NCBI RefSeq assembly: GCF_016820515.1
Contig: NZ_JADHDV010000013.1
Location: 1-64,000, forward strand
From: Pseudoxanthomonas beigongshangi
GTDB taxonomy: Bacteria; Pseudomonadota; Gammaproteobacteria; Xanthomonadales; Xanthomonadaceae
Direction: 5' to 3'
DNA length: 64,000 nucleotides
Below are positions 1 through 64,000 of this stretch, one piece after another. Each line of letters begins with the position of its first letter. The stretch's first letter is position 1. The notes beneath the pieces were generated by a model. It did not search any database. It was given only the letters and a program-made list of their open reading frames with translations, and was not told where the DNA came from. Made by a program: the position numbers and the translations under genes.

Positions 1-1
1 G

Positions 2-139
2 TCTACGAAAGGCTGGCCGGTCCAGACCTGGACTCAGTTCAAGACCCTAATGGAAGGCACGGGCAAGTCGGCAAAGGTCAAGAAACGCGCGAAGACGCAA
101 GCCGCTAAGAAGGCAAAGACCGCTGCCAAGATGGCCTGA
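2..139 (+). CDS. C-terminal part of a Lys/Ala-rich hypothetical protein (runs off the window start)
   Basis: An open frame enters from the left edge and stops with TGA at 137-139. The visible 45 residues begin with a Trp/Thr/Gln-containing stretch and end in a basic tail dominated by Lys and Ala, with repeated AKK/AKT units. Such tails are common in nucleic-acid-binding proteins, but nothing specific identifies a family. The stop lies just before the first attC-like site, the usual position for the last codon of an integron cassette gene, so it is probably a cassette ORF. Its start is outside the window. Confidence 0.45.
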   Translation, partial: STKGWPVQTWTQFKTLMEGTGKSAKVKKRAKTQAAKKAKTAAKMA

Positions 140-146
140 TCCACGC

Positions 147-235
147 GGCTAACAAGCCGATGCCGCTTCGCGGCACGGCTTAATTCAGGCATTCAATGTC
201 CGCTTCTGGCCGATAGCGGACGTTGCTTGTTGGCC
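147..235 (+). repeat. integron attC-like site 1 with inserted hairpin
   Basis: The site runs from GGCTAAC (147-153) to GTTGGCC (229-235), which are imperfect complements and correspond to the outer R''/R' core boxes. Inside are AAGCCG...CGGCTTAA arms around GCCGCTTCGCGGC, nearly identical to the canonical site at 543-602. Where the canonical site would close (CAGGCGTTAGGC), this one reads CAGGCATTC. It continues with a second hairpin, TGTCCGCT...AGCGGACG, at about 199-224. It is therefore either a long attC variant or a decayed one. Confidence 0.5.
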
Positions 236-278
236 AGCACTCGCGTATCAAGTTAAGCAAACCAATGGGCCCGGGGGG

Positions 279-548
279 GTGAAACGCTTGTCTATGAAAG
301 CTGCTGGCGCTTCAAACAGGTTCTGGAGCTGGCTAGCGATAGCAATCGGCTTAGCGACAATACTTCTAGCACTGAACCAGGCTATTCTTTCGCTGGTCGT
401 TGGCTCGTTGCAGTTCTCGTCCAGCAAGTACGGATTCATTGCATACGGCATAGAGGCGGCGATGATCTATGCAGTACTTCTCATTGGCTCAACTCTTATC
501 ATCGGTATCGGTTGGCGAGGGCTGCGGCATGGTCGACAGGACGCCTAA
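279..548 (+). CDS. small two-pass membrane protein, integron cassette gene
   Basis: The 89-residue product has two strongly hydrophobic segments, about residues 17-40 and 57-80, and a short basic C-terminus, so it is predicted to be a small inner-membrane protein. The family is not recognised. GTG at 279 follows a G-rich run and gives the longest product; ATG at 294 is an alternative that keeps both membrane segments. The stop codon lies inside the attC site at 543-602, the hallmark of a gene-cassette ORF. Codon use is visibly less GC-rich than in the chromosomal genes further right, as expected of a mobile cassette. No ribosome binding site is obvious for either start. Confidence 0.5.
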   Translation: MKRLSMKAAGASNRFWSWLAIAIGLATILLALNQAILSLVVGSLQFSSSKYGFIAYGIEAAMIYAVLLIGSTLIIGIGWRGLRHGRQDA

Positions 549-602
549 CAATTCATTCAAGCCGACGCCGCTTCGCGGCACGGCTAAATTCAGGCGTTAG
601 GC
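543..602 (+). repeat. integron attC recombination site 2 (canonical, 60 bp)
   Basis: The outer boxes GCCTAAC (543-549) and GTTAGGC (596-602) are perfect inverted complements matching the RYYYAAC/GTTRRRY attC consensus. Inner arms AAGCCG and CGGCTAAA flank a GC-rich stem (GCCGCTTCGCGGC). The 60 bp length is typical. By analogy with known integrons the recombination point is between G596 and T597, so the next cassette begins at 597. This is the best-preserved attC in the window and looks functional. Confidence 0.85.
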
Positions 603-605
603 CGC

Positions 606-953
606 ATGAGTATCACTCCGCAAGAATGCGAGACGCTCCTTTCAAGGATGGAAGACGCCGATATGGCTCGGTTCCTGCCGCTCTTTGGGCATGAGCTCAC
701 AGTGATTGCCAGGACGGCTTACGAGTTTCAGGGCCCCGGCGTCACAGACCCGCGCTTCCTTCGCGACATCAATGAGATCCAACACCGAGTATTTGGCCAA
801 CTGATGGCAATTGGTCGCAGCAACCGATCCAGCTATCTGCCAGTAGATGTTCTGGCATCCTGGCTGCTTGCGGAAAACAAAGCACCTCGACTAAAGCTCG
901 AGGTGACACATGCTTTTGTGCGGGCCGTCCAGCGCTTCCGTGCTGCGGCCTAA
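606..953 (+). CDS. hypothetical protein, integron cassette gene
   Basis: This 115-residue soluble protein starts with ATG four bases after the end of the canonical attC and stops with TAA inside the next attC-like site, so it is an intact gene cassette. It is mostly helical in appearance, with an acidic N-terminal half and a basic C-terminal helix (FVRAVQRFRAAA). No catalytic motif, membrane segment or signal peptide is visible and I do not recognise the family. Cassette genes normally depend on an upstream integron promoter, which is not in this window. The placement between two sites supports it as a real gene. Confidence 0.6.
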   Translation: MSITPQECETLLSRMEDADMARFLPLFGHELTVIARTAYEFQGPGVTDPRFLRDINEIQHRVFGQLMAIGRSNRSSYLPVDVLASWLLAENKAPRLKLEVTHAFVRAVQRFRAAA

Positions 954-1029
954 CAGTTCATTCAAGCCGAACCCGCGTCGCGGGTCAGCTTAATTCCGAT
1001 GTCCGCTCCTGGTCGATAGCGGACATCGT
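948..1029 (+). repeat. degenerate attC-like site 3 with the same hairpin
   Basis: The left half is intact: GCCTAAC (948-954), then TTCATTCAAGCCG and a stem ACCCGCGTCGCGGGT. The right half reads CAGCTTAATTCCGATG and never reaches a GTTRRRY box. Instead the hairpin TGTCCGCT...AGCGGACA (about 1001-1026) follows, as in site 1. The missing R' box suggests a non-functional site at the end of the array. Confidence 0.55.
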
Positions 1030-1137
1030 GGGATCGCCGGAAAAATGGCGTCCAGCCTTACGACAAGTCAATGGTTTCACGGCTGCGGTCTGGAAAAATG
1101 GATCTTTCTAACCCATTGAAAGTACGGCTTAATCGAA

Positions 1138-1186
1138 CAGACTTTTAATCTTTTGGTCGAAGGTTCGAATCCTTCACGGCCCACCA
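1138..1186 (+). pseudogene. tRNA-Lys(UUU) 3' fragment (likely attachment-site remnant)
   Basis: The segment reads as the 3' part of a tRNA-Lys. It has the anticodon loop CTTTTAA, a T arm GAAGG-TTCGAAT-CCTTC (1159-1175), the 3' acceptor strand ACGGCCC (1176-1182), discriminator A and encoded CCA (1184-1186). The matching 5' acceptor strand (GGGCCGT) and D arm are absent upstream; the DNA to the left is cassette-array sequence. One base pair in the anticodon stem is also broken. It is therefore a truncated tRNA, as left when an element integrates into a tRNA 3' end. Its own terminator follows. Confidence 0.7.
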
Positions 1187-1204
1187 TTTCGATGCAGGCG
1201 GCTG

Positions 1205-1226
1205 AAGGCGCGCGAGCGCCTTTTTT
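1205..1226 (+). terminator. rho-independent terminator behind the tRNA-Lys fragment
   Basis: Stem AAGGCGC (1205-1211), loop GCGA, stem GCGCCTT (1216-1222), then a T run to 1226. It is 18 bases past the tRNA CCA end, where a native tRNA terminator would be. The rest of 1187-1341 shows no gene. Confidence 0.7.
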
Positions 1227-1341
1227 CGTGGTCGCGGAACACTGGCAGGCGGGCAGGAAGGACCTTGGGGAACCCCATGAAGGGCTCCCCTCCCGTGCAG
1301 CGGCTCCACCTGCTGCATGCGGGCGGGCTGGACCGTTGCGG

Positions 1342-2421
1342 CTACAACACCACCCGGTACAGGGTGCCGCCGAAGTACACGTACCAGCTGCCCTGCAGCC
1401 AGGCACCGCCGGTGCCTTCGGCAAAGGGTGAAACCAGCACGGGCGCCGCGCCGGGCCGTCCCAGGTAGAGATAGCCATTGCTGACGAACATCACCTGGCC
1501 CCCCGCGATCGCATGGATCGATGCGTCCGCATCCGCCTGCGAGACCGCCGTCAGCTGGCCCTGCGGAGAGCGCAGCCAGACCTGCCTGACGGTGTTGCCG
1601 TTCACGGTGTTCAAACGAGTGAAACCGACCCATCCACTGCTGGGGAAATAGTCCGCACGGGGCGTGAAGTAGTCGCTGCTGGCATCGCGCAGGACCACTT
1701 CGCCGAGATTGTCGTTGTACAAGACGATCTGCGAGGCCGTGGTCGACACCTGCTTGCGGTAGACCACGTTGATGCCGTCGGTCAACGGATTGAAGTGCGA
1801 ATAGGTCGGATCGTGGGTCAGTTGCACGGTCTGCCCGGCCCGGTAGCGGAACACGTTGTAGGGCGCCGGCCCTTCGGTGTAGACGACTTCGCCTCCGTCG
1901 CCGACATCGGCCAGATCGGCGACGCGGCCGTTGCCGACCAGGGTGTCCTTGTAGAGCATCACGTCGCGCAGGTTCAGGTAGCGTCCCGGGCGCCAGGTCG
2001 GCCAGATGACATAGCGCTTGTTGTTCGGACTGACGCGCATGCCACGTGGCGTTCCATCATTTCCCAACGGCGCGGCGGCGCCGTTCCATTCGTACACCGA
2101 CGTTTCGTCGTCCTCGGTGATCCCGTACACCACGCCACGCGCGGTCAGCTTTTCGTAACCCGGCGTATGGCCTGTCGGATCCGGGACCGTGCGCAGGCTC
2201 CCCGTCGCGCGGTTGTAGACCTTCAGCAGTGGCCGGCCATCCTCGATGACGAAGAACAGGATGCGTTGCGGGGTGACGTCGGTGATGGTGCCGTCGACTG
2301 CGGTCACGTACTCGAGGCGGGCGGCCTGGCTGGAGAGCGGGATTGCGACGGCAAGCAGTGCGAGTGCCGTGCGAACCAGAAACAACGTAGGGAACTGCCG
2401 CATGATGATGCGCATGTCCAT
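1342..2421 (-). CDS. exported beta-propeller-like protein of unknown function
   Basis: The 359-residue product has an N-terminal hydrophobic stretch ending in SQA, about residues 10-33, that fits a Sec signal peptide. The mature part is rich in short beta-strand-like repeats with aromatic residues (for example FFVIEDGRPLLKVYN, VVYTEGPAPYNVFRYR, QVWLRSPQGQL). That resembles secreted TolB/WD40-like propellers, so a periplasmic or surface binding role is possible, but no catalytic motif is visible. Several in-frame starts lie within the first seven residues; ATG at 2421 is the longest. It is the first chromosomal gene to the right of the tRNA-Lys remnant and points toward it. Confidence 0.6.
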   Translation of the reverse strand: MDMRIIMRQFPTLFLVRTALALLAVAIPLSSQAARLEYVTAVDGTITDVTPQRILFFVIEDGRPLLKVYNRATGSLRTVPDPTGHTPGYEKLTARGVVYGITEDDETSVYEWNGAAAPLGNDGTPRGMRVSPNNKRYVIWPTWRPGRYLNLRDVMLYKDTLVGNGRVADLADVGDGGEVVYTEGPAPYNVFRYRAGQTVQLTHDPTYSHFNPLTDGINVVYRKQVSTTASQIVLYNDNLGEVVLRDASSDYFTPRADYFPSSGWVGFTRLNTVNGNTVRQVWLRSPQGQLTAVSQADADASIHAIAGGQVMFVSNGYLYLGRPGAAPVLVSPFAEGTGGAWLQGSWYVYFGGTLYRVVL

Positions 2422-2547
2422 GGCGGGCTCAGCAGTATCGTCGTCTTGACGGGAGCCGAGCGTGCGAGCGTGTCCGTGAAACGGATGTCAAGCGGATTCA
2501 GGAATGGCGCCGATGCCATCCACGTTTCGAGGAGTCGTCATTGGATG

Positions 2548-2573
2548 AAAAAAGCCCGGCGCATGACCGGGCC
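2548..2573 (-). terminator. rho-independent terminator after the methyltransferase gene
   Basis: On the minus strand, stem GCCCGG, a 7-base loop and CCGGGC (2572-2554) are followed by six T (2553-2548). It ends the gene at 2598-3293. The 2422-2541 interval holds no other supported gene. Confidence 0.8.
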
Positions 2574-2597
2574 TTGTTTCATCCAGGCATCGAACGC

Positions 2598-3293
2598 TCA
2601 GGTGTCGTATCCGACCTGCCCCAAGGTGAAGCCGCGGGTCTTGCGTATCGCCAACTGGTTGGTCACGCCGAGCAGTTCGTAGTGTCCCGCCAACGTGGCG
2701 AGCATGCCGTCGACACCCAGCTTGGGCGTTTCCGTGGGAACGCTGGCGATCTGGCGTTCCAGTGCGTCGCGGCGCCAGTCGCGCCCCCGCAGCTTGGCCC
2801 AGTTGCGCACCAGTGCGTTCGGCTTGCGGGGCACCTGCTTCGGCGGAACCCACAGATAGTCGTCGAAGATCATCACGCCGCCGACCTTCAGCAGTGGCCA
2901 GGTCATCACGCCATCGGCAAGCGCGCCGAAAGCCGAGTGCCAGCCGTCGATGTAGATGAAATCGAACTCGCCTTCGATCCGGCGCAATGAATCGAAGCTG
3001 TAACCCGGATGCTCGGTGATCCGATCGGCGAAGGCGGCCGTGTTCTGACGGAACCGCGCGTGGTAGTCGCCATAGACGGGATCGGGGGCGAACAGATCCA
3101 CGCAATCGACGCGTGCGCCCACGCCGGTGAGGATGTGCTGGCACAGCCACAGCGTGGAGCGACCTTCGAAACTGCCAATTTCCAGCGCACGGATGCCTGG
3201 CCGATCACGGAAACCGCCCAGCCATTGCTGCCAGTGCGGGATGTTGTGATCGAACCAGTTCTCGCTGTATGGGTTCTGCGTCTGTTCCGGCAT
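2598..3293 (-). CDS. class I SAM-dependent methyltransferase
   Basis: The 231-residue soluble protein carries a Rossmann-type SAM-binding core. It has motif I ALEIGSFEGRSTLWL near residue 36, an acidic residue in VDCVDLF after strand 2, FDFIYIDGWHS around strand 4 and GGVMIFDDY after it. This pattern matches the Methyltransf_24-type family often found with cell-surface or glycan genes; the substrate is unknown. ATG at 3293 is preferred over GTG at 3308 because AAGGA sits about five bases upstream of it. The gene is monocistronic, with a terminator at 2548-2573. Confidence 0.8.
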   Translation of the reverse strand: MPEQTQNPYSENWFDHNIPHWQQWLGGFRDRPGIRALEIGSFEGRSTLWLCQHILTGVGARVDCVDLFAPDPVYGDYHARFRQNTAAFADRITEHPGYSFDSLRRIEGEFDFIYIDGWHSAFGALADGVMTWPLLKVGGVMIFDDYLWVPPKQVPRKPNALVRNWAKLRGRDWRRDALERQIASVPTETPKLGVDGMLATLAGHYELLGVTNQLAIRKTRGFTLGQVGYDT

Positions 3294-3460
3294 TGCTTCC
3301 TTCAACACAATGTGAGTTCCCCCTGCCCGTTTGCCACGGGCTGGGCGGATTTTAAGCGGATCCGCCTTGGCACGCGATGGCCTGCGCCGCCGGGTGCGGC
3401 AGCAGGCTCCGGGGCGCTAAGGTAGCGTGCCCGCGCCCGGCGGGCGTACGGACACGAATC

Positions 3461-4084
3461 ATGTTGAAAATCCTGGGAAAGTCGACCTCCATCAACGTCC
3501 GCAAAGTGCTCTGGCTGTGCGAGGAACTCGGCTTGCCCTTCGAGCTGGAGGAGTGGGGCAGCGGCCACCGCTCCACTTCGGAACCCGAATTCCTGGCGTT
3601 GAATCCCAACGCGCTGGTGCCGGTGATCCGCGATGGCGGGCAGGTGCTATGGGAGTCGAACACGATCTGCCGCTACCTGGCCGGTCGCGAGCAACGCGAC
3701 GATCTGCTGCCACGGGCGCCGGCCGAGAGGGCCAGGGTCGAGCAATGGATGGACTGGCAGGCCACGGAACTCAACAACGCCTGGCGCTACGCCTTCATGG
3801 CACGGGTGCGACAGAGTCCCGAGCACGCCGATCCCGCGCAAATCGAAGCCAGCGTGCGGGAGTGGAACCGGCGGATGGGTATCCTCGATGCGCAACTGGC
3901 CAGGACCGGCGCGCATGTTGCCGGCGATGCCTTCACCGTGGCGGACATCGTGGTGGGGCTGTCGGTCAACCGCTGGAAGATGACCCCGATGGAGCGTCCG
4001 GAACTGCCGGCGGTGACCGCCTACCTGCATCGGCTGGAAGCGCGGCCGGGTTTCCGCCGACATGGCGGCAATGGCATTCCCTGA
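3461..4084 (+). CDS. glutathione S-transferase family protein
   Basis: The 207-residue product has a thioredoxin-like N-terminal domain: a start resembling MLKILGKSTSINVRKVLWL, the cis-Pro region NALVPVI and the glutathione-contacting WESNTICRYLA. An all-helical C-terminal domain follows, with AFTVADIVVGLSVNRW as the N-capping/hydrophobic-staple motif. It is expected to conjugate or use glutathione in the cytoplasm; the substrate is not predictable. ATG at 3461 matches the usual GST N-terminus. The frame is open further upstream, but that part lacks family similarity. The gene stands alone between the divergent methyltransferase and the secreted protein that follows. Confidence 0.88.
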   Translation: MLKILGKSTSINVRKVLWLCEELGLPFELEEWGSGHRSTSEPEFLALNPNALVPVIRDGGQVLWESNTICRYLAGREQRDDLLPRAPAERARVEQWMDWQATELNNAWRYAFMARVRQSPEHADPAQIEASVREWNRRMGILDAQLARTGAHVAGDAFTVADIVVGLSVNRWKMTPMERPELPAVTAYLHRLEARPGFRRHGGNGIP

Positions 4085-4218
4085 CCGGCAGGCCTCCTGA
4101 CCCGGATGCGCGCGCGGGAAAGCGGTTGGTCACTCGCCGCGATGCGTTCGTCACAGCCGCATGGCGGCCGGAGCCGGCGGCGCGGACAGTGCAAACACCA
4201 TCCGCACGAGGGACTTCC

Positions 4219-5118
4219 ATGAAGCACGTCGCCCCGTTGTCCGCCGCCGTTGCACTGGTCCTGGCGCTACCGGCCTGGGCGGCCAAGCCGCCGCCGCCGG
4301 TTTGCCTGGGACCGGCCCAGGTGTTCGCCCCGGGAGTCATCAGTACGCCTGGACTCAATGAAGGCCGACTGGCATTCACTCCGGATCGGCAGACGATCTA
4401 CTGGCACGTCAACGAGATCCCGGGCCCGCCCGGATCCGACGCACTGTTCACCATCATGACCGCCCAGCGCACCGCGACCGGCTGGTCGACCCCGGACGTG
4501 GCCTCGTTCTCCGGCCTTGGCCAGTTCGCCGATTCGGACCCGGTCGTCTCGCTGGATGGCCAGCGACTGGTGTTCTCGTCCAACCGGCCCGGGAACCTGG
4601 GCCCCTATCCACTCAACGACCTCTGGGTGGTCGAGCGCACCGGCTCGGGCTGGAGCGAACCGGTCAATCTGGGACCGAACGTCAACAGCCCCTACAACGA
4701 GCTGTATGCCAGCCTGGATCGCGCCGGCAACCTGTACTTCGCCAGCGATCGCGACCGCGGGCAGTGGGACATCTACCGGAGCCTGCGCCAGCCGGATGGC
4801 CGCTATGGCCCGGCGATGTCGATCGGCCCGGGCGTGGACCATTCCCACCTGTGGGAATTCAATCCGCAGATCTCGCCGGACGGCCGCAGCCTGTTGTATT
4901 CCACGGTGGGCCGGCAGGACGGGCTGGGCGATGTCGACATCTACCTCAGCCGTATCGAGCGCAACGGCCGGCTCGGCAATCCGGTCAACGTGGGAAGCTG
5001 CGTCAACAGCGCGGGAACCGAGTTCCATCCGACCATGCTGTGGGATTCCAACGAGCTGTACTTCGCGCGCGTCCATGAAACGATCGATTTGATGGTGGCG
5101 CCGATCGAGATGCCGTGA
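4219..5118 (+). CDS. secreted PD40/WD40-like beta-propeller protein
   Basis: The product is 299 residues and begins with a clear Sec signal peptide (MKHVAPLSAAVALVLALPAWA). The mature part contains repeated TolB/PD40-type blades: FTPDRQTIYWHVN, VSLDGQRLVFSSNRPG, ASLDRAGNLYFASDRD, ISPDGRSLLYSTVG and MLWDSNELYFARV. Each has the D-G/D-R...YF/VF-SS pattern. It is probably a periplasmic binding or scaffold protein; no enzyme motif is visible. ATG at 4219 gives the signal peptide and follows GAGGGAC. The frame is open far upstream, but that sequence is a shadow of the GST gene. A strong terminator follows at 5142. Confidence 0.8.
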   Translation: MKHVAPLSAAVALVLALPAWAAKPPPPVCLGPAQVFAPGVISTPGLNEGRLAFTPDRQTIYWHVNEIPGPPGSDALFTIMTAQRTATGWSTPDVASFSGLGQFADSDPVVSLDGQRLVFSSNRPGNLGPYPLNDLWVVERTGSGWSEPVNLGPNVNSPYNELYASLDRAGNLYFASDRDRGQWDIYRSLRQPDGRYGPAMSIGPGVDHSHLWEFNPQISPDGRSLLYSTVGRQDGLGDVDIYLSRIERNGRLGNPVNVGSCVNSAGTEFHPTMLWDSNELYFARVHETIDLMVAPIEMP

Positions 5119-5141
5119 GCGAGTTGTGGGCGGCGAACGAA

Positions 5142-5168
5142 AGAGGCGCCGGAAGGCGCCTCTTTTTC
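5142..5168 (+). terminator. strong rho-independent terminator, probably bidirectional
   Basis: Stem AGAGGCGCC (5142-5150), loop GGAA, stem GGCGCCTCT (5155-5163) and TTTTCTTT. A short A-rich stretch on the left side could let it also serve the convergent gene ending at 5192. Confidence 0.85.
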
Positions 5169-5191
5169 TTTAGGGGGCGATGGGGTGCGGA

Positions 5192-5665
5192 TCAGGGCCG
5201 CATCGGCGTACCGCCGAAGCCGCGCGGCGGCGGCGGTCCCACGTCGCCGGGCAGCCGGCGATAGCCATGGAAGCCCGGACCGTCGTACCGGCTCACGCCG
5301 ATGTTGAGGTTGAACGCGCGGGATTCGCCCTCGTCGTTGTTGTAGGACTTGCAAAGGTTGATGTTGGCGGCGTTCCAGTGGCTACTGCCATAGCCCTTGG
5401 TATAGCCGATGCCGGTGGCGACGCTGCCGGAGACATCGACCTTGCCGTCATCCTCGTCGACCGGCTTGCCGCAGGCATTGCGGGCCACTGGCGCCGGACG
5501 CAGTGCGCGGGCCGGGCGTCCGCTGGTGTCGCCGTAATAGGTGCCGGGCGGGTCGGCCGAATAGAGCGCGGGCCGGGGCAGGGTGAGATCAAGGGACTCC
5601 GCCGATTGGGCCAGGGCGCTTCCGGAAGCCAACAGACTCAGCAGCAGCGGGGCAATTGCCTTCAT
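5192..5665 (-). CDS. small exported protein of unknown function
   Basis: The 157-residue protein has a typical signal peptide (MKAIAPLLLSLLASGSALAQ). The mature part has two Cys (in ARNACGKP and INLCKSY) that could form a disulfide, a DEDDGKVDVSGSVATGIGY segment that looks like a beta strand, and a Pro/Gly-rich C-terminus (GPPPPRGFGG). The middle, with GIGYTKGYGSSHWNAANINL, resembles families of small periplasmic beta proteins, but I do not recognise one. ATG at 5665 is chosen because it starts the signal peptide; the upstream extension of the frame is not plausible protein. It is convergent with the propeller gene. Confidence 0.6.
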   Translation of the reverse strand: MKAIAPLLLSLLASGSALAQSAESLDLTLPRPALYSADPPGTYYGDTSGRPARALRPAPVARNACGKPVDEDDGKVDVSGSVATGIGYTKGYGSSHWNAANINLCKSYNNDEGESRAFNLNIGVSRYDGPGFHGYRRLPGDVGPPPPRGFGGTPMRP

Positions 5666-5918
5666 GGGGGCCTCGGTCGAATGCGGATCAGTACGCGATC
5701 CATGCGCCAGTTGCCAGACGCTAGCAGCCACTGCTTGAACCCAGGCTGGCTTCCGCATGAACTTTCCGGCTAGGACGAAGGTCACGGTGACTTGATGGCG
5801 TCGCCCTGCCTTCCCGCAGCGGGAATCATGGCCATGCCGGACCGCTCCAGCGGATTCCCGTCGTGTCCGCCGGGCGGTTCCCCGCATAACAACCACAATA
5901 TAGCTGTGCTCTCTCATC

Positions 5919-5949
5919 GCGGTCGCAGGGGTCCTGCGGCCGCATTTTT
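5919..5949 (+). terminator. terminator-like hairpin on the plus strand without an upstream plus-strand gene
   Basis: Stem GCGGTCGCAGG (5919-5929), loop GGT, stem CCTGCGGCCGC (5933-5943) with one T-G wobble, then ATTTTTG. The gene-free interval 5666-5967 contains nothing else I can support. recQ runs on the other strand and would meet this hairpin without a T run. Confidence 0.5.
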
Positions 5950-5967
5950 GTTCGTGGAGGTCCGCCC

Positions 5968-7761
5968 TCAACCGGCCGCGCGGATCGCTTCCAGCACCTG
6001 TTCGCCGTAGCGGGCCAGCTTGGTCCCGCCGATGCCGCCGACCTGGGCCAGTTCGTCCAGGGTGCCGGGCCGGTGCTCGGCGATGTTGCGCAGGGTGCTG
6101 TCGTGGAAGATGACGTAGGCCGGGACGTTCTGTTGCTTCGCCAGCTGTGCGCGCAGGTCGCGCAAGGCGCCGAACAGGGGTTGGTCGGTAGGTGCGACGA
6201 CCACGCCGCTGCGCGGGGAGCGCTCGCGTTCCCGGGCCGGGGCATCCTTGCGCAGCAGCAGGCGGCGTTCGCCCCGCAGCACCGCCCGGCTGGCCTCGGT
6301 CAGGCGCAGGCTGCCATAGCCCTCCGCGTCGACCTCCAGCAGGCCGGAGGACACCAGTTGCCGGAACACGCTGCGCCAGGTGCCGGCGTCCAGATCCCGG
6401 CCGATGCCATAGGTGGTGAGCTGGTCATGCCCGCACTGGCGGATCTTCTCGCTCTCGCTGCCGCGCAGCACGTCGATGATGTGGTTCACGCCGAAGCGCT
6501 GGCCGCTGCGATAGACGCAACTCAACGCCTTCCGCGCGGCCTCGGTGGCATCCCAGGTGGCGGCCGGATGCAGGCAGTTGTCGCAGTTGCCGCATTCCTG
6601 GGGATAGGTTTCGCCGAAGCTGGCCAGCAGCACCTGCCGGCGGCATTGCATGGATTCGCAGTAGCCCAGCAGCTGATCCAGCTTGCGCCGCTCCAGCCGC
6701 TTGCGTTCCTCGCCGGCCTCGGACTGCTCGATCATCTGCTTCAGCAGCACCACGTCGCCCAGCCCGTAGCACAGCCAGGCGTCGGCGGCCTCGCCGTCGC
6801 GACCGGCGCGGCCGGTCTCCTGGTAGTAGCCCTCCAGCGACTTGGGCAGGTCCACATGCGCCACGAAGCGCACGTCCGGCTTGTCGATGCCCATGCCGAA
6901 GGCAATCGTCGCGACCATGACGATGCCTTCCTCGCGCAGGAAACGGCGTTGGTGGTGCGCGCGCATCTCGGCGTCCAGGCCGGCGTGGTAGGGCAGGGCA
7001 TTGAATCCCTGCTCCAGCAGGTAATCGGCGAACTGCTCCACCCGCTTGCGCGACAGGCAATAGACGATGCCGGCCTCGCCCTTGTGGGCCTGTAGGAAAT
7101 CGCGCAGCTGGCGCTTGGCGTTGTCCTTCTGGGTGACCGTGTAGCGGATATTGGGGCGGTCGAAGGAACTGACGAAGCGCTGCGCCTCGGTCAGGCCCAG
7201 GCGCTCGGCGATCTCGCGCTGGGTGGGCGGGTCGGCGGTGGCGGTCAGGGCGATCCGCGGCACGTCGGGCCAGCGCTCATGGAGGATCGTCAGTTCCAGG
7301 TACTCGCGGCGGAAATCGTGGCCCCAGGCCGAGACGCAGTGCGCCTCGTCGATGGCGAACAGCGCGATCCGGCTGCGATCCAGCAGGGACAGGAAGCGAG
7401 GCGTCAGCAGCCGTTCCGGGGCCACGTACAGCAGGTCCAGTTCGCCCTTCAGCAGGGCGCGTTCGACGTCCGCCGCGGTGGCGGCGTCCAGCGTCGAGTT
7501 GAGGAAGGCGGCGCGCACGCCGAGCTGGCGCAGTGCTTCCACCTGGTCCTGCATCAGCGCGATCAGCGGGGACACCACGATGCCCACGCCTTCGCGCAGG
7601 AGCGAGGGAATCTGGTAGCACAGCGACTTGCCGCCGCCGGTCGGCATCAGGACCAGGGCATCCTGGCCGGAGACGAGCTGTTCGACGATGGCCTGCTGGT
7701 GGCCGCGGAAACGGGAGTAGCCGAAGACCCGCAGCAGCAGGTCCGTGGGACGTTCTGACAT
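5968..7761 (-). CDS. recQ: ATP-dependent DNA helicase RecQ
   Basis: RecQ unwinds recombination and replication intermediates 3' to 5' and works with RecF-pathway proteins and topoisomerase III. The 597 residues are close to the E. coli length. Domains in order: a helicase core with Walker A LMPTGGGKSLCYQIP near residue 50 and DEAH box AIDEAHCVSAWG; helicase C-terminal motifs including ATIAFGMGIDKPDVRFV and QETGRAGRDG; a zinc-binding region with Cys in CRRQVL and CGNCDNC; a winged helix; and a C-terminal HRDC domain. Start ATG at 7761 gives MSERPTDLLLRVFGY, the normal N-terminus; the longer frame is not conserved-looking. It is followed only by a 302-base gene-free stretch. Confidence 0.96.
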   Translation of the reverse strand: MSERPTDLLLRVFGYSRFRGHQQAIVEQLVSGQDALVLMPTGGGKSLCYQIPSLLREGVGIVVSPLIALMQDQVEALRQLGVRAAFLNSTLDAATAADVERALLKGELDLLYVAPERLLTPRFLSLLDRSRIALFAIDEAHCVSAWGHDFRREYLELTILHERWPDVPRIALTATADPPTQREIAERLGLTEAQRFVSSFDRPNIRYTVTQKDNAKRQLRDFLQAHKGEAGIVYCLSRKRVEQFADYLLEQGFNALPYHAGLDAEMRAHHQRRFLREEGIVMVATIAFGMGIDKPDVRFVAHVDLPKSLEGYYQETGRAGRDGEAADAWLCYGLGDVVLLKQMIEQSEAGEERKRLERRKLDQLLGYCESMQCRRQVLLASFGETYPQECGNCDNCLHPAATWDATEAARKALSCVYRSGQRFGVNHIIDVLRGSESEKIRQCGHDQLTTYGIGRDLDAGTWRSVFRQLVSSGLLEVDAEGYGSLRLTEASRAVLRGERRLLLRKDAPARERERSPRSGVVVAPTDQPLFGALRDLRAQLAKQQNVPAYVIFHDSTLRNIAEHRPGTLDELAQVGGIGGTKLARYGEQVLEAIRAAG

Positions 7762-7904
7762 GGGCGATAGGGTAGCAGGCGGGCGGCCGCGCGGCGCTCG
7801 GAAAACCGCCCGGAGCGCCGTCCGTGGATGCGCGAGTGGCCTGTCGGGATTTTCCCGGCCGGCGAGCCAAGGGCGGATTCGGGGGTCAGGGTGCCCCATA
7901 AGCA

Positions 7905-7928
7905 CGCGCCCGACGGAAGCCGGGCGCG
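7905..7928 (-). terminator. hairpin between dps and recQ
   Basis: Arms CGCGCCCG (7905-7912) and CGGGCGCG (7921-7928) form a perfect 8-bp stem 45-70 bases past the dps stop. There is no T run, so it could be a weak terminator or a 3'-end stabilising structure. Confidence 0.4.
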
Positions 7929-7972
7929 CGGGTCGTCTTCAACAGGCCGTATTCAAACGGCCGGTTGCAGTC

Positions 7973-8503
7973 TCATTCGAGCAGCGAACGCAGCATCCAG
8001 GCATACTTCTCGTGCGTCTGCAGGCGCTGGGTCAGCAGGTCCACGGACGGGTCGTCACCGGCGTCGTCGGCGGTCTTCAGCACCTGGCGGGCGGTCCGGC
8101 ACACCGCTTCGTTGCCGGCCACCAACTGCTTCACCATGCCCTGCCAACCCGGCACGCCATCGGCGCCGGATTCCTCCTGGATGGAAGACAGGCGGACGAA
8201 TTCGCCATAGGAGCCGGGCGCGTTGTAGCCCAGCGCGCGGATGCGCTCGGCGATCTCGTCCAGCGCGGTCCACTGTTCGGTGTACTGGGTCTCGAACATG
8301 GTGTGCAGCGAGTTGAACATCGGGCCGGTGACGTTCCAGTGGAAGTTGTGGGTCTTCAGGTACAGCGTGTAGCTGTCGGCGAGGAACCGCGACAGGCCCT
8401 CGGCGATCTTCTTGCGGTCACCGGTGGTGATCCCGATGTCGATGTTCGGGGAGGTGGCCGCGGGCGCGGCGGCCGTCTTGGTCTTCGCCTTGGTCTTGGA
8501 CAT
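7973..8503 (-). CDS. dps: Dps-family DNA-binding ferritin-like protein
   Basis: Dps dodecamers oxidise and store iron using peroxide and coat DNA in stress or stationary phase. The 176-residue product has a Lys/Ala-rich N-terminal tail (MSKTKAKTKTAAAPAA), the kind used for DNA binding. The four-helix ferritin fold follows, with the ferroxidase signature HNFHWNV then LHTMFETQYTEQWTALDEIAER; Glu is present where some family members have Asp. AAGGAG lies seven bases before ATG at 8503 but only two before ATG at 8509, so 8503 is the better start. The gene is divergent from hrpA, with an imperfect palindrome between them. Confidence 0.92.
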   Translation of the reverse strand: MSKTKAKTKTAAAPAATSPNIDIGITTGDRKKIAEGLSRFLADSYTLYLKTHNFHWNVTGPMFNSLHTMFETQYTEQWTALDEIAERIRALGYNAPGSYGEFVRLSSIQEESGADGVPGWQGMVKQLVAGNEAVCRTARQVLKTADDAGDDPSVDLLTQRLQTHEKYAWMLRSLLE

Positions 8504-8543
8504 CTGCATTCTCCTTGAGGGGGGATCAATGGCCCACAATAGC

Positions 8544-8564
8544 TACCCTAAACGAGTTTGGGTA
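8544..8564. promoter_or_regulatory. imperfect palindrome in the dps-hrpA divergent region
   Basis: TACCCTAAAC-GA-GTTTGGGTA is an inverted repeat with a single-base bulge, placed 41-61 bases upstream of dps. It could be an operator or part of overlapping promoters; no specific regulator is identifiable. Confidence 0.3.
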
Positions 8565-8590
8565 ATAAAACGTTTCACGCCGTTGGATTG

Positions 8591-11500
8591 ATGAACGCTA
8601 TCGAACCTTCCCCCGATCACGACCTCCAGGCCGCCCGTCGCGCCATCGACGGCGCGCTCAGCCGGGACCGCGGACGCCTGCACGGACTCTGGTCGCGCTG
8701 GCAGTCGCGGCCGCGCGATGCCGCCGCGCGCGAGGCCTTCGCCCAGGCACTGGCCGGCTCGGTGTCGCTGCGCGAAGCGCGCGCGGCGTCGGTGCCGGAG
8801 GTGAGTCTTGACGAAGCCCTGCCGATTGCCCGTGAAGGCGAACGCATCGTCCAACTGATCCGCCGCCATCCGGTGGTGGTGATCGCCGGCGAGACCGGCT
8901 CCGGCAAGACCACCCAGTTGCCCAAGCTGTGCCTGGCCGCCGGACGCGGAGTGGCCGGCATGATCGGCTGCACCCAGCCGCGCCGGATCGCCGCGCGCGC
9001 GGTCGCGCGCCGGGTCGCGGAGGAACTGAAGACCGGCGTCGGCGACGCGGTCGGCTACCAGGTGCGTTTCACCGACCAGGTCGGCGACAACACCCGGGTC
9101 AAGTTCATGACCGACGGCATCCTGCTGGCCGAAATCGCCAGCGATCGCTGGCTGTCGGCCTACGACACCATCATCGTCGACGAGGCCCACGAGCGCAGCC
9201 TCAACATCGATTTCCTGCTTGGCTACCTCAAGCAGCTGCTGCGCAAGCGCCGCGACCTGAAGGTGATCGTCACCTCGGCCACCATCGACACCGAACGCTT
9301 CTCCCGCCATTTCGACGACGCGCCGGTGATCAGCGTGGAAGGGCGGACCTATCCGGTCGAAGTCCGCTACCGGCCGCTGGAAGGCGAGGGCGAGCAGCAG
9401 GGCGAGCGCACGGTCAACGACGCCATCGTGGCGGCGGTGGACGAGATCACCCGCCAGGATCCGCGCGGCGACGTGCTGATGTTCCTGCCCGGCGAGCGCG
9501 AGATCCGCGACGCCCACCAGGCGCTGGAACGGCGCAAGTACCGCGAGACCGAAGTGCTGCCGCTGTACGCGCGACTGTCTGCGAAGGATCAGGACCGGGT
9601 GTTCAACCCCGGCCCGAAGCGCCGGCTGGTGCTGGCGACCAACGTGGCCGAGACCTCGCTGACCGTGCCGCGGATCCGCTACGTGGTCGATCCGGGCTAC
9701 GCGCGGGTCAAGCGCTACAGCCCGCGACAGAAGCTGGATCGCCTGCATATCGAGCCGGTCTCGCAGGCCAGCGCCAACCAGCGCAAGGGCCGCTGCGGGC
9801 GCATCGCCGAAGGCATCTGCTATCGCCTGTATGCCGAGGCCGATTTCCAGGCCCGCGCCGAATTCACCGATCCGGAAATCCGGCGCTCGAGCCTGGCCGG
9901 GGTGATCCTGCGGATGCTGCAACTGGGGCTGGGCCGGATCGAGGATTTCCCGTTCCTGGAACCGCCGGACGAGCGCGCCATCGCCGATGGCTGGCAGCAA
10001 CTGGCCGAACTGGGCGCGGTGGACAAGGATCGCAAGCTCACCACCATCGGCCGGCAGATGGCGCGCCTGCCGGTGGACGTGAAGCTGGCGCGCATGCTGG
10101 TGGCCGCGCAGCAGCATCGCTGCCTGCGCGAGATGATCATCATCGCGGCGTTCCTGGGCATCCAGGATCCGCGCGAACGCCCGCCGGAAGCGCGCGAGGC
10201 CGCCGACAACGCGCATGCGACCTTCGCCGATGCCCGCTCGGAGTTCCTCGGCATCGTCAAACTCTGGGACGCCTACCGGCAGGCCCACGAGGATCTGACC
10301 CAGTCCAAGCTGCGCGACTGGTGCGAACGCCACTTCCTCGGGTTCCTGCGCATGCGCGAATGGCGCGAGCTGCATCGGCAGTTGCTGCTGCTGTGCGAGG
10401 AGCTGGGGTGGATGCTGGAAGCAATGCCTGCGGCCAACAGCGACGTCCCGCGCAAGACACCGGAGCGTGCACGCAAGCGTGGCGATTCGGATGCGGCCGC
10501 CGCGCCCGCCACGGCCGACGGCCCCACCGAAAAGCAGCGCCAGGCCGCGTATGTCGCGCTGCACCGCGCGTTGATCGCCGGCCTGCCCACCCAGGTGGGC
10601 CATCGTGGCGAGAAGGGCGATTTCCAGGCGCCGCGCCAGCGCCGCTTCCAGGTTTTCCCGGGCTCTGCGCTGGCGAAGAAGCCGCCACCGTGGATGCTCA
10701 GCGCCACCCTGCTGGATACCCAGCGCGTGTGGGGCCTGACCAACGCCGCCATCGAACCGGAGTGGGTCATCGCCGAGGTCCCGCACCTGCTGATGCGCAA
10801 GCATTTCGACCCGCACTGGTCGCGCGCGCAGGGGCATGTGCTGGCGTCGGAGCAGATCAGCCTGTTCGGGCTGGTGCTGGCGCCGAAGAAGCCGGTCCAC
10901 TACGGCCGCATCGCGCCGGTGGAAGCGCACGACATCTTCGTCCGCCAGGCGCTGGTGACCGGCGAAATCAACACTCGCGCCAGCTTTGTCGCCGACAACC
11001 TGAAGACGCTGGAACAGGCGCGCGAGGAGGAAGCCAAGCTGCGCCGCGCCGGCCTGGTGGCCGACGAGGACTGGCAGGCGCGCTGGTATCTGGACCGGAT
11101 TCCGCCGGACATCCATTCCGCCGCCGGCCTGGATGCGCGGTGGAAGGGCCAGCCGCCGGAAGCGCGTCGGCGCCTGCTGTGGACATTGGCCGATCTGCTG
11201 CCGGGCGAGGGCAGCGAGGAGGATCGCTTTCCGAAATACTTCGCGCTCGGCGACGCGCGCCTGCCGCTGCATTACCGCTTCGAACCCGGCGCGGCGGACG
11301 ACGGCGTCACCCTGGAAGTACCGCTGCACCTGCTCAACGCGCTGGATCCGGCCCGTCTGTCCTGGCTGGCGCCGGGTTTCATCGGCGACAAGGCATCCGG
11401 CCTGATCCGCAGCCTGCCCAAGGCGATGCGGCGCAACTACGTGCCGGCGCCGGATTTCGGGCGTGCATTCTTCGAGGCGTATCCGCAGGCCACCGCCGAC

Positions 11501-12616
11501 GACATCCGCGGCGAACTGGCGCGGTTCCTGTCGCGCACGACCGGCGTCGCGGTGGCCGCCACCGACTTCGACGAGTCCGCGCTGGAACCGCACCTGCGCA
11601 TGAACCTGCGCCTGCGCGAGGACCCGCGCAAGGGCGGGGAGGCGCGGATCCTGGCCGAGTCGCGGGATCTCGATGAACTGCGCGCGCGTTTCGGCGAACG
11701 CGCCGGGCAGGCGTTCGCCGCGCGCGCCGGCCGCGCGATGGCGGCGAGCGGGTTGCGCGAGTTCCCGGCCCAGCCGATCCCGTTGCAGGTACCGGGCGAA
11801 GCCGGCGTGCCGGCGTTCCCCGCATTGCGCGACGACGGTGACAGCGTGGCGTTGCAGGTATTCGCCGACCGCGCGGAAGCCGAGGCCGCCCATCCCGCTG
11901 GTGTGCGCCGCCTGCTCGAAATCGCCCTGGCCGATCGCGTGCGCCAGGCGCGCAAGCAGTTGCCGGTGGCGCCGAAGGTGGGGCTGCTCTACGCCGCCAT
12001 CGAGCGCTTCGCCGAGGGCGACAAGGCGGGCGAAAAGGAGCGTCTGCGCGCGGACATCGCCGACGCCGCGCTCAATGCCGTGCTGGCCGACGGACTGGAA
12101 GGGATCCGGGATCGCGTCGCGTTCGAGCAGCGCCGAGACGACGCCGGCCGCCGGCTGTTCGGCGAGGCGATGGAGCGGCTGAAGCTGGCCGAGGCGATCC
12201 TGTCGGCGGTCGCGGAACTCAAGCCGCAACTGGAATCGCCGTTGATGGGCTGGGCGCGCGGCAACCTGGACGATCTGCGCGCGCAGCTGGACGGCCTGGT
12301 GCATCCGGGCTTCCTGCGCGACACGCCCGCGCAAGCGCTGGCGGAACTGCCGCGTTACCTCAAGGGCATGCGCCTGCGCGCCGAACGCGCTCTGCGCGAT
12401 CCGGCGCGGGATCAGGCCCGCATGCTGGAGATCAAACCGTTCGCCGACGCGCTGGCCGATGCGACGCGACTGGGCGTGGCGCGCCAGCCGGGATGGCAGG
12501 CGTTGCGCTGGGAACTGGAGGAATTGCGGGTTTCGATGTTCGCCCAGGAACTGGGCGCGCGCGGCGGCGTTTCCCCGAAGAAGTTGGCCCAGCGGCTGCA
12601 GGCGTTGCGTGGTTAG
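8591..12616 (+). CDS. hrpA: ATP-dependent RNA helicase HrpA
   Basis: HrpA is a DEAH-box RNA helicase implicated in mRNA processing and in rescuing stalled ribosomes. The 1341 residues match the long bacterial HrpA form (E. coli about 1300). Seen in order: Walker A GETGSGKTTQLPK near residue 100, IIVDEAHERSLN, SATIDTERFS, VLATNVAETSLTVP and the arginine-finger motif QRKGRCGRI. Then come HA2 and OB-fold regions and the long DUF3418-type C-terminal domain typical of HrpA. ATG at 8591 (MNAIEPSPDH) is chosen; an upstream TTG at 8558 is in frame but lacks a binding site. A long open frame on the opposite strand across this gene is a GC-rich shadow. Confidence 0.95.
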   Translation: MNAIEPSPDHDLQAARRAIDGALSRDRGRLHGLWSRWQSRPRDAAAREAFAQALAGSVSLREARAASVPEVSLDEALPIAREGERIVQLIRRHPVVVIAGETGSGKTTQLPKLCLAAGRGVAGMIGCTQPRRIAARAVARRVAEELKTGVGDAVGYQVRFTDQVGDNTRVKFMTDGILLAEIASDRWLSAYDTIIVDEAHERSLNIDFLLGYLKQLLRKRRDLKVIVTSATIDTERFSRHFDDAPVISVEGRTYPVEVRYRPLEGEGEQQGERTVNDAIVAAVDEITRQDPRGDVLMFLPGEREIRDAHQALERRKYRETEVLPLYARLSAKDQDRVFNPGPKRRLVLATNVAETSLTVPRIRYVVDPGYARVKRYSPRQKLDRLHIEPVSQASANQRKGRCGRIAEGICYRLYAEADFQARAEFTDPEIRRSSLAGVILRMLQLGLGRIEDFPFLEPPDERAIADGWQQLAELGAVDKDRKLTTIGRQMARLPVDVKLARMLVAAQQHRCLREMIIIAAFLGIQDPRERPPEAREAADNAHATFADARSEFLGIVKLWDAYRQAHEDLTQSKLRDWCERHFLGFLRMREWRELHRQLLLLCEELGWMLEAMPAANSDVPRKTPERARKRGDSDAAAAPATADGPTEKQRQAAYVALHRALIAGLPTQVGHRGEKGDFQAPRQRRFQVFPGSALAKKPPPWMLSATLLDTQRVWGLTNAAIEPEWVIAEVPHLLMRKHFDPHWSRAQGHVLASEQISLFGLVLAPKKPVHYGRIAPVEAHDIFVRQALVTGEINTRASFVADNLKTLEQAREEEAKLRRAGLVADEDWQARWYLDRIPPDIHSAAGLDARWKGQPPEARRRLLWTLADLLPGEGSEEDRFPKYFALGDARLPLHYRFEPGAADDGVTLEVPLHLLNALDPARLSWLAPGFIGDKASGLIRSLPKAMRRNYVPAPDFGRAFFEAYPQATADDIRGELARFLSRTTGVAVAATDFDESALEPHLRMNLRLREDPRKGGEARILAESRDLDELRARFGERAGQAFAARAGRAMAASGLREFPAQPIPLQVPGEAGVPAFPALRDDGDSVALQVFADRAEAEAAHPAGVRRLLEIALADRVRQARKQLPVAPKVGLLYAAIERFAEGDKAGEKERLRADIADAALNAVLADGLEGIRDRVAFEQRRDDAGRRLFGEAMERLKLAEAILSAVAELKPQLESPLMGWARGNLDDLRAQLDGLVHPGFLRDTPAQALAELPRYLKGMRLRAERALRDPARDQARMLEIKPFADALADATRLGVARQPGWQALRWELEELRVSMFAQELGARGGVSPKKLAQRLQALRG

Positions 12617-12714
12617 CAGCAGACAACCGGCCGGCATGAAGGGAAACCGCCGCAAGGCTGTTCGTTCGCGCCGTGTACGGGTAACGTAACCGGACGCCCC
12701 CTCAGGATCCGATC

Positions 12715-14886
12715 GTGTTCTCCGTCCCGCGCGAAGCTCTGCTGGAAGTGCTGCAACGGCCCTCGGCCGCGATGCTTCCAGCGGATTCGCGCCAGGCCAT
12801 CCGGACACGCATCGAAACCTCGCCCGGGCCGGAGCTGCCATTGCAGGATCCGCTGCCGGTGCTGGTCGACACGCTGGAGACGCTGGCCGCATTGTCCGCC
12901 GCCGGTGAAGTGATCGCCGCGGCCTGGCTGTTCGCGCTCCCGCCGATCCCGGAGGCATCCGGACCACGCAAGGCCGCGCCCACGGGCATCGTCGACCTGC
13001 TGGAAGGACAGCAGGCGGCCGCGCAGGTCTGGGCGCTGCACGCGGAACAGCATCGTGGCGCCAACAACGAAGGCCTGCGCCGGTTGCTGCTGGCAATCGT
13101 GCGCGACCTGCGGGTGGTGCCGATACTGCTGGCGCGGCAACTGGCGCGGATGCGCAACGCGGGCCTGCTGGACGACCCGCAGCGGCGCGCGCTGGCGCGG
13201 CTGACCCGCGACATCCATGCACCGTTGGCCAACCGGCTGGGCATCTGGCAGCTGAAGTGGGAACTGGAGGATCTGGCCTTCCGCTACCTGGAGCCGGATA
13301 CCTACCGGCAGATCGCCGCGCAGCTGGATGACAAGCGCGCCGGCCGCGAGCGCTACATCGAATCGGTCAAGTCGACCTTGCGCCAGGCGCTGGCCGAGCA
13401 CGGCATCGTCGCCGAGATCAGCGGACGGCCCAAGCACATCTACAGCATCTGGCGAAAGATGCAGCGCAAGCAGGTCTCCTTCGACGAGCTGTATGACCTG
13501 CGCGCGGTGCGGGTGACCGTGGAGGACGTCGGCGCCTGCTACGCCGCGCTGGGCATCGTGCACGCGCTGTGGACGCCGGTGCCAAGCGAGTTCGACGACT
13601 ACATCGCCCGGCCCAAGGCCAACGACTACCGTTCCCTGCATACCGCCGTGGTCGGCCCGGAAGGCCGCACACTGGAAGTGCAGATCCGCACGCACGAGAT
13701 GCACGCGCAGGCCGAACTCGGCGTGGCCGCGCACTGGCGCTACAAGGAAGGCGGCGGCGACCGAGCCTTCGATCGCAAGATCGCCTGGATGCGCCGGCTG
13801 CTGGATCAGTCGCAGGAAGGCGGTGAAGGCGGCGGACTGGCCGGCGACCTGGACTCGGAACTGGTCGAGGATCGGGTCTACGTGCTGACTCCCAAGGGCG
13901 AGGTCATCGACCTGCCGCATGGCGGCACCGTGCTGGACTTCGCCTACCACGTGCACACGATGGTCGGCCACCGCACCCGCGGCGCCAAGGTCAACGGCCG
14001 CATCGTGCCGCTGAACCATGCCCTGCGCAGTGGTGACCGGGTCGAGATCATGACCTCCAAGACCGGTGAGCCGCGCCGCGATTGGTTGCTGCCGGCCAAC
14101 GGCTTCCTCGCCTCGGGTCGATCCCGCGACAAGGTGCGGGCCTGGTTCCACAAGCTCGATCGCGCGCGCAACCTGCAGGCCGGGCGTGAATTGCTGGAGA
14201 AGGAACTCAAGCGGCTGGGCCTGCACCACGCCGACCTGTCCGGTGTGGCGAAGAAGTTCCATGCCGAGAACGTCGAGGAACTGCACATCCAGATCGCCCT
14301 GGGCGACGTCGGCCCCAACCAGGTGGTGCGCGCGCTGCACGAGGAACAGCGCGCGGCCGCGCAATCGGCCGCTCCGCAGGGCCTGCCGCCTGGCCTGCCG
14401 CTGCGGAAGCCGGGCGGACGCAAGCCGTCGCCGCCGTCCAGATCGCAGTTCACGGTGGAAGGCGTCGGCAACCTGCTGGTGCAACTGGCGCGCTGCTGCC
14501 AGCCGGTGCCGGGAGAGGCGATCAGCGGTTACCTGACCCGCGGCCGCGGCGTCAGCGTGCACCGGACCGACTGTGCCGCGTTCCAGCGCCTGGCCGCCTC
14601 CAACCCGCAGCGGGTGCTGCCGGTGGAGTGGGGCCAGACCGGTGGCGGTTACGAAGTCGACGTGCAGGTGCGGGCCATCGACCGCAAATGGCTGCTCAAG
14701 GACATCACCACGCTGATCGCGCAGGAGGACGCCCACGTGCTGGGCATCAACAGCGACCAGGCCGGCGCCAGTGGCCGGGTGCAGTTGCGCCTGCGCTTGA
14801 AGGTCGCCGATTTCGGTCAGCTGTCCACCCTGCTCGGGAAACTCGATGCGCTGCCGGGGGTGGAGGAAGCGCGACGTTCAGCCTGA
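12715..14886 (+). CDS. relA: GTP pyrophosphokinase RelA, (p)ppGpp synthetase I
   Basis: RelA makes the stringent-response alarmone (p)ppGpp when ribosomes stall with uncharged tRNA. The 723-residue protein has a degenerate N-terminal hydrolase region without an HD motif, so it should be synthesis-only. The synthetase core follows, with GRPKHIYSIWRKM, FDELYDLRAVRV, EFDDYIARPKANDYRSLH and VQIRTHEMHAQAELGVAAHW. Then come a TGS domain (VYVLTPKGEVIDLPHGGTVL), a Cys-containing zinc-finger-like region (LARCCQPVPGEAISGY, HRTDCAAF) and a C-terminal ACT domain. GTG at 12715 is the start that gives the RelA-like N-terminus. A separate SpoT would be expected elsewhere in the genome. Confidence 0.95.
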   Translation: MFSVPREALLEVLQRPSAAMLPADSRQAIRTRIETSPGPELPLQDPLPVLVDTLETLAALSAAGEVIAAAWLFALPPIPEASGPRKAAPTGIVDLLEGQQAAAQVWALHAEQHRGANNEGLRRLLLAIVRDLRVVPILLARQLARMRNAGLLDDPQRRALARLTRDIHAPLANRLGIWQLKWELEDLAFRYLEPDTYRQIAAQLDDKRAGRERYIESVKSTLRQALAEHGIVAEISGRPKHIYSIWRKMQRKQVSFDELYDLRAVRVTVEDVGACYAALGIVHALWTPVPSEFDDYIARPKANDYRSLHTAVVGPEGRTLEVQIRTHEMHAQAELGVAAHWRYKEGGGDRAFDRKIAWMRRLLDQSQEGGEGGGLAGDLDSELVEDRVYVLTPKGEVIDLPHGGTVLDFAYHVHTMVGHRTRGAKVNGRIVPLNHALRSGDRVEIMTSKTGEPRRDWLLPANGFLASGRSRDKVRAWFHKLDRARNLQAGRELLEKELKRLGLHHADLSGVAKKFHAENVEELHIQIALGDVGPNQVVRALHEEQRAAAQSAAPQGLPPGLPLRKPGGRKPSPPSRSQFTVEGVGNLLVQLARCCQPVPGEAISGYLTRGRGVSVHRTDCAAFQRLAASNPQRVLPVEWGQTGGGYEVDVQVRAIDRKWLLKDITTLIAQEDAHVLGINSDQAGASGRVQLRLRLKVADFGQLSTLLGKLDALPGVEEARRSA

Positions 14887-14906
14887 ATGGTTATGCTGGG
14901 CCGGTG

Positions 14907-16493
14907 ATGCCCGAGCACAGCCCCGAGCAACCCCGCCAGGACGGCCGGATCGAACCGATCGCCGACTGGGAACATCTGCGTTTCCGCGGCGACGACGCGC
15001 CTCCGCGCAGCGCGCCGCCCTTGTGGCGGGCACGACGGACCTGGCGATGGGGCGCGCTGGCGGTGGTGCTGCTGCTGACCCTGCTGGCGGTGTTCCGGCA
15101 ACCGCTGGCGAACCTGTTCTGGCCCGACACCCGAATCCAGCAATTGCTGGACAACGGCCAGGCCGCGCTCGCTTCGGGCCGGCTGACCGCGCCCGACGGC
15201 ACCGGCGCCCGCCAGTACTACGAGGCCGCGCAGGCATTGGACAGCGACCGCAGCGAGGCCCGCGACGGCCTGGCTCGGGTGGCGCGGACGGCGCTGGAAC
15301 AGGCCCGCCAGGCGACCGCGCGCGGGGACTTCGCCGCCGCGCACACCGCGCTCGCGCTGGCCAACGAATTGCAGGTGCCCCGCGCGGAAGCCGCCAGGGT
15401 GGCCGAACAACTGCGCAAGCGCGAAGCCGCCGACGCCGGCATCGAGTCGCTGCTCAAACAGGCGCTGGAGGCGCAGGCGGCCGGCCATCTCGACGGCGAC
15501 CCCGCGGCGGCGCTGCCGTTGTTGCAGCGCGTACTGGCGCTGCAACCCAACCGCATCGAAGCACTCGAGGCCCGCGAAGACATCCTCAGCGACCTGCTGC
15601 AACAGGCCGGCACGGTGATGGCGCGCGGCGATCTGGAAGCGGCCGGCCGGCTGATCACCCAGGTGCGCGGCTACGACGGCGGCCACGTGGATCTGCCGGC
15701 GGCGCAGGCTTCGCTGGCGCGCGCGATCGACGAGCGTTTGCGCCGTGCCGATACGGATCTGCGCCGTGGGCGACTGGCAAAGGCGACAGAGGGTTACCGG
15801 GCGGTGCAGTCCGCCGCGGGCGACGACGCGCGCGCGCGACAGGGCATCGAACGGCTCGCCGCCGCCTATGCCGAATCGGCACGGCGCCAGGCGGGCGATT
15901 ACCGCTTCAGCGAGGCCGAGTCGGCGCTGGCGCAGGCGCGCGAGCTGTCGCCGCAATCGCCGGCGGTAGGCGAGGCCGTGCAGTACCTGGCGCGCGCCCG
16001 CGCCTCCCGGGCCAGCCTGCCGCCATCGCTGCCGCCGCGCGAACGGCAGCGCCGGGTGGAAAGCCTGCTGGCGGGCATGGCCCAGGCCGAGGCTCGCGGG
16101 GACTGGATGACGCCACCGGGCGAAAGCGCCTACGACAGGTTGCGCGCGGCGCAGGCGCTGGCTCCCGACGACGTGCGCGTCCGCCGTGCCGCCTCCCGCG
16201 TGCTGGCGGCGGCGCAGCAGTGCTTCGAACAGGAGTGGCGCGGCAACCGGGTGCGACGTGCGCAGTCCTGCCTGTCCGCGTGGCAGACGATCCGTCCAGG
16301 CGATCCCGCCCTGGCGGAGGCGCGCCGGCGGATGGCGCAGAAATGGATCGCGGTCGGCGACGAGCGCCTGGGCGCGGGCGATGTCGCCTTCGCGGCGCAG
16401 GCGCTGGAGGAGGCGCGCGGGATCGAGCCGCGCGCACCCGGCTTGTCCGATTTCGCCGAGCGGGTCAGGCTGGCGCGGCAGGCACAGCGCTAG
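14907..16493 (+). CDS. single-pass membrane protein with tetratricopeptide-like helical repeats
   Basis: The product is 528 residues. A short charged cytoplasmic N-terminus precedes one membrane helix at about residues 48-66 (WGALAVVLLLTLLAVF). The remainder is almost entirely Ala/Arg/Glu-rich helical pairs of TPR character, for example ARQYYEAAQALDSDRSEARDGLARVA, AHTALALANELQVPRAEAARVAEQL and LLQRVLALQPNRIEALEARED in consecutive blocks. It is probably a periplasmic or cytoplasmic scaffold tethered to the inner membrane; no enzyme motif is present. It starts 20 bases after relA and may be cotranscribed. Its last four bases overlap the end of the convergent glycosyltransferase gene. Confidence 0.65.
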   Translation: MPEHSPEQPRQDGRIEPIADWEHLRFRGDDAPPRSAPPLWRARRTWRWGALAVVLLLTLLAVFRQPLANLFWPDTRIQQLLDNGQAALASGRLTAPDGTGARQYYEAAQALDSDRSEARDGLARVARTALEQARQATARGDFAAAHTALALANELQVPRAEAARVAEQLRKREAADAGIESLLKQALEAQAAGHLDGDPAAALPLLQRVLALQPNRIEALEAREDILSDLLQQAGTVMARGDLEAAGRLITQVRGYDGGHVDLPAAQASLARAIDERLRRADTDLRRGRLAKATEGYRAVQSAAGDDARARQGIERLAAAYAESARRQAGDYRFSEAESALAQARELSPQSPAVGEAVQYLARARASRASLPPSLPPRERQRRVESLLAGMAQAEARGDWMTPPGESAYDRLRAAQALAPDDVRVRRAASRVLAAAQQCFEQEWRGNRVRRAQSCLSAWQTIRPGDPALAEARRRMAQKWIAVGDERLGAGDVAFAAQALEEARGIEPRAPGLSDFAERVRLARQAQR

Positions 16494-17785
16494 CGCTGCG
16501 GCGCCTGCAGCACCTGATTCGCGATCGCTTCCAGCCTGCGGGTGAGCGCGGGCCAGCTGTATTGGGCGACGGATTCCAGGTCGAGTTCCAAACCCTCGTC
16601 CAGGCTGGCCGTCTCCTTCAGCAGGCTGGCCCGGTCGAGCCAGCCCTGCAATGAAGCCAGGGAACCGTCGCTCACCCAGCCGCGTCTCGACGTGGCGATC
16701 AACTCCGAACTGATGTCGTGCTGGCGCGTCACGTGCAGGATTGGACGACCCGACCCCAGATACTCGTAGAGCTTGCCCGGAACCTGGGAGGGATCGTCGT
16801 TGGCGATGTTGATCAGCACGTCGGCCGAGCGCTGCAACTGCAGGATATGCCGATGGGGAAGGAATCCCAGCAGGCGAATCTGGTCCGGCATGGATTCGGC
16901 GGCGCGAAGCAGCGACTCGGGTACGGTGACGGAAGCGATGTTGAGCCTGGCCGCCGGATGGGCGGCGATGGCGGCCACCAGATCGTCCGGCTTGCGGAAA
17001 TGGTAGAAGCTGCCGGTGTACAGCAATTCCAGCCGCACCGGATCGAACAGGACATTCGCGGAAGCGGCCGGAGGCTCCGGCGCGAAGCCCTGGGAGATGA
17101 TGCTGATGTCGTTCCTGTGTCCATGGCGCTCCGCCAACAGTGCTGCGGCTCCGGCGTTCGTGACGATCAGGTGATCGGCTTTCCTGCAGGTCTCACCTTC
17201 CACACGAAGTGCGCGGTCACGCCAGCGCGCGGGTGTGTAGGGCGCCAGCACGGGATCTCCAAGATCAGCGATCCAGGGGAAGCCCTTCGCCTTGGCCAGC
17301 AATCCCAGTTCCAGCGACGTCGCCGGCTCATGCGAACTGATCACGATGTCGGGCTTGAACTCGTCCAGGCATCGGGTGAGGGCGCGCCTGGCCCAGGGAA
17401 ACCATTCACCGCGCACATCCGGGAACACGAAGCGCGCCGCGAGCCCCTGCGCGGTCTCCGACAGCGATTGCTTCCAACTGCGGGCCGGGCGCAGGGGAGA
17501 GGAAGATGGCGTGGGAGAACCGGCATCCGGCGTCACTGAAGAGGCCTGCGCCTGCCGGCGGTCCCGCAAATAGGCAAGCAGGCCTCGCACAGGCCCGGCG
17601 AAAGTCCGATGCGTTTCCAGCGTGGAAGGAAGATGCGGCAGACCCGGGGTTTCTCCGCCCAGGTGGATGGTCAGGACCTTGACCTGATGCCCGAGCGCGA
17701 TCAGTTCGCGCACCAGGTAAGCCCAGCGCAGCGATTGTGGCGAAGGACTCGGCGGGAATTCGTAGGCGATCAGCAGAAATCGCAT
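16490..17785 (-). CDS. glycosyltransferase, GT4-like (group 1)
   Basis: The 431-residue product has the GT-B layout. The N-terminal acceptor domain begins MRFLLIAYEFPPSPSPQSLR, as in many GT4 enzymes, and includes KPDIVISSHEPATSLELGLLAK and the phrase PWIADLGDP. The C-terminal donor domain has LLYTGSFYHFRKPDDLVAAI and PGKLYEYLGSGRPILHV, the nucleotide-sugar-binding region. No signal peptide is visible. It probably transfers sugars in surface polysaccharide or lipopolysaccharide assembly; donor and acceptor are unknown. It lies 39 bases downstream of another glycosyltransferase and probably forms an operon with it. Confidence 0.8.
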   Translation of the reverse strand: MRFLLIAYEFPPSPSPQSLRWAYLVRELIALGHQVKVLTIHLGGETPGLPHLPSTLETHRTFAGPVRGLLAYLRDRRQAQASSVTPDAGSPTPSSSPLRPARSWKQSLSETAQGLAARFVFPDVRGEWFPWARRALTRCLDEFKPDIVISSHEPATSLELGLLAKAKGFPWIADLGDPVLAPYTPARWRDRALRVEGETCRKADHLIVTNAGAAALLAERHGHRNDISIISQGFAPEPPAASANVLFDPVRLELLYTGSFYHFRKPDDLVAAIAAHPAARLNIASVTVPESLLRAAESMPDQIRLLGFLPHRHILQLQRSADVLINIANDDPSQVPGKLYEYLGSGRPILHVTRQHDISSELIATSRRGWVSDGSLASLQGWLDRASLLKETASLDEGLELDLESVAQYSWPALTRRLEAIANQVLQAPQR

Positions 17786-17824
17786 GTGGTCGGTTCTTTC
17801 ATTGCGCGGCGAGTTTGATCGGCG

Positions 17825-19123
17825 TCAGCGGATGGAGGTCGATGCCGGCGGGAAGGTGCGCAGGATGGCAGGCAGCATCGCTTCCTCGGAAAAATGGCGC
17901 CGAATGTTGGCCAGGCCGTGCCCGGACAGTCGCTGCCACAGATCCCCTTCCGCATGGAGCCGTTCAATCGCGGCGGCGAAACCGGATTCGTCATCCGCGA
18001 GCAGTACATCCTGGCCATCGGTCAAGTGCATCGCTTCGGCTGCGAGGGACGTTGCCACCGTGGGGAGTCCGTGGGACATGTACTGGTTGATTTTTCCCTT
18101 GACCCCGGCCCCGAAGCGCAACGGCGCGACACCCACGCGACAGCGCTCCAGCAAGGGGGACAGATCGGGGACGTGGCCATGCACCTGCACGTTCGCGGGA
18201 AGGCTGAGGCCGCCCAATGCTTCCTGCAGCCCAGCTCCCACCAGGTGGACATCGATCGCCTGCCTTTTCCCTTCGCCCAGTCGCGGCAGGATCCCGGAGA
18301 CCAGCCAGCGCACTGCATCGGCGTTCGGCGGATGCCTGCCGCCGCCCACGAACAACACGCCGTGGCGCTGCGCGAAATGCGGGATTGTCGCGCGCGGTGC
18401 GTGAATGTTGGACACGATTTCGATCGTCGCGCCGGGCACGAGTTCGGCCAGCAGGTCGCGTTCCACTTCGCTGACCACCCAGGTCGTGTCCGCCCGGGCG
18501 ATCTGCTCGAGTTCCTGTCGACGGGTCGCGCGCGCCGCACGCGCGAGCGCGGCCTTGTTCATCAGCTCGGCTTCGCGTCCTTCGCGCAGGAAATGCAGAT
18601 CCACGGTATCCAGGATGCGTCGGGTCGTGGATGCGTGTTGCCGCAGGAGCGGGAACCAGTAGCGGGCCAGGTGATAGCGGCATGCCAGCACACCGGCATG
18701 GGGTGCGGAACGCAGCAACCGGCTCGCCGGCATGGAGGACCAGCTTCGGCCGAGGACCCGTACGCCCAATGCCCGCAACGCATCGGCATCCGTGCCTTCT
18801 TCCCCCCCGTCCTCCGGCAGGAAGTCGACGTCCAGGCCGGCCTCTCTCATCAGGCGCAGAATCGCCAGCATGCGGACGGAACCCGAATCGCGATCCGGTC
18901 GCGGCAGACTCCCGTCGATGACCAGCAAACGATTCCGCGGGTCATGCTCGGGGATCGCCAGACGGCGCGGCGCGACGGGGGAAGGGGGCGTCGGCGGATC
19001 CGATACCTGGCCGGCCCGCAGCCTGTCCAACAAATGGCCCATGCCCCTGGACGCCAGGGCAACGCGCACGCGATGCAGCCTGGAAAGCAGCCGGTGCCAA
19101 TGGAAACCTATCAGTGGGAGCAC
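17825..19123 (-). CDS. glycosyltransferase, GT4-like (group 1)
   Basis: This is a 432-residue protein. An N-terminal extension of about 60 residues, with a basic helix, precedes a Rossmann-type start (NRLLVIDGSLPRPDRDSGSVRM). The C-terminal half has typical GT4 donor-domain features: HGVLFVGGGRHPPNADAVRW, the VHGHVPDLSPLLERCRVGVAPL strand and GAGVKGKINQYMSHGLPTVA. It is cytosolic or membrane-associated and likely acts in surface glycan synthesis. It is the first gene of the two-gene minus-strand unit and is divergent from mrcB across about 95 bases. Donor and acceptor cannot be predicted. Confidence 0.8.
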   Translation of the reverse strand: MLPLIGFHWHRLLSRLHRVRVALASRGMGHLLDRLRAGQVSDPPTPPSPVAPRRLAIPEHDPRNRLLVIDGSLPRPDRDSGSVRMLAILRLMREAGLDVDFLPEDGGEEGTDADALRALGVRVLGRSWSSMPASRLLRSAPHAGVLACRYHLARYWFPLLRQHASTTRRILDTVDLHFLREGREAELMNKAALARAARATRRQELEQIARADTTWVVSEVERDLLAELVPGATIEIVSNIHAPRATIPHFAQRHGVLFVGGGRHPPNADAVRWLVSGILPRLGEGKRQAIDVHLVGAGLQEALGGLSLPANVQVHGHVPDLSPLLERCRVGVAPLRFGAGVKGKINQYMSHGLPTVATSLAAEAMHLTDGQDVLLADDESGFAAAIERLHAEGDLWQRLSGHGLANIRRHFSEEAMLPAILRTFPPASTSIR

Positions 19124-19218
19124 GGTTAGCTGGGCGGATACTGAATTGCGGGCGATCCGGATCCTGGCCGTTGCCAGGACTGGGGTAGACTGCCCGGAAT
19201 TCCCATTGTCGCATCCCC

Positions 19219-21633
19219 GTGGCCCATACCGACTACGACGACGAAGACGATTACGAGTACGACGAGGACGACACCGAGGGCCGCCCGGCCTGGCGCCAGC
19301 GACTGATCACCTGGGGCCTGGCAGCCCTGGGCCTGGGGCTGGGATTCCTGATTCCGTATACGTTGTACCTGAACCACCAGGTCACCCAGCGGTTCGGGGA
19401 GCTGCGCTGGCAGGTCCCCACGCGCGTCTACGCGCGCCCGCTCGCGCTGGCGCCCGGGGTGGCGATGGATGCCCAGACGCTGAACACCGAACTGGCCGCC
19501 GCCTCCTACCGCGATGACGGCACCGGCAAGCTGCCCGGCACCTACGCCCGTGAAGGTGGGCGTTTCACCATTTCCAGCCGCGGCTTCATCGACGTGGACG
19601 GACAGGTGGCGCCACGCCGGGTCCAGGTGAGCCTGTCCGGCGGCCGGGTCGCCGGGGTGCGCGATCCCGATCGCCGGCAGAACCTGAAGGTGGCGCGACT
19701 GGATCCCGCCCGCATCGCGACCCTGTACGGCCAGAAGCAGGAAGAGCGCCGGCTGGTCCGGCTGAAGGAGGTTCCGCTGCTGCTGGTGACCGGCCTGCAG
19801 GCGGTCGAGGACCGCGACTTCAAGGATCACCACGGCATCGATCTCAGCGGCATCGTGCGCGCCATCTGGGTGACCCTGCGTTCCGGAGGCGAGACCCGCC
19901 AGGGTGCCAGCACCCTGACCCAGCAGCTCGCGCGCAGCGGCCTGCTCGGCATCGGCAAGGAAGTCACGCCCTCGCGCAAGTTCAACGAAATCCTGTTCGC
20001 GCTGATCCTGGAAGCGCGCTACGACAAGAGCACGATCCTGGAGGCGTACTTCAACCAGGTCTATCTCGGCCAGCGCGGCAGCCAGGCGATCCACGGCGTT
20101 GCCGCGGGCTCGGAATTCTGGTTCGGCCGCGACCTCAATTCGCTGACCACCGAGCAGGTTGCGCTGCTGATCGGCATGGTGAAGGGGCCTTCCCATTACG
20201 ATCCGCGTCGCAATCCGGAGCGGGCGAAGGGACGTCGCGACTTCGTACTGGGCAAGCTGCTGGAAACGAAGCTCATCGACGAAAAGGAATACAAGCGCGC
20301 GCTGGCCGCGCCGCTGGGCGTCACCCAGACCCCGGGCATGGCTGCCGCCAACCGTTTCCCGGCCTACGTGGATCTGGTCCGCCGGCAACTGGCGCGTGAT
20401 TATCCGGAAAGCGCGCTGCAGGGTGCTGGCCTGACCGTGCTGACCGGCATGTCGCCGTCCGCGCAGGCCTATGCCGAAGGCGCGGTCACCCGCACGATCA
20501 AGGCACTGGAGAACAAGCGCCGGCCGCCGTTGCAGGCGGGCGTGGTGGTGACCGACGTGCACGACGGCGATGTGGTGGCGGTGGTCGGCAGCCGCGACGT
20601 GTCGCAGCCAGGCTTCAACCGCGCGGTGGAAGCGCAGCGTCCGGTCGGCTCGCTGCTCAAGCCATTCGTATACCTGCTGGCGCTGGCGCAGCCGGACAGC
20701 TATTCGCTGGCCAGCTGGGTCGACGATTCGCCGGTGACGGTGCAACTTGGCAAGAATCGGCGCTGGACGCCGGGCAACGCGGACAATCGCAGCCATGGCA
20801 CCGTGCGCCTGATCGACGCGCTCGCGCGCTCGTACAACCAGGCCACCGTGCGCATCGGCATGAAGGTCGATCCGGAACGGCTGGCCGAGCTGCTGCGCGT
20901 GCTGGCCGGGATCAAGGCCGACGCCAATCCCGCATTGATCCTGGGTTCGACCGACCAGAGTCCGTATGCGATCGCGCAGCTGTACCAGTTCCTCGCGTCC
21001 GGTGGCGAAATCCAGCCGCTGCACGCGGTGCGCGGCGTGCTGGATCCCAACGGCAAGCTGCTCAAGCGCTACGACAAGACGCCCGCGCCCGCGCAGGAGG
21101 GCGATTCCATCGCCGCCAACCTGATCAGCGTGGCGCTGCAGGAAGTGGTCAGCAACGGTACTGGCCGGCGGCTGCTTGGCGACGGTCTGGGTCGCTTGCA
21201 GTCGGCCGGCAAGACCGGTACCAGCAACGATGGCCGCGACAGCTGGTATGCCGGTTACACCGGCGATCACCTCGCGGTGGTCTGGATGGGCAACGACAAG
21301 AACGAACAGACCGGCCTGCAGGGCGCCACCGGCGGCATGCGGGTGTGGTCCAACCTGTTCGCGCGACTGCCCAGCGCACCGCTGAACGTGTCCGGAAAGG
21401 GTCTGGACTGGCAGTGGGTGATGGGTTCCAACACCACCGATCCCGGCTGTCCCGGTGCCCGCCAGTTGCCGTTCGTGGCCGGCTTCGCGCCCGCCTACAG
21501 CGCCTGTGTCATCGAGGCGCCGGTGGCGCCGGAAGAAGAGAGCGGCGGCTGGCGCAGCTGGTTCGGCCTGGATCGCAAGCCTGAAGAAGCCCCGCCCGCC
21601 GAAGACACTCCCCCGCCCGCATCACCGCCATGA
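19219..21633 (+). CDS. mrcB: penicillin-binding protein 1B, bifunctional peptidoglycan synthase
   Basis: The enzyme polymerises lipid II and cross-links stem peptides in the periplasm. The 804 residues have a strongly acidic cytoplasmic tail (Asp/Glu/Tyr, residues 1-25) and one membrane helix near 33-55. A UB2H-like segment follows. The glycosyltransferase domain has catalytic Glu197 in AVEDRDFKDHHG plus GASTLTQQLAR. The transpeptidase domain has the active-site Ser478 of SLLK, SYNQA and Lys665 of KTGTSND. Translation starts at GTG 19219. The last four bases overlap the following lipoprotein gene. In E. coli PBP1b is activated by the outer-membrane lipoprotein LpoB, which makes that neighbour interesting. 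Confidence 0.95.
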   Translation: MAHTDYDDEDDYEYDEDDTEGRPAWRQRLITWGLAALGLGLGFLIPYTLYLNHQVTQRFGELRWQVPTRVYARPLALAPGVAMDAQTLNTELAAASYRDDGTGKLPGTYAREGGRFTISSRGFIDVDGQVAPRRVQVSLSGGRVAGVRDPDRRQNLKVARLDPARIATLYGQKQEERRLVRLKEVPLLLVTGLQAVEDRDFKDHHGIDLSGIVRAIWVTLRSGGETRQGASTLTQQLARSGLLGIGKEVTPSRKFNEILFALILEARYDKSTILEAYFNQVYLGQRGSQAIHGVAAGSEFWFGRDLNSLTTEQVALLIGMVKGPSHYDPRRNPERAKGRRDFVLGKLLETKLIDEKEYKRALAAPLGVTQTPGMAAANRFPAYVDLVRRQLARDYPESALQGAGLTVLTGMSPSAQAYAEGAVTRTIKALENKRRPPLQAGVVVTDVHDGDVVAVVGSRDVSQPGFNRAVEAQRPVGSLLKPFVYLLALAQPDSYSLASWVDDSPVTVQLGKNRRWTPGNADNRSHGTVRLIDALARSYNQATVRIGMKVDPERLAELLRVLAGIKADANPALILGSTDQSPYAIAQLYQFLASGGEIQPLHAVRGVLDPNGKLLKRYDKTPAPAQEGDSIAANLISVALQEVVSNGTGRRLLGDGLGRLQSAGKTGTSNDGRDSWYAGYTGDHLAVVWMGNDKNEQTGLQGATGGMRVWSNLFARLPSAPLNVSGKGLDWQWVMGSNTTDPGCPGARQLPFVAGFAPAYSACVIEAPVAPEEESGGWRSWFGLDRKPEEAPPAEDTPPPASPP

Positions 21634-22235
21634 AGATGAAGTCGTTTCCGCGCACCGCCATCCTTGCCATTGCCACGGTATCGCTGGCCGCCTGCGTCAC
21701 CACGCCGCCCGAGCCCGAGGCGCCCGCCGTCGCGCTGCGCACGCCCGCGCAGATGCTGGGTGCGGTCTACAAGGCCGCGCAGGGCGGCGACGAGCGCGAA
21801 CTGAACGTGCAACCGCTGCGCGATCCGGAGGTCGAGGATCTGCGCGATACCGCCGGCAAGGCACTGGCCGCGGGCGATGCCGCCGCCGCCGCCGCCGCGC
21901 TGGACAAGGCGCTGGGCATCGTCGCCGACGACCCGGCGGTGTTGCAGGAGCGCGCCGAGGTCGCGCTGGCGCAGGGCGAATTCGATCGCGCCGAGCAGTT
22001 CGCCGCGCGCGCCACCGCGCTCGGTTCGGCGGTCGGCCCGCTGTGCCGCCGGCACTGGGAAACCGTCCGCCAGGTCCGCGAACGCCGTCGCGAGCAGGTG
22101 GCCGCGCCGCTGAAGCGTCCCAACCAGGCGCAACTGGACGAACAGGCGGCGAAGCTCGCGGCGCTGGATCGCGCCATCGGCGAGGCCGGCCAGCAATTCG
22201 ATGCCTGCACGGTGCCCGGCATCAATAGAATGTAA
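21630..22235 (+). CDS. predicted lipoprotein with helical repeats
   Basis: The product is 201 residues. It starts with a lipoprotein signal (MKMKSFPRTAILAIATVSLAAC, lipobox LAAC, Cys22), so it should be lipidated and anchored to the envelope. The mature part has a Pro-rich linker (TTPPEPEAPA). TPR-like Ala-rich helices follow (AGKALAAGDAAAAAAALDKALGIVADDPAVL and the next block), and it ends with a Cys. It overlaps the mrcB stop by four bases (ATGA), so the two are translationally coupled. That suggests a role with PBP1B, possibly as an activator, but sequence similarity to LpoB is not evident to me. Confidence 0.7.
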   Translation: MKMKSFPRTAILAIATVSLAACVTTPPEPEAPAVALRTPAQMLGAVYKAAQGGDERELNVQPLRDPEVEDLRDTAGKALAAGDAAAAAAALDKALGIVADDPAVLQERAEVALAQGEFDRAEQFAARATALGSAVGPLCRRHWETVRQVRERRREQVAAPLKRPNQAQLDEQAAKLAALDRAIGEAGQQFDACTVPGINRM

Positions 22236-22237
22236 GG

Positions 22238-24235
22238 ATGTCCCAGCTTGCCCAAGCCAGTTGCGAAGCCCTCAGCGAGGGCGGCGCCATGGCCAGCCGT
22301 CTCGATGCTTTCGTTCCCCGCGAGGCGCAATTGCGCCTCACCCGGGCCATTGCCGATGCCTTCGATCAGCGCGATGTGCTGATCGCCGAGGCCGGCACCG
22401 GCACCGGCAAGACCTTCGCCTATCTGGTGCCGGCGCTGCTGTCCGGGCTGAAGACGATCGTGTCCACCGGCACCCGCGCACTGCAGGACCAGCTCTATCA
22501 CCGCGATTTGCCGCGCGTGCGCGACGCGCTGGGCATCGGGTTGAAGAGCGCGCTGCTGAAGGGCCGCGCCAACTACCTGTGCCGCTACCGGCTGGAACAG
22601 GCCAAGGGCGAGCCGCGCTTCACCTCGCGCGAACAGGTCGATCAGTTCCAACGCATCGTCGCCTGGGGCGGACGCACCCACTTCGGCGACATGGCCGAAC
22701 TGGCGACGCTGCCCGACGACTCGCCGCTGCTGCCGATGGTCACCTCCACGGTGGACAACTGCCTGGGATCGGATTGCCCGTTCTGGGAGGACTGCTTCGT
22801 CGTGCAGGCGCGCCAGCGCGCGCAGGCGGCCGATCTGGTGGTGGTCAACCATCACCTGCTGCTGGCGGACCTGGCACTCAAGCAGGAAGGCTTCGGCGAA
22901 ATCCTGCCGGGCGCGCAGGCCTTCGTGATCGACGAGGCGCACCAGTTGCCCGAACTGGCGGCCAATTTCTTCGGCGAAGGTTTCGGCATGCGTCCGCTGC
23001 AGGAACTGGCGCGCGATTGCCTCAGCGAGTGCAAGGACGTGCCCGGCGCGCTGGCCGCGTTGCAGGCCCCGGTGCAGCGGCTGGAACTGGCGCTGCGCGA
23101 CTTGCGCCTGGCGATGGAGGGATTACCGGTACGCGGTACCCGCGAACGCGCGCTGGGCAAGATCGAGGTGAGCGAGGGTTTCGATCACGTGGTCGAAGCG
23201 CTGGCCGAGCTTTTCCAGTGCGTGGTCGGCATGGCCGAGGCGTCCATCGGTCTGGATGCCTGCGCCGCCCGCGCGCGCGAATTGTCCACGCGGCTTTCGC
23301 GCTGGCTGGGTGAAGGCGAGAGCGAGGCGATCCCCGGATTCGACGACGACGAACACGCGCATGACGCCGCCGGCGACGTGTTCTGGTACGAACTCACCCA
23401 GCGTGGTTTCCGCTGCCAACGCACGCCGCTGGACGTGTCCGCGCCGCTGCGCCAGCACCGCGAACAGTCGCGTGCGGCGTGGGTGTTCACCTCGGCGACG
23501 CTGGCGGTGGGCGGTCGCTTCGACCACTACGCCGAACGCCTGGGCCTGGAAGATCCGCCCACCTTGCTGCAACCCAGTCCGTTCGACTGGCCGCGGCAGG
23601 CGCTGTGCTACCTGCCCGGCAGCCTGCCGGATCCTGGCTCGCGCGATTTCGGCCGGGCGGTGATCGAAGCGGTCAAGCCGGTGCTGCATGCCTCGCAGGG
23701 GCGAGCGTTCCTGCTGTTCGCCTCGCATCGCGCGCTGCGCGAGGCGGCGGAGCTGCTGCGCGGCGGTCCGTGGCCGCTGTTCGTGCAGGGCGAAGCGCCG
23801 CGCGCGCTGCTGCTGCAACGGTTCCGCGAATCCGGCAACGGCGTGCTGCTGGGCGCGGCCAGCTTCCGCGAAGGCGTCGACGTGGCCGGCGATGCGCTGT
23901 CGGTGGTGGTGGTCGACAAGCTTCCGTTCGCGGCACCGGATGATCCGGTATTCGAAGCGCGCCTGGACGCGATCCGCCGGCATGGCGGCAATCCGTTCCG
24001 CGACGAACAGCTGCCGCAGGCGGTGATCGCGCTCAAGCAGGGCGTGGGCCGGCTGATCCGCAGCGAGACCGATCGCGGCGTGCTGGTGCTGTGCGATCCG
24101 CGCCTGCTGGGCAAGTCCTATGGCCGGGTGTTCCTGGATTCGCTGCCGCCGTTTGCGCGCACCCGACGGGTGGAAGACGTGCAGGCGTTCTTTGCGCCAG
24201 AATCGGCGGACCAGAGGGAAATGGATCTGTCATGA
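22238..24235 (+). CDS. yoaA: ATP-dependent helicase YoaA/DinG family (XPD-like, Fe-S)
   Basis: The 665-residue superfamily 2 helicase has Walker A EAGTGTGKTFAYLVPA near residue 55 and DEAH box FVIDEAHQLPE. Motif VI-like residues lie in LKQGVGRLIRSETDRGVL. Four cysteines between motifs I and II (YLCRYR, CLGSDCPFWEDC) match the Fe-S cluster ligands of XPD-family enzymes. It likely acts in DNA repair and replication-fork processing, as YoaA does with the HolC clamp-loader subunit. The first 17 residues are variable; ATG at 22289 is an alternative. The start is two bases after the lipoprotein stop, and the end overlaps tsaB by four bases. Confidence 0.9.
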   Translation: MSQLAQASCEALSEGGAMASRLDAFVPREAQLRLTRAIADAFDQRDVLIAEAGTGTGKTFAYLVPALLSGLKTIVSTGTRALQDQLYHRDLPRVRDALGIGLKSALLKGRANYLCRYRLEQAKGEPRFTSREQVDQFQRIVAWGGRTHFGDMAELATLPDDSPLLPMVTSTVDNCLGSDCPFWEDCFVVQARQRAQAADLVVVNHHLLLADLALKQEGFGEILPGAQAFVIDEAHQLPELAANFFGEGFGMRPLQELARDCLSECKDVPGALAALQAPVQRLELALRDLRLAMEGLPVRGTRERALGKIEVSEGFDHVVEALAELFQCVVGMAEASIGLDACAARARELSTRLSRWLGEGESEAIPGFDDDEHAHDAAGDVFWYELTQRGFRCQRTPLDVSAPLRQHREQSRAAWVFTSATLAVGGRFDHYAERLGLEDPPTLLQPSPFDWPRQALCYLPGSLPDPGSRDFGRAVIEAVKPVLHASQGRAFLLFASHRALREAAELLRGGPWPLFVQGEAPRALLLQRFRESGNGVLLGAASFREGVDVAGDALSVVVVDKLPFAAPDDPVFEARLDAIRRHGGNPFRDEQLPQAVIALKQGVGRLIRSETDRGVLVLCDPRLLGKSYGRVFLDSLPPFARTRRVEDVQAFFAPESADQREMDLS

Positions 24236-24957
24236 AGCTGCTTGCATTCGAGACCGCCACCGAAGCCTGCTCGGTGGCCCTGTATCTGGACGGCGAAGTG
24301 CGCGAGCGCTTCGAGATCGCGCCCCGCAGGCATGCCGAACTGGCGTTGCCCTGGGCCGATGCGCTACTGGCGGACGCCGGGTTGGCGCGGACCGAACTGG
24401 ATGCCATCGCGATCAGCCGGGGGCCTGGCGCGTTCACCGGCGTGCGCCTGGCGATCGCTTTGGCGCAGGGCATCGCGATGGCGCTGGACCGGCCGATCGT
24501 TCCGATCTCCACCCTCAAGGTGGTGGCGGCGTCGCTGGTGCTGCCGTATGCCACCGAGTCGGTCGGGGCGAAGCAACGCATTCTCGCCGCCATCGACGCG
24601 CGCATGGGCGAGGTCTATGCCGGTGCGTTCATGCGCGATGGCGCGGATCTGGTGGCGCTGTCGGAAGAGACCGTGTCCGCGCCGGACGCGGTCTTGCTGC
24701 CCGACGAGGACGGCCGCTGGCATGGCGCGGGCACCGGCTTCGCCGCGCTCGACGGCGTGCTGCAGGCACGTCTCCAGCCTTGGCTGGCCAGCGTGGATTC
24801 GCAGGTGCTGCCGCATGCGTCCGATCTGGCGCAGTTGGCATCGCTGGCTTACGCGCGTGGCGAAACCGTCGCGCCCGAGCGGGTGGAGCCCGCCTACCTG
24901 CGCGACAACGTCGCGCTGACGCTGGCCGAGCAGGAAGCCTTGCGGGCATCCAAGTAG
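24232..24957 (+). CDS. tsaB: tRNA threonylcarbamoyladenosine biosynthesis protein TsaB
   Basis: TsaB is the non-catalytic partner of TsaD and TsaE in making t6A37 on ANN-decoding tRNAs. The 241-residue product starts MKLLAFETATEACSVAL, an ASKHA-fold beginning, with HAELALPWADALLADAGL and SRGPGAFTGVRLAIALAQGIA as the characteristic family stretch, and a C-terminal PAYLRDNVALTLAEQ. ATG at 24232 overlaps the yoaA stop. A longer upstream open frame is a shadow of yoaA. The order yoaA-tsaB is also seen in other gammaproteobacteria. A long hairpin after the stop separates it from the convergent XRE gene. Confidence 0.95.
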   Translation: MKLLAFETATEACSVALYLDGEVRERFEIAPRRHAELALPWADALLADAGLARTELDAIAISRGPGAFTGVRLAIALAQGIAMALDRPIVPISTLKVVAASLVLPYATESVGAKQRILAAIDARMGEVYAGAFMRDGADLVALSEETVSAPDAVLLPDEDGRWHGAGTGFAALDGVLQARLQPWLASVDSQVLPHASDLAQLASLAYARGETVAPERVEPAYLRDNVALTLAEQEALRASK

Positions 24958-24975
24958 GCAGGCGCGGCCGTCCAC

Positions 24976-25009
24976 ACATCCCGCCCGCGCGATGACGCGG
25001 ACGGGATGT
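24976..25009. terminator. long hairpin between convergent tsaB and the XRE gene
   Basis: Arms ACATCCCGCCCGCG (24976-24989) and CGCGGACGGGATGT (24996-25009) pair over 14 positions with one mismatch and a six-base loop. No T run is seen. The position between two stop codons fits a bidirectional terminator. Confidence 0.55.
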
Positions 25010-25014
25010 CCGCT

Positions 25015-25383
25015 TCATGCGCGGCGCTTGCGCGCATGGACCTCGACGACGTCCAGGATCAGCGGACGCTGCTGCTTCGGCGCCTCGCGGAACAATTGCA
25101 GCAGGCAGCGTTCGTCACTGTCACGGGCGAATTCTTCCTGTGCGGCGACCGGGTGCGGAGATTCCTGATCGTCGTTCCCCGCGCCGCGCCCCGTCGCCAG
25201 CCATTCGAAGCTCACGCCGGTGAGTATCGCCAACCGGATCATGTGTTCGACCGTGGGCGTGACCTCGGAGTCGGACTCCCAGTTGGCGACCGCGCCGCGG
25301 GTAACGCCGATGCGCTCGGACAATTCCTGTTGCGACAGTCCGGCATTCTGGCGGGCGATACGGATGCGTGATGTGAGTTTCAT
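25015..25383 (-). CDS. XRE-family helix-turn-helix transcriptional regulator
   Basis: The 122-residue protein has an N-terminal Cro/CI-type HTH: IRIARQNAGLSQQELSERIGVTRGAVANWESDSEVTP, residues about 6-45, with GLSQQELSERIGV and the recognition helix TRGAVANWE. A mid part reading VEHMIRLAILTGVSFEWLATGRG, a common XRE extension, follows. The C-terminal half is acidic then basic (VVEVHARKRRA) and of unknown function. ATG at 25383 gives the normal HTH N-terminus. Upstream lies an inverted repeat (25439-25471) that could be its own operator, and beyond it the double-glycine peptide gene in the opposite direction. Confidence 0.85.
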   Translation of the reverse strand: MKLTSRIRIARQNAGLSQQELSERIGVTRGAVANWESDSEVTPTVEHMIRLAILTGVSFEWLATGRGAGNDDQESPHPVAAQEEFARDSDERCLLQLFREAPKQQRPLILDVVEVHARKRRA

Positions 25384-25438
25384 GTCGTCATTCCAGCAAT
25401 GAAGGAGCAACGAGCGTAGTGCGCGCATTCGCGTCGCT

Positions 25439-25471
25439 GCAACTAACATTGACTCTCACATTGCAAGTTGC
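25439..25471. promoter_or_regulatory. candidate operator upstream of the XRE gene
   Basis: GCAACT (25439-25444) and AGTTGC (25466-25471) are an inverted repeat enclosing two ACATTG direct repeats (25446-25451 and 25458-25463). It lies about 55-90 bases upstream of the XRE start. The remainder of the gene-free interval 25384-25736 is noticeably AT-richer than flanking genes and holds no other supported gene. Confidence 0.4.
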
Positions 25472-25736
25472 GTTTGCGAAAATCATTCGCCAACGGCTGT
25501 CCGCTGTTCCAGGTGAATGATCTTGCGAACGAATCGGGACGAATGCATCTGTTCGAGTATTGCGCATTGATGGATTCAAGACTCACACGGTGAACTAGTG
25601 CAAGGAATCGCCCAATGTTAATTGACCGGGCTGAAGGTCGCGTATGAGAAAGGGGGCGCAGGAAATGCCCGGTGGAAAGATATCTGGATTTTCCTGTCCC
25701 GGACGCAGGGGGTGCGTCGTCTTTAGGAATACGGAA

Positions 25737-25874
25737 ATGCGCGAACTTTCAGAGAGCGAAACGGCGGCGGTTGGAGGCGGATTCGCCCCGGTACTGGTGG
25801 CGATCGGAATTGCATTGCTTTCCGGATGCGCCACGACCGGCGGATTGCGGAAGGGGGAGGAACCCCCCGAATAA
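25737..25874 (+). CDS. 45-residue double-glycine leader peptide (bacteriocin/microcin-like precursor)
   Basis: The product begins MRELSESETAAVGG, which matches the double-glycine leader pattern (M-R-E-L-S..E...V.GG) removed by C39-peptidase ABC exporters in class II bacteriocins. The predicted core of about 31 residues has a hydrophobic stretch (FAPVLVAIGIALLSGC), one Cys and a Gly/charged tail ending KGEEPPE. ATG at 25737 follows TAGGAATAC, a plausible binding site; an in-frame ATG upstream gives a longer product without a leader. The LLSGC segment also looks like a lipobox, but the acidic N-terminus argues against a Sec signal. No exporter or peptidase is nearby. A hairpin and a membrane-protein gene follow. 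Confidence 0.55.
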   Translation: MRELSESETAAVGGGFAPVLVAIGIALLSGCATTGGLRKGEEPPE

Positions 25875-25901
25875 GTGGATCCGACTTCATGTCGATGACT
25901 G

Positions 25902-25930
25902 CCCCAGCCATGCATTCTGCATGGCTGGGG
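25902..25930 (+). terminator. perfect 13-bp hairpin between peptide and membrane-protein genes
   Basis: CCCCAGCCATGCA (25902-25914), loop TTC, TGCATGGCTGGGG (25918-25930). It lies 27 bases after the peptide stop and 21 bases before the next start. There is no T run, so it may attenuate readthrough or stabilise the short upstream mRNA rather than fully terminate. Confidence 0.6.
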
Positions 25931-25951
25931 ATACTTCCGTTCAGGTGATGA

Positions 25952-26674
25952 ATGAATGTGTATCGGATGTTTTACCGAGGAGCTGGTTTCACTGCGCTGA
26001 TCCTGGCCCTATGTCTGTTCGACGTTCTGCCGGGGTTACGGCTTCCAATGGTTGCTGGCTGCCTGATCGGACTGGGAATCTGTGCTGTCCTGGCGTTTGG
26101 ATTCCGCCGGGCATGGAAAAGAGGCCGCGTGACCATTCCCCTGCTGGCTGGTGCGGCCTTCATCGTCGGTGGAGCGGCATTCGACATCTACGCGACGTTG
26201 CACCACTCACCGGATCTGGAACACGAAGCGAATCCGCTGGCCAGGGCGCTCCTGGATGAAGGATTGGCGCCGGCAACGGTGTTGATGCTGGGAGGAATTG
26301 GCCAAACCTGCCTTGTTTTCACTTCGCTCATGATCTGGATGAACCTGGTAATCCGGTTCAAATGGTATGAAGGAAAGATCGGGACATCGGAGAGATCCGG
26401 GCTGGCCGGCAGGATGCTTCTGGCGAACAGGATGTTTGGCGCCCCGGACAACGGACTGGCGTCCTTGCTGGGGATGCGCACGGATCCCGAAGTCCTGATC
26501 TGCGGGGTCGGATTCCTGATGCTGCCCCTGTATGCCTATCGCTGGTATCTGGGGCTGGAATGGTTCGGACTCGTTCCCATTTCCAGAATCGTCGTGCCCG
26601 TGTCGCTGGTGGTGCTTGCGCTCGCGGTGCAATTCATCTGGGCCACACGCGTGTCGCGCGCCTCCCCGGGTTGA
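25952..26674 (+). CDS. multi-pass membrane protein of unknown function
   Basis: The product is 240 residues with about six hydrophobic segments: residues near 10-28, 32-50, 62-80, 105-125, 185-202 and 208-232. A conserved-looking loop DIYATLHHSPDLEHEANPL between the third and fourth segments has Asp, Thr, Glu and Asn. That pattern (D...T...E.NP) occurs in small families of uncharacterised bacterial membrane proteins. No transporter or enzyme signature is seen. It follows the double-glycine peptide in the same direction and shares its lower GC content, so an accessory or immunity role is possible but only inferred. Confidence 0.6.
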   Translation: MNVYRMFYRGAGFTALILALCLFDVLPGLRLPMVAGCLIGLGICAVLAFGFRRAWKRGRVTIPLLAGAAFIVGGAAFDIYATLHHSPDLEHEANPLARALLDEGLAPATVLMLGGIGQTCLVFTSLMIWMNLVIRFKWYEGKIGTSERSGLAGRMLLANRMFGAPDNGLASLLGMRTDPEVLICGVGFLMLPLYAYRWYLGLEWFGLVPISRIVVPVSLVVLALAVQFIWATRVSRASPG

Positions 26675-26761
26675 TCCATTGTTGGCTGGATGCAGCGGGT
26701 TGCCGCAGATCAGCGCTTCCGGACGCACGCTGAGGCGGCGGCGGGCATCGGCGGCTGGCGA

Positions 26762-27637
26762 CTACTCGTCCCGCACTTCACCGCCGGGCAGGAAATTCCA
26801 CGTGCGGGTGACGTGCAGGATGTCGATGTGCTCGTCGGTTTCCGGCAGCGGCGGGAAGGGTTCGGCGAGGCGGACGATGCGCAGCGCGGTGGAGTCGAGC
26901 AGCGGGATGCCGCTGGACTGGATGATGCGGGTCTGCTCGATCGAGCCGTCGCGACGTACCGCCACGCTGATCACCAGCTGTCCGGCCAGCCGCTTGCGGC
27001 GCGCCTCGTCCGGATAGTTGAGATTGCCCACGCGTTCGGCGCGATCGACCCAGGCGCGCAGGTAGTTGGCATAGGCGTACTCGCGGGTGCTGGCGGAGAC
27101 GAACTTGCGCTTGGGCCGCTTGGCGTACAGCTCCGAGCGCAGGTGGATTTCGGCGGCCAGCCGCGCCATCTCGGCGTCGTGCTGGATCTTGCGCTCGCCC
27201 CGCGGCAGGTCGGGGCGTTCGAACGGTGGCGTCGATTCGGCCGGCGGCACCCGCTGCGCGCTGTCGCGGGTGGTGATGACGCGCGCCTCCGGCGGCGGTG
27301 CGGGCGCCGGCGATTGCGCGCGCAACGGCTGCGGCGCCAGCCCGGTCTCCTGCTGCGGCACCCAGCCGGCCTGGCTGTCGCGCGGACGCCTGGCCTTGTC
27401 GTGGTCGCCGCCGCCCTGCTGATTGGCGGCGGCCAGGAAGTCGGCTTCCTTCGGGGTCAGCGGGGTCTGGGTCTGGCTGAGCACCACGTCCAGGGTGGGT
27501 ACCACCGGCGCCGCCTCGTCCAGGCTGAAGCCCACGCCGAGCACCAGCATGCCGTGCAGGATCAGCGACAGCGCCAGGGTCGCGCCCAGGCGTTCGTTCT
27601 CGCCGACGCGGGGCGGGGCAACGGCAACCGCGTTCAT
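26762..27637 (-). CDS. TonB-family energy-transducing protein
   Basis: The 291-residue protein has a short cytoplasmic N-terminus, one membrane helix (about residues 18-38, LGATLALSLILHGMLVLGVGF) and a Pro/Gln/Arg-rich periplasmic spacer. The C-terminal TonB domain has NYPDEARRKRLAGQLVISVAV, DGSIEQTRIIQSSG and LDSTALRIVRLAEPFPPLP. It probably links proton-motive force to an outer-membrane partner. It is one base from the gshB stop and next to the pil-chp cluster. In Pseudomonas aeruginosa the equivalent position holds tonB3, needed for twitching motility, so a pilus role is plausible here by synteny. Confidence 0.85.
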   Translation of the reverse strand: MNAVAVAPPRVGENERLGATLALSLILHGMLVLGVGFSLDEAAPVVPTLDVVLSQTQTPLTPKEADFLAAANQQGGGDHDKARRPRDSQAGWVPQQETGLAPQPLRAQSPAPAPPPEARVITTRDSAQRVPPAESTPPFERPDLPRGERKIQHDAEMARLAAEIHLRSELYAKRPKRKFVSASTREYAYANYLRAWVDRAERVGNLNYPDEARRKRLAGQLVISVAVRRDGSIEQTRIIQSSGIPLLDSTALRIVRLAEPFPPLPETDEHIDILHVTRTWNFLPGGEVRDE

Positions 27638-27638
27638 G

Positions 27639-28586
27639 TCAGCCGGCCAGCTTGCGCTCGATGACGTCGAACAACTGCCCGGCGATGTTCAGCCCGAACT
27701 GAGCATCGAGCTCGCGCACGCAGGTCGGGCTGGTGACGTTGACCTCGGTCAGGTAGTCGCCGATCACGTCCAGGCCGACGAACAGCATGCCGCGGCGCTT
27801 CATTTCAGGGCCGACCTGACCGGCGATCCAGCGATCGCGCTCGCTCAGCGGGCGGCCTTCGCCGCGGCCGCCGGCAGCGAGGTTGCCGCGGAATTCGTCG
27901 CCTTGCGGGATACGCGCCAGCGCGTAGTCCACCGGCTCGCCATCGACCAGCAGGACCCGCTTGTCGCCGTCCTTGATGCCGGGAATGAAGCGCTGGGCCA
28001 GGGCCAGGTGGCCGGGGCCGACCAGGGTTTCCAGGATCACGTTGGTGTTGGGATCACCGGCGCGGACCCGGAAGATCGAGCGCCCGCCCATCCCGTCCAG
28101 CGGCTTGAGCACGGCTTCGCCATGCTCGTGGACGAAGGCCTTGAGCGCGGCCGGGTCGCGACTGACCAGGGTGGGCGGGCAGCACTGCGGGAACAGCAGC
28201 GCGGCCAGCTTCTCGTTGAAATCGCGCAGGCCCTGAGGATCATTGACCAGCAGGGCACCGGCGGCCTGGGCCACCGACAGGATGTGGGTGTCGTACAGGT
28301 ACTCGCCGTCCACCGGGGGGTCCTTGCGCATCAGCACCACCTGGCCGGGGCCGAAGCGCTGGTCGACCGGTTCGCCGAGGGTGAACCAGCCGGCCTTGTC
28401 GTCCTTCACCGCCAGCGGGGCGGTGCGCGCCCAGGCCTCGCCGCCGCGCAGCGACAGCCCGCCCGGGACCACGTAGTGGAGCCGATGGCCGCGGCGCTGG
28501 GCTTCCAGCAGCATGGCGAAGGTGGTGTCCTTGGCAATCTTGATGGACCCGATGGGGTCCATGACGACGATGACATCGAACGGCAT
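27639..28586 (-). CDS. gshB: glutathione synthase
   Basis: The enzyme ligates gamma-glutamylcysteine and glycine using ATP, the second step of glutathione synthesis. The 315 residues match the E. coli enzyme (316). It begins MPFDVIVVMDPIGSIKIAKDTTFAML and has FNEKLAALLFP and the ATP-grasp stretch AVLKPLDGMGGRSIFRV. GDKRVLLVDGEPV and LTEVNVTSPTCVRELD, the metal-binding end of the fold, follow. ATG at 28586 is the conserved start; the frame upstream is unrelated. It is divergent from pilG and coupled to the TonB-like gene, an arrangement shared with pseudomonads. Confidence 0.96.
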   Translation of the reverse strand: MPFDVIVVMDPIGSIKIAKDTTFAMLLEAQRRGHRLHYVVPGGLSLRGGEAWARTAPLAVKDDKAGWFTLGEPVDQRFGPGQVVLMRKDPPVDGEYLYDTHILSVAQAAGALLVNDPQGLRDFNEKLAALLFPQCCPPTLVSRDPAALKAFVHEHGEAVLKPLDGMGGRSIFRVRAGDPNTNVILETLVGPGHLALAQRFIPGIKDGDKRVLLVDGEPVDYALARIPQGDEFRGNLAAGGRGEGRPLSERDRWIAGQVGPEMKRRGMLFVGLDVIGDYLTEVNVTSPTCVRELDAQFGLNIAGQLFDVIERKLAG

Positions 28587-28727
28587 GGCGGGGAGGTGGC
28601 GGACCGGTGCGGAAAGTGCCGCGATGGTAGCAGGCCGCGCCCGTCGGGCCCGTCGGGAAGCCTGCGAGGCCAAGTGAGACGGAGTTCGCATCGCCGTGTT
28701 CAGCTGGGGCCTTTCCCGAGGCCCAAC

Positions 28728-28758
28728 TTGACAGTCCGCCCCGGGGCTGGAATATAGG
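28728..28758 (+). promoter_or_regulatory. candidate sigma-70-type promoter for the pil-chp operon
   Basis: A perfect -35 box TTGACA (28728-28733) is followed after 19 bases by TATAGG (28753-28758), about 58 bases upstream of pilG. The spacer is longer than optimal, so activity may need an activator. It is the only good candidate in the 28587-28815 interval. Confidence 0.4.
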
Positions 28759-28815
28759 GGCATCGCAGCGACGCCGGTTGGTCAATGAAGCGTCGCGCGC
28801 ACGGGGATTCCAGTA

Positions 28816-29217
28816 ATGACGCAGAACGCTGACCGGGCCGGGGAACTCAATGGCCTCCGGGTCATGGTTATCGATGACTCGAAAACCATCCGCCGCACCG
28901 CGGAGACCCTATTAAAACGAGAAGGTTGCGAGGTGGTGACCGCGACGGACGGCTTCGAGGCCCTGGCCAAGATCGCCGACCAGCAGCCGCAGATCATCTT
29001 CGTCGACATCATGATGCCGCGGCTGGACGGTTATCAGACCTGTGCGCTCATCAAGAACAACCAGGTGTTCAAGAGCACCCCGGTGATCATGCTGTCCTCC
29101 AAGGACGGCCTGTTCGACAAGGCCCGCGGCCGGATCGTCGGATCCGAGCAGTACCTGACCAAGCCGTTCACGCGCGAGGAACTCCTCGGCGCGATCCGCG
29201 CGCACGTCAGCACTTGA
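28816..29217 (+). CDS. pilG: PilG, single-domain response regulator of twitching motility
   Basis: PilG is a CheY-like receiver phosphorylated by the ChpA kinase; in pseudomonads it promotes pilus extension and cAMP signalling. The 133-residue protein begins with a short leader, then GLRVMVIDDSKTIRRTAE with the acidic pair, phosphoacceptor Asp64 in FVDIMMPRLDGYQT, the Ser/Thr switch region VIMLSSKDGLFDKAR and the conserved Lys in YLTKPFTREELL. It is the first gene of the pil-chp cluster, 43 bases before pilI. The second receiver, pilH, usually next in pseudomonads, is not present here. Confidence 0.95.
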   Translation: MTQNADRAGELNGLRVMVIDDSKTIRRTAETLLKREGCEVVTATDGFEALAKIADQQPQIIFVDIMMPRLDGYQTCALIKNNQVFKSTPVIMLSSKDGLFDKARGRIVGSEQYLTKPFTREELLGAIRAHVST

Positions 29218-29260
29218 GTGCCGTGACGCCGACTGCCACACCGCGCACTGGGAGCGGGAC

Positions 29261-29794
29261 ATGAGTCGTACGCCGTTCGATATCCTCGCAGAATACGAGC
29301 GCCGCAGCCTGGCGCATGCGGTCGTGCTGCCTGCCGTCGAGCAGGCGCCCGACCAATGGCGCGGGGTCGGCTACCGGGTCGGCCAGCGCCGGCTGGTGTC
29401 CAACTTCGCCGAAGTGGTGGAAATCGTGCCGCTGCCGCCGATGACGCAGGTGCCGGGCGCGCAACCCTGGCTGCTGGGCATCGGCAACCTGCGCGGCAAC
29501 CTGTTTCCCGTGGTCGATCTCAAGCAGTTCCTGGAAGGCGAGCGCACCGTGCTGCACGAGGGGCAGCGAGTGCTGGTGATGCGCCAGCCGGGCGGGGACG
29601 TCGCCCTGACCATCGACGAGCTGTACGGACAACGCAGTTTCAATGAAACCCAGCGGACCGAGCCGGGGAGCCTGGCCGAGGGGCGTTACGGATATTTCGT
29701 CGACCGTGCGTATCACGGCGACGAGCACGATTGGGGGGTGTTCGCGCTGTCGTTGCTGGCGCGCACACCGGAGTTCCGACAAGCCGCGCTCTGA
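29261..29794 (+). CDS. pilI: PilI, CheW-type coupling protein
   Basis: PilI links the PilJ chemoreceptor to the ChpA kinase. The 177-residue product is a single CheW domain: GYRVGQRRLVSNFAEVVEIVPLP at the start, GIGNLRGNLFPVVDLKQFL as the beta-strand core, and VLVMRQPGGDVALTIDELYG later. ATG at 29261 follows GGGAC. It lies between pilG and pilJ, as in other Pil-Chp systems. No membrane segment is present; it should be cytoplasmic and bound to receptor arrays. Confidence 0.93.
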   Translation: MSRTPFDILAEYERRSLAHAVVLPAVEQAPDQWRGVGYRVGQRRLVSNFAEVVEIVPLPPMTQVPGAQPWLLGIGNLRGNLFPVVDLKQFLEGERTVLHEGQRVLVMRQPGGDVALTIDELYGQRSFNETQRTEPGSLAEGRYGYFVDRAYHGDEHDWGVFALSLLARTPEFRQAAL

Positions 29795-29830
29795 CGCGGA
29801 CGACAACTAGAAACAGCCAGGGGTTTGGAA

Positions 29831-31867
29831 ATGAGCACTGCGGCGGATTCCCCCAACACCAGCAAGCTGGGCGGCCTGGGCAGCACGTCCTGGCTGGTCC
29901 TGCTGGTGATTGCGGTATTGCTGTTCGGCGCCAACACGGGCGTCGCCACCTGGCAGGGCAGCCGGTTGTCCGGCGCCAGCACCGGCGCATCGGACATGCG
30001 CGTACTGTCGCAACAGCTGGCCAACTACGGCCGCGAGGCCGTGGCCGGCAACGCCGATGCGTTCAAGGCGTTCCGGACCACCAAGGAACGCATCGACACC
30101 ACGGTCACCGAACTGGAAGGCCGGTTCGGCAAGGAAGGCGCCATCGTCGGACCGCTGACCCAGCTGAAGACGACCTGGGCGCCGCTGGACAAGAGCGCCG
30201 ACCAGATCATCGCCAGCGAGGCCGCGGTGCTGGCCCTGTCCGGCAACGCCGATCGCTTCGCCGGCCAGGTGCCGCAGTTGCAGGCGCAGTTGAACGAGGT
30301 GGTGCGCGCGATGTCGGCCGGCGGGGCGCCGTCCTCGCAGATCTACAGCGCGCTGCAACAGGTCGTGCTGGCCGGCACGATGGCCCGTCGCGTGACCGAA
30401 ATCCGCGCCGGCGGCGCCGGCGCCTCGATGGCCGGCGACGCGCTCGGCCGCGACGCGGTGCTGTTCGGCCAGGTGCTGGAAGGCCTGCGCAACGGCAACG
30501 CGGACCTGGGCATCGCCGCAGTCCGCAACGCAGGCGCGTTGTCCGCGCTGGACCAGTCGCAGGCGCTGTGGAACAACATGAAGAAGGATCTGGACGCGAT
30601 CCTCGGCAGCTCGCGCAACCTGTTCGGCGCGCAGTCCTCGGCCGCGGCGCTGACCAACGGCGCCGGCAAGATGCTGGAGGACAGCACCCGGTTGTTCGAG
30701 GCGTTCACCGCGTTCGGTTCCGTGCGCGATACCCGCCTGTTCCCGAACTTCTGGATTTCGGTGGGTGCCGGCTTCCTGCTGCTGGTCTCGATCGGCGGCT
30801 TCCTTTTCAGCCTGTACCGCAACCGCCAGCGCGAGCAGGAAACGCGCTACCAGACCCAGGTCGAATTCAACAGCCGCAACCAGCAGGCGATCATGCGGTT
30901 GCTGGACGAAATCAGCTCGCTGGGTGAAGGCGATCTGACGGTCAAGGCCTCGGTGACCGAGGACATGACCGGCGCCATCGCGGACGCCATCAACTACGCG
31001 GTGGACGAACTGCGCAACCTGGTGACCACCATCAACGACACTTCGGTGCAGGTGGCCGCCTCGACCCAGGAAACCCAGGCCACCGCGCTGCAACTGGCCG
31101 AAGCGGCCGGCCACCAGGCCGACCAGATCACCAACGCCTCCGAGCGCATCAACGAAATCGCGGTCAGCATCGACCAGGTGTCGCGCAACTCCACCGAATC
31201 GGCGGACGTGGCGCAGCGCTCGGTGCAGATCGCGACCGAGGGTGCCGGCGTGGTCCGCGAGACCATCCGCGGCATGGACCAGATTCGCGACCAGATCCAG
31301 GAAACCTCCAAGCGCATCAAGCGCCTGGGCGAGTCCTCGCAGGAAATCGGATCGGTGGTGGAACTGATCAACGACATTTCCGAACAGACCAACATCCTGG
31401 CCTTGAACGCCGCGGTGCAGGCCGCTTCGGCGGGCGAGGCGGGCCGCGGTTTCGCGGTCGTGGCCGACGAAGTGCAACGGCTGGCCGAACGCACCTCCGG
31501 CGCGACCCGCCGCATCGAGTCGCTGGTGCAGGCGATTCAGGCCGACACCAACGAGGCGGTCAGTTCGATGGAACAGACCACCGCCGAAGTGGTGTCCGGC
31601 GCGCGCCTGGCCGAGGACGCGGGCACCGCGCTGGGCGAGATCGAGCGCGTGTCCAGCGATCTCAACGACCTCATCAAGAACATCTCCGGTGCGGCCCAGC
31701 AGCAGTCGGCCGCGGCCTCGGACATCACCGAGACGATGGGCGTGATCCGCCAGATCACCTCGCAGACTTCGCTCGGCGCCAAGCAGACCGCCGATTCGAT
31801 CGGCCACCTGGCGCAACTGGCGGCGGACCTGCGTCGTTCGGTCGCCGACTTCAAACTGCCGGGCTGA
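29831..31867 (+). CDS. pilJ: PilJ, type IV pilus methyl-accepting chemoreceptor
   Basis: The 678-residue receptor has an N-terminal membrane helix (about residues 18-38), a periplasmic PilJ-type sensory region to about residue 305 and a second membrane helix (about 308-330, FWISVGAGFLLLVSIGGFLF). A HAMP-like linker and a long coiled-coil signalling domain follow. The hairpin tip EQTNILALNAAVQAASAGEA and then GRGFAVVADEVQRLAERT are classic for methyl-accepting proteins. It senses pilus or surface cues and controls ChpA. ATG at 29831 follows the in-frame TTG at 29825. No pilK methyltransferase gene is nearby. Confidence 0.94.
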   Translation: MSTAADSPNTSKLGGLGSTSWLVLLVIAVLLFGANTGVATWQGSRLSGASTGASDMRVLSQQLANYGREAVAGNADAFKAFRTTKERIDTTVTELEGRFGKEGAIVGPLTQLKTTWAPLDKSADQIIASEAAVLALSGNADRFAGQVPQLQAQLNEVVRAMSAGGAPSSQIYSALQQVVLAGTMARRVTEIRAGGAGASMAGDALGRDAVLFGQVLEGLRNGNADLGIAAVRNAGALSALDQSQALWNNMKKDLDAILGSSRNLFGAQSSAAALTNGAGKMLEDSTRLFEAFTAFGSVRDTRLFPNFWISVGAGFLLLVSIGGFLFSLYRNRQREQETRYQTQVEFNSRNQQAIMRLLDEISSLGEGDLTVKASVTEDMTGAIADAINYAVDELRNLVTTINDTSVQVAASTQETQATALQLAEAAGHQADQITNASERINEIAVSIDQVSRNSTESADVAQRSVQIATEGAGVVRETIRGMDQIRDQIQETSKRIKRLGESSQEIGSVVELINDISEQTNILALNAAVQAASAGEAGRGFAVVADEVQRLAERTSGATRRIESLVQAIQADTNEAVSSMEQTTAEVVSGARLAEDAGTALGEIERVSSDLNDLIKNISGAAQQQSAAASDITETMGVIRQITSQTSLGAKQTADSIGHLAQLAADLRRSVADFKLPG

Positions 31868-31956
31868 GGACGGAACGCACGGATGAAAGCCCGAATTTCC
31901 ACCGCATGGCACCCGTCCCGGACGGGCTGCCGCTCGCTTGCTGACGGAGCGTGCCG

Positions 31957-34900
31957 ATGAGCGCGTTGCGCGAGGCCATGAGCCATGCCGTCCTGGGTTG
32001 GGTCAAACCCGAGCTGGACGAGACGCTGCGCCTGGCGCGCGGCGAGATCGAGGCGTTCGTCGAGACCCCGACCGACGGCAGCCGGATGCGGTTCTGCGCC
32101 GGTTACCTTCACCAGGTCCAGGGCACGCTGCGGATGGTGGAACTGTATGCCCCGGCGATGGTCGCCGAGGAGCTGGAACAGCTGGCGCAGGCATTGCAGG
32201 AAGGGAACGTCACCGACCGCGAGGAGGCCTGCGCCACCCTGATGCGCGGCGCGGTATTGCTGCCGGACTACCTGGAGCGCCTGCAGGACGGCCATCGCGA
32301 CATCCCGATCGTGCTGCTGCCGCTGCTCAACGAAATCCGCAACGCCCGCGGCGCGTCCGGATTGAACGAAAGCATGTTGTTCCCGCCGGGAACCCAGGCA
32401 GCCGAGGCGCCGCAGCCGAGCGCCGAGGAAATCGATCACGCGCGCAGCAGCATCAGCGGACGCAACCGCGAACTGCTCGACACGGTGGGCGGCGCGGTCA
32501 AGGAAGAACTGCTGCGGGTCAAGGACGCGCTGGATCTGCACCTGCGCACGCGCGGCGATGCCGCATCGCTGCAACAGCAGGTTGCCGAACTGGGCAACGT
32601 CGCCGACACCCTGGGCATGATGGGCCTGGGCGTGGCGCGCGATGTCGTGCAGCAGCAGCGCGACGCATTGCGCGACGTGGCCGAAGGCCGCCGCCAGGCC
32701 GACGAGGGCACGCTGCTCGACATCGCCGGTGCGCTGCTCTACGTGGACGCGTCGCTGGACGACCAGGTCGCGCGCCTGGGCGGTCCGGCCGACGAAGGCC
32801 AGCAGGATCCGAGCGCGGTTGAATCGCAGCGCACCGTCGAGGTGCTGGCGCAGGAGGCGATCATCAATTTCGCTTCTGCGCGCGAGAAGTTCGTCGCCTT
32901 CATCGAGACCAACTGGGATCACGCCGAACTCGCCGAAGTTCCGCGCCTGCTGGACGAGGTCGCCGGCGCGATGCGCATGCTGGAACTGGATCAGGCCGGC
33001 GACTACCTGCTGGGCGTGCGCCGTTACGTCAGCAACGAGCTGATCGGCAAGCGCCGCGTGCCCGGCGGACAGCAGCTCGACACGCTCGCCGACGCGCTGG
33101 CCAGCCTGGAGTATTACCTGGAGGCGCTGCGCGAGCGGCGCCCCAATCGCGACGACATCCTGGAAATCACCCGCAGCAGCCTGGAAAACCTGCGGTACTG
33201 GCCGTTGCCGGAGGAAGCTCCGGCCGGCGCGCCCGTGGAGGAGCCGCAGGCGCCGGCGCAGCCTGAAACCGTGGCGCCGACGGCAGCCCTCACCGCGTCC
33301 ATCGACGGCACCGATGAGCCGGCACATCCCTTCGACCCGGTGGGTTTCGAGTTCACCGAGGAAGCTTCACCGGCGCCGAGCACGGTCCCGGTCAGCTGGG
33401 AACCGGTCGAGCTGGAAATCGAATCCGATACCGCCGACGACGACGAACTCGCCGCGGTGATGGCCGACATCGACGCCGCGGCCAGCGCGCTGGCCCCGTC
33501 CGGTGACGGCCACGCCGTGCCGCAGGGCGCTCCGCAGGTACCGCACGCGCCGCCACCGGTCGCGGCGGTGACCGCGCTGGCCGGCGGGTTCGAAGTCGAG
33601 GGTGGCGACATCGACGACGAGATCCGGGAAGTGTTCCTGGAGGAGTTCGACGAGGAAATCGTCAATCTGCGCCAGCTGTTGCCGGCCTGGCGGATGGTGC
33701 CCGAGGATCTGGAACGGTTGCGTCCGATCCGCCGCGTGTTCCATACCCTGAAGGGCAGTGGCCGCCTGGTCGGAGCCAAGGCGCTGGGCGAGTTCAGCTG
33801 GAAGGTCGAGAACATGCTCAACCGCGTGCTGGATCGCACGCGCGCACCGAGCACCGCGGTGGCGGTGCTGCTGGAACAGGCCTGCGACGTGCTGCCGCAG
33901 TTGAACGCGGCGCTGCGTGGACAGGCGCCGGTCAGCGCGGACCTGGAAGGCATCAAGGCCGTGGCCGATCGGATCGCGGCGGGCGAGGAAGCGTTCTACT
34001 CGAAGCAGGACGCGGCGGACGCCGAAGCCATCGAGGCGATCGAGGATGGCGAACCCGCGGCCCTCGAGCCGATGGGGGCCGCGGCCGCGGACAGCCGCAG
34101 CGCCGAACCGGAACCGGACTTCCTCTCGGGTACGCCGGCTTCGGTGGACTCGGTCCTGCGGGAGATCCTGGAAGCGGAAGTCGCCACTCATCTGGAGACC
34201 GTCCACGGCTGGCTGTCGGCGGCGCGGATCGCGCCACAACCGGCGACCGAACCGCTGCTGCGCGCGATGCACACGATGAATGGCGCGTTCGCGATGGCGG
34301 ACGTGCCCGAAATCATCGAGGTCACCGCACCGGCCGAGCAGTACATCAAGCGGTTGCTCGCCGTCGCCGGCACACCCGCGCCGGAAGGCGTGGACGCGCT
34401 TTCCGACGCCGCCGCGGCGATTGCCCGCAGCATCGACGCACTCAACAGGCCTTCGCCGCGCATCCCGGTGTTCGCGGCGCTGTCCGCGCGCCTGGCCGCC
34501 CTGCGCGACAGCCTGCCCGACGTGCGCGCAGGCGCCCAGCTGGTCAACGACAGTGCCCAGGGCACCTATGTCGAGACCGTGTCCGGCACCGCGGGCCCGG
34601 CACCGCTGGAAGACGTGCAGTTGGCGCCGCACGATCTGTCCCGCTTCATCGAGCCTTCGCAGGCCGACGCGCTCGGCGTCACCGGCTGGCGTGACGCGAC
34701 CGGAACAGCGGCAACGACGGACGCAGGCGACGTGCAGGAGACCGGGGCGTTGCCACCGGTGGAAGCGGGCGAGCCGCTTGCGCCTGCAGCACTCGATTCC
34801 GCAATGGTCGATTCGACCTCCTCCGAAGTCGCCCCGTCCGAAGGCGCGCCGGAGGCGTCGGTCGCGGATGCCACCGCGGCGGCGCAGGCCGCCAGCACCA

Positions 34901-37900
34901 TCAACTTCTACGATGTGCACGACGTGCGCACCTCGTATGTCTATACGCCCTGGTCCGATGCCGGATCCGTCCCCGCGATCGATGCGGCGTCCGGTTCCGC
35001 CGATGATGCGACGCCGGCTGCCGAGCCTGCACCGGAAACGACGGTCGAGACAACGTCCGGGCTTTCCGGCGATGCGCTGGTGGTCGAGGAGATTGGCCTC
35101 GACGCGACGGATGGAGAGGTCGGCGAGGAAATCGCGCTCGACGATGCCACGACCGTTGGCGATACCGCGAGCCTGGACGACGCGCTGGTATGGGAAAGCG
35201 TCACGCTGGTCGAGGAAGCCAGCGTCGAGCCCGCGTCCCCTGTGTCCGTCGCGCGCGACGACGCCGACGAGCCGGATGGTCGGGAAGAAGACACCGTTGC
35301 TTCCCTGGATTCGGAAATCACGCCCGTGGAAGTGGAAGCTTCCGCGGCCGACGCATTCGTCACGGAAAGCGCCGGCCAGCCAGGGCCGGAAGCGGATGGA
35401 GAACCGGTTTCCGCTGCCGTCGACGTTGAAGTCGCCGACATTGAATCGGAGGCATCTTTCGCCACGCCGGAGATCGGCGCGGGTGACGAACCGACGTCCG
35501 ACCTCGAAGCCGGCGACGCCGGTTTGATCGCCGCCGGATTGGCCGAAGCGGAACCCGAACCGGAACAAGAACCGGAACAAGAACCGGAACAAGAACCGGA
35601 ACAAGAACCGGAACCGGATCTGGCGGAAGCCGGATTTGCGGAAACCGAAGCCACCGAAGCCACCACCGCGACCGAAACCACCTTCGATGCGGCCGTGATC
35701 GAGGCGGAATCCGAAGCCCTGCCCGCGGCCGGGCCGGCCCCGGAACACGTGGAAGCGGAGACCGCAGGTGCGGACGCCGATACGTCGCCGGCGCCGGCGG
35801 CGTTCGAGACCGCCGCTGCGGCGGAAGACGCGGTACAGGCATCCGCCGAGGCTGCAGCCATGGAAGAACAGCCCGAAGACGCGCTCGATCTGACCGGTCT
35901 GGATCTGGATCTGGTCGAGATTTTCGTCGAGGAAGGCAACGACCTGCTCGACCATTCCGACGACCTGCTGGCCAGGCTGCGCGAAACGCCGGAAGACCGT
36001 AGTCTGGTGACCGGCCTGCAGCGCGATCTGCACACCCTCAAGGGTGGCGCGCGCATGGCCGGCATCCACGCGGTCGGCGATCTGGGCCACGCGATCGAAT
36101 CGATGCTGGAATCGATCGTGGCCCAGCGCACCGAACTGGATCGGCGCGGCGTGCAACTGCTCGAACGTGGTTTCGATGCGTTGCACGAACAACTCAAGCG
36201 GGTGTCCGCGCGTCGCGCGGTCCGCCTGCCGGAGGGGCTGATTGGCGAATTCGTCGCGCATGCGCGCGGGCTGGAGCCGCCCGCCGGACCCGAACGCGTG
36301 GTCGAGCCGGCGCCCGCGCCGGTCACGCTGGCGCCGCTGTCGGCACCGGTCGAGACCGAATTCGCGCAGGACGAGGAGTTCTTCCCCCATAGCCAGCAGG
36401 AGCAGGTACGCGTACGCGCGGATCTGCTGGACCGTTTGGTCAACCACGCCGGCGAAGTGGCGATCTACCGTGCCCGTCTGGAGCAGCAGCTCGGCGCGTT
36501 CCGCGGCGCGATGGCCGAACTGGAGCGCACCAACATCCGCCTGCACGACCAGTTGCGTCGCCTGGACCTGGAGACGGAGGCGCAGATCGTCGCGCGCTAC
36601 CAGCGCGAGCAGGATCACCAGGACGCCACCTTCGACCCGCTGGAGCTGGACCGCTTCTCCACCCTCCAGCAGCTCAGTCGCGCGCTGGCCGAATCGGCCG
36701 CCGACATCAGCGGCCTGCAGGGCGTGCTGGACGATCTGGCGCGCAACTACGACAGCCTGCTGCACCAGCAGTCGCGCGTGAGTTCGGAACTGCAGGACGG
36801 CCTGATGCGCGCGCGCATGGTGCCGTTCGAAGGCATCGTGCCGCGCCTGCGGCGCGTGCTGCGCCAGGCGGCGGCCGATACCGGCAAGCAGGTCCGCCTG
36901 CTGCTGGAAGGCACCCACGGCGAAATGGACCGCAACGTGCTGGAGCGCATGACCGCGCCGCTGGAACACCTGCTGCGCAACTCGGTGGCGCATGGCCTGG
37001 AGTCGCCCGACAGGCGCACCAAGGCGGGCAAGCCGGAGGAAGGCACGGTGCAGGTCCACCTGCGCCGGGAAGGTTCGGAAATGGTGCTGAGCGTCCGCGA
37101 CGACGGCGCGGGCCTGAACCGGACGGCGATCCGCGAGCGCGCCGAACAGCGCGGCCTGCTGCAGCCGGGCGCGGCCATCGACGACATCGACCTAGATCGG
37201 TTGATCCTGGAGTCGGGTTTCTCCACCTACGACAGCGTCAGCCAGTTGGCCGGACGCGGCGTCGGCATGGACGTGGTCTACAACGAAGTGCGACAGCTGG
37301 GCGGATCGCTGGACATCGCTTCGCGCCAAGGCGAGGGGGCGGAGTTCACCCTGCGCCTGCCGCAGACGCTCGCGGTGACCCAGGCCGCGTTCGTGCAGAT
37401 CGGCGAAACCCAGTTCGCCGTGCCGGTCGCCTCGGTCAGCGGCATCGGTCGCATCAGCCATGCGCGCTTCGAAGCCGGCGAAGGCGGTTACGTCTACGGC
37501 GGCGAGGAGTACACCCTGTACAACCTGGGCCACCTGGTCGGCCATGCGCCGGCGCGCGCCGAAGGCGAGGCGCAGGTGCCGCTGCTGCTGATTCGCGCCG
37601 GCGACATGCGCGCGGCGGTGGCGGTGGATCAGGTGCTGGGCAACCGTGAAATCGTGGTCAAGGCGGTCGGTCCGCAGCTGGCCTCCATCCCCGGCATCTA
37701 CGGCGCCACGATCACCGGCGACGGCAGCGTGGTGGTCATCCTGGACATCGCACCGCTGGTGCGTCGCCACCTGGCCCAGCCGCAGCAGCCGGCGTCGGCG
37801 GCACCGGTGCAGGAGCAGCGCCGCGTGCCGCTGGTGATGGTGGTCGACGACTCGTTGACCATGCGCAAGGTGACCGGTCGCGTGCTGGAACGCCACAACT

Positions 37901-38205
37901 TCGAGGTCACCGCCGCGCGCGACGGCGTCGAAGCGCTGGAGAAGCTGGAAGACCGGGTGCCGGACCTGATGCTGCTGGACATCGAGATGCCGCGCATGGA
38001 CGGCTATGAACTGGCGACCGCGATGAAGGCCGACCCGCGCTTCAAGGACGTGCCCATCGTCATGATCACCTCGCGTACCGGCGACAAGCATCGCCAGCGC
38101 GCGTTCGACATCGGCGTGCAGCGCTACATGGGCAAGCCGTACCAGGAACTGGATTTGATGCGCAACGTCTACGATCTGCTGGGAATCGCCCGTGTCCGCG
38201 AATGA
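31957..38205 (+). CDS. chpA: ChpA (PilL), hybrid chemosensory kinase with multiple Hpt domains
   Basis: ChpA is the CheA-type kinase of the Pil-Chp pathway. At 2082 residues it is very large. Phosphotransfer-type histidines are His52 (HQVQG, weak), His596 (HTLKGSG), His772 (HTMNGAF) and His1359 (HTLKGGA). An acidic, low-complexity linker spans about residues 850-1310. Then come a dimerisation region, an ATPase domain with Asn1675 (LRNSVAHG) and GRGVGMDVVYNE, a CheW-like domain, and a C-terminal receiver with phosphoacceptor Asp2008 (LLDIEMPRMDGYEL). ATG at 31957 is chosen because GGAG lies nine bases upstream. Its end overlaps the next gene by 14 bases. Confidence 0.94.
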   Translation: MSALREAMSHAVLGWVKPELDETLRLARGEIEAFVETPTDGSRMRFCAGYLHQVQGTLRMVELYAPAMVAEELEQLAQALQEGNVTDREEACATLMRGAVLLPDYLERLQDGHRDIPIVLLPLLNEIRNARGASGLNESMLFPPGTQAAEAPQPSAEEIDHARSSISGRNRELLDTVGGAVKEELLRVKDALDLHLRTRGDAASLQQQVAELGNVADTLGMMGLGVARDVVQQQRDALRDVAEGRRQADEGTLLDIAGALLYVDASLDDQVARLGGPADEGQQDPSAVESQRTVEVLAQEAIINFASAREKFVAFIETNWDHAELAEVPRLLDEVAGAMRMLELDQAGDYLLGVRRYVSNELIGKRRVPGGQQLDTLADALASLEYYLEALRERRPNRDDILEITRSSLENLRYWPLPEEAPAGAPVEEPQAPAQPETVAPTAALTASIDGTDEPAHPFDPVGFEFTEEASPAPSTVPVSWEPVELEIESDTADDDELAAVMADIDAAASALAPSGDGHAVPQGAPQVPHAPPPVAAVTALAGGFEVEGGDIDDEIREVFLEEFDEEIVNLRQLLPAWRMVPEDLERLRPIRRVFHTLKGSGRLVGAKALGEFSWKVENMLNRVLDRTRAPSTAVAVLLEQACDVLPQLNAALRGQAPVSADLEGIKAVADRIAAGEEAFYSKQDAADAEAIEAIEDGEPAALEPMGAAAADSRSAEPEPDFLSGTPASVDSVLREILEAEVATHLETVHGWLSAARIAPQPATEPLLRAMHTMNGAFAMADVPEIIEVTAPAEQYIKRLLAVAGTPAPEGVDALSDAAAAIARSIDALNRPSPRIPVFAALSARLAALRDSLPDVRAGAQLVNDSAQGTYVETVSGTAGPAPLEDVQLAPHDLSRFIEPSQADALGVTGWRDATGTAATTDAGDVQETGALPPVEAGEPLAPAALDSAMVDSTSSEVAPSEGAPEASVADATAAAQAASTINFYDVHDVRTSYVYTPWSDAGSVPAIDAASGSADDATPAAEPAPETTVETTSGLSGDALVVEEIGLDATDGEVGEEIALDDATTVGDTASLDDALVWESVTLVEEASVEPASPVSVARDDADEPDGREEDTVASLDSEITPVEVEASAADAFVTESAGQPGPEADGEPVSAAVDVEVADIESEASFATPEIGAGDEPTSDLEAGDAGLIAAGLAEAEPEPEQEPEQEPEQEPEQEPEPDLAEAGFAETEATEATTATETTFDAAVIEAESEALPAAGPAPEHVEAETAGADADTSPAPAAFETAAAAEDAVQASAEAAAMEEQPEDALDLTGLDLDLVEIFVEEGNDLLDHSDDLLARLRETPEDRSLVTGLQRDLHTLKGGARMAGIHAVGDLGHAIESMLESIVAQRTELDRRGVQLLERGFDALHEQLKRVSARRAVRLPEGLIGEFVAHARGLEPPAGPERVVEPAPAPVTLAPLSAPVETEFAQDEEFFPHSQQEQVRVRADLLDRLVNHAGEVAIYRARLEQQLGAFRGAMAELERTNIRLHDQLRRLDLETEAQIVARYQREQDHQDATFDPLELDRFSTLQQLSRALAESAADISGLQGVLDDLARNYDSLLHQQSRVSSELQDGLMRARMVPFEGIVPRLRRVLRQAAADTGKQVRLLLEGTHGEMDRNVLERMTAPLEHLLRNSVAHGLESPDRRTKAGKPEEGTVQVHLRREGSEMVLSVRDDGAGLNRTAIRERAEQRGLLQPGAAIDDIDLDRLILESGFSTYDSVSQLAGRGVGMDVVYNEVRQLGGSLDIASRQGEGAEFTLRLPQTLAVTQAAFVQIGETQFAVPVASVSGIGRISHARFEAGEGGYVYGGEEYTLYNLGHLVGHAPARAEGEAQVPLLLIRAGDMRAAVAVDQVLGNREIVVKAVGPQLASIPGIYGATITGDGSVVVILDIAPLVRRHLAQPQQPASAAPVQEQRRVPLVMVVDDSLTMRKVTGRVLERHNFEVTAARDGVEALEKLEDRVPDLMLLDIEMPRMDGYELATAMKADPRFKDVPIVMITSRTGDKHRQRAFDIGVQRYMGKPYQELDLMRNVYDLLGIARVRE
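35557..35604 (+). repeat. 12-bp tandem repeat inside chpA (Glu-Pro-Glu-Gln)
   Basis: Four perfect head-to-tail copies of GAACCGGAACAA, each encoding E-P-E-Q, with a degenerate copy on either side. The period is a multiple of three, so copy-number change keeps the frame. It sits in the acidic linker between the Hpt domains. Confidence 0.9.
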
Positions 38206-39499
38206 GGTCAAGCGCGTCGCCTTGCTGGCCCGCTCCGGGCCGGCGCGGGAACGCCTGCGCAGCGCGCTCAACGAGGTGGGCGCGGACATCGTGCTGGAAG
38301 ACGATCCGGCGGCGATCGATGCGCAGACGGTGACCGACGCGGCCCCCGAAGTGGTGCTGGTGGCGCTGGAGCCGGCCATCGAGGACAGCCTCGCCCGCTT
38401 CGATGCGGTGCTCGACGATCCGGCGATCGCCGTACTGTTCGAGGAGGCCGAACTGGCGGCCCGTCGCGATGGCTGGGAAGCACGGCGCTGGGCACGCCAC
38501 CTGGCGGCCAAGATCAACGGCCACGACGATGTGCTGCCACCCGGCCGCGAAGAGGATGCATCGCTTGCGCTGGAACCGGGCCTGCCGCCCACGCCCGCGC
38601 AGATGCACGCCGATGCCGCGATCGAACCGCACGTGCACGAGGCGGTGGATCGCGCCTGGGAACTTCCCGACGACGACTTCGCCTACCGGCCGCCATCGGC
38701 GGCGCCCCAGTCCGCGGTGGTCGACGCGGACGAGTGGCTGCGCGGCGCAACGTCGAAGGAAGAACTTCCCGCGGAGACTCCATTGCCTCCGCCGCGTCCG
38801 CCGGCCATCGAGCCGGTCTGGGATCTGGCGCTGGAGCCGGTGACCACCGAACCCGCGCCTTCCTCCCCGGCATCGCCGTCCGTCCCGCCGTCGTCGCTGG
38901 ACGGGAACCCGGCCCCGTCGAAGTGGGAACTGTCACTGGAACCGCTGGAGCCGACGGCGGCGGGCGGCGGTCCGCGCACGCCCGGCGCGGTGCTGGTGTT
39001 CGCCGGCATCGGCGGCCCGGATGCGATACGCAAGCTGCTGGCCGAGCTGCCGCCCGATTTCGGCCGTCCGCTGGTCATCCACCTGAAGCTGGATGGCGGA
39101 CGCTATGACAACCTGGTGCGGCAGATGGCGCGCGTCTCGACGATGCCGGTGATGCTGGCCGAGGCCGGGCACGCCGCCGAGGCCGCGCACGTCTATGTGC
39201 TGCCCGGCGATGTCGGCATCGGCGTGGAGCAGGACGCGATCGATTTCCGTGCCCATGGCGAACTCGAAACCGCAATCGCGCAGTTGCCGCCACGCGATAG
39301 CGCGGTGCTGCTGCTGAGTGGCAGCGACAGCCAATGGGTCAACGCGGCCTGGGCGTTGAACGCGCAGGGCGCCTGGGTCGCCGCGCAGGCGCCGGAAGGC
39401 TGCTACGACCCGACCGCGTCGCACGCATTGGCGGCACGCGGCGGAACGCTGGCGACGCCGGTCGAGATGGCCAGGCAACTGGCCGAACGCTGGATCTGA
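38192..39499 (+). CDS. CheB-like protein with degenerate methylesterase active site
   Basis: The 435-residue product has an N-terminal receiver-like half without a clear phosphoacceptor (VKRVALLARSGPARERLRSAL...). A Pro-rich linker and a C-terminal domain with the CheB methylesterase layout follow. At the position of the catalytic serine (normally G-A-S-T-G-G) it reads FAGIGG with Gly272. The His-containing strand is kept (LVIHLKLDGG), and the Asp motif region reads LLSGSDSQW without the expected GMGxD. It is therefore probably non-catalytic. It starts at GTG 38192 overlapping chpA, and its position matches chpB in pseudomonads. A structural or regulatory role in the Chp array is inferred. 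Confidence 0.7.
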   Translation: MSANEVKRVALLARSGPARERLRSALNEVGADIVLEDDPAAIDAQTVTDAAPEVVLVALEPAIEDSLARFDAVLDDPAIAVLFEEAELAARRDGWEARRWARHLAAKINGHDDVLPPGREEDASLALEPGLPPTPAQMHADAAIEPHVHEAVDRAWELPDDDFAYRPPSAAPQSAVVDADEWLRGATSKEELPAETPLPPPRPPAIEPVWDLALEPVTTEPAPSSPASPSVPPSSLDGNPAPSKWELSLEPLEPTAAGGGPRTPGAVLVFAGIGGPDAIRKLLAELPPDFGRPLVIHLKLDGGRYDNLVRQMARVSTMPVMLAEAGHAAEAAHVYVLPGDVGIGVEQDAIDFRAHGELETAIAQLPPRDSAVLLLSGSDSQWVNAAWALNAQGAWVAAQAPEGCYDPTASHALAARGGTLATPVEMARQLAERWI

Positions 39500-39512
39500 G
39501 GAGAATTCCCGC

Positions 39513-39980
39513 ATGGCACATTCGAACGACGAGATCCGTGGCGTATTGGTACAGAGCGGCGATGACCGCCTGCTGTTGCCCAACGCGACGATCGCCGAAG
39601 TGCTTTCGCGCGCACCGATCATGCCGATCGAGGGTGCGCCCGCCTGGCTGGCGGGCGCCATCGACTGGCACGGCTGGCGGGTGCCGCTGGTCGCCTTCGC
39701 CCGGCTGACCGGACTGGGCGGCGAAACGGCGCAGGCCAACAACAAGATCGTGGTGCTGAAAGCGTTGGGCGGTCGTGCCGAGCTGCCTTACTACGCGCTG
39801 CTGACGCCATCGTTCCCGCGTCTGGTCTCGGTGCCGCGCGACGGGCTGCTGGCCGACGCGACCGAGGAAGAGCTGCCGGCGGGCGTGCAGGTACGCGTGC
39901 TGCTCGGCGACGAGGTCGCGATCCTGCCGGACCTGCAACTGGTCGAGGATCGCATCCACGAGGCGCTGCAGGCGGCCTGA
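39513..39980 (+). CDS. chpC: ChpC-like CheW-domain protein
   Basis: The 155-residue protein has one CheW-like domain: RGVLVQSGDDRLLLPNATIAEVLS, WLAGAIDWHGWRVPLVAFARL and later VLLGDEVAILPDL. It is the last gene of the pil-chp cluster, 13 bases after the CheB-like gene. In Pseudomonas ChpC is a second coupling protein thought to connect other receptors to ChpA. ATG at 39513 follows GAGGAG, a strong binding site. Symbol assigned by domain and position. Confidence 0.85.
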   Translation: MAHSNDEIRGVLVQSGDDRLLLPNATIAEVLSRAPIMPIEGAPAWLAGAIDWHGWRVPLVAFARLTGLGGETAQANNKIVVLKALGGRAELPYYALLTPSFPRLVSVPRDGLLADATEEELPAGVQVRVLLGDEVAILPDLQLVEDRIHEALQAA

Positions 39981-40121
39981 GCGCACACCCGTTCACGCGG
40001 TTTCCACCGCGCTGAACTTGCGCTGGCGCGGCGACACGCATTCACGCCCGGTTTGCGGCGGCGGTGACAGCGTGATCGTGCTGCCGAGCGCAGCTTGTCC
40101 ACCGCGAAACGGGAGGCCGTC

Positions 40122-40472
40122 ATGAAAGCCTGGATCCTTCTTCCCCTTTGGCTGCTGGCCGCGCAGGCCGTTGCCCAGCAGGCATCCCCGCAGCCGGTGC
40201 GCACCGAATCGCTGACCGCCTATCACGGCGGCGGCCAGAGCCGTCAGCTGCAGGAGCAGAGCGGCCCGGTCACCGTGCGCTGGGGACAGCCGGAAGCGCT
40301 GCCCAACGCCGCCGATTACCGGGTCACCGTGACCGATCTCGATCGCAACGGCGATGGCGTGGTAAGCCGCGACGAAGTGCCGGAGGGCCACGCGCTGGCG
40401 AGCGAATTCAAGCTGGTCGATCGCAACCACGACGGCCGCATCAGCGCCGAGGAACTGGCCGCCTGGCGATGA
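40122..40472 (+). CDS. exported EF-hand calcium-binding protein
   Basis: The 116-residue product has a signal peptide (MKAWILLPLWLLAAQAVA) and two EF-hand-type loops near the C-terminus: TDLDRNGDGVVSRDEV and VDRNHDGRISAEEL, with the D-x-N-x-D-G spacing. It probably binds calcium in the periplasm or outside the cell. GGGAGG precedes ATG at 40122. It follows chpC by 140 bases with no clear terminator in between. Calcium-binding periplasmic proteins of this size are common in this family of bacteria, but a link to pilus function is only positional. Confidence 0.8.
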   Translation: MKAWILLPLWLLAAQAVAQQASPQPVRTESLTAYHGGGQSRQLQEQSGPVTVRWGQPEALPNAADYRVTVTDLDRNGDGVVSRDEVPEGHALASEFKLVDRNHDGRISAEELAAWR

Positions 40473-40488
40473 GACGCGTGACTCGCGC

Positions 40489-41226
40489 CTAGGCGAGATC
40501 GCCGAAACGCGCCTGCAAGGCCGCGATCGCGGCCAGGCCGGCGGTTTCCGTGCGCAGGATGCGCGGCCCCAGCCGCATGCCCTGGAATCCGGACGCCAGC
40601 AGGATCTCGCGATCACGCGGCGACCAGCCGCCCTCCGGCCCGATGGCGACGACAACGCCGGCGTCGGGCGGCAAGGTCATCGCGGCGAGGGACAGCTCGC
40701 CGACCGGATCCAGCAGCAGCCGCAGGTCGGACGCCGCGCACGCCTGCGCCGCCTGCATCAGCCCGGCCGGCGGCGCCAGTTCCGGTACCCGGCCGCGGCC
40801 GCTTTGCTCGCAGGCCGACACGATCACGCTGCGCCAGTGCGCCACCCGCTTGTCCAGGCGTTCGGCATCCAGCTTCACTTCGGTGCGCTCGGCGTTCACC
40901 GGCTGGAACCGGGCGACGCCGAGTTCGGTCGCCTTCTGCAGGATCAGATCCATCTTCTCGCCGCGGGCGATGCCCTGGATCAGGGTCAACCGCAATGGCG
41001 ATTCGCGATCGACCGGCAGCGCGGACAGGATTTCGGCGCGCACCTCGCGCTTGCTCACCTCGACCAGGCGGGCGGCGTAGTCCTGGCCGTCGCCGTTGAA
41101 CAGCACGCACTCGTCGCCTTCGCGCAGGCGCAGGACCCGGCCGAGATGGTTGGCTGCGGACTCCGGCAGCGCGAAGGTCCGCGCCGGCGCCAGCGGCAGG
41201 TCGACGTGGCAACGGGTCAGGCGCAT
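40489..41226 (-). CDS. rsmE: 16S rRNA (uracil1498-N3)-methyltransferase RsmE
   Basis: RsmE methylates U1498 of 16S rRNA with SAM, using a SPOUT-fold knot. The 245 residues match the family. N-terminal PUA-like strands (LRLREGDECVLFNGDGQDY) are followed by LTLIQGIARGEKMDLILQKATELGVARFQP, VGELSLAAMTL and the knotted SAM site IGPEGGWSPRDREI...MRLGPRILRTETAGLAAIAAL. ATG at 41226 overlaps the last ten bases of bioA, so translation is coupled. A longer frame upstream is a shadow of bioA. Confidence 0.95.
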   Translation of the reverse strand: MRLTRCHVDLPLAPARTFALPESAANHLGRVLRLREGDECVLFNGDGQDYAARLVEVSKREVRAEILSALPVDRESPLRLTLIQGIARGEKMDLILQKATELGVARFQPVNAERTEVKLDAERLDKRVAHWRSVIVSACEQSGRGRVPELAPPAGLMQAAQACAASDLRLLLDPVGELSLAAMTLPPDAGVVVAIGPEGGWSPRDREILLASGFQGMRLGPRILRTETAGLAAIAALQARFGDLA

Positions 41227-42617
41227 GCGATGGCCTCCTCGATGGCGGCACGGGTGGTGGCAGCCAGCAGTTCGAGCTGCGCCTCGTCCACGCAATAGGG
41301 CGGCATCCAGTACAGCACGTCGCCGAGCGGCCGCAGCACCACGCCGCGGGCCAGCGCCGCGCGGTAGGCGTGCAGGCCGATGCGCCGACCGGATTCGAAC
41401 GGATGGCGGCGATCGCCGTCGCGGGTCAGCTCGATCGCGAGGATCATGCCGGCCTGGCGCACGTCGGCGACCCAGGGCAATTCCTTCAGCGGCGCGGCCA
41501 GCGCCGCCATGCGGCCGGCGGTGGCCCGATTGCGGGCCAGCACGCCATCCTGGGCGAAGATGTCCAGGCTCGCCAGCGCGGCTGCGCAGGCCAGCGGGTT
41601 GCCGGTGTAGCTGTGCGAGTGCAGGAAGGCGCGTTCGCGGGAATCATCGAGGAACGCGTCGTAGATCGCCTGCGTGGCCAGCACCGCGGCCAGCGGCAGG
41701 AAGCCGCCGGTCAGGCCCTTGGACAGGCATAGCAGATCCGGCATGACGCCACTCTGTTCGCTGGCGAACAAGGTGCCGGTGCGACCGAAGCCGACCGCGA
41801 TCTCGTCGGCGATCAGGAACACGCCGTGCGCATCGCAGAGTTCGCGTGCGCGTCGCAGATAATCCGGATGGTGCATGCGCATGCCGCCGGCGCACTGCAC
41901 CCGCGGCTCCAGGATCAGCGCGCAGATTTCACCGGGGTGGCGGTCGAGCAGGTCCGCCAAGGCATCGGCCGCGCGCGCGGCGACATCGGCGTCGCTCTCG
42001 CCCGGTTCGGCCTGCCAGGCGTCGGGCGAGGGCGTGAACAGCGCTTCGGCAAGCAGCGGCGCATAGATGCGCCGGTACAGCGGAATGTCGCCGACCGCCA
42101 GCGCCCCCAGGGTTTCGCCGTGGTAGCCGTTCTCCAGCGCGATGAACTTCGTCCGCCGCGCCTCGCCGCGATTGTGGAAGTAGTGGAAGGCCATCTTCAG
42201 GGCGACTTCCACCCCGGCCGAACCGTTGTCGGCATAGAACACTTTCGCCAATGGCGCACGTCCGGGTTGCCGCGGCGCCAGCGCCAGCAGGCGCTCGGCC
42301 AGTTCCACCGCGGGCGGGTGGCTGAAGCCGGCCAGGATCACCTGTTCCAGTTGCCCGGCCTGGCGTGCGATGGCGGCCGCGATGCGCGGTTCGGCATGGC
42401 CGAACAGGTTGGTCCACCAACTGCTGACCGCGTCCAGATAGCGCCGTCCGTCCTGGCCGATCAACCAGGCGCCTTCGCCCCGGGCGATGGGAACCAACGG
42501 CAAGGTATGGGGATGCTCGCGCATCTGGGTGCACGGATGCCACAGGACCGCGAGATCGCGCGAACGCCAGGCGTCGGCCTCTGCTAGCATTCGGGTTTCA
42601 TGATTCGTTTCCGCCAT
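41217..42617 (-). CDS. bioA: adenosylmethionine-8-amino-7-oxononanoate aminotransferase
   Basis: BioA makes 7,8-diaminopelargonate from KAPA using SAM as amino donor in biotin synthesis. The 466-residue PLP enzyme shows LWHPCTQMREH (the BioA-typical start), GRRYLDAVSSWWTNLFGH, ADNGSAGVEVALKMAFHYF, GYHGETLGALAVGD, the Asp-containing FLIADEIAVGFGRTG and the PLP lysine in CLSKGLTGGFLPL. ATG at 42617 is the longest start; ATG at 42590 is an alternative that still begins before the conserved region. Other biotin genes are not in the window. It overlaps rsmE downstream and is divergent from nudE. Confidence 0.95.
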   Translation of the reverse strand: MAETNHETRMLAEADAWRSRDLAVLWHPCTQMREHPHTLPLVPIARGEGAWLIGQDGRRYLDAVSSWWTNLFGHAEPRIAAAIARQAGQLEQVILAGFSHPPAVELAERLLALAPRQPGRAPLAKVFYADNGSAGVEVALKMAFHYFHNRGEARRTKFIALENGYHGETLGALAVGDIPLYRRIYAPLLAEALFTPSPDAWQAEPGESDADVAARAADALADLLDRHPGEICALILEPRVQCAGGMRMHHPDYLRRARELCDAHGVFLIADEIAVGFGRTGTLFASEQSGVMPDLLCLSKGLTGGFLPLAAVLATQAIYDAFLDDSRERAFLHSHSYTGNPLACAAALASLDIFAQDGVLARNRATAGRMAALAAPLKELPWVADVRQAGMILAIELTRDGDRRHPFESGRRIGLHAYRAALARGVVLRPLGDVLYWMPPYCVDEAQLELLAATTRAAIEEAIACA

Positions 42618-42679
42618 CCCGCCATGATATCGGCGTGCCTGCCCTTCCGTCGCCCGGTTCCTGTCCGCGGAGCGCAGCC

Positions 42680-43234
42680 ATGAGCCGGCGCCTGCCGATC
42701 ATCCACGGCGTGGCCGAGCGATCCGGCGGTCCGCTGGAGCGCAACGTCGAGGAACTCGATCTGGAGTTCAGCAACGGCGAGCGCCGGCGCTTCCATCGCG
42801 TTCGCGCGGAAGGGCATGGCGCGGTGGTGGTGGTGCCGCTGATCGACGACGACACCGTGCTGCTGGTGCGCGAGTACGCCGCCGGCGTGCATCGTTACGA
42901 GCTGGGCCTGGTCAAGGGTCGCATCGACGCCGGCGAAACGCCGGAACAGGCCGCCGATCGCGAACTCAAGGAAGAAGCCGGCTACGGCGCGCGTCGCGTC
43001 GACGTGCTGCGCAGCCTGACCCAGGCGCCCCTGTACATGAGCCACCAGTCCTGGCTGGTGGTCGCACGAGATCTGTATCCGGAGCGCTTGCCCGGAGACG
43101 AACCCGAGGAGTTGGAAGTAGTGCCGTGGAAGCTTGATGCCCTCGACCAGCTGATGCTGCGCGAGGATTTTTCGGAAGGTCGTTCGCTGGCCGCGTTGTT
43201 CATCGCCCGCGAATGGCTGCGTACCTCGGCATGA
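42680..43234 (+). CDS. nudE: ADP compounds hydrolase NudE (Nudix)
   Basis: NudE hydrolyses ADP-ribose, Ap3A and NADH-type substrates. The 184-residue product has the full Nudix box GRIDAGETPEQAADRELKEE...AGYG, matching G-x5-E-x7-R-E-x-x-E-E-x-G. NudE-like flanks VPLIDDDTVLLVREYAAGVHRYELGLVKG and APLYMSHQSWLVVARDLYPE surround it. ATG at 42680 follows GGAGC. Its stop overlaps the cysQ start by four bases, so nudE-cysQ-mazG is a coupled operon dealing with nucleotide by-products, an arrangement also known in other gammaproteobacteria. Confidence 0.92.
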   Translation: MSRRLPIIHGVAERSGGPLERNVEELDLEFSNGERRRFHRVRAEGHGAVVVVPLIDDDTVLLVREYAAGVHRYELGLVKGRIDAGETPEQAADRELKEEAGYGARRVDVLRSLTQAPLYMSHQSWLVVARDLYPERLPGDEPEELEVVPWKLDALDQLMLREDFSEGRSLAALFIAREWLRTSA

Positions 43235-44052
43235 GCCGGATGACCTCGGACCTGCACGAAGCCGTACTCGTCATCGCCCGCGAAGCCGGCGAGGCGATCA
43301 TGGCGGTGTACGAACAGGGCTTCGACGTCACCCGCAAGGCCGACGACAGCCCGCTGACCGCGGCCGACCTGGCCGCACACCGGGTGATCTCGGAGGGCCT
43401 GCGCCGGCTGACGCCGGAATGGCCGGTGCTGTCGGAGGAAGCGGCCGACATCCCCTGGCAGACCCGCTGCGCCTGGCCGACCTACTGGCTGGTTGATCCG
43501 CTGGACGGCACCCGCGAGTTCATCAAGCGCAATGGCGAGTTCACCGTCAACATCGCGCTGATCGAACAGCACATCCCGATCTTCGGTGTGGTGCAGGCGC
43601 CGGTCACCGGCGAGATCTGGCATGCCGAACGCGGCCGCCACGCATATCGGCGGCGCGGCCAGGTGGACGAACAGTTGCGCAGCCGCGCGCCGGCCAAGGC
43701 GCCGCTGCGGGTGGCCGCCAGCCGTTCGCACCGCGACGCGCGCACCGAGTCGGTGCTGGCGCGGATGGGCGACATCGAACTGGTGGGGCTGGGTTCGTCG
43801 CTGAAGTTCTGCCGCATCGCCGAAGGCACGCTGGACGTGTATCCGCGCTTCGGGCCGACCTCGGAATGGGATACCGCCGCCGCGCAGTGCGTGCTGGAAG
43901 CCGCAGGCGGCGCGCTGCTGGCGCCGGATGGACGCGCATTCCGCTACAACCGCCGCGAGACCCTGCTCAATGGCGATTTCATCGCCCTGGGCGATCCCGC
44001 GCTGCCGTGGCGCGAATGGCTGGAGGACGGCGCCGTTGAACAGACTGCCTGA
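43231..44052 (+). CDS. cysQ: 3'(2'),5'-bisphosphate nucleotidase CysQ
   Basis: CysQ removes the 3' phosphate of PAP/PAPS, preventing build-up of the sulfate-assimilation by-product. The 273-residue product belongs to the inositol monophosphatase superfamily. It has metal-site motifs LSEEAADIPW and WLVDPLDGTREF and the later FGPTSEWDTAAAQCVLEAAGG. ATG at 43231 overlaps the nudE stop. The end overlaps mazG by 17 bases. Mg-dependent and cytoplasmic; the assignment as CysQ rather than another superfamily member rests on KRNGEFTVNIALIE and the operon. Confidence 0.93.
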   Translation: MSRMTSDLHEAVLVIAREAGEAIMAVYEQGFDVTRKADDSPLTAADLAAHRVISEGLRRLTPEWPVLSEEAADIPWQTRCAWPTYWLVDPLDGTREFIKRNGEFTVNIALIEQHIPIFGVVQAPVTGEIWHAERGRHAYRRRGQVDEQLRSRAPAKAPLRVAASRSHRDARTESVLARMGDIELVGLGSSLKFCRIAEGTLDVYPRFGPTSEWDTAAAQCVLEAAGGALLAPDGRAFRYNRRETLLNGDFIALGDPALPWREWLEDGAVEQTA

Positions 44053-44863
44053 TCCGCGCGACATCCGCGAACTGCTCGACATCATGGCGCGCCTGCGCAA
44101 TCCCGACGGCGGTTGCCCGTGGGATCTGGAGCAGGACTTCTCCACCATCGCGCCGTACACGATCGAGGAAGCGTACGAAGTCGCCGACGCGATCGACCGT
44201 GGCGATCTGGAGGATCTGAAGGACGAACTGGGCGACTTGCTGCTGCAGGTCGTGTTCCATGCGCAAATGGCGAAGGAGCAGGGCGCGTTCGCGTTCCCGG
44301 ACGTGGTCGCGGCGATCTGCGACAAGATGATCCGGCGCCATCCTCACGTGTTCGGCGAAGCCAGTTTCGAGGATGCCGAAGCGCAGACCCGCAACTGGGA
44401 AGCGATCAAGCAGGCCGAGCGCGCCGCCGCCGGCAACGCCGACACGTCCGCGCTGGCCGGCATTTCGCGCGGATTGCCGGAGTGGCAGCGCGCGGTGAAA
44501 TTGCAGTCGCGCGCGGCGCGGGTCGGTTTCGACTGGCCCGGCCCGGCGCCGGTGATTGACAAGCTTCACGAGGAAATCGGCGAAGTGCAGGCCGAGCTGG
44601 CGCAGGGCGATGTCGTGTCCAACCATGATCGGCTTGAGGACGAGATCGGCGACCTGCTGTTCGTCGCCGCCAACCTGGCGCGCCATGCCAAGGTCGATCC
44701 CGGCGCGGCGCTGCGTCGCGCCAACCTCAAGTTCGAACGCCGCTTCCGGGCGATGGAAGCCATCGCGGGCGAGCGCGGCGAGGCAATGAAGGATCTCCCG
44801 CTGGAGCGGCAGGAAGCGCTCTGGCAGCAGGCCAAGCAGCGCGAGCGGGGCACGCCGGAGTGA
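44036..44863 (+). CDS. mazG: nucleoside triphosphate pyrophosphohydrolase MazG
   Basis: MazG hydrolyses (d)NTPs to NMP and pyrophosphate, cleaning the nucleotide pool. The 275-residue product has [58 protein letters not shown] and, in the second half, [13 protein letters not shown] and [16 protein letters not shown]. These are the paired E-x-x-E/E-x-x-D metal sites of tandem MazG domains. No ATG fits the conserved N-terminus; TTG at 44036 does, and GGAGG lies nine bases upstream inside cysQ. The start within cysQ suggests translational coupling. Confidence 0.92.
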
Positions 44864-44897
44864 GTTTCCGTATCGGTGCCGGCGAAGGAGGGGACAC

Positions 44898-45221
44898 ATG
44901 AAGACCCTGCTGCTGTTCGTCATCACCGCGCTGGCGGAAATCGTCGGCTGCTATCTGCCGTACCTGTGGCTGCGCAAGGGCGGCAGCGCCTGGCTGCTGG
45001 TGCCCGCGGCCGCCAGCCTGGCCCTGTTCGCCTGGTTGCTGACCCTGCACCCCACTGCCTCCGGTCGCGTCTACGCGGCCTACGGCGGCGTCTACGTCAC
45101 CATCGCGATTGGCTGGCTGTGGGCGGTCGACGCGGTCAAGCCGACGCGCTGGGATCTGCTGGGCGCGGGGCTGTGCCTGCTCGGCATGGTGGTGATCATG
45201 TTCGCGCCGCGGACGGGCTGA
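44898..45221 (+). CDS. YnfA-family (UPF0060) small membrane protein
   Basis: The 107-residue protein has four membrane helices (about residues 2-20, 30-50, 60-78, 86-104). It carries family marks [18 protein letters not shown] near the start and [27 protein letters not shown] in the middle. The family is related to small multidrug-resistance-type transporters, but its substrate is not established. GGAGGGG precedes ATG at 44898. It follows mazG closely and may be read through from it. Confidence 0.92.
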
Positions 45222-45314
45222 ATTCCAGCGCGGCGTTGCGCCGGCCACCGCGCGGCGCCATCATCTCCGGCGATCGCCGCGCACCGGGGCGCACCAGGGT
45301 CGGGAGAGCGAACC

Positions 45315-45617
45315 ATGGGCCGTTTCGCCAGTTTCCGCGAGTTCTATCCGTTCTATCTGAGCGAGCACAGCAACCGCACTTCGCGGCGGCTGCACTTCGT
45401 CGGCAGCTGCGGCGTGCTGCTGCTGGTCGCCTGGGCGTTCGCCTCGGGCAACTTCTGGTGGTTGCTGGCCGCGCTGTTCTGCGGCTACGGTTTCGCCTGG
45501 GTGGGGCATTTCTTTTTCGAGAAGAACCGCCCGGCCACCTTCCGCCATCCGTTCTATTCCTTCGCCGGCGACTGGGTGATGTTCAAGGACATCCTGACCG
45601 GCAGGATTCGCTTCTGA
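45315..45617 (+). CDS. DUF962/Mpo1-like membrane protein
   Basis: The 100-residue product has FYPFYLSEHSNRTSRRLHFVGS (conserved His, Asn, Arg and His) near the N-terminus. Two membrane segments follow (about residues 31-48 and 51-68) and then GHFFFEKNRPATFRHPFYSFAGDWVMF. That pattern matches the DUF962/Mpo1-like family; yeast Mpo1 is an Fe-dependent dioxygenase of 2-hydroxy fatty acids. Function in bacteria is not established. It begins after GGGAGAGCGAACC and is convergent with the oxidoreductase gene. Confidence 0.88.
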   Translation: MGRFASFREFYPFYLSEHSNRTSRRLHFVGSCGVLLLVAWAFASGNFWWLLAALFCGYGFAWVGHFFFEKNRPATFRHPFYSFAGDWVMFKDILTGRIRF

Positions 45618-45627
45618 GCCTGCGCGC

Positions 45628-46239
45628 TCAGGCCACCTCGGCCAGGCCGCGCTCCCGGTGGGGGGCGAACAGGCGGCGGCCGATATCGAAGGCGGTCGCC
45701 AGATGCCGCGCGGGCGCTTCGTCTCCCAGCGGCGCCAGCAATTCGGACGTGGACACCCGCGCGCCGCAGTACTCGAAGATGCCGTGATCGATCTGGGTGC
45801 GCATGGCGCCAAAGTAGCCGTGGCGCGCATAGGTCCGCATGTCGGCGCCGCCGATCGCCAACAGGTGCACGCTCAGCCGGCCCAGCCTGCGCTCGTCGCG
45901 CCCCTCCCTTTCCTGGTAGGCCCAGCCCTGCGAGAACACCCGGTCGATCCAGCCCTTGAGCAGGCCGGGCATCGACCACCAGTAGACCGGGTACACCAGG
46001 GCCAGCGCATCGGCGCGATCGATGCGCGCCTGCTCTGCCAGCACGTCGGCGTCGGCCGGTCCCTGCTGGAGGAAACGGGCGATATCCGTCGCGGTGAAGC
46101 GGGGATCGAAGCCTTCCCTGGCCAAGTCGGCGATCTCGGCGGTGTGCCCGGCATCCTCCACGCCATCGGCCAGCCGGCCGGCCACGGCATGGGTGAACGA
46201 TTGGGACAACGGATGGGCGGTGACGATCAGGGCATGCAC
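45628..46239 (-). CDS. NAD(P)H-dependent flavin oxidoreductase (flavodoxin-fold)
   Basis: The 203-residue protein begins MHALIVTAHPLSQSFTHAV, the NAD(P)H/quinone-reductase-like flavodoxin_2 start. It has ALALVYPVYWWSMPGLLKGWIDRVFSQGWAY (the flavin-binding loop of this family) and LAIGGADMRTYARHG. It is probably a cytoplasmic FMN-dependent reductase of quinones or similar electrophiles. It is divergent from a TetR regulator across a short region with an operator-like repeat, so it is likely the regulator's target. Confidence 0.88.
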   Translation of the reverse strand: MHALIVTAHPLSQSFTHAVAGRLADGVEDAGHTAEIADLAREGFDPRFTATDIARFLQQGPADADVLAEQARIDRADALALVYPVYWWSMPGLLKGWIDRVFSQGWAYQEREGRDERRLGRLSVHLLAIGGADMRTYARHGYFGAMRTQIDHGIFEYCGARVSTSELLAPLGDEAPARHLATAFDIGRRLFAPHRERGLAEVA

Positions 46240-46274
46240 GGCGAACTCCGGGAGGGGACGGGTATATACTTCGA

Positions 46275-46297
46275 GTAACTTACGAAACGTAACTTAC
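46275..46297. promoter_or_regulatory. TetR-type operator between the oxidoreductase and tetR genes
   Basis: The 9-bp sequence GTAACTTAC occurs twice in direct orientation (46275-46283 and 46289-46297). Their junction also forms the palindrome TTACG-AAA-CGTAA (46280-46292). The site is 16-38 bases upstream of the TetR start and 36-58 bases upstream of the oxidoreductase start, and AT-rich promoter-like sequence surrounds it. This fits autoregulation and control of the divergent gene. Confidence 0.6.
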
Positions 46298-46312
46298 TTT
46301 TGGTATATAACG

Positions 46313-46954
46313 ATGTCAAGCCGCCGGAAAGCCACCCGGGAGATTCCCGCCGCCGACACGCCCGCCCCGCGCCGGCGGCTCGCGCGCGAAGATCGCTACC
46401 GGCAACTGCTCGATGCCTCCTGGCGCCTGATCGGCGAAGAGGGCACCGAGGCCCTGTCGCTGGGACGCTTGGCGGAAGCGGCCGGCGTAACCAAGCCGGT
46501 CGTGTACGACCACTTCGGCACCCGTGCCGGCCTGCTGGCCGCGCTCTACCAGGATTTTGATGCGCGCCAATCAGCGCTGATGGACGAGGCGCTCCGCCAC
46601 GGGGCCGAAGACCTTCCCGCGCGCGCGCACATCATCGCGTCCTGTTTCGTGGACTGCGTGCTGTCGCAGGGGCGCGAGATTCCGGGCGTGGTCGCCGCGT
46701 TGACGGGTTCGCCGGAAATGGAGCGGATCAAGCGCGAGTACCAGGGCGCCTTCATGGCCAAATGCCATGGTCTGCTGGCGCCGTTCGCGCCACGTCGCGC
46801 GCTGCCGGCGGCCAGTCTTTGGGCCTTGCTGGGCGCGGCGGAATCGCTGTCCTACGCGGCGGCGGCGGGCGCCATCGACGCGGCGCAGGCGCGGCATGCG
46901 CTGGCCGACCTGGTCATCGCGATCGTGCAGCGTGGCGAAGACATGCCGGCCTAG
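46313..46954 (+). CDS. TetR-family transcriptional regulator
   Basis: The 213-residue product has a basic N-terminal tail, then the TetR HTH (residues about 27-72: RYRQLLDASWRLIGEEGTEAL, LGRLAEAAGVTKPVVYDHFGTRAGLLAALY). A helical ligand-binding C-terminal domain follows. It most likely represses the divergent flavin oxidoreductase and itself through the repeat at 46275-46297. ATG at 46313 gives the typical N-terminus; an upstream open frame extends into the operator region and is unlikely to be translated. Confidence 0.9.
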   Translation: MSSRRKATREIPAADTPAPRRRLAREDRYRQLLDASWRLIGEEGTEALSLGRLAEAAGVTKPVVYDHFGTRAGLLAALYQDFDARQSALMDEALRHGAEDLPARAHIIASCFVDCVLSQGREIPGVVAALTGSPEMERIKREYQGAFMAKCHGLLAPFAPRRALPAASLWALLGAAESLSYAAAAGAIDAAQARHALADLVIAIVQRGEDMPA

Positions 46955-46963
46955 CGTCCCGGC

Positions 46964-47302
46964 TTACTCGTAGAACATCAGGAACGCGGCGCCGACGATC
47001 AGCGCGAACGCGGCGTAGTGATTCCACTTCAGCGGCTGGCCCAGGTACCAGGTGGAGAAGCCGGCGAACACCACCAGGGTCAGGATTTCCTGGATGGTCT
47101 TCAGCTGCACCACCGAGTAGACGGTGCTGCCCAGGCGGTTGGCCGGCACCATCAGGGTGTACTCGAAAAAGGCGATGCCCCAGCTGGCGAAGATGGCCAG
47201 CAGCAGCGGTGTGCTGCGGTACTTGAGATGCCCGTACCAGGCGAAGGTCATGAAGACGTTGGAGCCGAGCAGCAGCAGCAGGGGCAGGATGCGGGCGAGC
47301 AT
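46964..47302 (-). CDS. DMT-family protein (DUF486)
   Basis: The 112-residue protein has four membrane helices and the DUF486 hallmarks: SNVFMTFAWYGHLK in the first part, FASWGIAFFEYTLMVPANRLG in the middle and LKTIQEILTLVVFAGFSTWYLGQPLKWNH. The family belongs to the drug/metabolite transporter clan; the substrate is unknown. It is convergent with the TetR gene and divergent from the response regulator. Confidence 0.9.
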   Translation of the reverse strand: MLARILPLLLLLGSNVFMTFAWYGHLKYRSTPLLLAIFASWGIAFFEYTLMVPANRLGSTVYSVVQLKTIQEILTLVVFAGFSTWYLGQPLKWNHYAAFALIVGAAFLMFYE

Positions 47303-47427
47303 GGGAGGGAGTCGGCGGGAGGACGCGCAAGCCTAGCTTCACTGGCGGCTGAATGGCAGGGTTTCCCTTCACGTGACCTCAACCTGGGGCCGGGTAGCTT
47401 CACAAACCTGAAGCACAGGAGCCTCAT

Positions 47428-48129
47428 ATGCGCCATTCACAGGAAACCGCGGGACTGGTCCTGGTTGTCGAAGACAACCGCAACATTTCGGAAATGGTCG
47501 GCGAGTATCTGGAAGGTCGGGGATTCGAGGTCGATTACGCCTCGGACGGACTGGACGGCTACCGGCTGGCCACCGAGAACAGCTACGACGTGGTCGTGCT
47601 GGATCTGATGCTGCCGCGCATGGACGGCATGGAAGTCTGCAAGAAGCTGCGCAATGAAGCGCGCAAGTCCACGCCGGTGTTGATGCTGACCGCCCGAGAC
47701 ACCCTGGACGACAAGCTGACCGGGCTCAGTTCCGGCGCCGACGACTACCTGACCAAGCCTTTCGCCATCCAGGAACTGGAAGCGCGCCTGCGCGCGCTGA
47801 TCCGGCGCGAGCGCAGGCAGGTCGGCGCCGAAGTACTGAAGGTCGCCGATCTGGTGCTCGACCCGGTGAGCATGCGCGCGACCCGCGGTGGCAACGAGCT
47901 GATGCTGTCGCCGATCGGCCTGCGCCTGCTGACCATCCTGATGCGCGAATCGCCGCGGGTGGTCACCCGGCAGGAAATCGAGCGCGAAATCTGGGGCAAC
48001 GGGTTGCCGGACTCGGACACCCTGCGCAGCCACCTCTACAACCTGCGCAAGGTGATCGACAAGCCGTTCGACAAGCCGCTGCTGCATACCGTCCAGAGCG
48101 CCGGCTATCGGATCGCGGACATCGGCTGA
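47428..48129 (+). CDS. OmpR/PhoB-family response regulator
   Basis: The 233-residue product has an N-terminal receiver (LVLVVEDNRNISEMVGEYL, phosphoacceptor Asp59 in VVLDLMLPRMDGMEV, conserved Lys in YLTKPFAIQELEARL). The C-terminal winged-helix DNA-binding domain has LMLSPIGLRLLTILMRES, REIWGNGLPDSDTLRSHLYNLRKVID and LLHTVQSAGYRI. It is cotranscribed with the histidine kinase that follows after 37 bases. The regulon is not inferable; the pair resembles ColRS/QseBC-type systems in layout. It is divergent from the DUF486 gene. Confidence 0.92.
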   Translation: MRHSQETAGLVLVVEDNRNISEMVGEYLEGRGFEVDYASDGLDGYRLATENSYDVVVLDLMLPRMDGMEVCKKLRNEARKSTPVLMLTARDTLDDKLTGLSSGADDYLTKPFAIQELEARLRALIRRERRQVGAEVLKVADLVLDPVSMRATRGGNELMLSPIGLRLLTILMRESPRVVTRQEIEREIWGNGLPDSDTLRSHLYNLRKVIDKPFDKPLLHTVQSAGYRIADIG

Positions 48130-48166
48130 GGGCCACGGCATAATCCGGCCGGGGAGGGGAGCCGTC

Positions 48167-49435
48167 ATGCCGCAGGGGTTGCCGCGAAAGCTACGCATTG
48201 CCTTCATCCTGCAGGCGGTGATGGTGAGCCTGGCGATCGTGCTGGGCGTCTACCTGATCTCGGCGGTCATCAAGCACAGCCTGATGAACACCGCCTTGCA
48301 GGAGGAGGCGACCCATTTCTGGGAGCTGTACGACGCCTCCACCGCGCAGCCGCCGCCGAACACCCACAACCTGCGTGGCTACCTGGTGGTCAAGGGCCAC
48401 TCCAACCTGGTGTTGCCGGACAACCTGCGCGGCCTCAAGCCCGGTTTCCACGAGCTCAAGGACGACGACATGCTGGTGCTGGTGGACGAGCAGCACGCCG
48501 GTCGGCTGTACCTGGTGTTCCTGCGTTCGCAGGCCGAACGGCTGGCGTTCTACTTCGGCACCCTGCCGATCATCCTGACCCTGATCGCCATCTACGTGGT
48601 GTCGTGGCTGACCTACCGGGCGTCCAAGCGGCTGGTGTCGCCGGTCAGCTGGCTGGCGCGGCAGGTGGCCGAATGGGATCCGCGCCGGCCCGACGTCAGC
48701 GGGCTGGCGCCGGATCGCCTGCCGGCCGAGGTGCAGGGCGAGGCCCGACAACTCGCGTCGGCGCTGCACGGCCTGGCCCAGCGCGTGGCCTCGCACGTGG
48801 CGCGCGAGCGCGACTTCACCCGCGACGCCAGCCATGAGCTGCGCACCCCGCTGACCGTGATCCGGGTCGCCAGCGATATGGCCATGGCCGAGGAGGCCTC
48901 GCCGCGGGTGGTGCGTTCACTGCAACGCATCCAGCGCGCCGGCCGCGACATGGAAGCGGTGATCGATGCCTTCCTGATCCTCGCCCGCGAGGCCGAGGTC
49001 GAGCCGCAACGCGAGGATTTCGATGTCGCCGACATCGTGCTGGACGAAGCCGAGAATGCGCGCGCGCTGTTGATCGGCAAGCCGGTCGACCTGGAGGTCA
49101 CCTGCGTGGCCAAGCCCCGCCTGCACGCACCGCCGCGGGTGTTCCAGGTGGTGGTCAGCAACCTGCTGCGCAACGCGTGCAGCTACACGGACACCGGCCG
49201 TATCGACGTGCTGGTCGAGGCCGACCGGGTGATCGTCAAGGACACCGGCATCGGCATGTCCGCCGAATCGATGGAGCGGGTGTTCGAGCCGTTCTATCGC
49301 GCCGATCCATCCCGTCCGCGCGGGAGCGGGCTGGGCCTGTCGATTGTCAGCCGGCTGTGCGACCGGTTTGGCTGGAAGATCGAGTTCGAGAGTGAACTGG
49401 GCAAGGGCACGGCCGCGACCATCCGCTTCACCTGA
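48167..49435 (+). CDS. sensor histidine kinase, partner of the preceding regulator
   Basis: The 422-residue protein has two membrane helices (about residues 11-35 and 125-148) around a roughly 90-residue periplasmic sensor. A HAMP-like linker, the HisKA domain with His223 in DASHELRTPLTVIR and the ATPase domain (VSNLLRNACSYTDTG, VKDTGIGMSAESMERVFEPFYR, GSGLGLSIVSRL) follow. ATG at 48167 follows GGGAGCC. The signal is unknown. The periplasmic part is acidic and contains a Glu-rich stretch (LQEEATHFWELYDAS), which in some families binds metals, but this is speculation. Confidence 0.92.
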   Translation: MPQGLPRKLRIAFILQAVMVSLAIVLGVYLISAVIKHSLMNTALQEEATHFWELYDASTAQPPPNTHNLRGYLVVKGHSNLVLPDNLRGLKPGFHELKDDDMLVLVDEQHAGRLYLVFLRSQAERLAFYFGTLPIILTLIAIYVVSWLTYRASKRLVSPVSWLARQVAEWDPRRPDVSGLAPDRLPAEVQGEARQLASALHGLAQRVASHVARERDFTRDASHELRTPLTVIRVASDMAMAEEASPRVVRSLQRIQRAGRDMEAVIDAFLILAREAEVEPQREDFDVADIVLDEAENARALLIGKPVDLEVTCVAKPRLHAPPRVFQVVVSNLLRNACSYTDTGRIDVLVEADRVIVKDTGIGMSAESMERVFEPFYRADPSRPRGSGLGLSIVSRLCDRFGWKIEFESELGKGTAATIRFT

Positions 49436-49578
49436 GCATCTCTACCTGAGCATCCACGGGAAGGGAAAAATGAGCGGCAGCCCAACGGGCGCGGCCGCCG
49501 TCCATGCGCTGTCAACCGCCGTGCCCGGCGTGCGTTAATGGGCCCATACCTCTCCACCGACATTGCCGACTTGCCCGC

Positions 49579-51096
49579 ATGAGCCAGCCGTCCCGCCGTC
49601 GTTCCACGCTGATTTCCCGCATCGTCCTCGGCATCGCCGTCCTCGCCATCCTTGGCGCGGGCGCCTGGTACTGGAAGGGACGCCAGGCCAAGGCCGAAGA
49701 GGGCACCTACCGCACCGCCCAGGTCGAGCGGGGCAACATCCGGGTGGCGATCTCGGCCACCGGTACCCTGAGCGCCATCTCCACCGTCACCGTCGGCAGC
49801 CAGATTTCGGGCCAGGTGACCGACGTGCTGGTGGACTACAACAGCCCGGTGAAGAAGGGTGACGTGCTCGCCCGCATCGACCCCAAGACCTACGAGGCCC
49901 AGATCGAACAGGGCACCGCGCAGATCGCCGCCGCGCGCGCTTCGCTGGCGCAGGCCCAGGCGACCCTGCGCAACGCCGAGCTGGACTACCGCCGCAAGGC
50001 CGATCTCGGCCAGCAGAAGCTGGTGGCGCAGAGCGACGTGGATCTGGCGCGCGCCGCGCTCGACCAGGCCCGCGCGCAACTCAACTCCGCCCAGGCGCAG
50101 ATCCGCCAGCAGACCGCCTCCACCCAGACCACCCGGGTCAACCTGGAACGCACGGTAATCCGCTCGCCCGTCGATGGCGTCGTGCTGACCCGCAGCATCG
50201 AGCCGGGCCAGACCGTGGCCGCCAGCCTGCAGGCGCCGGAGCTGTTCACCATCGCCGAGGATCTGCGCAAGATGAAGATCGAACTGGCGGTGGACGAGGC
50301 CGACATCGGCCAGGTCAAGGTCGGGCAGACCGTGTCCTTCAGCGTCGACGCCTTTCCGGATCGCCAGTTCAAGGGCCTGGTCGAACAGGTGCGCCTGGCC
50401 GCCACCACCACCAACAACGTGGTGACCTATCCGGTGGTCGTGACCGTGGACAACGCCGACGAGATCCTGCTGCCGGGCCTGACCGTCAACGCCGAGATCG
50501 AGGTCAGCAAGCGCGACAACGTGCTCAAGGTGTCCAACGCGGCGCTGCGCTACAAGCCCACCACCGAGGATGAGCAGGCGCAGGGTGCCCCGCAGATGGC
50601 GCAGGTTCGTGGCGGCGGCGTCACCGAGGACATGGAGCGTATCGCCGGCAGCCTGCAACTGAAGCCCGAACAGCGCGCCGCGTTCGACGCGGCGGTGAAG
50701 GCGGTACGCGATCGGCAGGCCGCGCGGATGGCCCAGGCCCAGCAGGATGGCGGCAACCGCCTGTTCGCCGGCGGGCCCGGTGGGGGCCCGCGCATGGTGA
50801 CCAGCGGCGGCAACGGCGGCGCGATGCAGGCGCAACAGCGCCAGCGCATGGCCGAACGCTTCCAGCAGGACTTCGCCGCGTTCCGCGCCAGCCTGGAGCC
50901 CGCGCAGCAGCAGCGCTGGGACAACGAACTCAAGGCGCTGCTGTCGGCCAAGCGCGCGCCGCTGTACAAGCTGGTGGCCGGCAAGCCGGAACGGATCATG
51001 GTGCGGCTGGGCGCCAGCGACGGCAGCGCGACCGAGGTCGCGGGCAACCTGAAGGCCGGTGATCAGGTCATCGTCGGCGAGCGCGCCAAGGAATGA
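49579..51096 (+). CDS. MacA-like periplasmic adaptor (membrane fusion protein) with extra insertion
   Basis: The 505-residue product has an N-terminal membrane anchor (about residues 14-32). Then come a lipoyl-like half (VGSQISGQVTDVLVDYNSPVKKGDVLARID), a coiled-coil hairpin rich in AQAQ/ARA, the second lipoyl half (VIRSPVDGVVLTRSIEPGQTV) and beta-barrel strands. About residues 340-465 form an extra Gln/Ala/Gly-rich region with LKPEQRAAFDAA and SLEPAQQQRWDNEL, absent from the 371-residue E. coli MacA. It links the inner-membrane ABC pump to an outer-membrane channel. ATG at 49579 is used; the frame continues upstream without a signal-like sequence. It is coupled to the ATPase gene. Confidence 0.85.
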   Translation: MSQPSRRRSTLISRIVLGIAVLAILGAGAWYWKGRQAKAEEGTYRTAQVERGNIRVAISATGTLSAISTVTVGSQISGQVTDVLVDYNSPVKKGDVLARIDPKTYEAQIEQGTAQIAAARASLAQAQATLRNAELDYRRKADLGQQKLVAQSDVDLARAALDQARAQLNSAQAQIRQQTASTQTTRVNLERTVIRSPVDGVVLTRSIEPGQTVAASLQAPELFTIAEDLRKMKIELAVDEADIGQVKVGQTVSFSVDAFPDRQFKGLVEQVRLAATTTNNVVTYPVVVTVDNADEILLPGLTVNAEIEVSKRDNVLKVSNAALRYKPTTEDEQAQGAPQMAQVRGGGVTEDMERIAGSLQLKPEQRAAFDAAVKAVRDRQAARMAQAQQDGGNRLFAGGPGGGPRMVTSGGNGGAMQAQQRQRMAERFQQDFAAFRASLEPAQQQRWDNELKALLSAKRAPLYKLVAGKPERIMVRLGASDGSATEVAGNLKAGDQVIVGERAKE

Positions 51097-51842
51097 GTGC
51101 CATGAATACGTCCGCCGGCGAGGTGCCGGTGATCCAGACGCGGGCGTTGAGCAAGGTCTACTCGCCCGGCACCGAAGCCGAGGTGGTCGCGCTCAAGGGC
51201 GTGGACGTGCGCATCGGCCGGGGCGATTTCGTCGCCATCATGGGACCGTCTGGCTCCGGCAAGTCGACCCTGATGAACCTGATCGGTTGCCTGGACACGC
51301 CTTCTTCCGGCACCTACCACTGCGACGGCGTCGATGTGGCGACGCTGGACGCGGAGGAACTGGCGGTGCTGCGCCGGGACAAGATCGGTTTCGTGTTCCA
51401 GGGCTTCAACCTGCTGCCGCGGATGAACGCGCTGGAGAACGTCGCGATGCCGCTGGGTTATGCGCAGGTGCCTCCGCACGAGCGCACCGAACGCGCGCGC
51501 AAGGCGCTGGCGGCCGTGGGCTTGGCCGAGCGCGGCGGCCATCGGCCCAGCGAACTGTCGGGCGGCCAGCAGCAGCGCGTGGCGATCGCCCGCGCGCTGA
51601 TCAACGAACCACCGATCATCCTGGCCGACGAACCCACCGGCGCACTCGACAGCCGCACCGGCGAGGAAATCCTGGCGCTGTTCAAGCGCCTGCGCGACGA
51701 AGGCCACACGGTCATCCTGATCACCCACGACGCCGATGTGGCCGCCCACGCCGATCGCATCCTGGTCATGCGCGACGGCGAGTTGCATGAGGAGCCGGGA
51801 TTCGGGAAACGGGATTCGGGATTGGGGGAAAGCAGCCCATGA
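51093..51842 (+). CDS. MacB-like ABC transporter ATP-binding protein
   Basis: The 249-residue ATPase has Walker A IMGPSGSGKSTLMNLIGCLD, Q-loop GFVFQGFNLLPRM, signature SELSGGQQQRVAIARALI and Walker B ILADEPTGALDS, plus the H-loop THDADV. It belongs to the MacB/LolD-type subfamily and powers export with the permease and adaptor of the same operon. Start ATG at 51093 overlaps the adaptor stop by four bases. The last roughly 16 residues (EEPGFGKRDSGLGESSP) come from a low-complexity intergenic repeat and are not part of the fold. Confidence 0.9.
   Translation: MSAMNTSAGEVPVIQTRALSKVYSPGTEAEVVALKGVDVRIGRGDFVAIMGPSGSGKSTLMNLIGCLDTPSSGTYHCDGVDVATLDAEELAVLRRDKIGFVFQGFNLLPRMNALENVAMPLGYAQVPPHERTERARKALAAVGLAERGGHRPSELSGGQQQRVAIARALINEPPIILADEPTGALDSRTGEEILALFKRLRDEGHTVILITHDADVAAHADRILVMRDGELHEEPGFGKRDSGLGESSP
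51797..51827 (+). repeat. GGGATTCGGG-type repeat unit in the 3' end of the ATPase gene
   Basis: GGGATTCGGGA at 51797-51807 and again at 51811-51821, followed by GGGATTGGGG (51818-51827). This motif family is a familiar dispersed intergenic repeat in xanthomonad genomes. Here it is read as coding sequence just before the stop codon. Confidence 0.6.
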
Positions 51843-53074
51843 ACTTCACCGACATTCTGCGCACCGCGATCTTCGCCTTGCGTGGCAACTGGATGCGCAG
51901 CGCGCTGACCTCGCTGGGCGTGATCATCGGCATCGCCGCGGTCATCGTGATGGTTTCGGTCGGCCAGGGCACCCAGGCGGAAATCGACAAGCTGGTGTCC
52001 GGCCTGGGCTCGCAGCGACTGGACATCAACCCCGGTGCCGGCCGCAGTGGTGGCGGCGTGCGCATGAGCGGGAGCAGCTTCTTCACCCTGCGCGAGGGAG
52101 ACGTCGACGCCATCCGCAACGAAATCCCGGAGGTGCAGTACGTCGCCGGCGCGCTGCGCGGCAGCAGCCAGGTCGTGTATGCCGAGAACAACTGGTCGAG
52201 CAGTTGGCAGGGTGTGCAGCCGGACTACTTCGACATCAACAGTTGGACAATCGCTAACGGCGACGGTTTCGATGCGCAGGACTACAGCGGCGCCGGCAAG
52301 GTGGTGATCCTGGGCGAGACCGTGCGTCGCGAACTGTTCGGCGAGGAAACCGGCATCGGCCAGACCGTGCGCATCGGCCGGGTGCCATTCACCGTGGTCG
52401 GCACGCTGGCGCCGAAGGGGCAGGGTGGTTTCGGCCAGGACCAGGACGACGTAATGATGGTGCCGCTGGAAACCGCGCGCCGCCGGCTGATGGGTTCGAT
52501 GGGCCTGCCGCCCAGCGCGGTGATGCAGATTGCGCTCACCGTGGCCGACGCCAAGGATCTTGGCTACGTGCAGGGCGAAGTCGAGGCATTGTTGCGCCAG
52601 CGGCACAAGATCGCGCCGGGCGAGGATGACGACTTCAACGTCCGCAACATTTCCGAAATCGTCGCCACGCGCACCGCCACCACCCGCCTGATGTCGCTGC
52701 TGCTGGGTGCGGTCGCGACCATCTCGCTGATCGTCGGCGGCATCGGCATCATGAACATCATGCTGGTGTCGGTGACCGAGCGCATCCGCGAGATCGGCCT
52801 GCGCATGGCGGTCGGTGCCGGACCGAGCGATGTGCGCAGGCAGTTCCTGGCCGAGGCCATGCTGATCTCGCTGATCGGTGGCGTGCTCGGCATCGCCATC
52901 GGCATCGTCGGCGCGCTGCTGGTGGGCAAGTTCAGCGAGCTGCCGGTGGCGTTGAACGGGCAGGTCATCGGCCTGGCCGCGGGCTTCTCGGTGGCCACCG
53001 GCCTGTTCTTCGGCTACTACCCGGCACGCAAGGCGTCCCAGCTGGATCCGATCGAGGCGCTGCGCTCGCAGTAG
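51839..53074 (+). CDS. MacB-like ABC transporter permease (FtsX-type)
   Basis: The 411-residue permease has an N-terminal membrane helix (about residues 20-42) and a large periplasmic MacB-type domain (VRMSGSSFFTLREGDVDAIRNEIPEV, VVILGETVRRELFGEETGIGQTVRIG). Three C-terminal FtsX-type helices (about 285-308, 330-360, 375-395) follow, containing LLGAVATISLIVGGIGIMNIMLVSVTERIREIGLRMAVGA. It exports substrates from the periplasm using the ATPase encoded upstream, with a four-base ATGA overlap. Macrolides, virulence factors or lipopeptides are possible substrates by family. Confidence 0.92.
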   Translation: MNFTDILRTAIFALRGNWMRSALTSLGVIIGIAAVIVMVSVGQGTQAEIDKLVSGLGSQRLDINPGAGRSGGGVRMSGSSFFTLREGDVDAIRNEIPEVQYVAGALRGSSQVVYAENNWSSSWQGVQPDYFDINSWTIANGDGFDAQDYSGAGKVVILGETVRRELFGEETGIGQTVRIGRVPFTVVGTLAPKGQGGFGQDQDDVMMVPLETARRRLMGSMGLPPSAVMQIALTVADAKDLGYVQGEVEALLRQRHKIAPGEDDDFNVRNISEIVATRTATTRLMSLLLGAVATISLIVGGIGIMNIMLVSVTERIREIGLRMAVGAGPSDVRRQFLAEAMLISLIGGVLGIAIGIVGALLVGKFSELPVALNGQVIGLAAGFSVATGLFFGYYPARKASQLDPIEALRSQ

Positions 53075-53114
53075 GCCGGCTCCGCCGGCCACGCTTCTGC
53101 GGCATCATCGGCGG

Positions 53115-53738
53115 ATGGATCTGGAGACCTATCGCGAATTGCGTTCGCAGGCGCGCCGGCTGGCGCGCTCCGCCGCCGACGCCGAGGATCTGGTGCAGGA
53201 CACCCTGGCCGCGGCCCTGGCCGCCGGCCGCGCCGATGCACCCTGGCTGGCCGGGACGATGCGCAACCTGGCCGCGATGCAGGCGCGCACGGCGGTGCGC
53301 CGCCGTCGCCGCGAGGCGCTGGTCGCGGACGACGACCCGTCCGGGGAAGCGACGGCCGGGATGGAATCCCCGGCGGTTCCCGGATGGCTGCACGCCTGGC
53401 CCGCCAGCCTGCGGCGGGTGGCCGTGCTGGCGTTGCATGGCCTGTCGGCCGATGAAATCCGCTGGATCCTGGCGCTGTCGCCCGAGGCGTTCCGCCAGCG
53501 GCTCAGCCGCATCCGCAAGGCGCTCGGCGAACTGCCGCCCGCCGCGCGCGCGGAGAGCCTGGCCATGGCCTACGTGCGCGATCCGGCGCGCAGCGTGGAT
53601 CTCCAGTTCGGCCTGATCCGCCGCGGGCTCCGGGCCGCGCTCGGCGCCGGCGCCGGACTGGCCACCCATGATGTCGACGGCCACCTGCTGGTGATCCGCC
53701 GTCCCGGTCACACCTGGCGTCCCGGCGGCAACGGATAG
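53115..53738 (+). CDS. ECF-type RNA polymerase sigma factor
   Basis: The 207-residue product has sigma-70 region 2 features (ARRLARSAADAEDLVQDTLAAAL, WLAGTMRNLAAMQARTAVRRRRRE). Region 4 (RVAVLALHGLSADEIRWILALSPEAFRQRLSRIRKALGEL) is the HTH. About 60 more residues follow (residues 147-207) with no obvious anti-sigma or sensor fold. No anti-sigma gene is next to it; the next gene is a VOC protein 33 bases on. It probably directs a small stress regulon. The extra C-terminal tail may be regulatory, as in some ECF groups. Confidence 0.82.
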   Translation: MDLETYRELRSQARRLARSAADAEDLVQDTLAAALAAGRADAPWLAGTMRNLAAMQARTAVRRRRREALVADDDPSGEATAGMESPAVPGWLHAWPASLRRVAVLALHGLSADEIRWILALSPEAFRQRLSRIRKALGELPPAARAESLAMAYVRDPARSVDLQFGLIRRGLRAALGAGAGLATHDVDGHLLVIRRPGHTWRPGGNG

Positions 53739-53771
53739 ACGGGACCACAAACAACCACAAGGAGGACTCCC

Positions 53772-54149
53772 ATGCTTTCCCAATGCAAGGTCGGCGCCAT
53801 CGTCTTTTTCGTCAGTGATCTGGCCCGCTCGGTCGCTTTCTACCGCGACACCCTCGGCCTGCCGGTCAACGCGATCGACGGCCATGACGGCCCGTTCGCG
53901 CTGGCCGAGGTCGGCGAGCTGACCCTGGTGTTCATCGTCCAGGCGGTCCGCCCCGGCGAATCGCCGGTGGTGGTGTTCAGCCTGGACGGCGGCATCGACG
54001 ACTACGCCGAGGCGCTGGCCGGGCGCGGCGTGGAGATCGTCGTGCCGGTCAGCGAATCGCCGGACGGCGGGCTGTCGCTGGACTTCGTCGATCCGGATCG
54101 CAATGTGCTGAGCCTGCACCAGGATGCAGGCCTGGCGCGCCGGAAATAA
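53772..54149 (+). CDS. VOC-superfamily protein (glyoxalase/bleomycin-resistance-like)
   Basis: The 125-residue product begins KVGAIVFFVSDLARSVAFYRDTLGLPV, the standard VOC strand-helix start. The second half has GIDDYAEALAGRGVEIV and SLDFVDPDRNVLSLHQD, typical metal-side and turn elements. It is probably a metal-dependent enzyme or binding protein; the substrate is unknown. AAGGAGG precedes ATG at 53772. It is close behind the sigma gene and may be cotranscribed, and convergent with another VOC gene. Confidence 0.85.
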   Translation: MLSQCKVGAIVFFVSDLARSVAFYRDTLGLPVNAIDGHDGPFALAEVGELTLVFIVQAVRPGESPVVVFSLDGGIDDYAEALAGRGVEIVVPVSESPDGGLSLDFVDPDRNVLSLHQDAGLARRK

Positions 54150-54172
54150 TCCGGGGCACGAGCCTGTCGATG

Positions 54173-54210
54173 CGACGCCGCCCGCGGATCCTGCATCCGC
54201 GGGCGCGTCG
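54173..54210. terminator. long hairpin between the two convergent VOC genes
   Basis: Arms CGACGCCGCCCGCGGAT (54173-54189) and ATCCGCGGGCGCGTCG (54195-54210) pair with one bulged base around the loop CCTGC. It sits between the two stops and can serve both directions. Confidence 0.6.
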
Positions 54211-54218
54211 TGCATGCA

Positions 54219-54692
54219 TCAGGTGGATGCCTGCTGTTGCGACCAGGCTTCCATCCGCCGCTGCATTTCTTCCGGCGCGACGTCCTCGACATGGGTCGAC
54301 AGCGACCACTTGTGTCCGAACGGGTCCACGACCGAACCGATGCGGTCGCCCCAGAATTCCTGCTTGACCGGACGGTCGGCGCGGGCGCCGGCCTTGACCG
54401 CGCGCGCATAGGCGGCGTCGGCGTCCTCGACGTAGATCATGAAACTCGAGGTCGCGCCGCCGCGGGTGTTCGGCGACAAGGCGTTCATGTCCGGCCATTC
54501 GTCGGACAGCATCAGCACGGTGTCGCCGATGCGGGTTTCGGCATGGCCGATGCGGTCGCCCATCGGCAGCCGGTACATTTCCTCGGCGCCGAAGGCGTCG
54601 CGGTAGAAATCCAGCGCCTTGGCGGCGTCGTCGACGATCAGGTAGGAAGTGACGCTGTGGTAGCCCTGCGGCCGGTACGTGGTGGTAGCCAT
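54219..54692 (-). CDS. VOC-superfamily protein, PhnB-like
   Basis: The 157-residue product begins GYHSVTSYLIVDDAAKALDFYRDAFGAEEMYRL and has GHAETRIGDTVLMLSDE, FMIYVEDADAAYARAVKAGA and FWGDRIGSVVDPFGHKWSLSTH. This is the standard layout of the PhnB/3-demethylubiquinone-9 methyltransferase-like VOC group. That name is historical; no methyltransferase activity is implied. ATG at 54692 follows GGAGAGG on the minus strand. No partner gene is evident. Confidence 0.87.
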   Translation of the reverse strand: MATTTYRPQGYHSVTSYLIVDDAAKALDFYRDAFGAEEMYRLPMGDRIGHAETRIGDTVLMLSDEWPDMNALSPNTRGGATSSFMIYVEDADAAYARAVKAGARADRPVKQEFWGDRIGSVVDPFGHKWSLSTHVEDVAPEEMQRRMEAWSQQQAST

Positions 54693-54797
54693 GGAGGGGT
54701 CTCCTCTGCGGGAGGCCGACGCTACGCCTGCGGGAGTTATGTCCCCGTCTAGAAAGCCGCTGTCCGGAAAAACGGAAAGGGCCCGTGCGCCCGAGGC

Positions 54798-55517
54798 TCA
54801 GTTCACGTAGGGAGCCAGCAACCCGCGCCAGATCGCGTAACCGGCTGGATTCATGTGCAGCCGGTCGGCCAGGAACAGGTCCTCGCGCGGCTTGCCGTCC
54901 GCGTCCAGCATCGGCGTGAACACGTCGATGTAAACGAAGTCGTGACGCGCGGATTCGGCCTTGATCAGCGCGTTGGCCTCGCGTTGCGCGTCGAGCAGGT
55001 GCGCGCGGGACGGGCTCGGCTTGGTGGAGATGTAGACCAGGCGCGTCTTCGGCAGCTTGCGATGGATGAGTTCGGCGAAAGCGACGAAGTCGTCGTGCAA
55101 TTGCCGTGGCGTGCGCCCGCTGGCGAGGTCGTTGTCGCCCGCGTACAGCACCACCGTTCCCGGCTTGTAGGGCAGCACGATGCGCGGTGCGTACCAGGTG
55201 CTATCGCGGATTTCCGAGCCGCCAAAACCGCGATTGATGACCGTGGCGTCGGGGAAATCCCGGGCCAGCGATTCCCACATCCGGATCGAGGAACTGCCGA
55301 CGAACAGCACCGCGTTCTGCGGCGGGGGATGGCTGGCGTCCTCGGCGGCGAACCTCTGCATGTCCTTCTCCCACTCCGCGTTGGAGACCTCGGCAGGGAT
55401 GGCCGGCGCCCGCTTCGGGCCGGAACCGTCGGACCAGGTGGCGCAAGCGGAGAGCGCCAGCAGGGCCGGCAACAGCAGGCAGGCCAGGCGGTGCGCGGGC
55501 AGCGGGAAACGGGACAT
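54798..55517 (-). CDS. SGNH/GDSL-type esterase lipoprotein
   Basis: The 239-residue product has a lipoprotein signal ending LLALSAC (Cys24). The mature part has the SGNH hydrolase blocks: GSSSIRMWESLARDF (block I; the nucleophile is the Ser of GSSS), GFGGSEIRD (Gly block II), YAGDNDLASG (block III with Asn) and a C-terminal DRLHMNPAGYAIW with catalytic Asp and His. It is probably an envelope-anchored esterase or lipase acting on carbohydrate esters or lipids. It is monocistronic and minus-strand. Confidence 0.87.
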   Translation of the reverse strand: MSRFPLPAHRLACLLLPALLALSACATWSDGSGPKRAPAIPAEVSNAEWEKDMQRFAAEDASHPPPQNAVLFVGSSSIRMWESLARDFPDATVINRGFGGSEIRDSTWYAPRIVLPYKPGTVVLYAGDNDLASGRTPRQLHDDFVAFAELIHRKLPKTRLVYISTKPSPSRAHLLDAQREANALIKAESARHDFVYIDVFTPMLDADGKPREDLFLADRLHMNPAGYAIWRGLLAPYVN

Positions 55518-55719
55518 CGGCGCGGGTCTCCGGGACGGGAAGAGGGGCCAGTGAACCAGCCGGGACCGCCAAAGGCAAACCGATACGCGCCGGGAAGGTC
55601 TCCCGATATGGCAAGATCGGGGTTCTCACGGACCCTCCGCACTCCATGCCCGCTGCCGCGACGCCCCGCCTTCCGCATTGCCCGCCCGCCCGTATCGCGG
55701 GCTGACCGGAGATCCAGGA

Positions 55720-56112
55720 ATGGCGGACGAAATCGGACACATGCCCCGGGGTCCCGGGCGCATCCTCAAGGCGGCGATCTGGTCGATGCAGGGATTGCGC
55801 GCGGCCTGGCTGCACGAATCCTCGTTCCGGCTGGAGGTCTACCTGCTGATCGTGCTGGCGCCGCTGGCCTTGTGGCTGGGCGACACCGCGGTGGAGCGGG
55901 TGCTGTTGATCGGCAGTTGCCTGCTGGTGCTGGCGGCCGAACTGCTGAACTCGGCGATCGAGGCGGTAATCGAGCGCTACGGGCCCGAGCACCACGAATT
56001 GGCCGGACGCGCCAAGGACATGGGTTCGGCGGCGGTGTTCGTGCTGATGATGAACGTATTGCTGTGCTGGGGCCTGATTCTCTGGCCCCGCCTGTCCGAA
56101 CTTTTCTCCTGA
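55720..56112 (+). CDS. dgkA: diacylglycerol kinase
   Basis: DgkA phosphorylates diacylglycerol released during membrane-derived oligosaccharide and lipopolysaccharide modification. The 130-residue integral membrane protein has GRILKAAIWSMQGLRAAWLHESSFRLEVYL (amphipathic helix) and then three membrane helices, with AAELLNSAIEAVIERYGPEHHELAGRAKDMGSAAVFV as the catalytic signature. ATG at 55720 follows GGAG eight bases upstream. The interval 55518-55719 contains no further gene. The terC gene follows 21 bases later. Confidence 0.93.
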   Translation: MADEIGHMPRGPGRILKAAIWSMQGLRAAWLHESSFRLEVYLLIVLAPLALWLGDTAVERVLLIGSCLLVLAAELLNSAIEAVIERYGPEHHELAGRAKDMGSAAVFVLMMNVLLCWGLILWPRLSELFS

Positions 56113-56133
56113 TATAGCAAGGTTGCAAATCGA

Positions 56134-56883
56134 ATGAGTCTCGAGTTCCTGGCCGACCCCAATGTCTGGCTGACCCTGGTGACGCTGAGCGCGCTGGAAA
56201 TCGTGCTGGGCATCGACAATCTGGTGTTCATCTCGATCGCGGTGAGCAAGCTTCCGGCCCACCAGCGCCCGACCGCCCGCCGCTTCGGCATCGCGGTGGC
56301 CTGCATCACCCGGATCGCGCTGCTGGTGTCGCTGGCGTTCCTGGCGCGCATGCAGAACGACCTGTTCACCGTCGCCGGCATGGGCATCTCCATCCGCGAT
56401 CTGGTGCTGATCCTGGGCGGCATCTTCCTGCTGGTGAAGGGCGGCATGGAGATCAAGGAACTGATCACCGGCGGCGAGGACGAGGACCCGTCCACCACCA
56501 AGGCTTCGGCGGTGTTTGGCCTGGTCATCGCCCAGATCGCGATCATCGACATCGTGTTCTCGCTGGACTCGGTCATCACCGCGGTCGGCATGGCCCAGCA
56601 CATTCCGATCATGGTCGCGGCGATCCTGCTGGCGGTGGCGGTGATGCTGCTGGCGGCCAATCCGCTGGGCCGCTTCATCGACGCCAACCCGACCATCAAG
56701 ATGCTGGCGCTGGCGTTCATCGTGCTGATCGGCGTGGTGCTGATCCTGGATGGCCTGGAAATCCACGTGCCCAAGCCGTACGTGTACTTCGCGATGGGCT
56801 TCTCGGTGATGGTCGAGTGGCTGAACCTGATGATGCGCCGCCGCGCCGCGCAGAAGCACATCCCGGGCGCCGGCAACTGGTAA
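56134..56883 (+). CDS. TerC-family integral membrane protein
   Basis: The 249-residue protein has about seven membrane helices and the TerC signature pieces LSALEIVLGIDNLVFISIAVSKLP near the start and IAQIAIIDIVFSLDSVITAVGMA in the second half, with the metal-site Asp residues. The family is linked to manganese export and to the metalation of secreted proteins in other bacteria; function is unproven here. ATG at 56134 is preferred. A strong terminator follows. Confidence 0.92.
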   Translation: MSLEFLADPNVWLTLVTLSALEIVLGIDNLVFISIAVSKLPAHQRPTARRFGIAVACITRIALLVSLAFLARMQNDLFTVAGMGISIRDLVLILGGIFLLVKGGMEIKELITGGEDEDPSTTKASAVFGLVIAQIAIIDIVFSLDSVITAVGMAQHIPIMVAAILLAVAVMLLAANPLGRFIDANPTIKMLALAFIVLIGVVLILDGLEIHVPKPYVYFAMGFSVMVEWLNLMMRRRAAQKHIPGAGNW

Positions 56884-56908
56884 GCCGCCGCTGGCGTTTC
56901 CGTCTCCC

Positions 56909-56940
56909 CGACGCCCGGCTTCCGCCGGGCGTCGGCGTTT
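56909..56940 (+). terminator. strong hairpin terminator after the terC-family gene
   Basis: CGACGCCCGGC (56909-56919), loop TTCC, GCCGGGCGTCG (56924-56934), then GCGTTT. The rest of 56941-57049 has no gene. Confidence 0.7.
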
Positions 56941-57049
56941 GGGGGTAGCTGACGGGGCGGCAACGGTGGTGCCGCCGCCGCGCCGGCGCGGTTGCATCCT
57001 TCACCGGCGGATGCTGCAATGCCGCCGTCCCTGCCGAAGGAGTGGTGTC

Positions 57050-57706
57050 ATGCGCCTGTTCGTCCGTTCGCTCGCACTGGTCGCCCTGGCGGCCCTGCTG
57101 TCCGGTTGTGGCTACAACTCGATCCAGCAGAAGGATGAAGCGGTCAAGGCCGGCTGGTCGGAAGTGCTCAACCAGTACAAGCGCCGCGCCGATCTGATTC
57201 CCAACCTGGTCAAGACCGTGCAGGGCTACGCCCAGCAGGAACGGCAGGTGCTGACCGACGTCACCAACGCGCGCGCGCGGGTCGGCCAGATCCAGGTCAA
57301 CGCCGACGATGCCGCCTCGCTGCAGCAGTTCCAGCAGGCGCAGGGCGAACTGTCCAGCGCGCTGTCGCGCCTGCTGGTGGTCACCGAGAACTACCCGAAC
57401 CTGAAGTCGGATCAGTCCTTCCGCGATCTGCAGGCGCAACTGGAAGGCACCGAGAACCGCATCACCGTCGCGCGCGGCCGGTACATCCAGACCGTGCAGG
57501 ACTACAACACCTTCATCCGCTCGTTCCCGCAGGTGATCACCGCCAAGATCTTCGGCTACAAGGAAAAGCCGAACTTCACGGTGGAGAACGAGGCGCAGAT
57601 CCAGCAGGCGCCGCAGGTCGACTTCGGCACGCCGGCGCCGGCTCCGCAGGCGCCGCAGCCGGCCCAGCCGCCGGGTCCGGAGCCCGCGCCCGCGCCGGCC
57701 AACTGA
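57050..57706 (+). CDS. LemA-family lipoprotein
   Basis: The 218-residue product has an N-terminal signal ending LLSGCGYNS (lipobox with Cys20). The LemA core follows: QQKDEAVKAGWSEVLNQYKRRADLIPNLVKTVQGYAQQE, then LLVVTENYPNLKSDQSFRDLQAQLEGTENRITVARGRYI and YNTFIRSFPQVI. A Pro/Ala-rich tail ends the protein. LemA proteins are helical-bundle envelope proteins without a settled function. AAGGAG precedes ATG at 57050. It heads a three-gene operon with two TPM-domain proteins. Confidence 0.92.
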   Translation: MRLFVRSLALVALAALLSGCGYNSIQQKDEAVKAGWSEVLNQYKRRADLIPNLVKTVQGYAQQERQVLTDVTNARARVGQIQVNADDAASLQQFQQAQGELSSALSRLLVVTENYPNLKSDQSFRDLQAQLEGTENRITVARGRYIQTVQDYNTFIRSFPQVITAKIFGYKEKPNFTVENEAQIQQAPQVDFGTPAPAPQAPQPAQPPGPEPAPAPAN

Positions 57707-57724
57707 CCGACCGCGAACGCGCCG

Positions 57725-58621
57725 ATGCTGCGCCGCGCGCTGTCCGGGCTGCTGTTGTGGTGCTGCCTGCTGCTGCCGGCGGCGGCCCAGCAGCTGGCGG
57801 CCATTCCCGCCCTGGACTCGCCGGTGGTGGATACCACCGGCACCCTGGATGCCGCGCAGAAGCAGCAGCTGGAGCAGCAGGCACTGGCCCTGCAGCAGCG
57901 CAAGGGCAGCCAGCTGCAGGTACTGATCGTGCCGAGCACCGAGCCGGAGAGCATCGAGCAGTACACCCTGCGCGTGTTCGAGCAATGGAAGCTGGGACGA
58001 AAGGGCGTGGACGACGGCGTGCTGCTGCTGGTCGCCAAGAACGACCGGCGCGTGCGCATCGAACCCGGCTATGGCCTGGAAGGCGCGATTCCCGACGCCA
58101 TCGCCAACCGGGTCATCCAGGAATACCTGGTGCCGAAATTCCGTGGCGGCGACTACGGCGGCGGCATCACCGACGCGACCGCGGTGCTGGTCAAGCTCAT
58201 CGACGGCGAGGCACTGCCGGCGCCAGTCAGCGACCACCGGCCGGAGCGTTCGCGTGGCGGCGACTGGCTGTTCGCGCTCTTCGCCGCCTTCATCATCGCC
58301 AGCATCGTGCGTGGCGTGTTCGGGCGTGCACCCGCCGGCATCCGCGGGTTGTTCACCGCCGGTGCCGCCGGCGGCACCGCATTCCTGCTGTCCTCGCTGA
58401 TTCCCGTGGCCGGCATCGCCGGCGTGTTCGGCCTGATCTACGGCCTGCTGTCGGTTTCCACCGGTGGCCGTTATGCCCGCCATCGCGATTGGGGTGGGTG
58501 GGGCGGTGGCGGCGGCTGGGGGGGCGGAGGAGGTTTCGGCGGCGGCGGTGGCTTCGGAGGAGGCGGCTGGGGCGGTGGCGGCGGCATGTCCGGAGGCGGT
58601 GGCGCCTCGGGGAGCTGGTGA
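57725..58621 (+). CDS. YgcG-like TPM-domain membrane protein
   Basis: The 298-residue product has a signal peptide (about residues 1-21). A periplasmic TPM domain follows (VVDTTGTLDAAQKQQLEQQALAL, GSQLQVLIVPST, GRKGVDDGVLLLVAKNDRRVRIEPGYGLEGAIPD, then YGGGITDATAVLVKLID). A membrane helix region comes next, and the protein ends with a long Gly/Trp/Phe-rich tail (GGWGGGGGWGGGGG pattern). TPM proteins have acid-phosphatase-like or thylakoid-protein roles and are often paired with LemA. It starts 18 bases after lemA and overlaps the next gene by one base. Confidence 0.88.
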   Translation: MLRRALSGLLLWCCLLLPAAAQQLAAIPALDSPVVDTTGTLDAAQKQQLEQQALALQQRKGSQLQVLIVPSTEPESIEQYTLRVFEQWKLGRKGVDDGVLLLVAKNDRRVRIEPGYGLEGAIPDAIANRVIQEYLVPKFRGGDYGGGITDATAVLVKLIDGEALPAPVSDHRPERSRGGDWLFALFAAFIIASIVRGVFGRAPAGIRGLFTAGAAGGTAFLLSSLIPVAGIAGVFGLIYGLLSVSTGGRYARHRDWGGWGGGGGWGGGGGFGGGGGFGGGGWGGGGGMSGGGGASGSW

Positions 58622-59109
58622 TGCGACTGCTGCGGCATCTATTCCCGCCTTCCGCGCGCCGCTTGTTCCCGGCCGACAGCCTGCAGCGCATCGCCGACGC
58701 CATCCACCAGGGCGAACAGCGCCATCGCGGCGAAGTGATGTTCGCGGTGGAGGCGGATCTGCCCCTGCTTGCGGTGGTGCGTGGCATGCAGGCCCGCGCG
58801 CGCGCGCTGGAAGCGTTCGCGCGACTGCGCACCTGGGACACGGAAGCCAACAACGGCGTGCTGATCTACCTGCTGCTGGCCGATCACCGCATCGAGATCG
58901 TCGCCGACCGCGGCCTGCGCGGCCGGGTCAGCGACGAGCAATGGCGCGGCGTCTGCCAGCTGATGGAAGAGCGTCTGCGCGCCGGTGAAGCCGAAGCCGC
59001 GGTGATCCGCGGCATCACCGCGGTGTCGGACCTGCTGGCGGCGTTCTTTCCGCAGGATGGCAGCCAGCGGGATGAGGACGAACTGCCCAACCAGCCGCAC
59101 GTCTTCTGA
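58621..59109 (+). CDS. second TPM-domain protein
   Basis: The 162-residue product carries a second TPM-type domain: LQRIADAIHQGEQRHRGEVMFAVEADLPLL, TWDTEANNGVLIYLLLADHRIEIVADRGLRGRVSDEQW and AAVIRGITAVSDLLAAFF. There is no clear signal peptide, unlike its neighbour. It starts at the TGATG junction with the preceding stop, so it is translationally coupled, and it ends the lemA operon. The pairing of LemA, YgcG-like and short TPM proteins is common in proteobacteria; function is unknown. Confidence 0.85.
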   Translation: MRLLRHLFPPSARRLFPADSLQRIADAIHQGEQRHRGEVMFAVEADLPLLAVVRGMQARARALEAFARLRTWDTEANNGVLIYLLLADHRIEIVADRGLRGRVSDEQWRGVCQLMEERLRAGEAEAAVIRGITAVSDLLAAFFPQDGSQRDEDELPNQPHVF

Positions 59110-59232
59110 GCCGGCACCGGAACGCGAGTCCGGCCGCAAGCCTTGCCGCCGGCTGTCCCCGGGGCGGGACGGACGGCGCAAGCCAACCCGGCTGGGGCAA
59201 AATAGGGCATTCCCTGCCGGTCCCCGAGGCGC

Positions 59233-60111
59233 ATGATCTACCTTCACCAGATTGACCCGATTGCCCTGTCGCTGGGGCCGCTGAAGCTGCATTGGTACGG
59301 CCTGATGTACCTGCTGGGTTTCATCGCGGCGTGGTGGCTGGGCCAGCGGCGGGTGCGGGCAGGCCGGTTGCCGGGCGTGGACACCAACGGATTCTCGGAT
59401 CTGCTGTTCTACGCGATGATCGGCGTGGTGCTGGGCGGGCGCCTGGGTTACATCCTGTTCTATGGCCTGGAAGGGTTTCTCGCCAATCCGCTGTCCATCT
59501 TCAAGGTCTGGGAAGGCGGCATGAGTTTCCACGGTGGCCTGCTCGGCGTGATGACCGCCGCGCTGTGGTGGTCGCGCCGCCAGCGCATGCACTTCTTCGA
59601 CACCATGGATTTCGTTGCTCCGCTGGTGCCGCTGGGGCTGGGTTTCGGCCGGATCGGCAACTTCATCGGCGCCGAGTTGTGGGGCAAGTACACGAAGGCG
59701 GATTGGGGCGTGATCTTCCCGACCGATCCGGCATTGAAGGACTTCAGCGCCGCGCAGTTGCAAGCGCAGTACGCGGCCGGCGCGCTGGATCAGTTCGCGC
59801 GCCACCCTTCGCAGCTGTACCAGGCGTTCCTCGAAGGACTGGTGATGTTCGCCGCGCTGTGGTGGTTCTCCCGCCAGCCGCGGCCGCGCTACGCGGTCTC
59901 CGGCCTGTTCGCGCTGCTGTATGGCGTGTTCCGCTTCCTGGTCGAATTCGTGCGGGTGCCGGACGAGCAGCTCCAGTACCTGGCCTTCGGCTGGCTGACC
60001 ATGGGCCAGCTGCTGAGCGTGCCGCTGATCCTGCTGGGTTTGTACCTGCTGTGGCTGTCGCGCCGCTCGCCCGTCCTGCAACCCGTCGTTCCGGCCAAGG
60101 AATCCGCATGA
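59233..60111 (+). CDS. lgt: prolipoprotein diacylglyceryl transferase
   Basis: Lgt transfers diacylglycerol from phosphatidylglycerol to the lipobox Cys of prolipoproteins, the first step of their maturation. The 292-residue integral membrane enzyme has the family blocks [19 protein letters not shown] near the N-terminus and [15 protein letters not shown]. The catalytic region [15 protein letters not shown] includes His, and [18 protein letters not shown] and [19 protein letters not shown] follow. ATG at 59233 is the conserved start. Its last codon overlaps thyA by four bases. Confidence 0.96.
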
Positions 60112-60902
60112 AGCCCTATCTCGATCTGCTGCGCCACGTGCTGGAGCAGGGCGCCGAGAAATCCGATCGCACCGGCACCGGCACGCGCAGCGTGTTCGGC
60201 TGGCAGATGCGCTTCGATCTCGCCGAGGGCTTCCCGCTGGTCACCACCAAGAAGCTGCACCTGCGTTCGATCATCCATGAGCTGCTGTGGTTCCTGAAAG
60301 GCGAGACCAACATCGCCTACCTGAAGGACAACAAGGTCAGCATCTGGGACGAATGGGCCAACGCCGACGGTGAGCTCGGCCCGGTTTACGGCAAGCAATG
60401 GCGCCGCTGGGCGACCGCCGATGGCGGCGAGATCGACCAGATCAAATGGGTGGTCGAGGAGATCAAGCGCAACCCGGATTCGCGCCGGCTGATCGTCAGC
60501 GCCTGGAACGTCGCCGATCTGCCGAAGATGGCGCTGATGCCGTGCCACACGATGTTCCAGTTCTACGTGGTCGACGGCAAGCTGAGCTGCCAGCTGTACC
60601 AGCGCAGCGGCGACATCTTCCTGGGCGTGCCCTTCAACATCGCCAGCTACGCGCTGCTGACCCACATGGTCGCGCAAGCCACCGGGCTGGGCGTGGGCGA
60701 CTTCGTGCACACGCTGGGCGACGCGCACCTGTATTCCAATCACTACGAGCAGGCGCGCGAACAGCTGGCACGCGAGCCGCGCAAGTTGCCGACGCTGCGG
60801 CTGAATCCGGACGTGACCGATCTGTTTGCCTTCAGCTACGAGGACATCGAAATCCTCGGCTACGACCCGCATCCGGCCATCAAGGCGCCGGTCGCGGTAT
60901 GA
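60108..60902 (+). CDS. thyA: thymidylate synthase
   Basis: ThyA converts dUMP to dTMP with methylene-tetrahydrofolate. The 264 residues match E. coli. Catalytic Cys146 lies in [28 protein letters not shown] near the N-terminus, [21 protein letters not shown] and [15 protein letters not shown] complete the signature. ATG at 60108 overlaps lgt, as in many gammaproteobacteria. folA lies further right in the window, so the dTMP/folate genes are clustered. Confidence 0.97.
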
Positions 60903-61408
60903 GCGGTGTTGACGAGGCGGCGGAGATCGGTTTCCGCCGCGACGATGCCTACCTGCGCGAGCAGTACCTCAAGTGGTGGTGGTTCCGCAGTGGCTGGCGC
61001 CGCTGGATCTGGGGGGCGTCGCTGCTGCTGGGACTCATCGCGCTGGCGATCATTTTATTCGCGGATTCTCCCGGCCTGCGCTTGCCCGCCGTGGTGATCG
61101 CCGCCGCCGGCCTGGCCCAGGGCGTGATGCCGTGGCTGGAATTCCGCCGCTGGAAGCGGACCGCGCTCGGCGGCCTGGACACCATGCCGGACCTGCGCCT
61201 GTCGGTGGAGGCGGGCGTGCTGCGGTTCGGTGCCGGACCGAACGTGCGCTACGAGGCTCGCGGTGACGTGGTGCGCGTGGCGGGCGGGCGCTTCATCTAC
61301 GAGCAAGGGCAATCCGGCCGGCACGCTTACGTGCCGGACCGCTGCTGGAACGAGCCGCGCACGCAGGCGCTGCTGGCGACCTGGCAAGCCGACGCCGCGC
61401 CGCGCTAA
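60899..61408 (+). CDS. membrane protein of unknown function (possible YcxB-like)
   Basis: The 169-residue product has two membrane helices (about residues 36-54 and 58-76) between a Trp/Arg-rich N-terminal region and a mostly soluble C-terminal part. That part has strand-like segments: [36 protein letters not shown] and [13 protein letters not shown]. The pattern of two helices followed by a small beta domain resembles YcxB-like proteins, but this is only a suggestion. It overlaps thyA by four bases, so it is in that operon, and it is convergent with the protease gene by another four bases. Confidence 0.65.
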
Positions 61409-62406
61409 CGAGGCGTGGTGTCGCGGCAACCGGCAATGCAGCGGAAGTACGCGGCGGCGCCGGGATAATCCACGGTCATGATGAAGTGGCGGAACGCATT
61501 GCCGCCCAGCGCACCGTCCACCCGCGCGTCCATGAAGCTGGACATGAAGTCGTGGAAGTTGCGGTTCTCGCGGTGGGTGAACCACACCGGCCCCACCTTG
61601 TAACCGGCGATGATCACTTCCGGCACCTCGATCATCGCCGAGCCCATGCCGGCCTGCGCGTTATTGATCACCCGCCAGTCCGGATGCGCCTTGCGCCAGG
61701 CCTGGAACACGCTGTCGGCGATCATGCTGGTGGCGCGCTCGGAGGGACCGCCGTCGGCGAGTTCGGCCTGCGCGTTCGGCGTCAGCACCGTCATCGCGCC
61801 GGTATCCAGCAGCAGAGAATGCGTCTTTCCGTCGATGACGACCTGCAGGCGCGGGAAGTCGGTTACCCGGTTGCCGTGACCGTCGGTCTTGAAGCCCAGC
61901 GCCAGCCGGCGCAGTTCCGGCGAAGGCTTCCAGTCGCCGGCTTCGCGGCGGAAGCGGCGCGCGGGATAGTCCCAGGTCCAGATGCGGCCGGAGAACCACG
62001 CCTGTCCCAGGATGCCATCGTCCTGGCTGGCGCCCGGCAACTGCGGGCCGGCGAGCGCGCTCGGCAACACCATCATGCGGCCATCGTCGGCCAGCGGCGG
62101 CGGGATGCCGGCCTCCACCGCGAAGGCGGGCAGGCGGGTGACCTTGGCGCGATCGCCGAGTTCGCGGCGCGCTTCCGGATCCTCCAGTGGCGACAGCGGC
62201 AGCTTCAACCGCTCGACCGCTTCCTGCTTGAGGAAGAGGCCGCCGCCGGTGTCGGTGTACAGGCGCAGGCGTTCACCGGTGGCTCCCTGCGCTTCCAGGT
62301 AGACGCGGTCGGATTCGAAGCGCGCCGGCAGGGACTGGCCGGCGTCGGCGGCCGCGGCCAGCAGCAATCCGCCGGCCAACAGCATCGTTCTGGCTTGCGA
62401 GGGCAT
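61405..62406 (-). CDS. periplasmic aspartyl-protease-like protein with two DTG motifs
   Basis: The 333-residue product has a signal peptide (about residues 1-22). It carries the active-site-type triad twice: Asp52 in LYTDTGGG and Asp201 in LLLDTGAMT. Each is preceded by hydrophobic strands and followed by a flap-like Gly region, as in two-lobed pepsin or retropepsin-related enzymes. Cys residues in FRCIAGCRD near the end could pair. It is probably a periplasmic protease; substrate unknown. ATG at 62406 is used. It is convergent with the preceding membrane-protein gene. Confidence 0.72.
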   Translation of the reverse strand: MPSQARTMLLAGGLLLAAAADAGQSLPARFESDRVYLEAQGATGERLRLYTDTGGGLFLKQEAVERLKLPLSPLEDPEARRELGDRAKVTRLPAFAVEAGIPPPLADDGRMMVLPSALAGPQLPGASQDDGILGQAWFSGRIWTWDYPARRFRREAGDWKPSPELRRLALGFKTDGHGNRVTDFPRLQVVIDGKTHSLLLDTGAMTVLTPNAQAELADGGPSERATSMIADSVFQAWRKAHPDWRVINNAQAGMGSAMIEVPEVIIAGYKVGPVWFTHRENRNFHDFMSSFMDARVDGALGGNAFRHFIMTVDYPGAAAYFRCIAGCRDTTPR

Positions 62407-62484
62407 CCGGCCTTCCCCGAAGATGGTGTGTGGCGAAAGTACGCCGCGTTCCCCCCGCCTGCAATACGCCGGAAGTCAGCCCGC

Positions 62485-63000
62485 ATGAATCCATCCGTTT
62501 CCCTGTCGCTGATCGCCGCGCTCGATCGCCGGCACGCCATCGGCCGCGACAATGATCTGCCCTGGCGGTTGCCCGACGACCTCAAGCGCTTCAAGGCGCT
62601 GACCCTGGGCAAGCCGGTGCTCATGGGCAGGCGCACCGCCGAGTCGCTCGGTCGCGCGCTGCCGGGCCGGCGCAACCTGGTGCTGACCCGCCGTGGACAG
62701 GTGCCGTTCGCCGGCATGGAGGCGGTGGCGTCGCTCGAGCAGGCGCTGGCCTGGGCGGCCAGCGAGGACAATCCGGAAATCTGCGTGATCGGTGGCGGCG
62801 AGATCTACGCGCAGACCCTTTCGCTTGCCGACGCGCTGTACCTGACCCATGTCGATACGTTGGTCGAGGACGCGCACGCGCACTTTCCCCGCTTCGACCC
62901 CACCGAGTGGGACGTGGTGCGGCGCGAACCGCATCCGGCCGACGCGCGCCATGCGCATGCGTTCGAATTCATCGATTACCTGCGGGTGCGGACGGCCTGA
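62485..63000 (+). CDS. folA: dihydrofolate reductase
   Basis: FolA regenerates tetrahydrofolate for thyA and one-carbon metabolism and is the trimethoprim target. The 171-residue product has SLIAALDRRHAIGRDNDLPWRLPDDLKRFK (active-site Asp and Trp), GKPVLMGRRTAESLGRALPGRRNLVLTR and ICVIGGGEIYAQTLSLADALYLTHVD. ATG at 62485 is the family start; the longer frame upstream is a shadow of the protease gene. It is followed by DUF1287 and apaH genes on the other strand. Confidence 0.96.
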   Translation: MNPSVSLSLIAALDRRHAIGRDNDLPWRLPDDLKRFKALTLGKPVLMGRRTAESLGRALPGRRNLVLTRRGQVPFAGMEAVASLEQALAWAASEDNPEICVIGGGEIYAQTLSLADALYLTHVDTLVEDAHAHFPRFDPTEWDVVRREPHPADARHAHAFEFIDYLRVRTA

Positions 63001-63018
63001 GCCGGAGTCGCCGCGCGC

Positions 63019-63702
63019 TTACGGAAGCAGCGGCCGGTAGTGGCCGATGATGGGGTGCCGGAACAGCAGATCCTCTTCGCGGGTTCCCGCGCCGATGTTG
63101 TGCAGGATCAGCGGTACGCCGTCGGCACCCCGGCGGTCGGAGACGATGCCGATGTGCAGCAGGCCGCTGCCTTGCAGCTTCCAGGCGACGATGTCGCCCG
63201 GCGCGTAGTCCGTCGCCCGTGCGCCGATGGCGCGTTGCCAGCCCTGTTGCTTGAACCAGTGCATCTGGTTGGGCACACGGCGGTGGTCGATGTTCCGATC
63301 CGGGCCGGACATGCCCCAGTCCTGCGGATAGGCGTGGAAGCGGGCCCGCATGTCCTCGTGGATGGCCTGCTGGAGATCCAGTCCCTGCGTGCGCAGGGCG
63401 CGGATCACCACATCCGTGCAGACACCACGATCCTGCGGGACATCGCCGCCTGGATAAGCCAGCCGGACATACGCGGGATCGTAATTGCGGGTGACGCCGA
63501 CCTGCGACCGGGCGGCCGCGACCAGGGGAGGGGAGGCGGCGGAAACAGCGCTTGCGGGCGCGCCCATCGCGGCGGAGACCGCGGTGGGCGCGGGAACTCG
63601 CGGGGACGTTGCGGTGGCCGGAGCACGTCCACATGCCGCCAGCAGCTGGGCGGACAGCAGGGCCATGGCCAAGGTGCGCGGAGGGACCGTCGGAATACGC
63701 AT
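63019..63702 (-). CDS. DUF1287 lipoprotein, NlpC/P60-related fold
   Basis: The 227-residue product has a lipoprotein signal ending LLAACGR (Cys24) and an Ala/Pro/Ser-rich linker. The DUF1287 core follows: ARSQVGVTRNYDPAYVRLAYPGGDVPQDRGVCTDVVIRALR, DWGMSGPDRNIDHRRVPNQMHWF, ARATDYAPGDIVAWKL and LLHIGIVSDRRG. The Cys and His here suggest a cysteine-hydrolase-like fold acting on peptidoglycan or peptides, not experimentally settled. ATG at 63702 gives the signal peptide. Confidence 0.87.
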   Translation of the reverse strand: MRIPTVPPRTLAMALLSAQLLAACGRAPATATSPRVPAPTAVSAAMGAPASAVSAASPPLVAAARSQVGVTRNYDPAYVRLAYPGGDVPQDRGVCTDVVIRALRTQGLDLQQAIHEDMRARFHAYPQDWGMSGPDRNIDHRRVPNQMHWFKQQGWQRAIGARATDYAPGDIVAWKLQGSGLLHIGIVSDRRGADGVPLILHNIGAGTREEDLLFRHPIIGHYRPLLP

Positions 63703-63787
63703 GGCCCGATTGTAGAGGAGCAACCTCCCACCGGTACGCCGAGATCGGTGAACTGAAAACAGCCGCAAGCCCGATGTTCGGGAGGCG

Positions 63788-64000
63788 TCAGTCCCGGCCC
63801 GCGAAGGAAGCGGGATCCACGTCGCGTCCGGGTACCTGCACGATCCGCAGTTCGTCGGTATCCAACTGCAGCGCGGTGAGCTTGCCGCCCCACACCGCGC
63901 CGGTATCGATCGCGTGCACGCCGTGGCCGATCATCAGGCCCAGGGTCGACCAATGGCCACAGACGATCTTCAGATCGCGCGGGGCGCGGCCGGGCACCTC
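63788..64000 (-). CDS. apaH: ApaH, diadenosine tetraphosphatase (C-terminal part, cut by window edge)
   Basis: The visible C-terminal portion reads [42 protein letters not shown], the metal-binding GHWS...H and [10 protein letters not shown] block of symmetrical Ap4A hydrolases. The enzyme splits Ap4A to two ADP. The gene continues past position 64000. Its position beside folA is typical of gammaproteobacteria. Confidence 0.93.

What the first reader, a model, noticed from the sequence alone, without database searches (positions are those of the whole stretch)
25737..26674. Possible double-glycine peptide module with a dedicated membrane protein
A 45-residue ORF with a MRELSESETAAVGG leader is followed by a perfect hairpin and a six-helix membrane protein of unknown family, in an AT-richer island next to an XRE regulator. 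Leader peptide, hairpin, membrane protein and regulator together look like a compact secreted-peptide and immunity (or sensing) unit. No exporter or modification enzyme is adjacent, so the exporter would have to be elsewhere.
Basis: partly seen in the sequence, partly recalled or inferred. Interest (0 to 1): 0.65.

Follow-up and report, generated by a model that had tools for sequence, protein, structure and literature searches.

The report
Export-tagged peptide with membrane-protein partner
A tiny gene for a peptide that carries an export tag sits beside a gene for a membrane protein of an undescribed family; the same pair turns up in distantly related bacteria, once in front of the genes of an export machine for such peptides, so it looks like a small secreted-peptide unit with a protective or sensing partner that stands apart from its exporter.

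Summary
The 45-residue ORF (25737-25874) has a double-glycine leader far above chance (22.7 bits; next best of 2005 ORF starts 5.6). A 13-bp hairpin (25902-25930) and a 240-residue membrane protein (MP) of no known family follow; an XRE gene diverges upstream, with two copies of a candidate operator between. In 38 Pseudoxanthomonas genomes XRE ortholog, peptide and MP occur together in 3 and in none of the other 35. In G178, another genus, XRE-peptide-hairpin-MP heads an operon with a second peptide, HlyD and a C39-peptidase ABC exporter; a peptide-only search led to the same peptide-MP pair in G885, another family. XRE homologs stand within 5 kb of 5 of 16 exporter-type C39 matches of the genus. 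The window's own assembly shows no C39 ABC exporter, but a contig ends near where the sister species has one. So the unit is real; secretion and immunity are inferred. Unexpected: the core reads like a lipoprotein signal ending in a lipobox cysteine (5 of 6 relatives by the broad pattern, 4 of 6 strict; 0 of 33 other double-glycine candidates).

The parts
25015..25383 (-). XRE-family regulator gene (122 aa from the conserved ATG at 25383)
   Evidence: HTH_3 E 2.4e-15; in the genus, orthologs of 94% and 66% identity only in the two other genomes that also have peptide and MP
25440..25451 (-). candidate XRE operator, copy 1 (CAATGTTAGTTG)
   Evidence: with copy 2 the only two exact matches in 64 kb, one further place at two mismatches; motif chosen by eye from this region and that of RX3
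25613..25624 (+). candidate XRE operator, copy 2 (CAATGTTAATTG)
   Evidence: as copy 1; both copies also exact in the XRE-peptide gap of z9 (L031) and RX3 (L105), RX3 by choice of the motif
25737..25874 (+). double-glycine leader peptide, 45 aa: leader MRELSESETAAVGG(G), core with hydrophobic stretch, LSGC, short polar tail
   Evidence: leader matrix; family alignment A8 of six sequences
25902..25930 (+). hairpin between peptide and membrane-protein genes, 13 bp stem, 3-nt loop
   Evidence: gap folds with z -3.68; hairpins at the same place in RX3 (z -4.41) and G178 (z -2.82) and a stem in G885 (z -2.26 for the gap)
25952..26674 (+). membrane protein (MP), 240 aa, undescribed family; motifs D-x3-T-x2-HSP-x-L-x2-EAN and R-x-YL-x2-EW-x3-VP-x-S conserved in all six homologs
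   Evidence: alignment A7; only weak Pfam and PHROG matches, none over a curated cut-off, none in NCBIfam, PADLOC or PDB sequences

Best explanation
A compact, XRE-controlled double-glycine peptide unit that stands apart from its exporter. The XRE protein binds paired CAATGTTARTTG sites in the divergent promoter region and controls the peptide gene (inferred). The transcript makes a 45-residue pre-peptide; the hairpin behind the peptide gene keeps the downstream MP at a lower level (inferred). A C39-peptidase ABC exporter with HlyD and an outer-membrane channel cuts behind the glycines and exports a core of about 30 residues (inferred): the exporter is encoded in the same gene row in genus g70, elsewhere in the genome in z9 and RX3, and was not found in the window's own assembly. 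The core, a hydrophobic segment with one conserved cysteine and a short charged tail, acts on the envelope of rival or sister cells, and MP sits in the inner membrane of the producer as dedicated partner, most likely immunity (inferred). Where no exporter is encoded, the unit would serve as protection against relatives that do export the peptide, or be silent. Shown: leader, gene order, conservation of the pair, association of the XRE family with exporters. Inferred: binding, export, toxicity, immunity.
For: Leader match far above chance, scored with other loci's leaders only. XRE ortholog, peptide and MP all-or-none in 3 of 38 genus genomes. G178: XRE - peptide - hairpin - MP - second peptide - HlyD - C39 ABC. 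G885, found with the peptide profile alone (E 7.2e-13), has an MP homolog directly behind it (28% identity to window MP, E 6.6e-20, in tblastn against that one stretch). XRE homologs lie within 5 kb of 5 of the 16 exporter-type C39 matches (E 1e-30 or better) of the genus; these are 5 of the 58 non-orthologous XRE hits. The order there is XRE (divergent) - HlyD - C39 ABC, with candidate double-glycine peptides in four of the five loci (in L096 HlyD is a fragment and no peptide was found). z9 and RX3 carry C39 exporters with MREL- or MRTL-type peptides next to them. Peptide and MP are under purifying selection.
Against: No C39 ABC exporter found in the window's own genome; its one C39 match is a 230-residue protein beside amyloid-type genes (my reading). 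G120 has XRE, MP, a second peptide and exporter but no copy of this peptide beside them; its matches to the peptide profile elsewhere (five counted) are partial in the rows listed (best E 4.4e-5, positions 1-26). G239 has the peptide without MP, XRE or C39 exporter in the stretch held. MP keeps polar invariant motifs at 26% identity, more like an enzyme or receptor than a fast-evolving immunity protein, and at 240 aa is longer than the 51-216 aa of verified microcin immunity proteins (PMC9746304, passages). The lipobox-like core fits no known class II peptide that I know of. In the gap beside XRE the operator is not seen at two mismatches or fewer in G178, G120, L139, L142, L070 or L094.
Confidence: 0.5

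Rival explanations
1. Peptide signal and sensor: the exported core is a pheromone, and MP is its membrane receptor or a relay to the XRE regulator, so that the unit senses related cells rather than killing them.
For: Regulator, peptide and MP go together in the genus; MP has conserved polar motifs; the MP of G885 has a weak match to the membrane part of a signalling family (7TMR-DISM_7TM, E 0.0095, 16.3 bits against a cut-off of 29); a double-glycine peptide of Xanthomonas, RaxX, acts as a signal that rice perceives (PMC8872720, passages).
Against: No signalling domain over a curated cut-off in any of six MP homologs, and that weak match is in one of six only; the XRE family also stands at exporter loci where no MP was found; XRE-type regulators usually read soluble ligands (recalled). 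G885 shows the pair with no XRE hit of weight in the stretch held, but the contig ends about 400 bases upstream of the peptide.
Confidence: 0.2
2. Lipopeptide maturation pair: the peptide is processed at its cysteine (lipidation at the lipobox, inside the producer or in a target cell) and MP is a dedicated membrane enzyme or chaperone for it.
For: Lipobox-like motif 15-16 residues behind the glycines in 5 of 6 relatives by the PROSITE-like pattern, 4 of 6 by the strict one, 0 of 33 other double-glycine candidates; C, the G before it and the A after it are invariant in all six; nine of the ten partial matches of the peptide profile in other class genomes cover the lipobox half only; invariant D, H, E, N, R, E residues in MP.
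Against: RX3 has TDGC, which breaks both patterns. Exporters of this kind move the core from cytoplasm to outside without meeting Lgt and LspA (recalled). The acidic N-terminus is unlike a Sec signal. MP shows no similarity to solved structures by sequence.
Confidence: 0.15
3. An ordinary small lipoprotein gene whose N-terminus resembles a double-glycine leader by chance, beside an unrelated membrane protein.
For: The second half of the peptide reads like a lipoprotein signal peptide; weak lipoprotein models for relatives (E 0.055 to 0.21, below cut-off).
Against: MREL, E8, V12 and the glycines 14-15 are invariant in six homologs down to 41% identity and match exporter-linked leaders; linkage to an exporter gene row in G178 and to MP in five genomes.
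Confidence: 0.07
4. A decaying remnant: in the window's own species the exporter is gone and the peptide no longer has a job, only MP being kept as resistance.
For: No C39 ABC exporter in the assembly; G120 shows MP without the peptide beside it; no second match of the peptide profile in G000 at E 0.05, while z9 and RX3 have one more each. A class II bacteriocin gene without its immunity and ABC genes has been reported in Xylella (PMC11885251, passages).
Against: The peptide ORF is intact, 98% identical to z9, with operators and hairpin kept, though the two species are too close for decay to show; a contig ends near the place where z9 has its exporter.
Confidence: 0.08

Closest known systems
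Class II microcin systems of Gram-negative bacteria (microcin V type; features from PMC9746304, passages read)
   Same: double-glycine leader, membrane partner next door, C39 PCAT and HlyD-type fusion protein (in relatives)
   Different: no exporter beside it in the window; core only about 30 residues with a lipobox-like cysteine; MP longer than verified immunity proteins; no activity shown
RaxX - RaxST - RaxA - RaxB of Xanthomonas (PMC8872720, passages read)
   Same: double-glycine peptide exported by a PCAT plus periplasmic adaptor, in a related plant bacterium
   Different: RaxX is sulfated and its sulfotransferase and exporter are encoded beside it; the passages read mention no MP or XRE partner
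NCBIfam TIGR03949, class IIb bacteriocin, lactobin A/cerein 7B family
   Same: matches over the leader and start of the core; two of six relatives pass the cut-off
   Different: the window peptide itself is below the cut-off (17.2 against 21.5 bits)
CvaC/Cvi microcins of Xylella fastidiosa (PMC11885251, passages read)
   Same: peptide with a double-glycine-type leader and an immunity gene beside it
   Different: 103-residue precursor, colicin V-like core; other immunity protein

Membership tests
Class II microcin / double-glycine bacteriocin system | precursor with a double-glycine leader | tested here: met
   leader matrix 22.7 bits, first of 2005 ORF starts
Class II microcin / double-glycine bacteriocin system | C39 PCAT exporter and membrane fusion protein in the genome | tested here: inconclusive
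   C39 ABC not found in the window's own assembly, a contig end lies near the place where z9 has it; present in z9 and RX3 and in the same gene row in G178 and G120
Class II microcin / double-glycine bacteriocin system | cognate inner-membrane immunity protein close to the peptide | tested here: inconclusive
   a conserved membrane protein is next door; its role is not known
Class II microcin / double-glycine bacteriocin system | antibacterial activity | not testable with these tools
   needs an assay
TIGR03949 class IIb bacteriocin, lactobin A/cerein 7B | score over the curated cut-off of 21.5 bits | tested here: not met
   window 17.2, z9 16.1, G239 13.5, G885 13.7; RX3 23.8 and G178 24.2 pass: 2 of 6. 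Yardstick: four exporter-linked peptides of the genus also fail (15.3, 13.3, 9.4, no match)
Bacterial lipoprotein | lipobox cysteine | tested here: met
   LSGC in the window peptide; 4 of 6 relatives strict, 5 of 6 broad pattern (patterns recalled)
Bacterial lipoprotein | Sec signal with a positively charged N-terminal region | tested here: not met
   the residues before the hydrophobic stretch, MRELSESETAAVGGG, hold one R and three E (sequence)
CPBP (Rce1-like) immunity proteins | match to PF02517 | tested here: not met
   no match listed for any of six MP homologs at E 10, HMMER's filters on
RaxX-type sulfated peptide | adjacent sulfotransferase and exporter genes, tyrosine in the core | tested here: not met
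   none among the ORFs of 22000-30500 read by eye; the peptide has no tyrosine

The most novel reading that the evidence does not exclude
A new family of secreted peptides that unites a double-glycine export leader with a lipoprotein-signal-like core: the exported core mimics a lipobox signal peptide and acts on (or is processed by) the lipoprotein-maturation machinery of the cell it reaches, and the conserved membrane protein, a new family with enzyme-like invariant residues, is its dedicated immunity or processing partner, the pair being spread across families of one bacterial class.
Probability: 0.15. Interest if true: 0.8.

Novelty: new variant of a known kind. Interest (0 to 1): 0.55.

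Why it matters
It gives a clear test case for orphan double-glycine peptides: a peptide with a recognisable export leader, a partner of an undescribed membrane-protein family, a regulator family tied to peptide exporters, and relatives with and without an adjacent exporter in which the same pair can be compared. If the lipobox-like core is what it looks like, it would be a peptide aimed at lipoprotein maturation, a step that is an antibiotic target (recalled).

Tried and rejected
Wrong frame: I first named the peptide as 25738-25872, one base off, so protein 2, alignment A2 and proteins 1 and 4 say nothing about it and are not used; protein 3 (the longer ORF) and and later use the right frame.

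Structure: two AlphaFold2 models of MP (3 rows pLDDT 46.0; 5 rows pLDDT 57.9); Foldseek of the second against the PDB gave 47 matches, none with E at or below 0.001; rejected as uninformative. A possible likeness of the D-x3-T...EANP stretch to DUF5658-type proteins is recalled from memory; no Pfam scan listed that family. Weak matches of MP: PHROG 23575 in two of six homologs (best E 0.011), DUF4131 in two of six (best E 0.026), 7TMR-DISM_7TM in one (E 0.0095), DUF326 and DUF3043 in one each.

Recent transfer of the module between the window's species and z9: rejected, the stretch around it is about as similar (98-99% from 25750 to 27500, but also 96-100% over 28500-31500).

Mobile carriage: no match of the window MP in plasmids, of the G885 MP in phages and plasmids, of the MP alignment in viral contigs; the peptide gave one unconvincing plasmid match (E 4).

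Literature: in the searches for a double-glycine leader together with a lipobox or a lipoprotein signal peptide (1 and 4 papers, listings only) and in five further searches (listings; one search showed 15 of 198) no title or abstract start described such a peptide or this module. This covers only the open-licence library searched, and I did not read those papers through.

Full report
What was checked. The window lies in a Pseudoxanthomonas-like genome: its nearest relative by MP, G036, has a contig of the same length as the named record of Pseudoxanthomonas sp. z9, and G012 one of the same length as a bin named Pseudoxanthomonas sp. RX3. A leader matrix from 19 leaders of peptides at other loci with a C39 ABC match ranks the peptide first of 2005 ORF starts in the window (22.7 bits, next 5.6); the 19 training leaders score 30.3-45.2 on themselves, the best of 50 shuffles 9.3. 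So the leader is clear but weaker than its training set; relatives score 36.2 (RX3), 31.5 (G178), 20.4 (G239) and 19.1 (z9); G885 was not scored.

Conservation in the genus. MP: 3 of the first 100 genomes, 38 of them of the genus, own one included. Peptide: 3 of 38. XRE orthologs (94% and 66% identity) in the same two other genomes, while other XRE homologs are at 48% or less over most of the query (a few short matches reach 49-57%). The scan of genome contigs found two loci, z9 and the RX3 bin. Against RX3, dN/dS is about 0.12 for the peptide and 0.13 for MP, with dS near saturation.

Beyond the genus. An MP profile (3 rows) found 5 of 395 family genomes: the three, plus G178 and G120 of one other genus; a 5-row profile found 3 of 397 order genomes, all already known, and 2 of the 3 genomes of that other genus. 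In the rows shown at most 7 and 6 of the first-look candidates per genome were scored, so distant relatives may have been missed. In G178 the gene order is XRE (divergent) - peptide MRELTNEEVEQVGGGLLPFVVVAALLLSGCAHTKPVRRGDKPADE - hairpin - MP - second MREL peptide ending in cysteine - HlyD protein - C39 ABC exporter (domains by Pfam). G120 has the same order without the first peptide. The peptide profile (4 rows) gave 149 of 395 family genomes at E 0.05, the rows listed being partial except five: the four known and G239 (E 1e-9), where the peptide stands alone between sdhB-like and lolC-like genes (my reading of the ORFs). With 5 rows, 12 of 369 class genomes matched at E 0.001; only the own genome and G885 over nearly the full length; nine of the other ten cover the lipobox half only and one the leader only. 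In G885, of a different family and 38% G+C in the stretch held, an MP homolog follows the peptide directly (28% identity, E 6.6e-20 in that stretch). As the search used the peptide alone, finding MP behind it is independent support for the pair. No C39 ABC or HlyD match of weight was found in the 9.2 kb held of G885; the rest of its genome was not searched for them.

Regulator and operator. Of 61 XRE matches in the genus at E 1e-10, 3 are the orthologs; of the other 58, 5 lie within 5 kb of one of the 16 exporter-type C39 matches with E 1e-30 or better (G022, G019, G024, G008, G013). Of these 16, 15 lie in open frames of 703-817 codons and one (G010) in a broken-up frame. By my arithmetic about 0.06 such neighbours would be expected by chance. 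The five loci read XRE - HlyD - C39 ABC, with candidate peptides in four. Eleven of the 16 have no XRE match within 5 kb. The 12-base site CAATGTTARTTG, chosen by eye from the window and RX3, occurs exactly twice in the 64 kb, both times between XRE and peptide, and likewise in z9; RX3 has both by choice of the motif. Of the five XRE-exporter loci, three have it beside XRE with one mismatch (L093, L095, L096), L092 with two, L094 with three; G178 and L139 have none there, G120, L142 and L070 only three-mismatch sites.

Hairpin. The gap between peptide and MP folds into a stable hairpin in the window (z -3.68), RX3 (z -4.41) and G178 (z -2.82), and a stem lies there in G885 (z -2.26 for the gap). 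Only the G885 stem is followed by a T-rich stretch; G178 has three T. Its role as a partial terminator or stabiliser is inference.

The exporter question. The Pfam C39 model finds in the own genome one match only, in a 230-residue protein beside amyloid-type genes (FapD-like by my reading). z9 has a like match and one in an ABC exporter; RX3 has a like match and two in ABC exporters. A C39 query from the z9 exporter finds nothing in the own genome at E 0.001. The longest match of the 19 kb around the z9 exporter to the own genome (1.8 kb, 93%) begins at base 165 of own contig C17 and lies about 2.6 kb beyond the exporter; the other seven matches are shorter and none covers the exporter beyond 71 bases. 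So an assembly gap cannot be excluded.

The core. In six family members the cysteine sits at position 30-32, 15-17 residues behind G15. The strict lipobox pattern fits 4 of 6 and the PROSITE-like one 5 of 6; RX3 with TDGC fits neither, G885 with LGGC only the second. Of the other double-glycine candidates printed were tested and the three left out there: 0 of 33 fit, near-duplicates of sister species included. The patterns are recalled. MP: invariant in all six homologs are, among others, D78, T82, H85, S86, P87, E92, A93, N94, R197, Y199, E203, W204, P209, S211. No solved structure matches by sequence.

Reading. The simplest account is a microcin-like or bacteriocin-like peptide with its membrane partner, a unit that heads an exporter gene row in one genus and has no exporter beside it in Pseudoxanthomonas. 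Whether MP protects, senses or processes is open. Defining features of class II microcin systems were taken from PMC9746304 (passages), RaxX from PMC8872720 (passages), Xylella microcins from PMC11885251 (passages).

Noticed in passing
G000 contig C32, locus L027 about 4500-7740: Amyloid-type gene group with a 230-residue C39-peptidase protein (FapD-like by my reading), the only C39 match of the own genome.
   Followed up: partly
L030 4739-5288: RX3 bin: two glycine-rich MREL-leader peptides side by side before a C39 ABC exporter and HlyD, a possible two-peptide bacteriocin.
   Followed up: no
L028 9977-10669: z9: an MREL peptide behind the C39 exporter is followed by a 144-residue membrane protein with a weak CPBP (PF02517, E 0.014, below cut-off) match.
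   Followed up: no
L068 6561-6749 and L069 6933-7148: Second peptide of the g70 gene row: leader with NGAG in place of GG, core ending in cysteine; it is there with or without the first peptide.
   Followed up: no
L138 7791-7922: G239 carries a lone member of the peptide family, GTG start, without XRE, MP or C39 exporter in the stretch held.
   Followed up: partly
window 1-1700: The other low-G+C place of the window (55.6% for the first 1288 bases), not examined.
   Followed up: no
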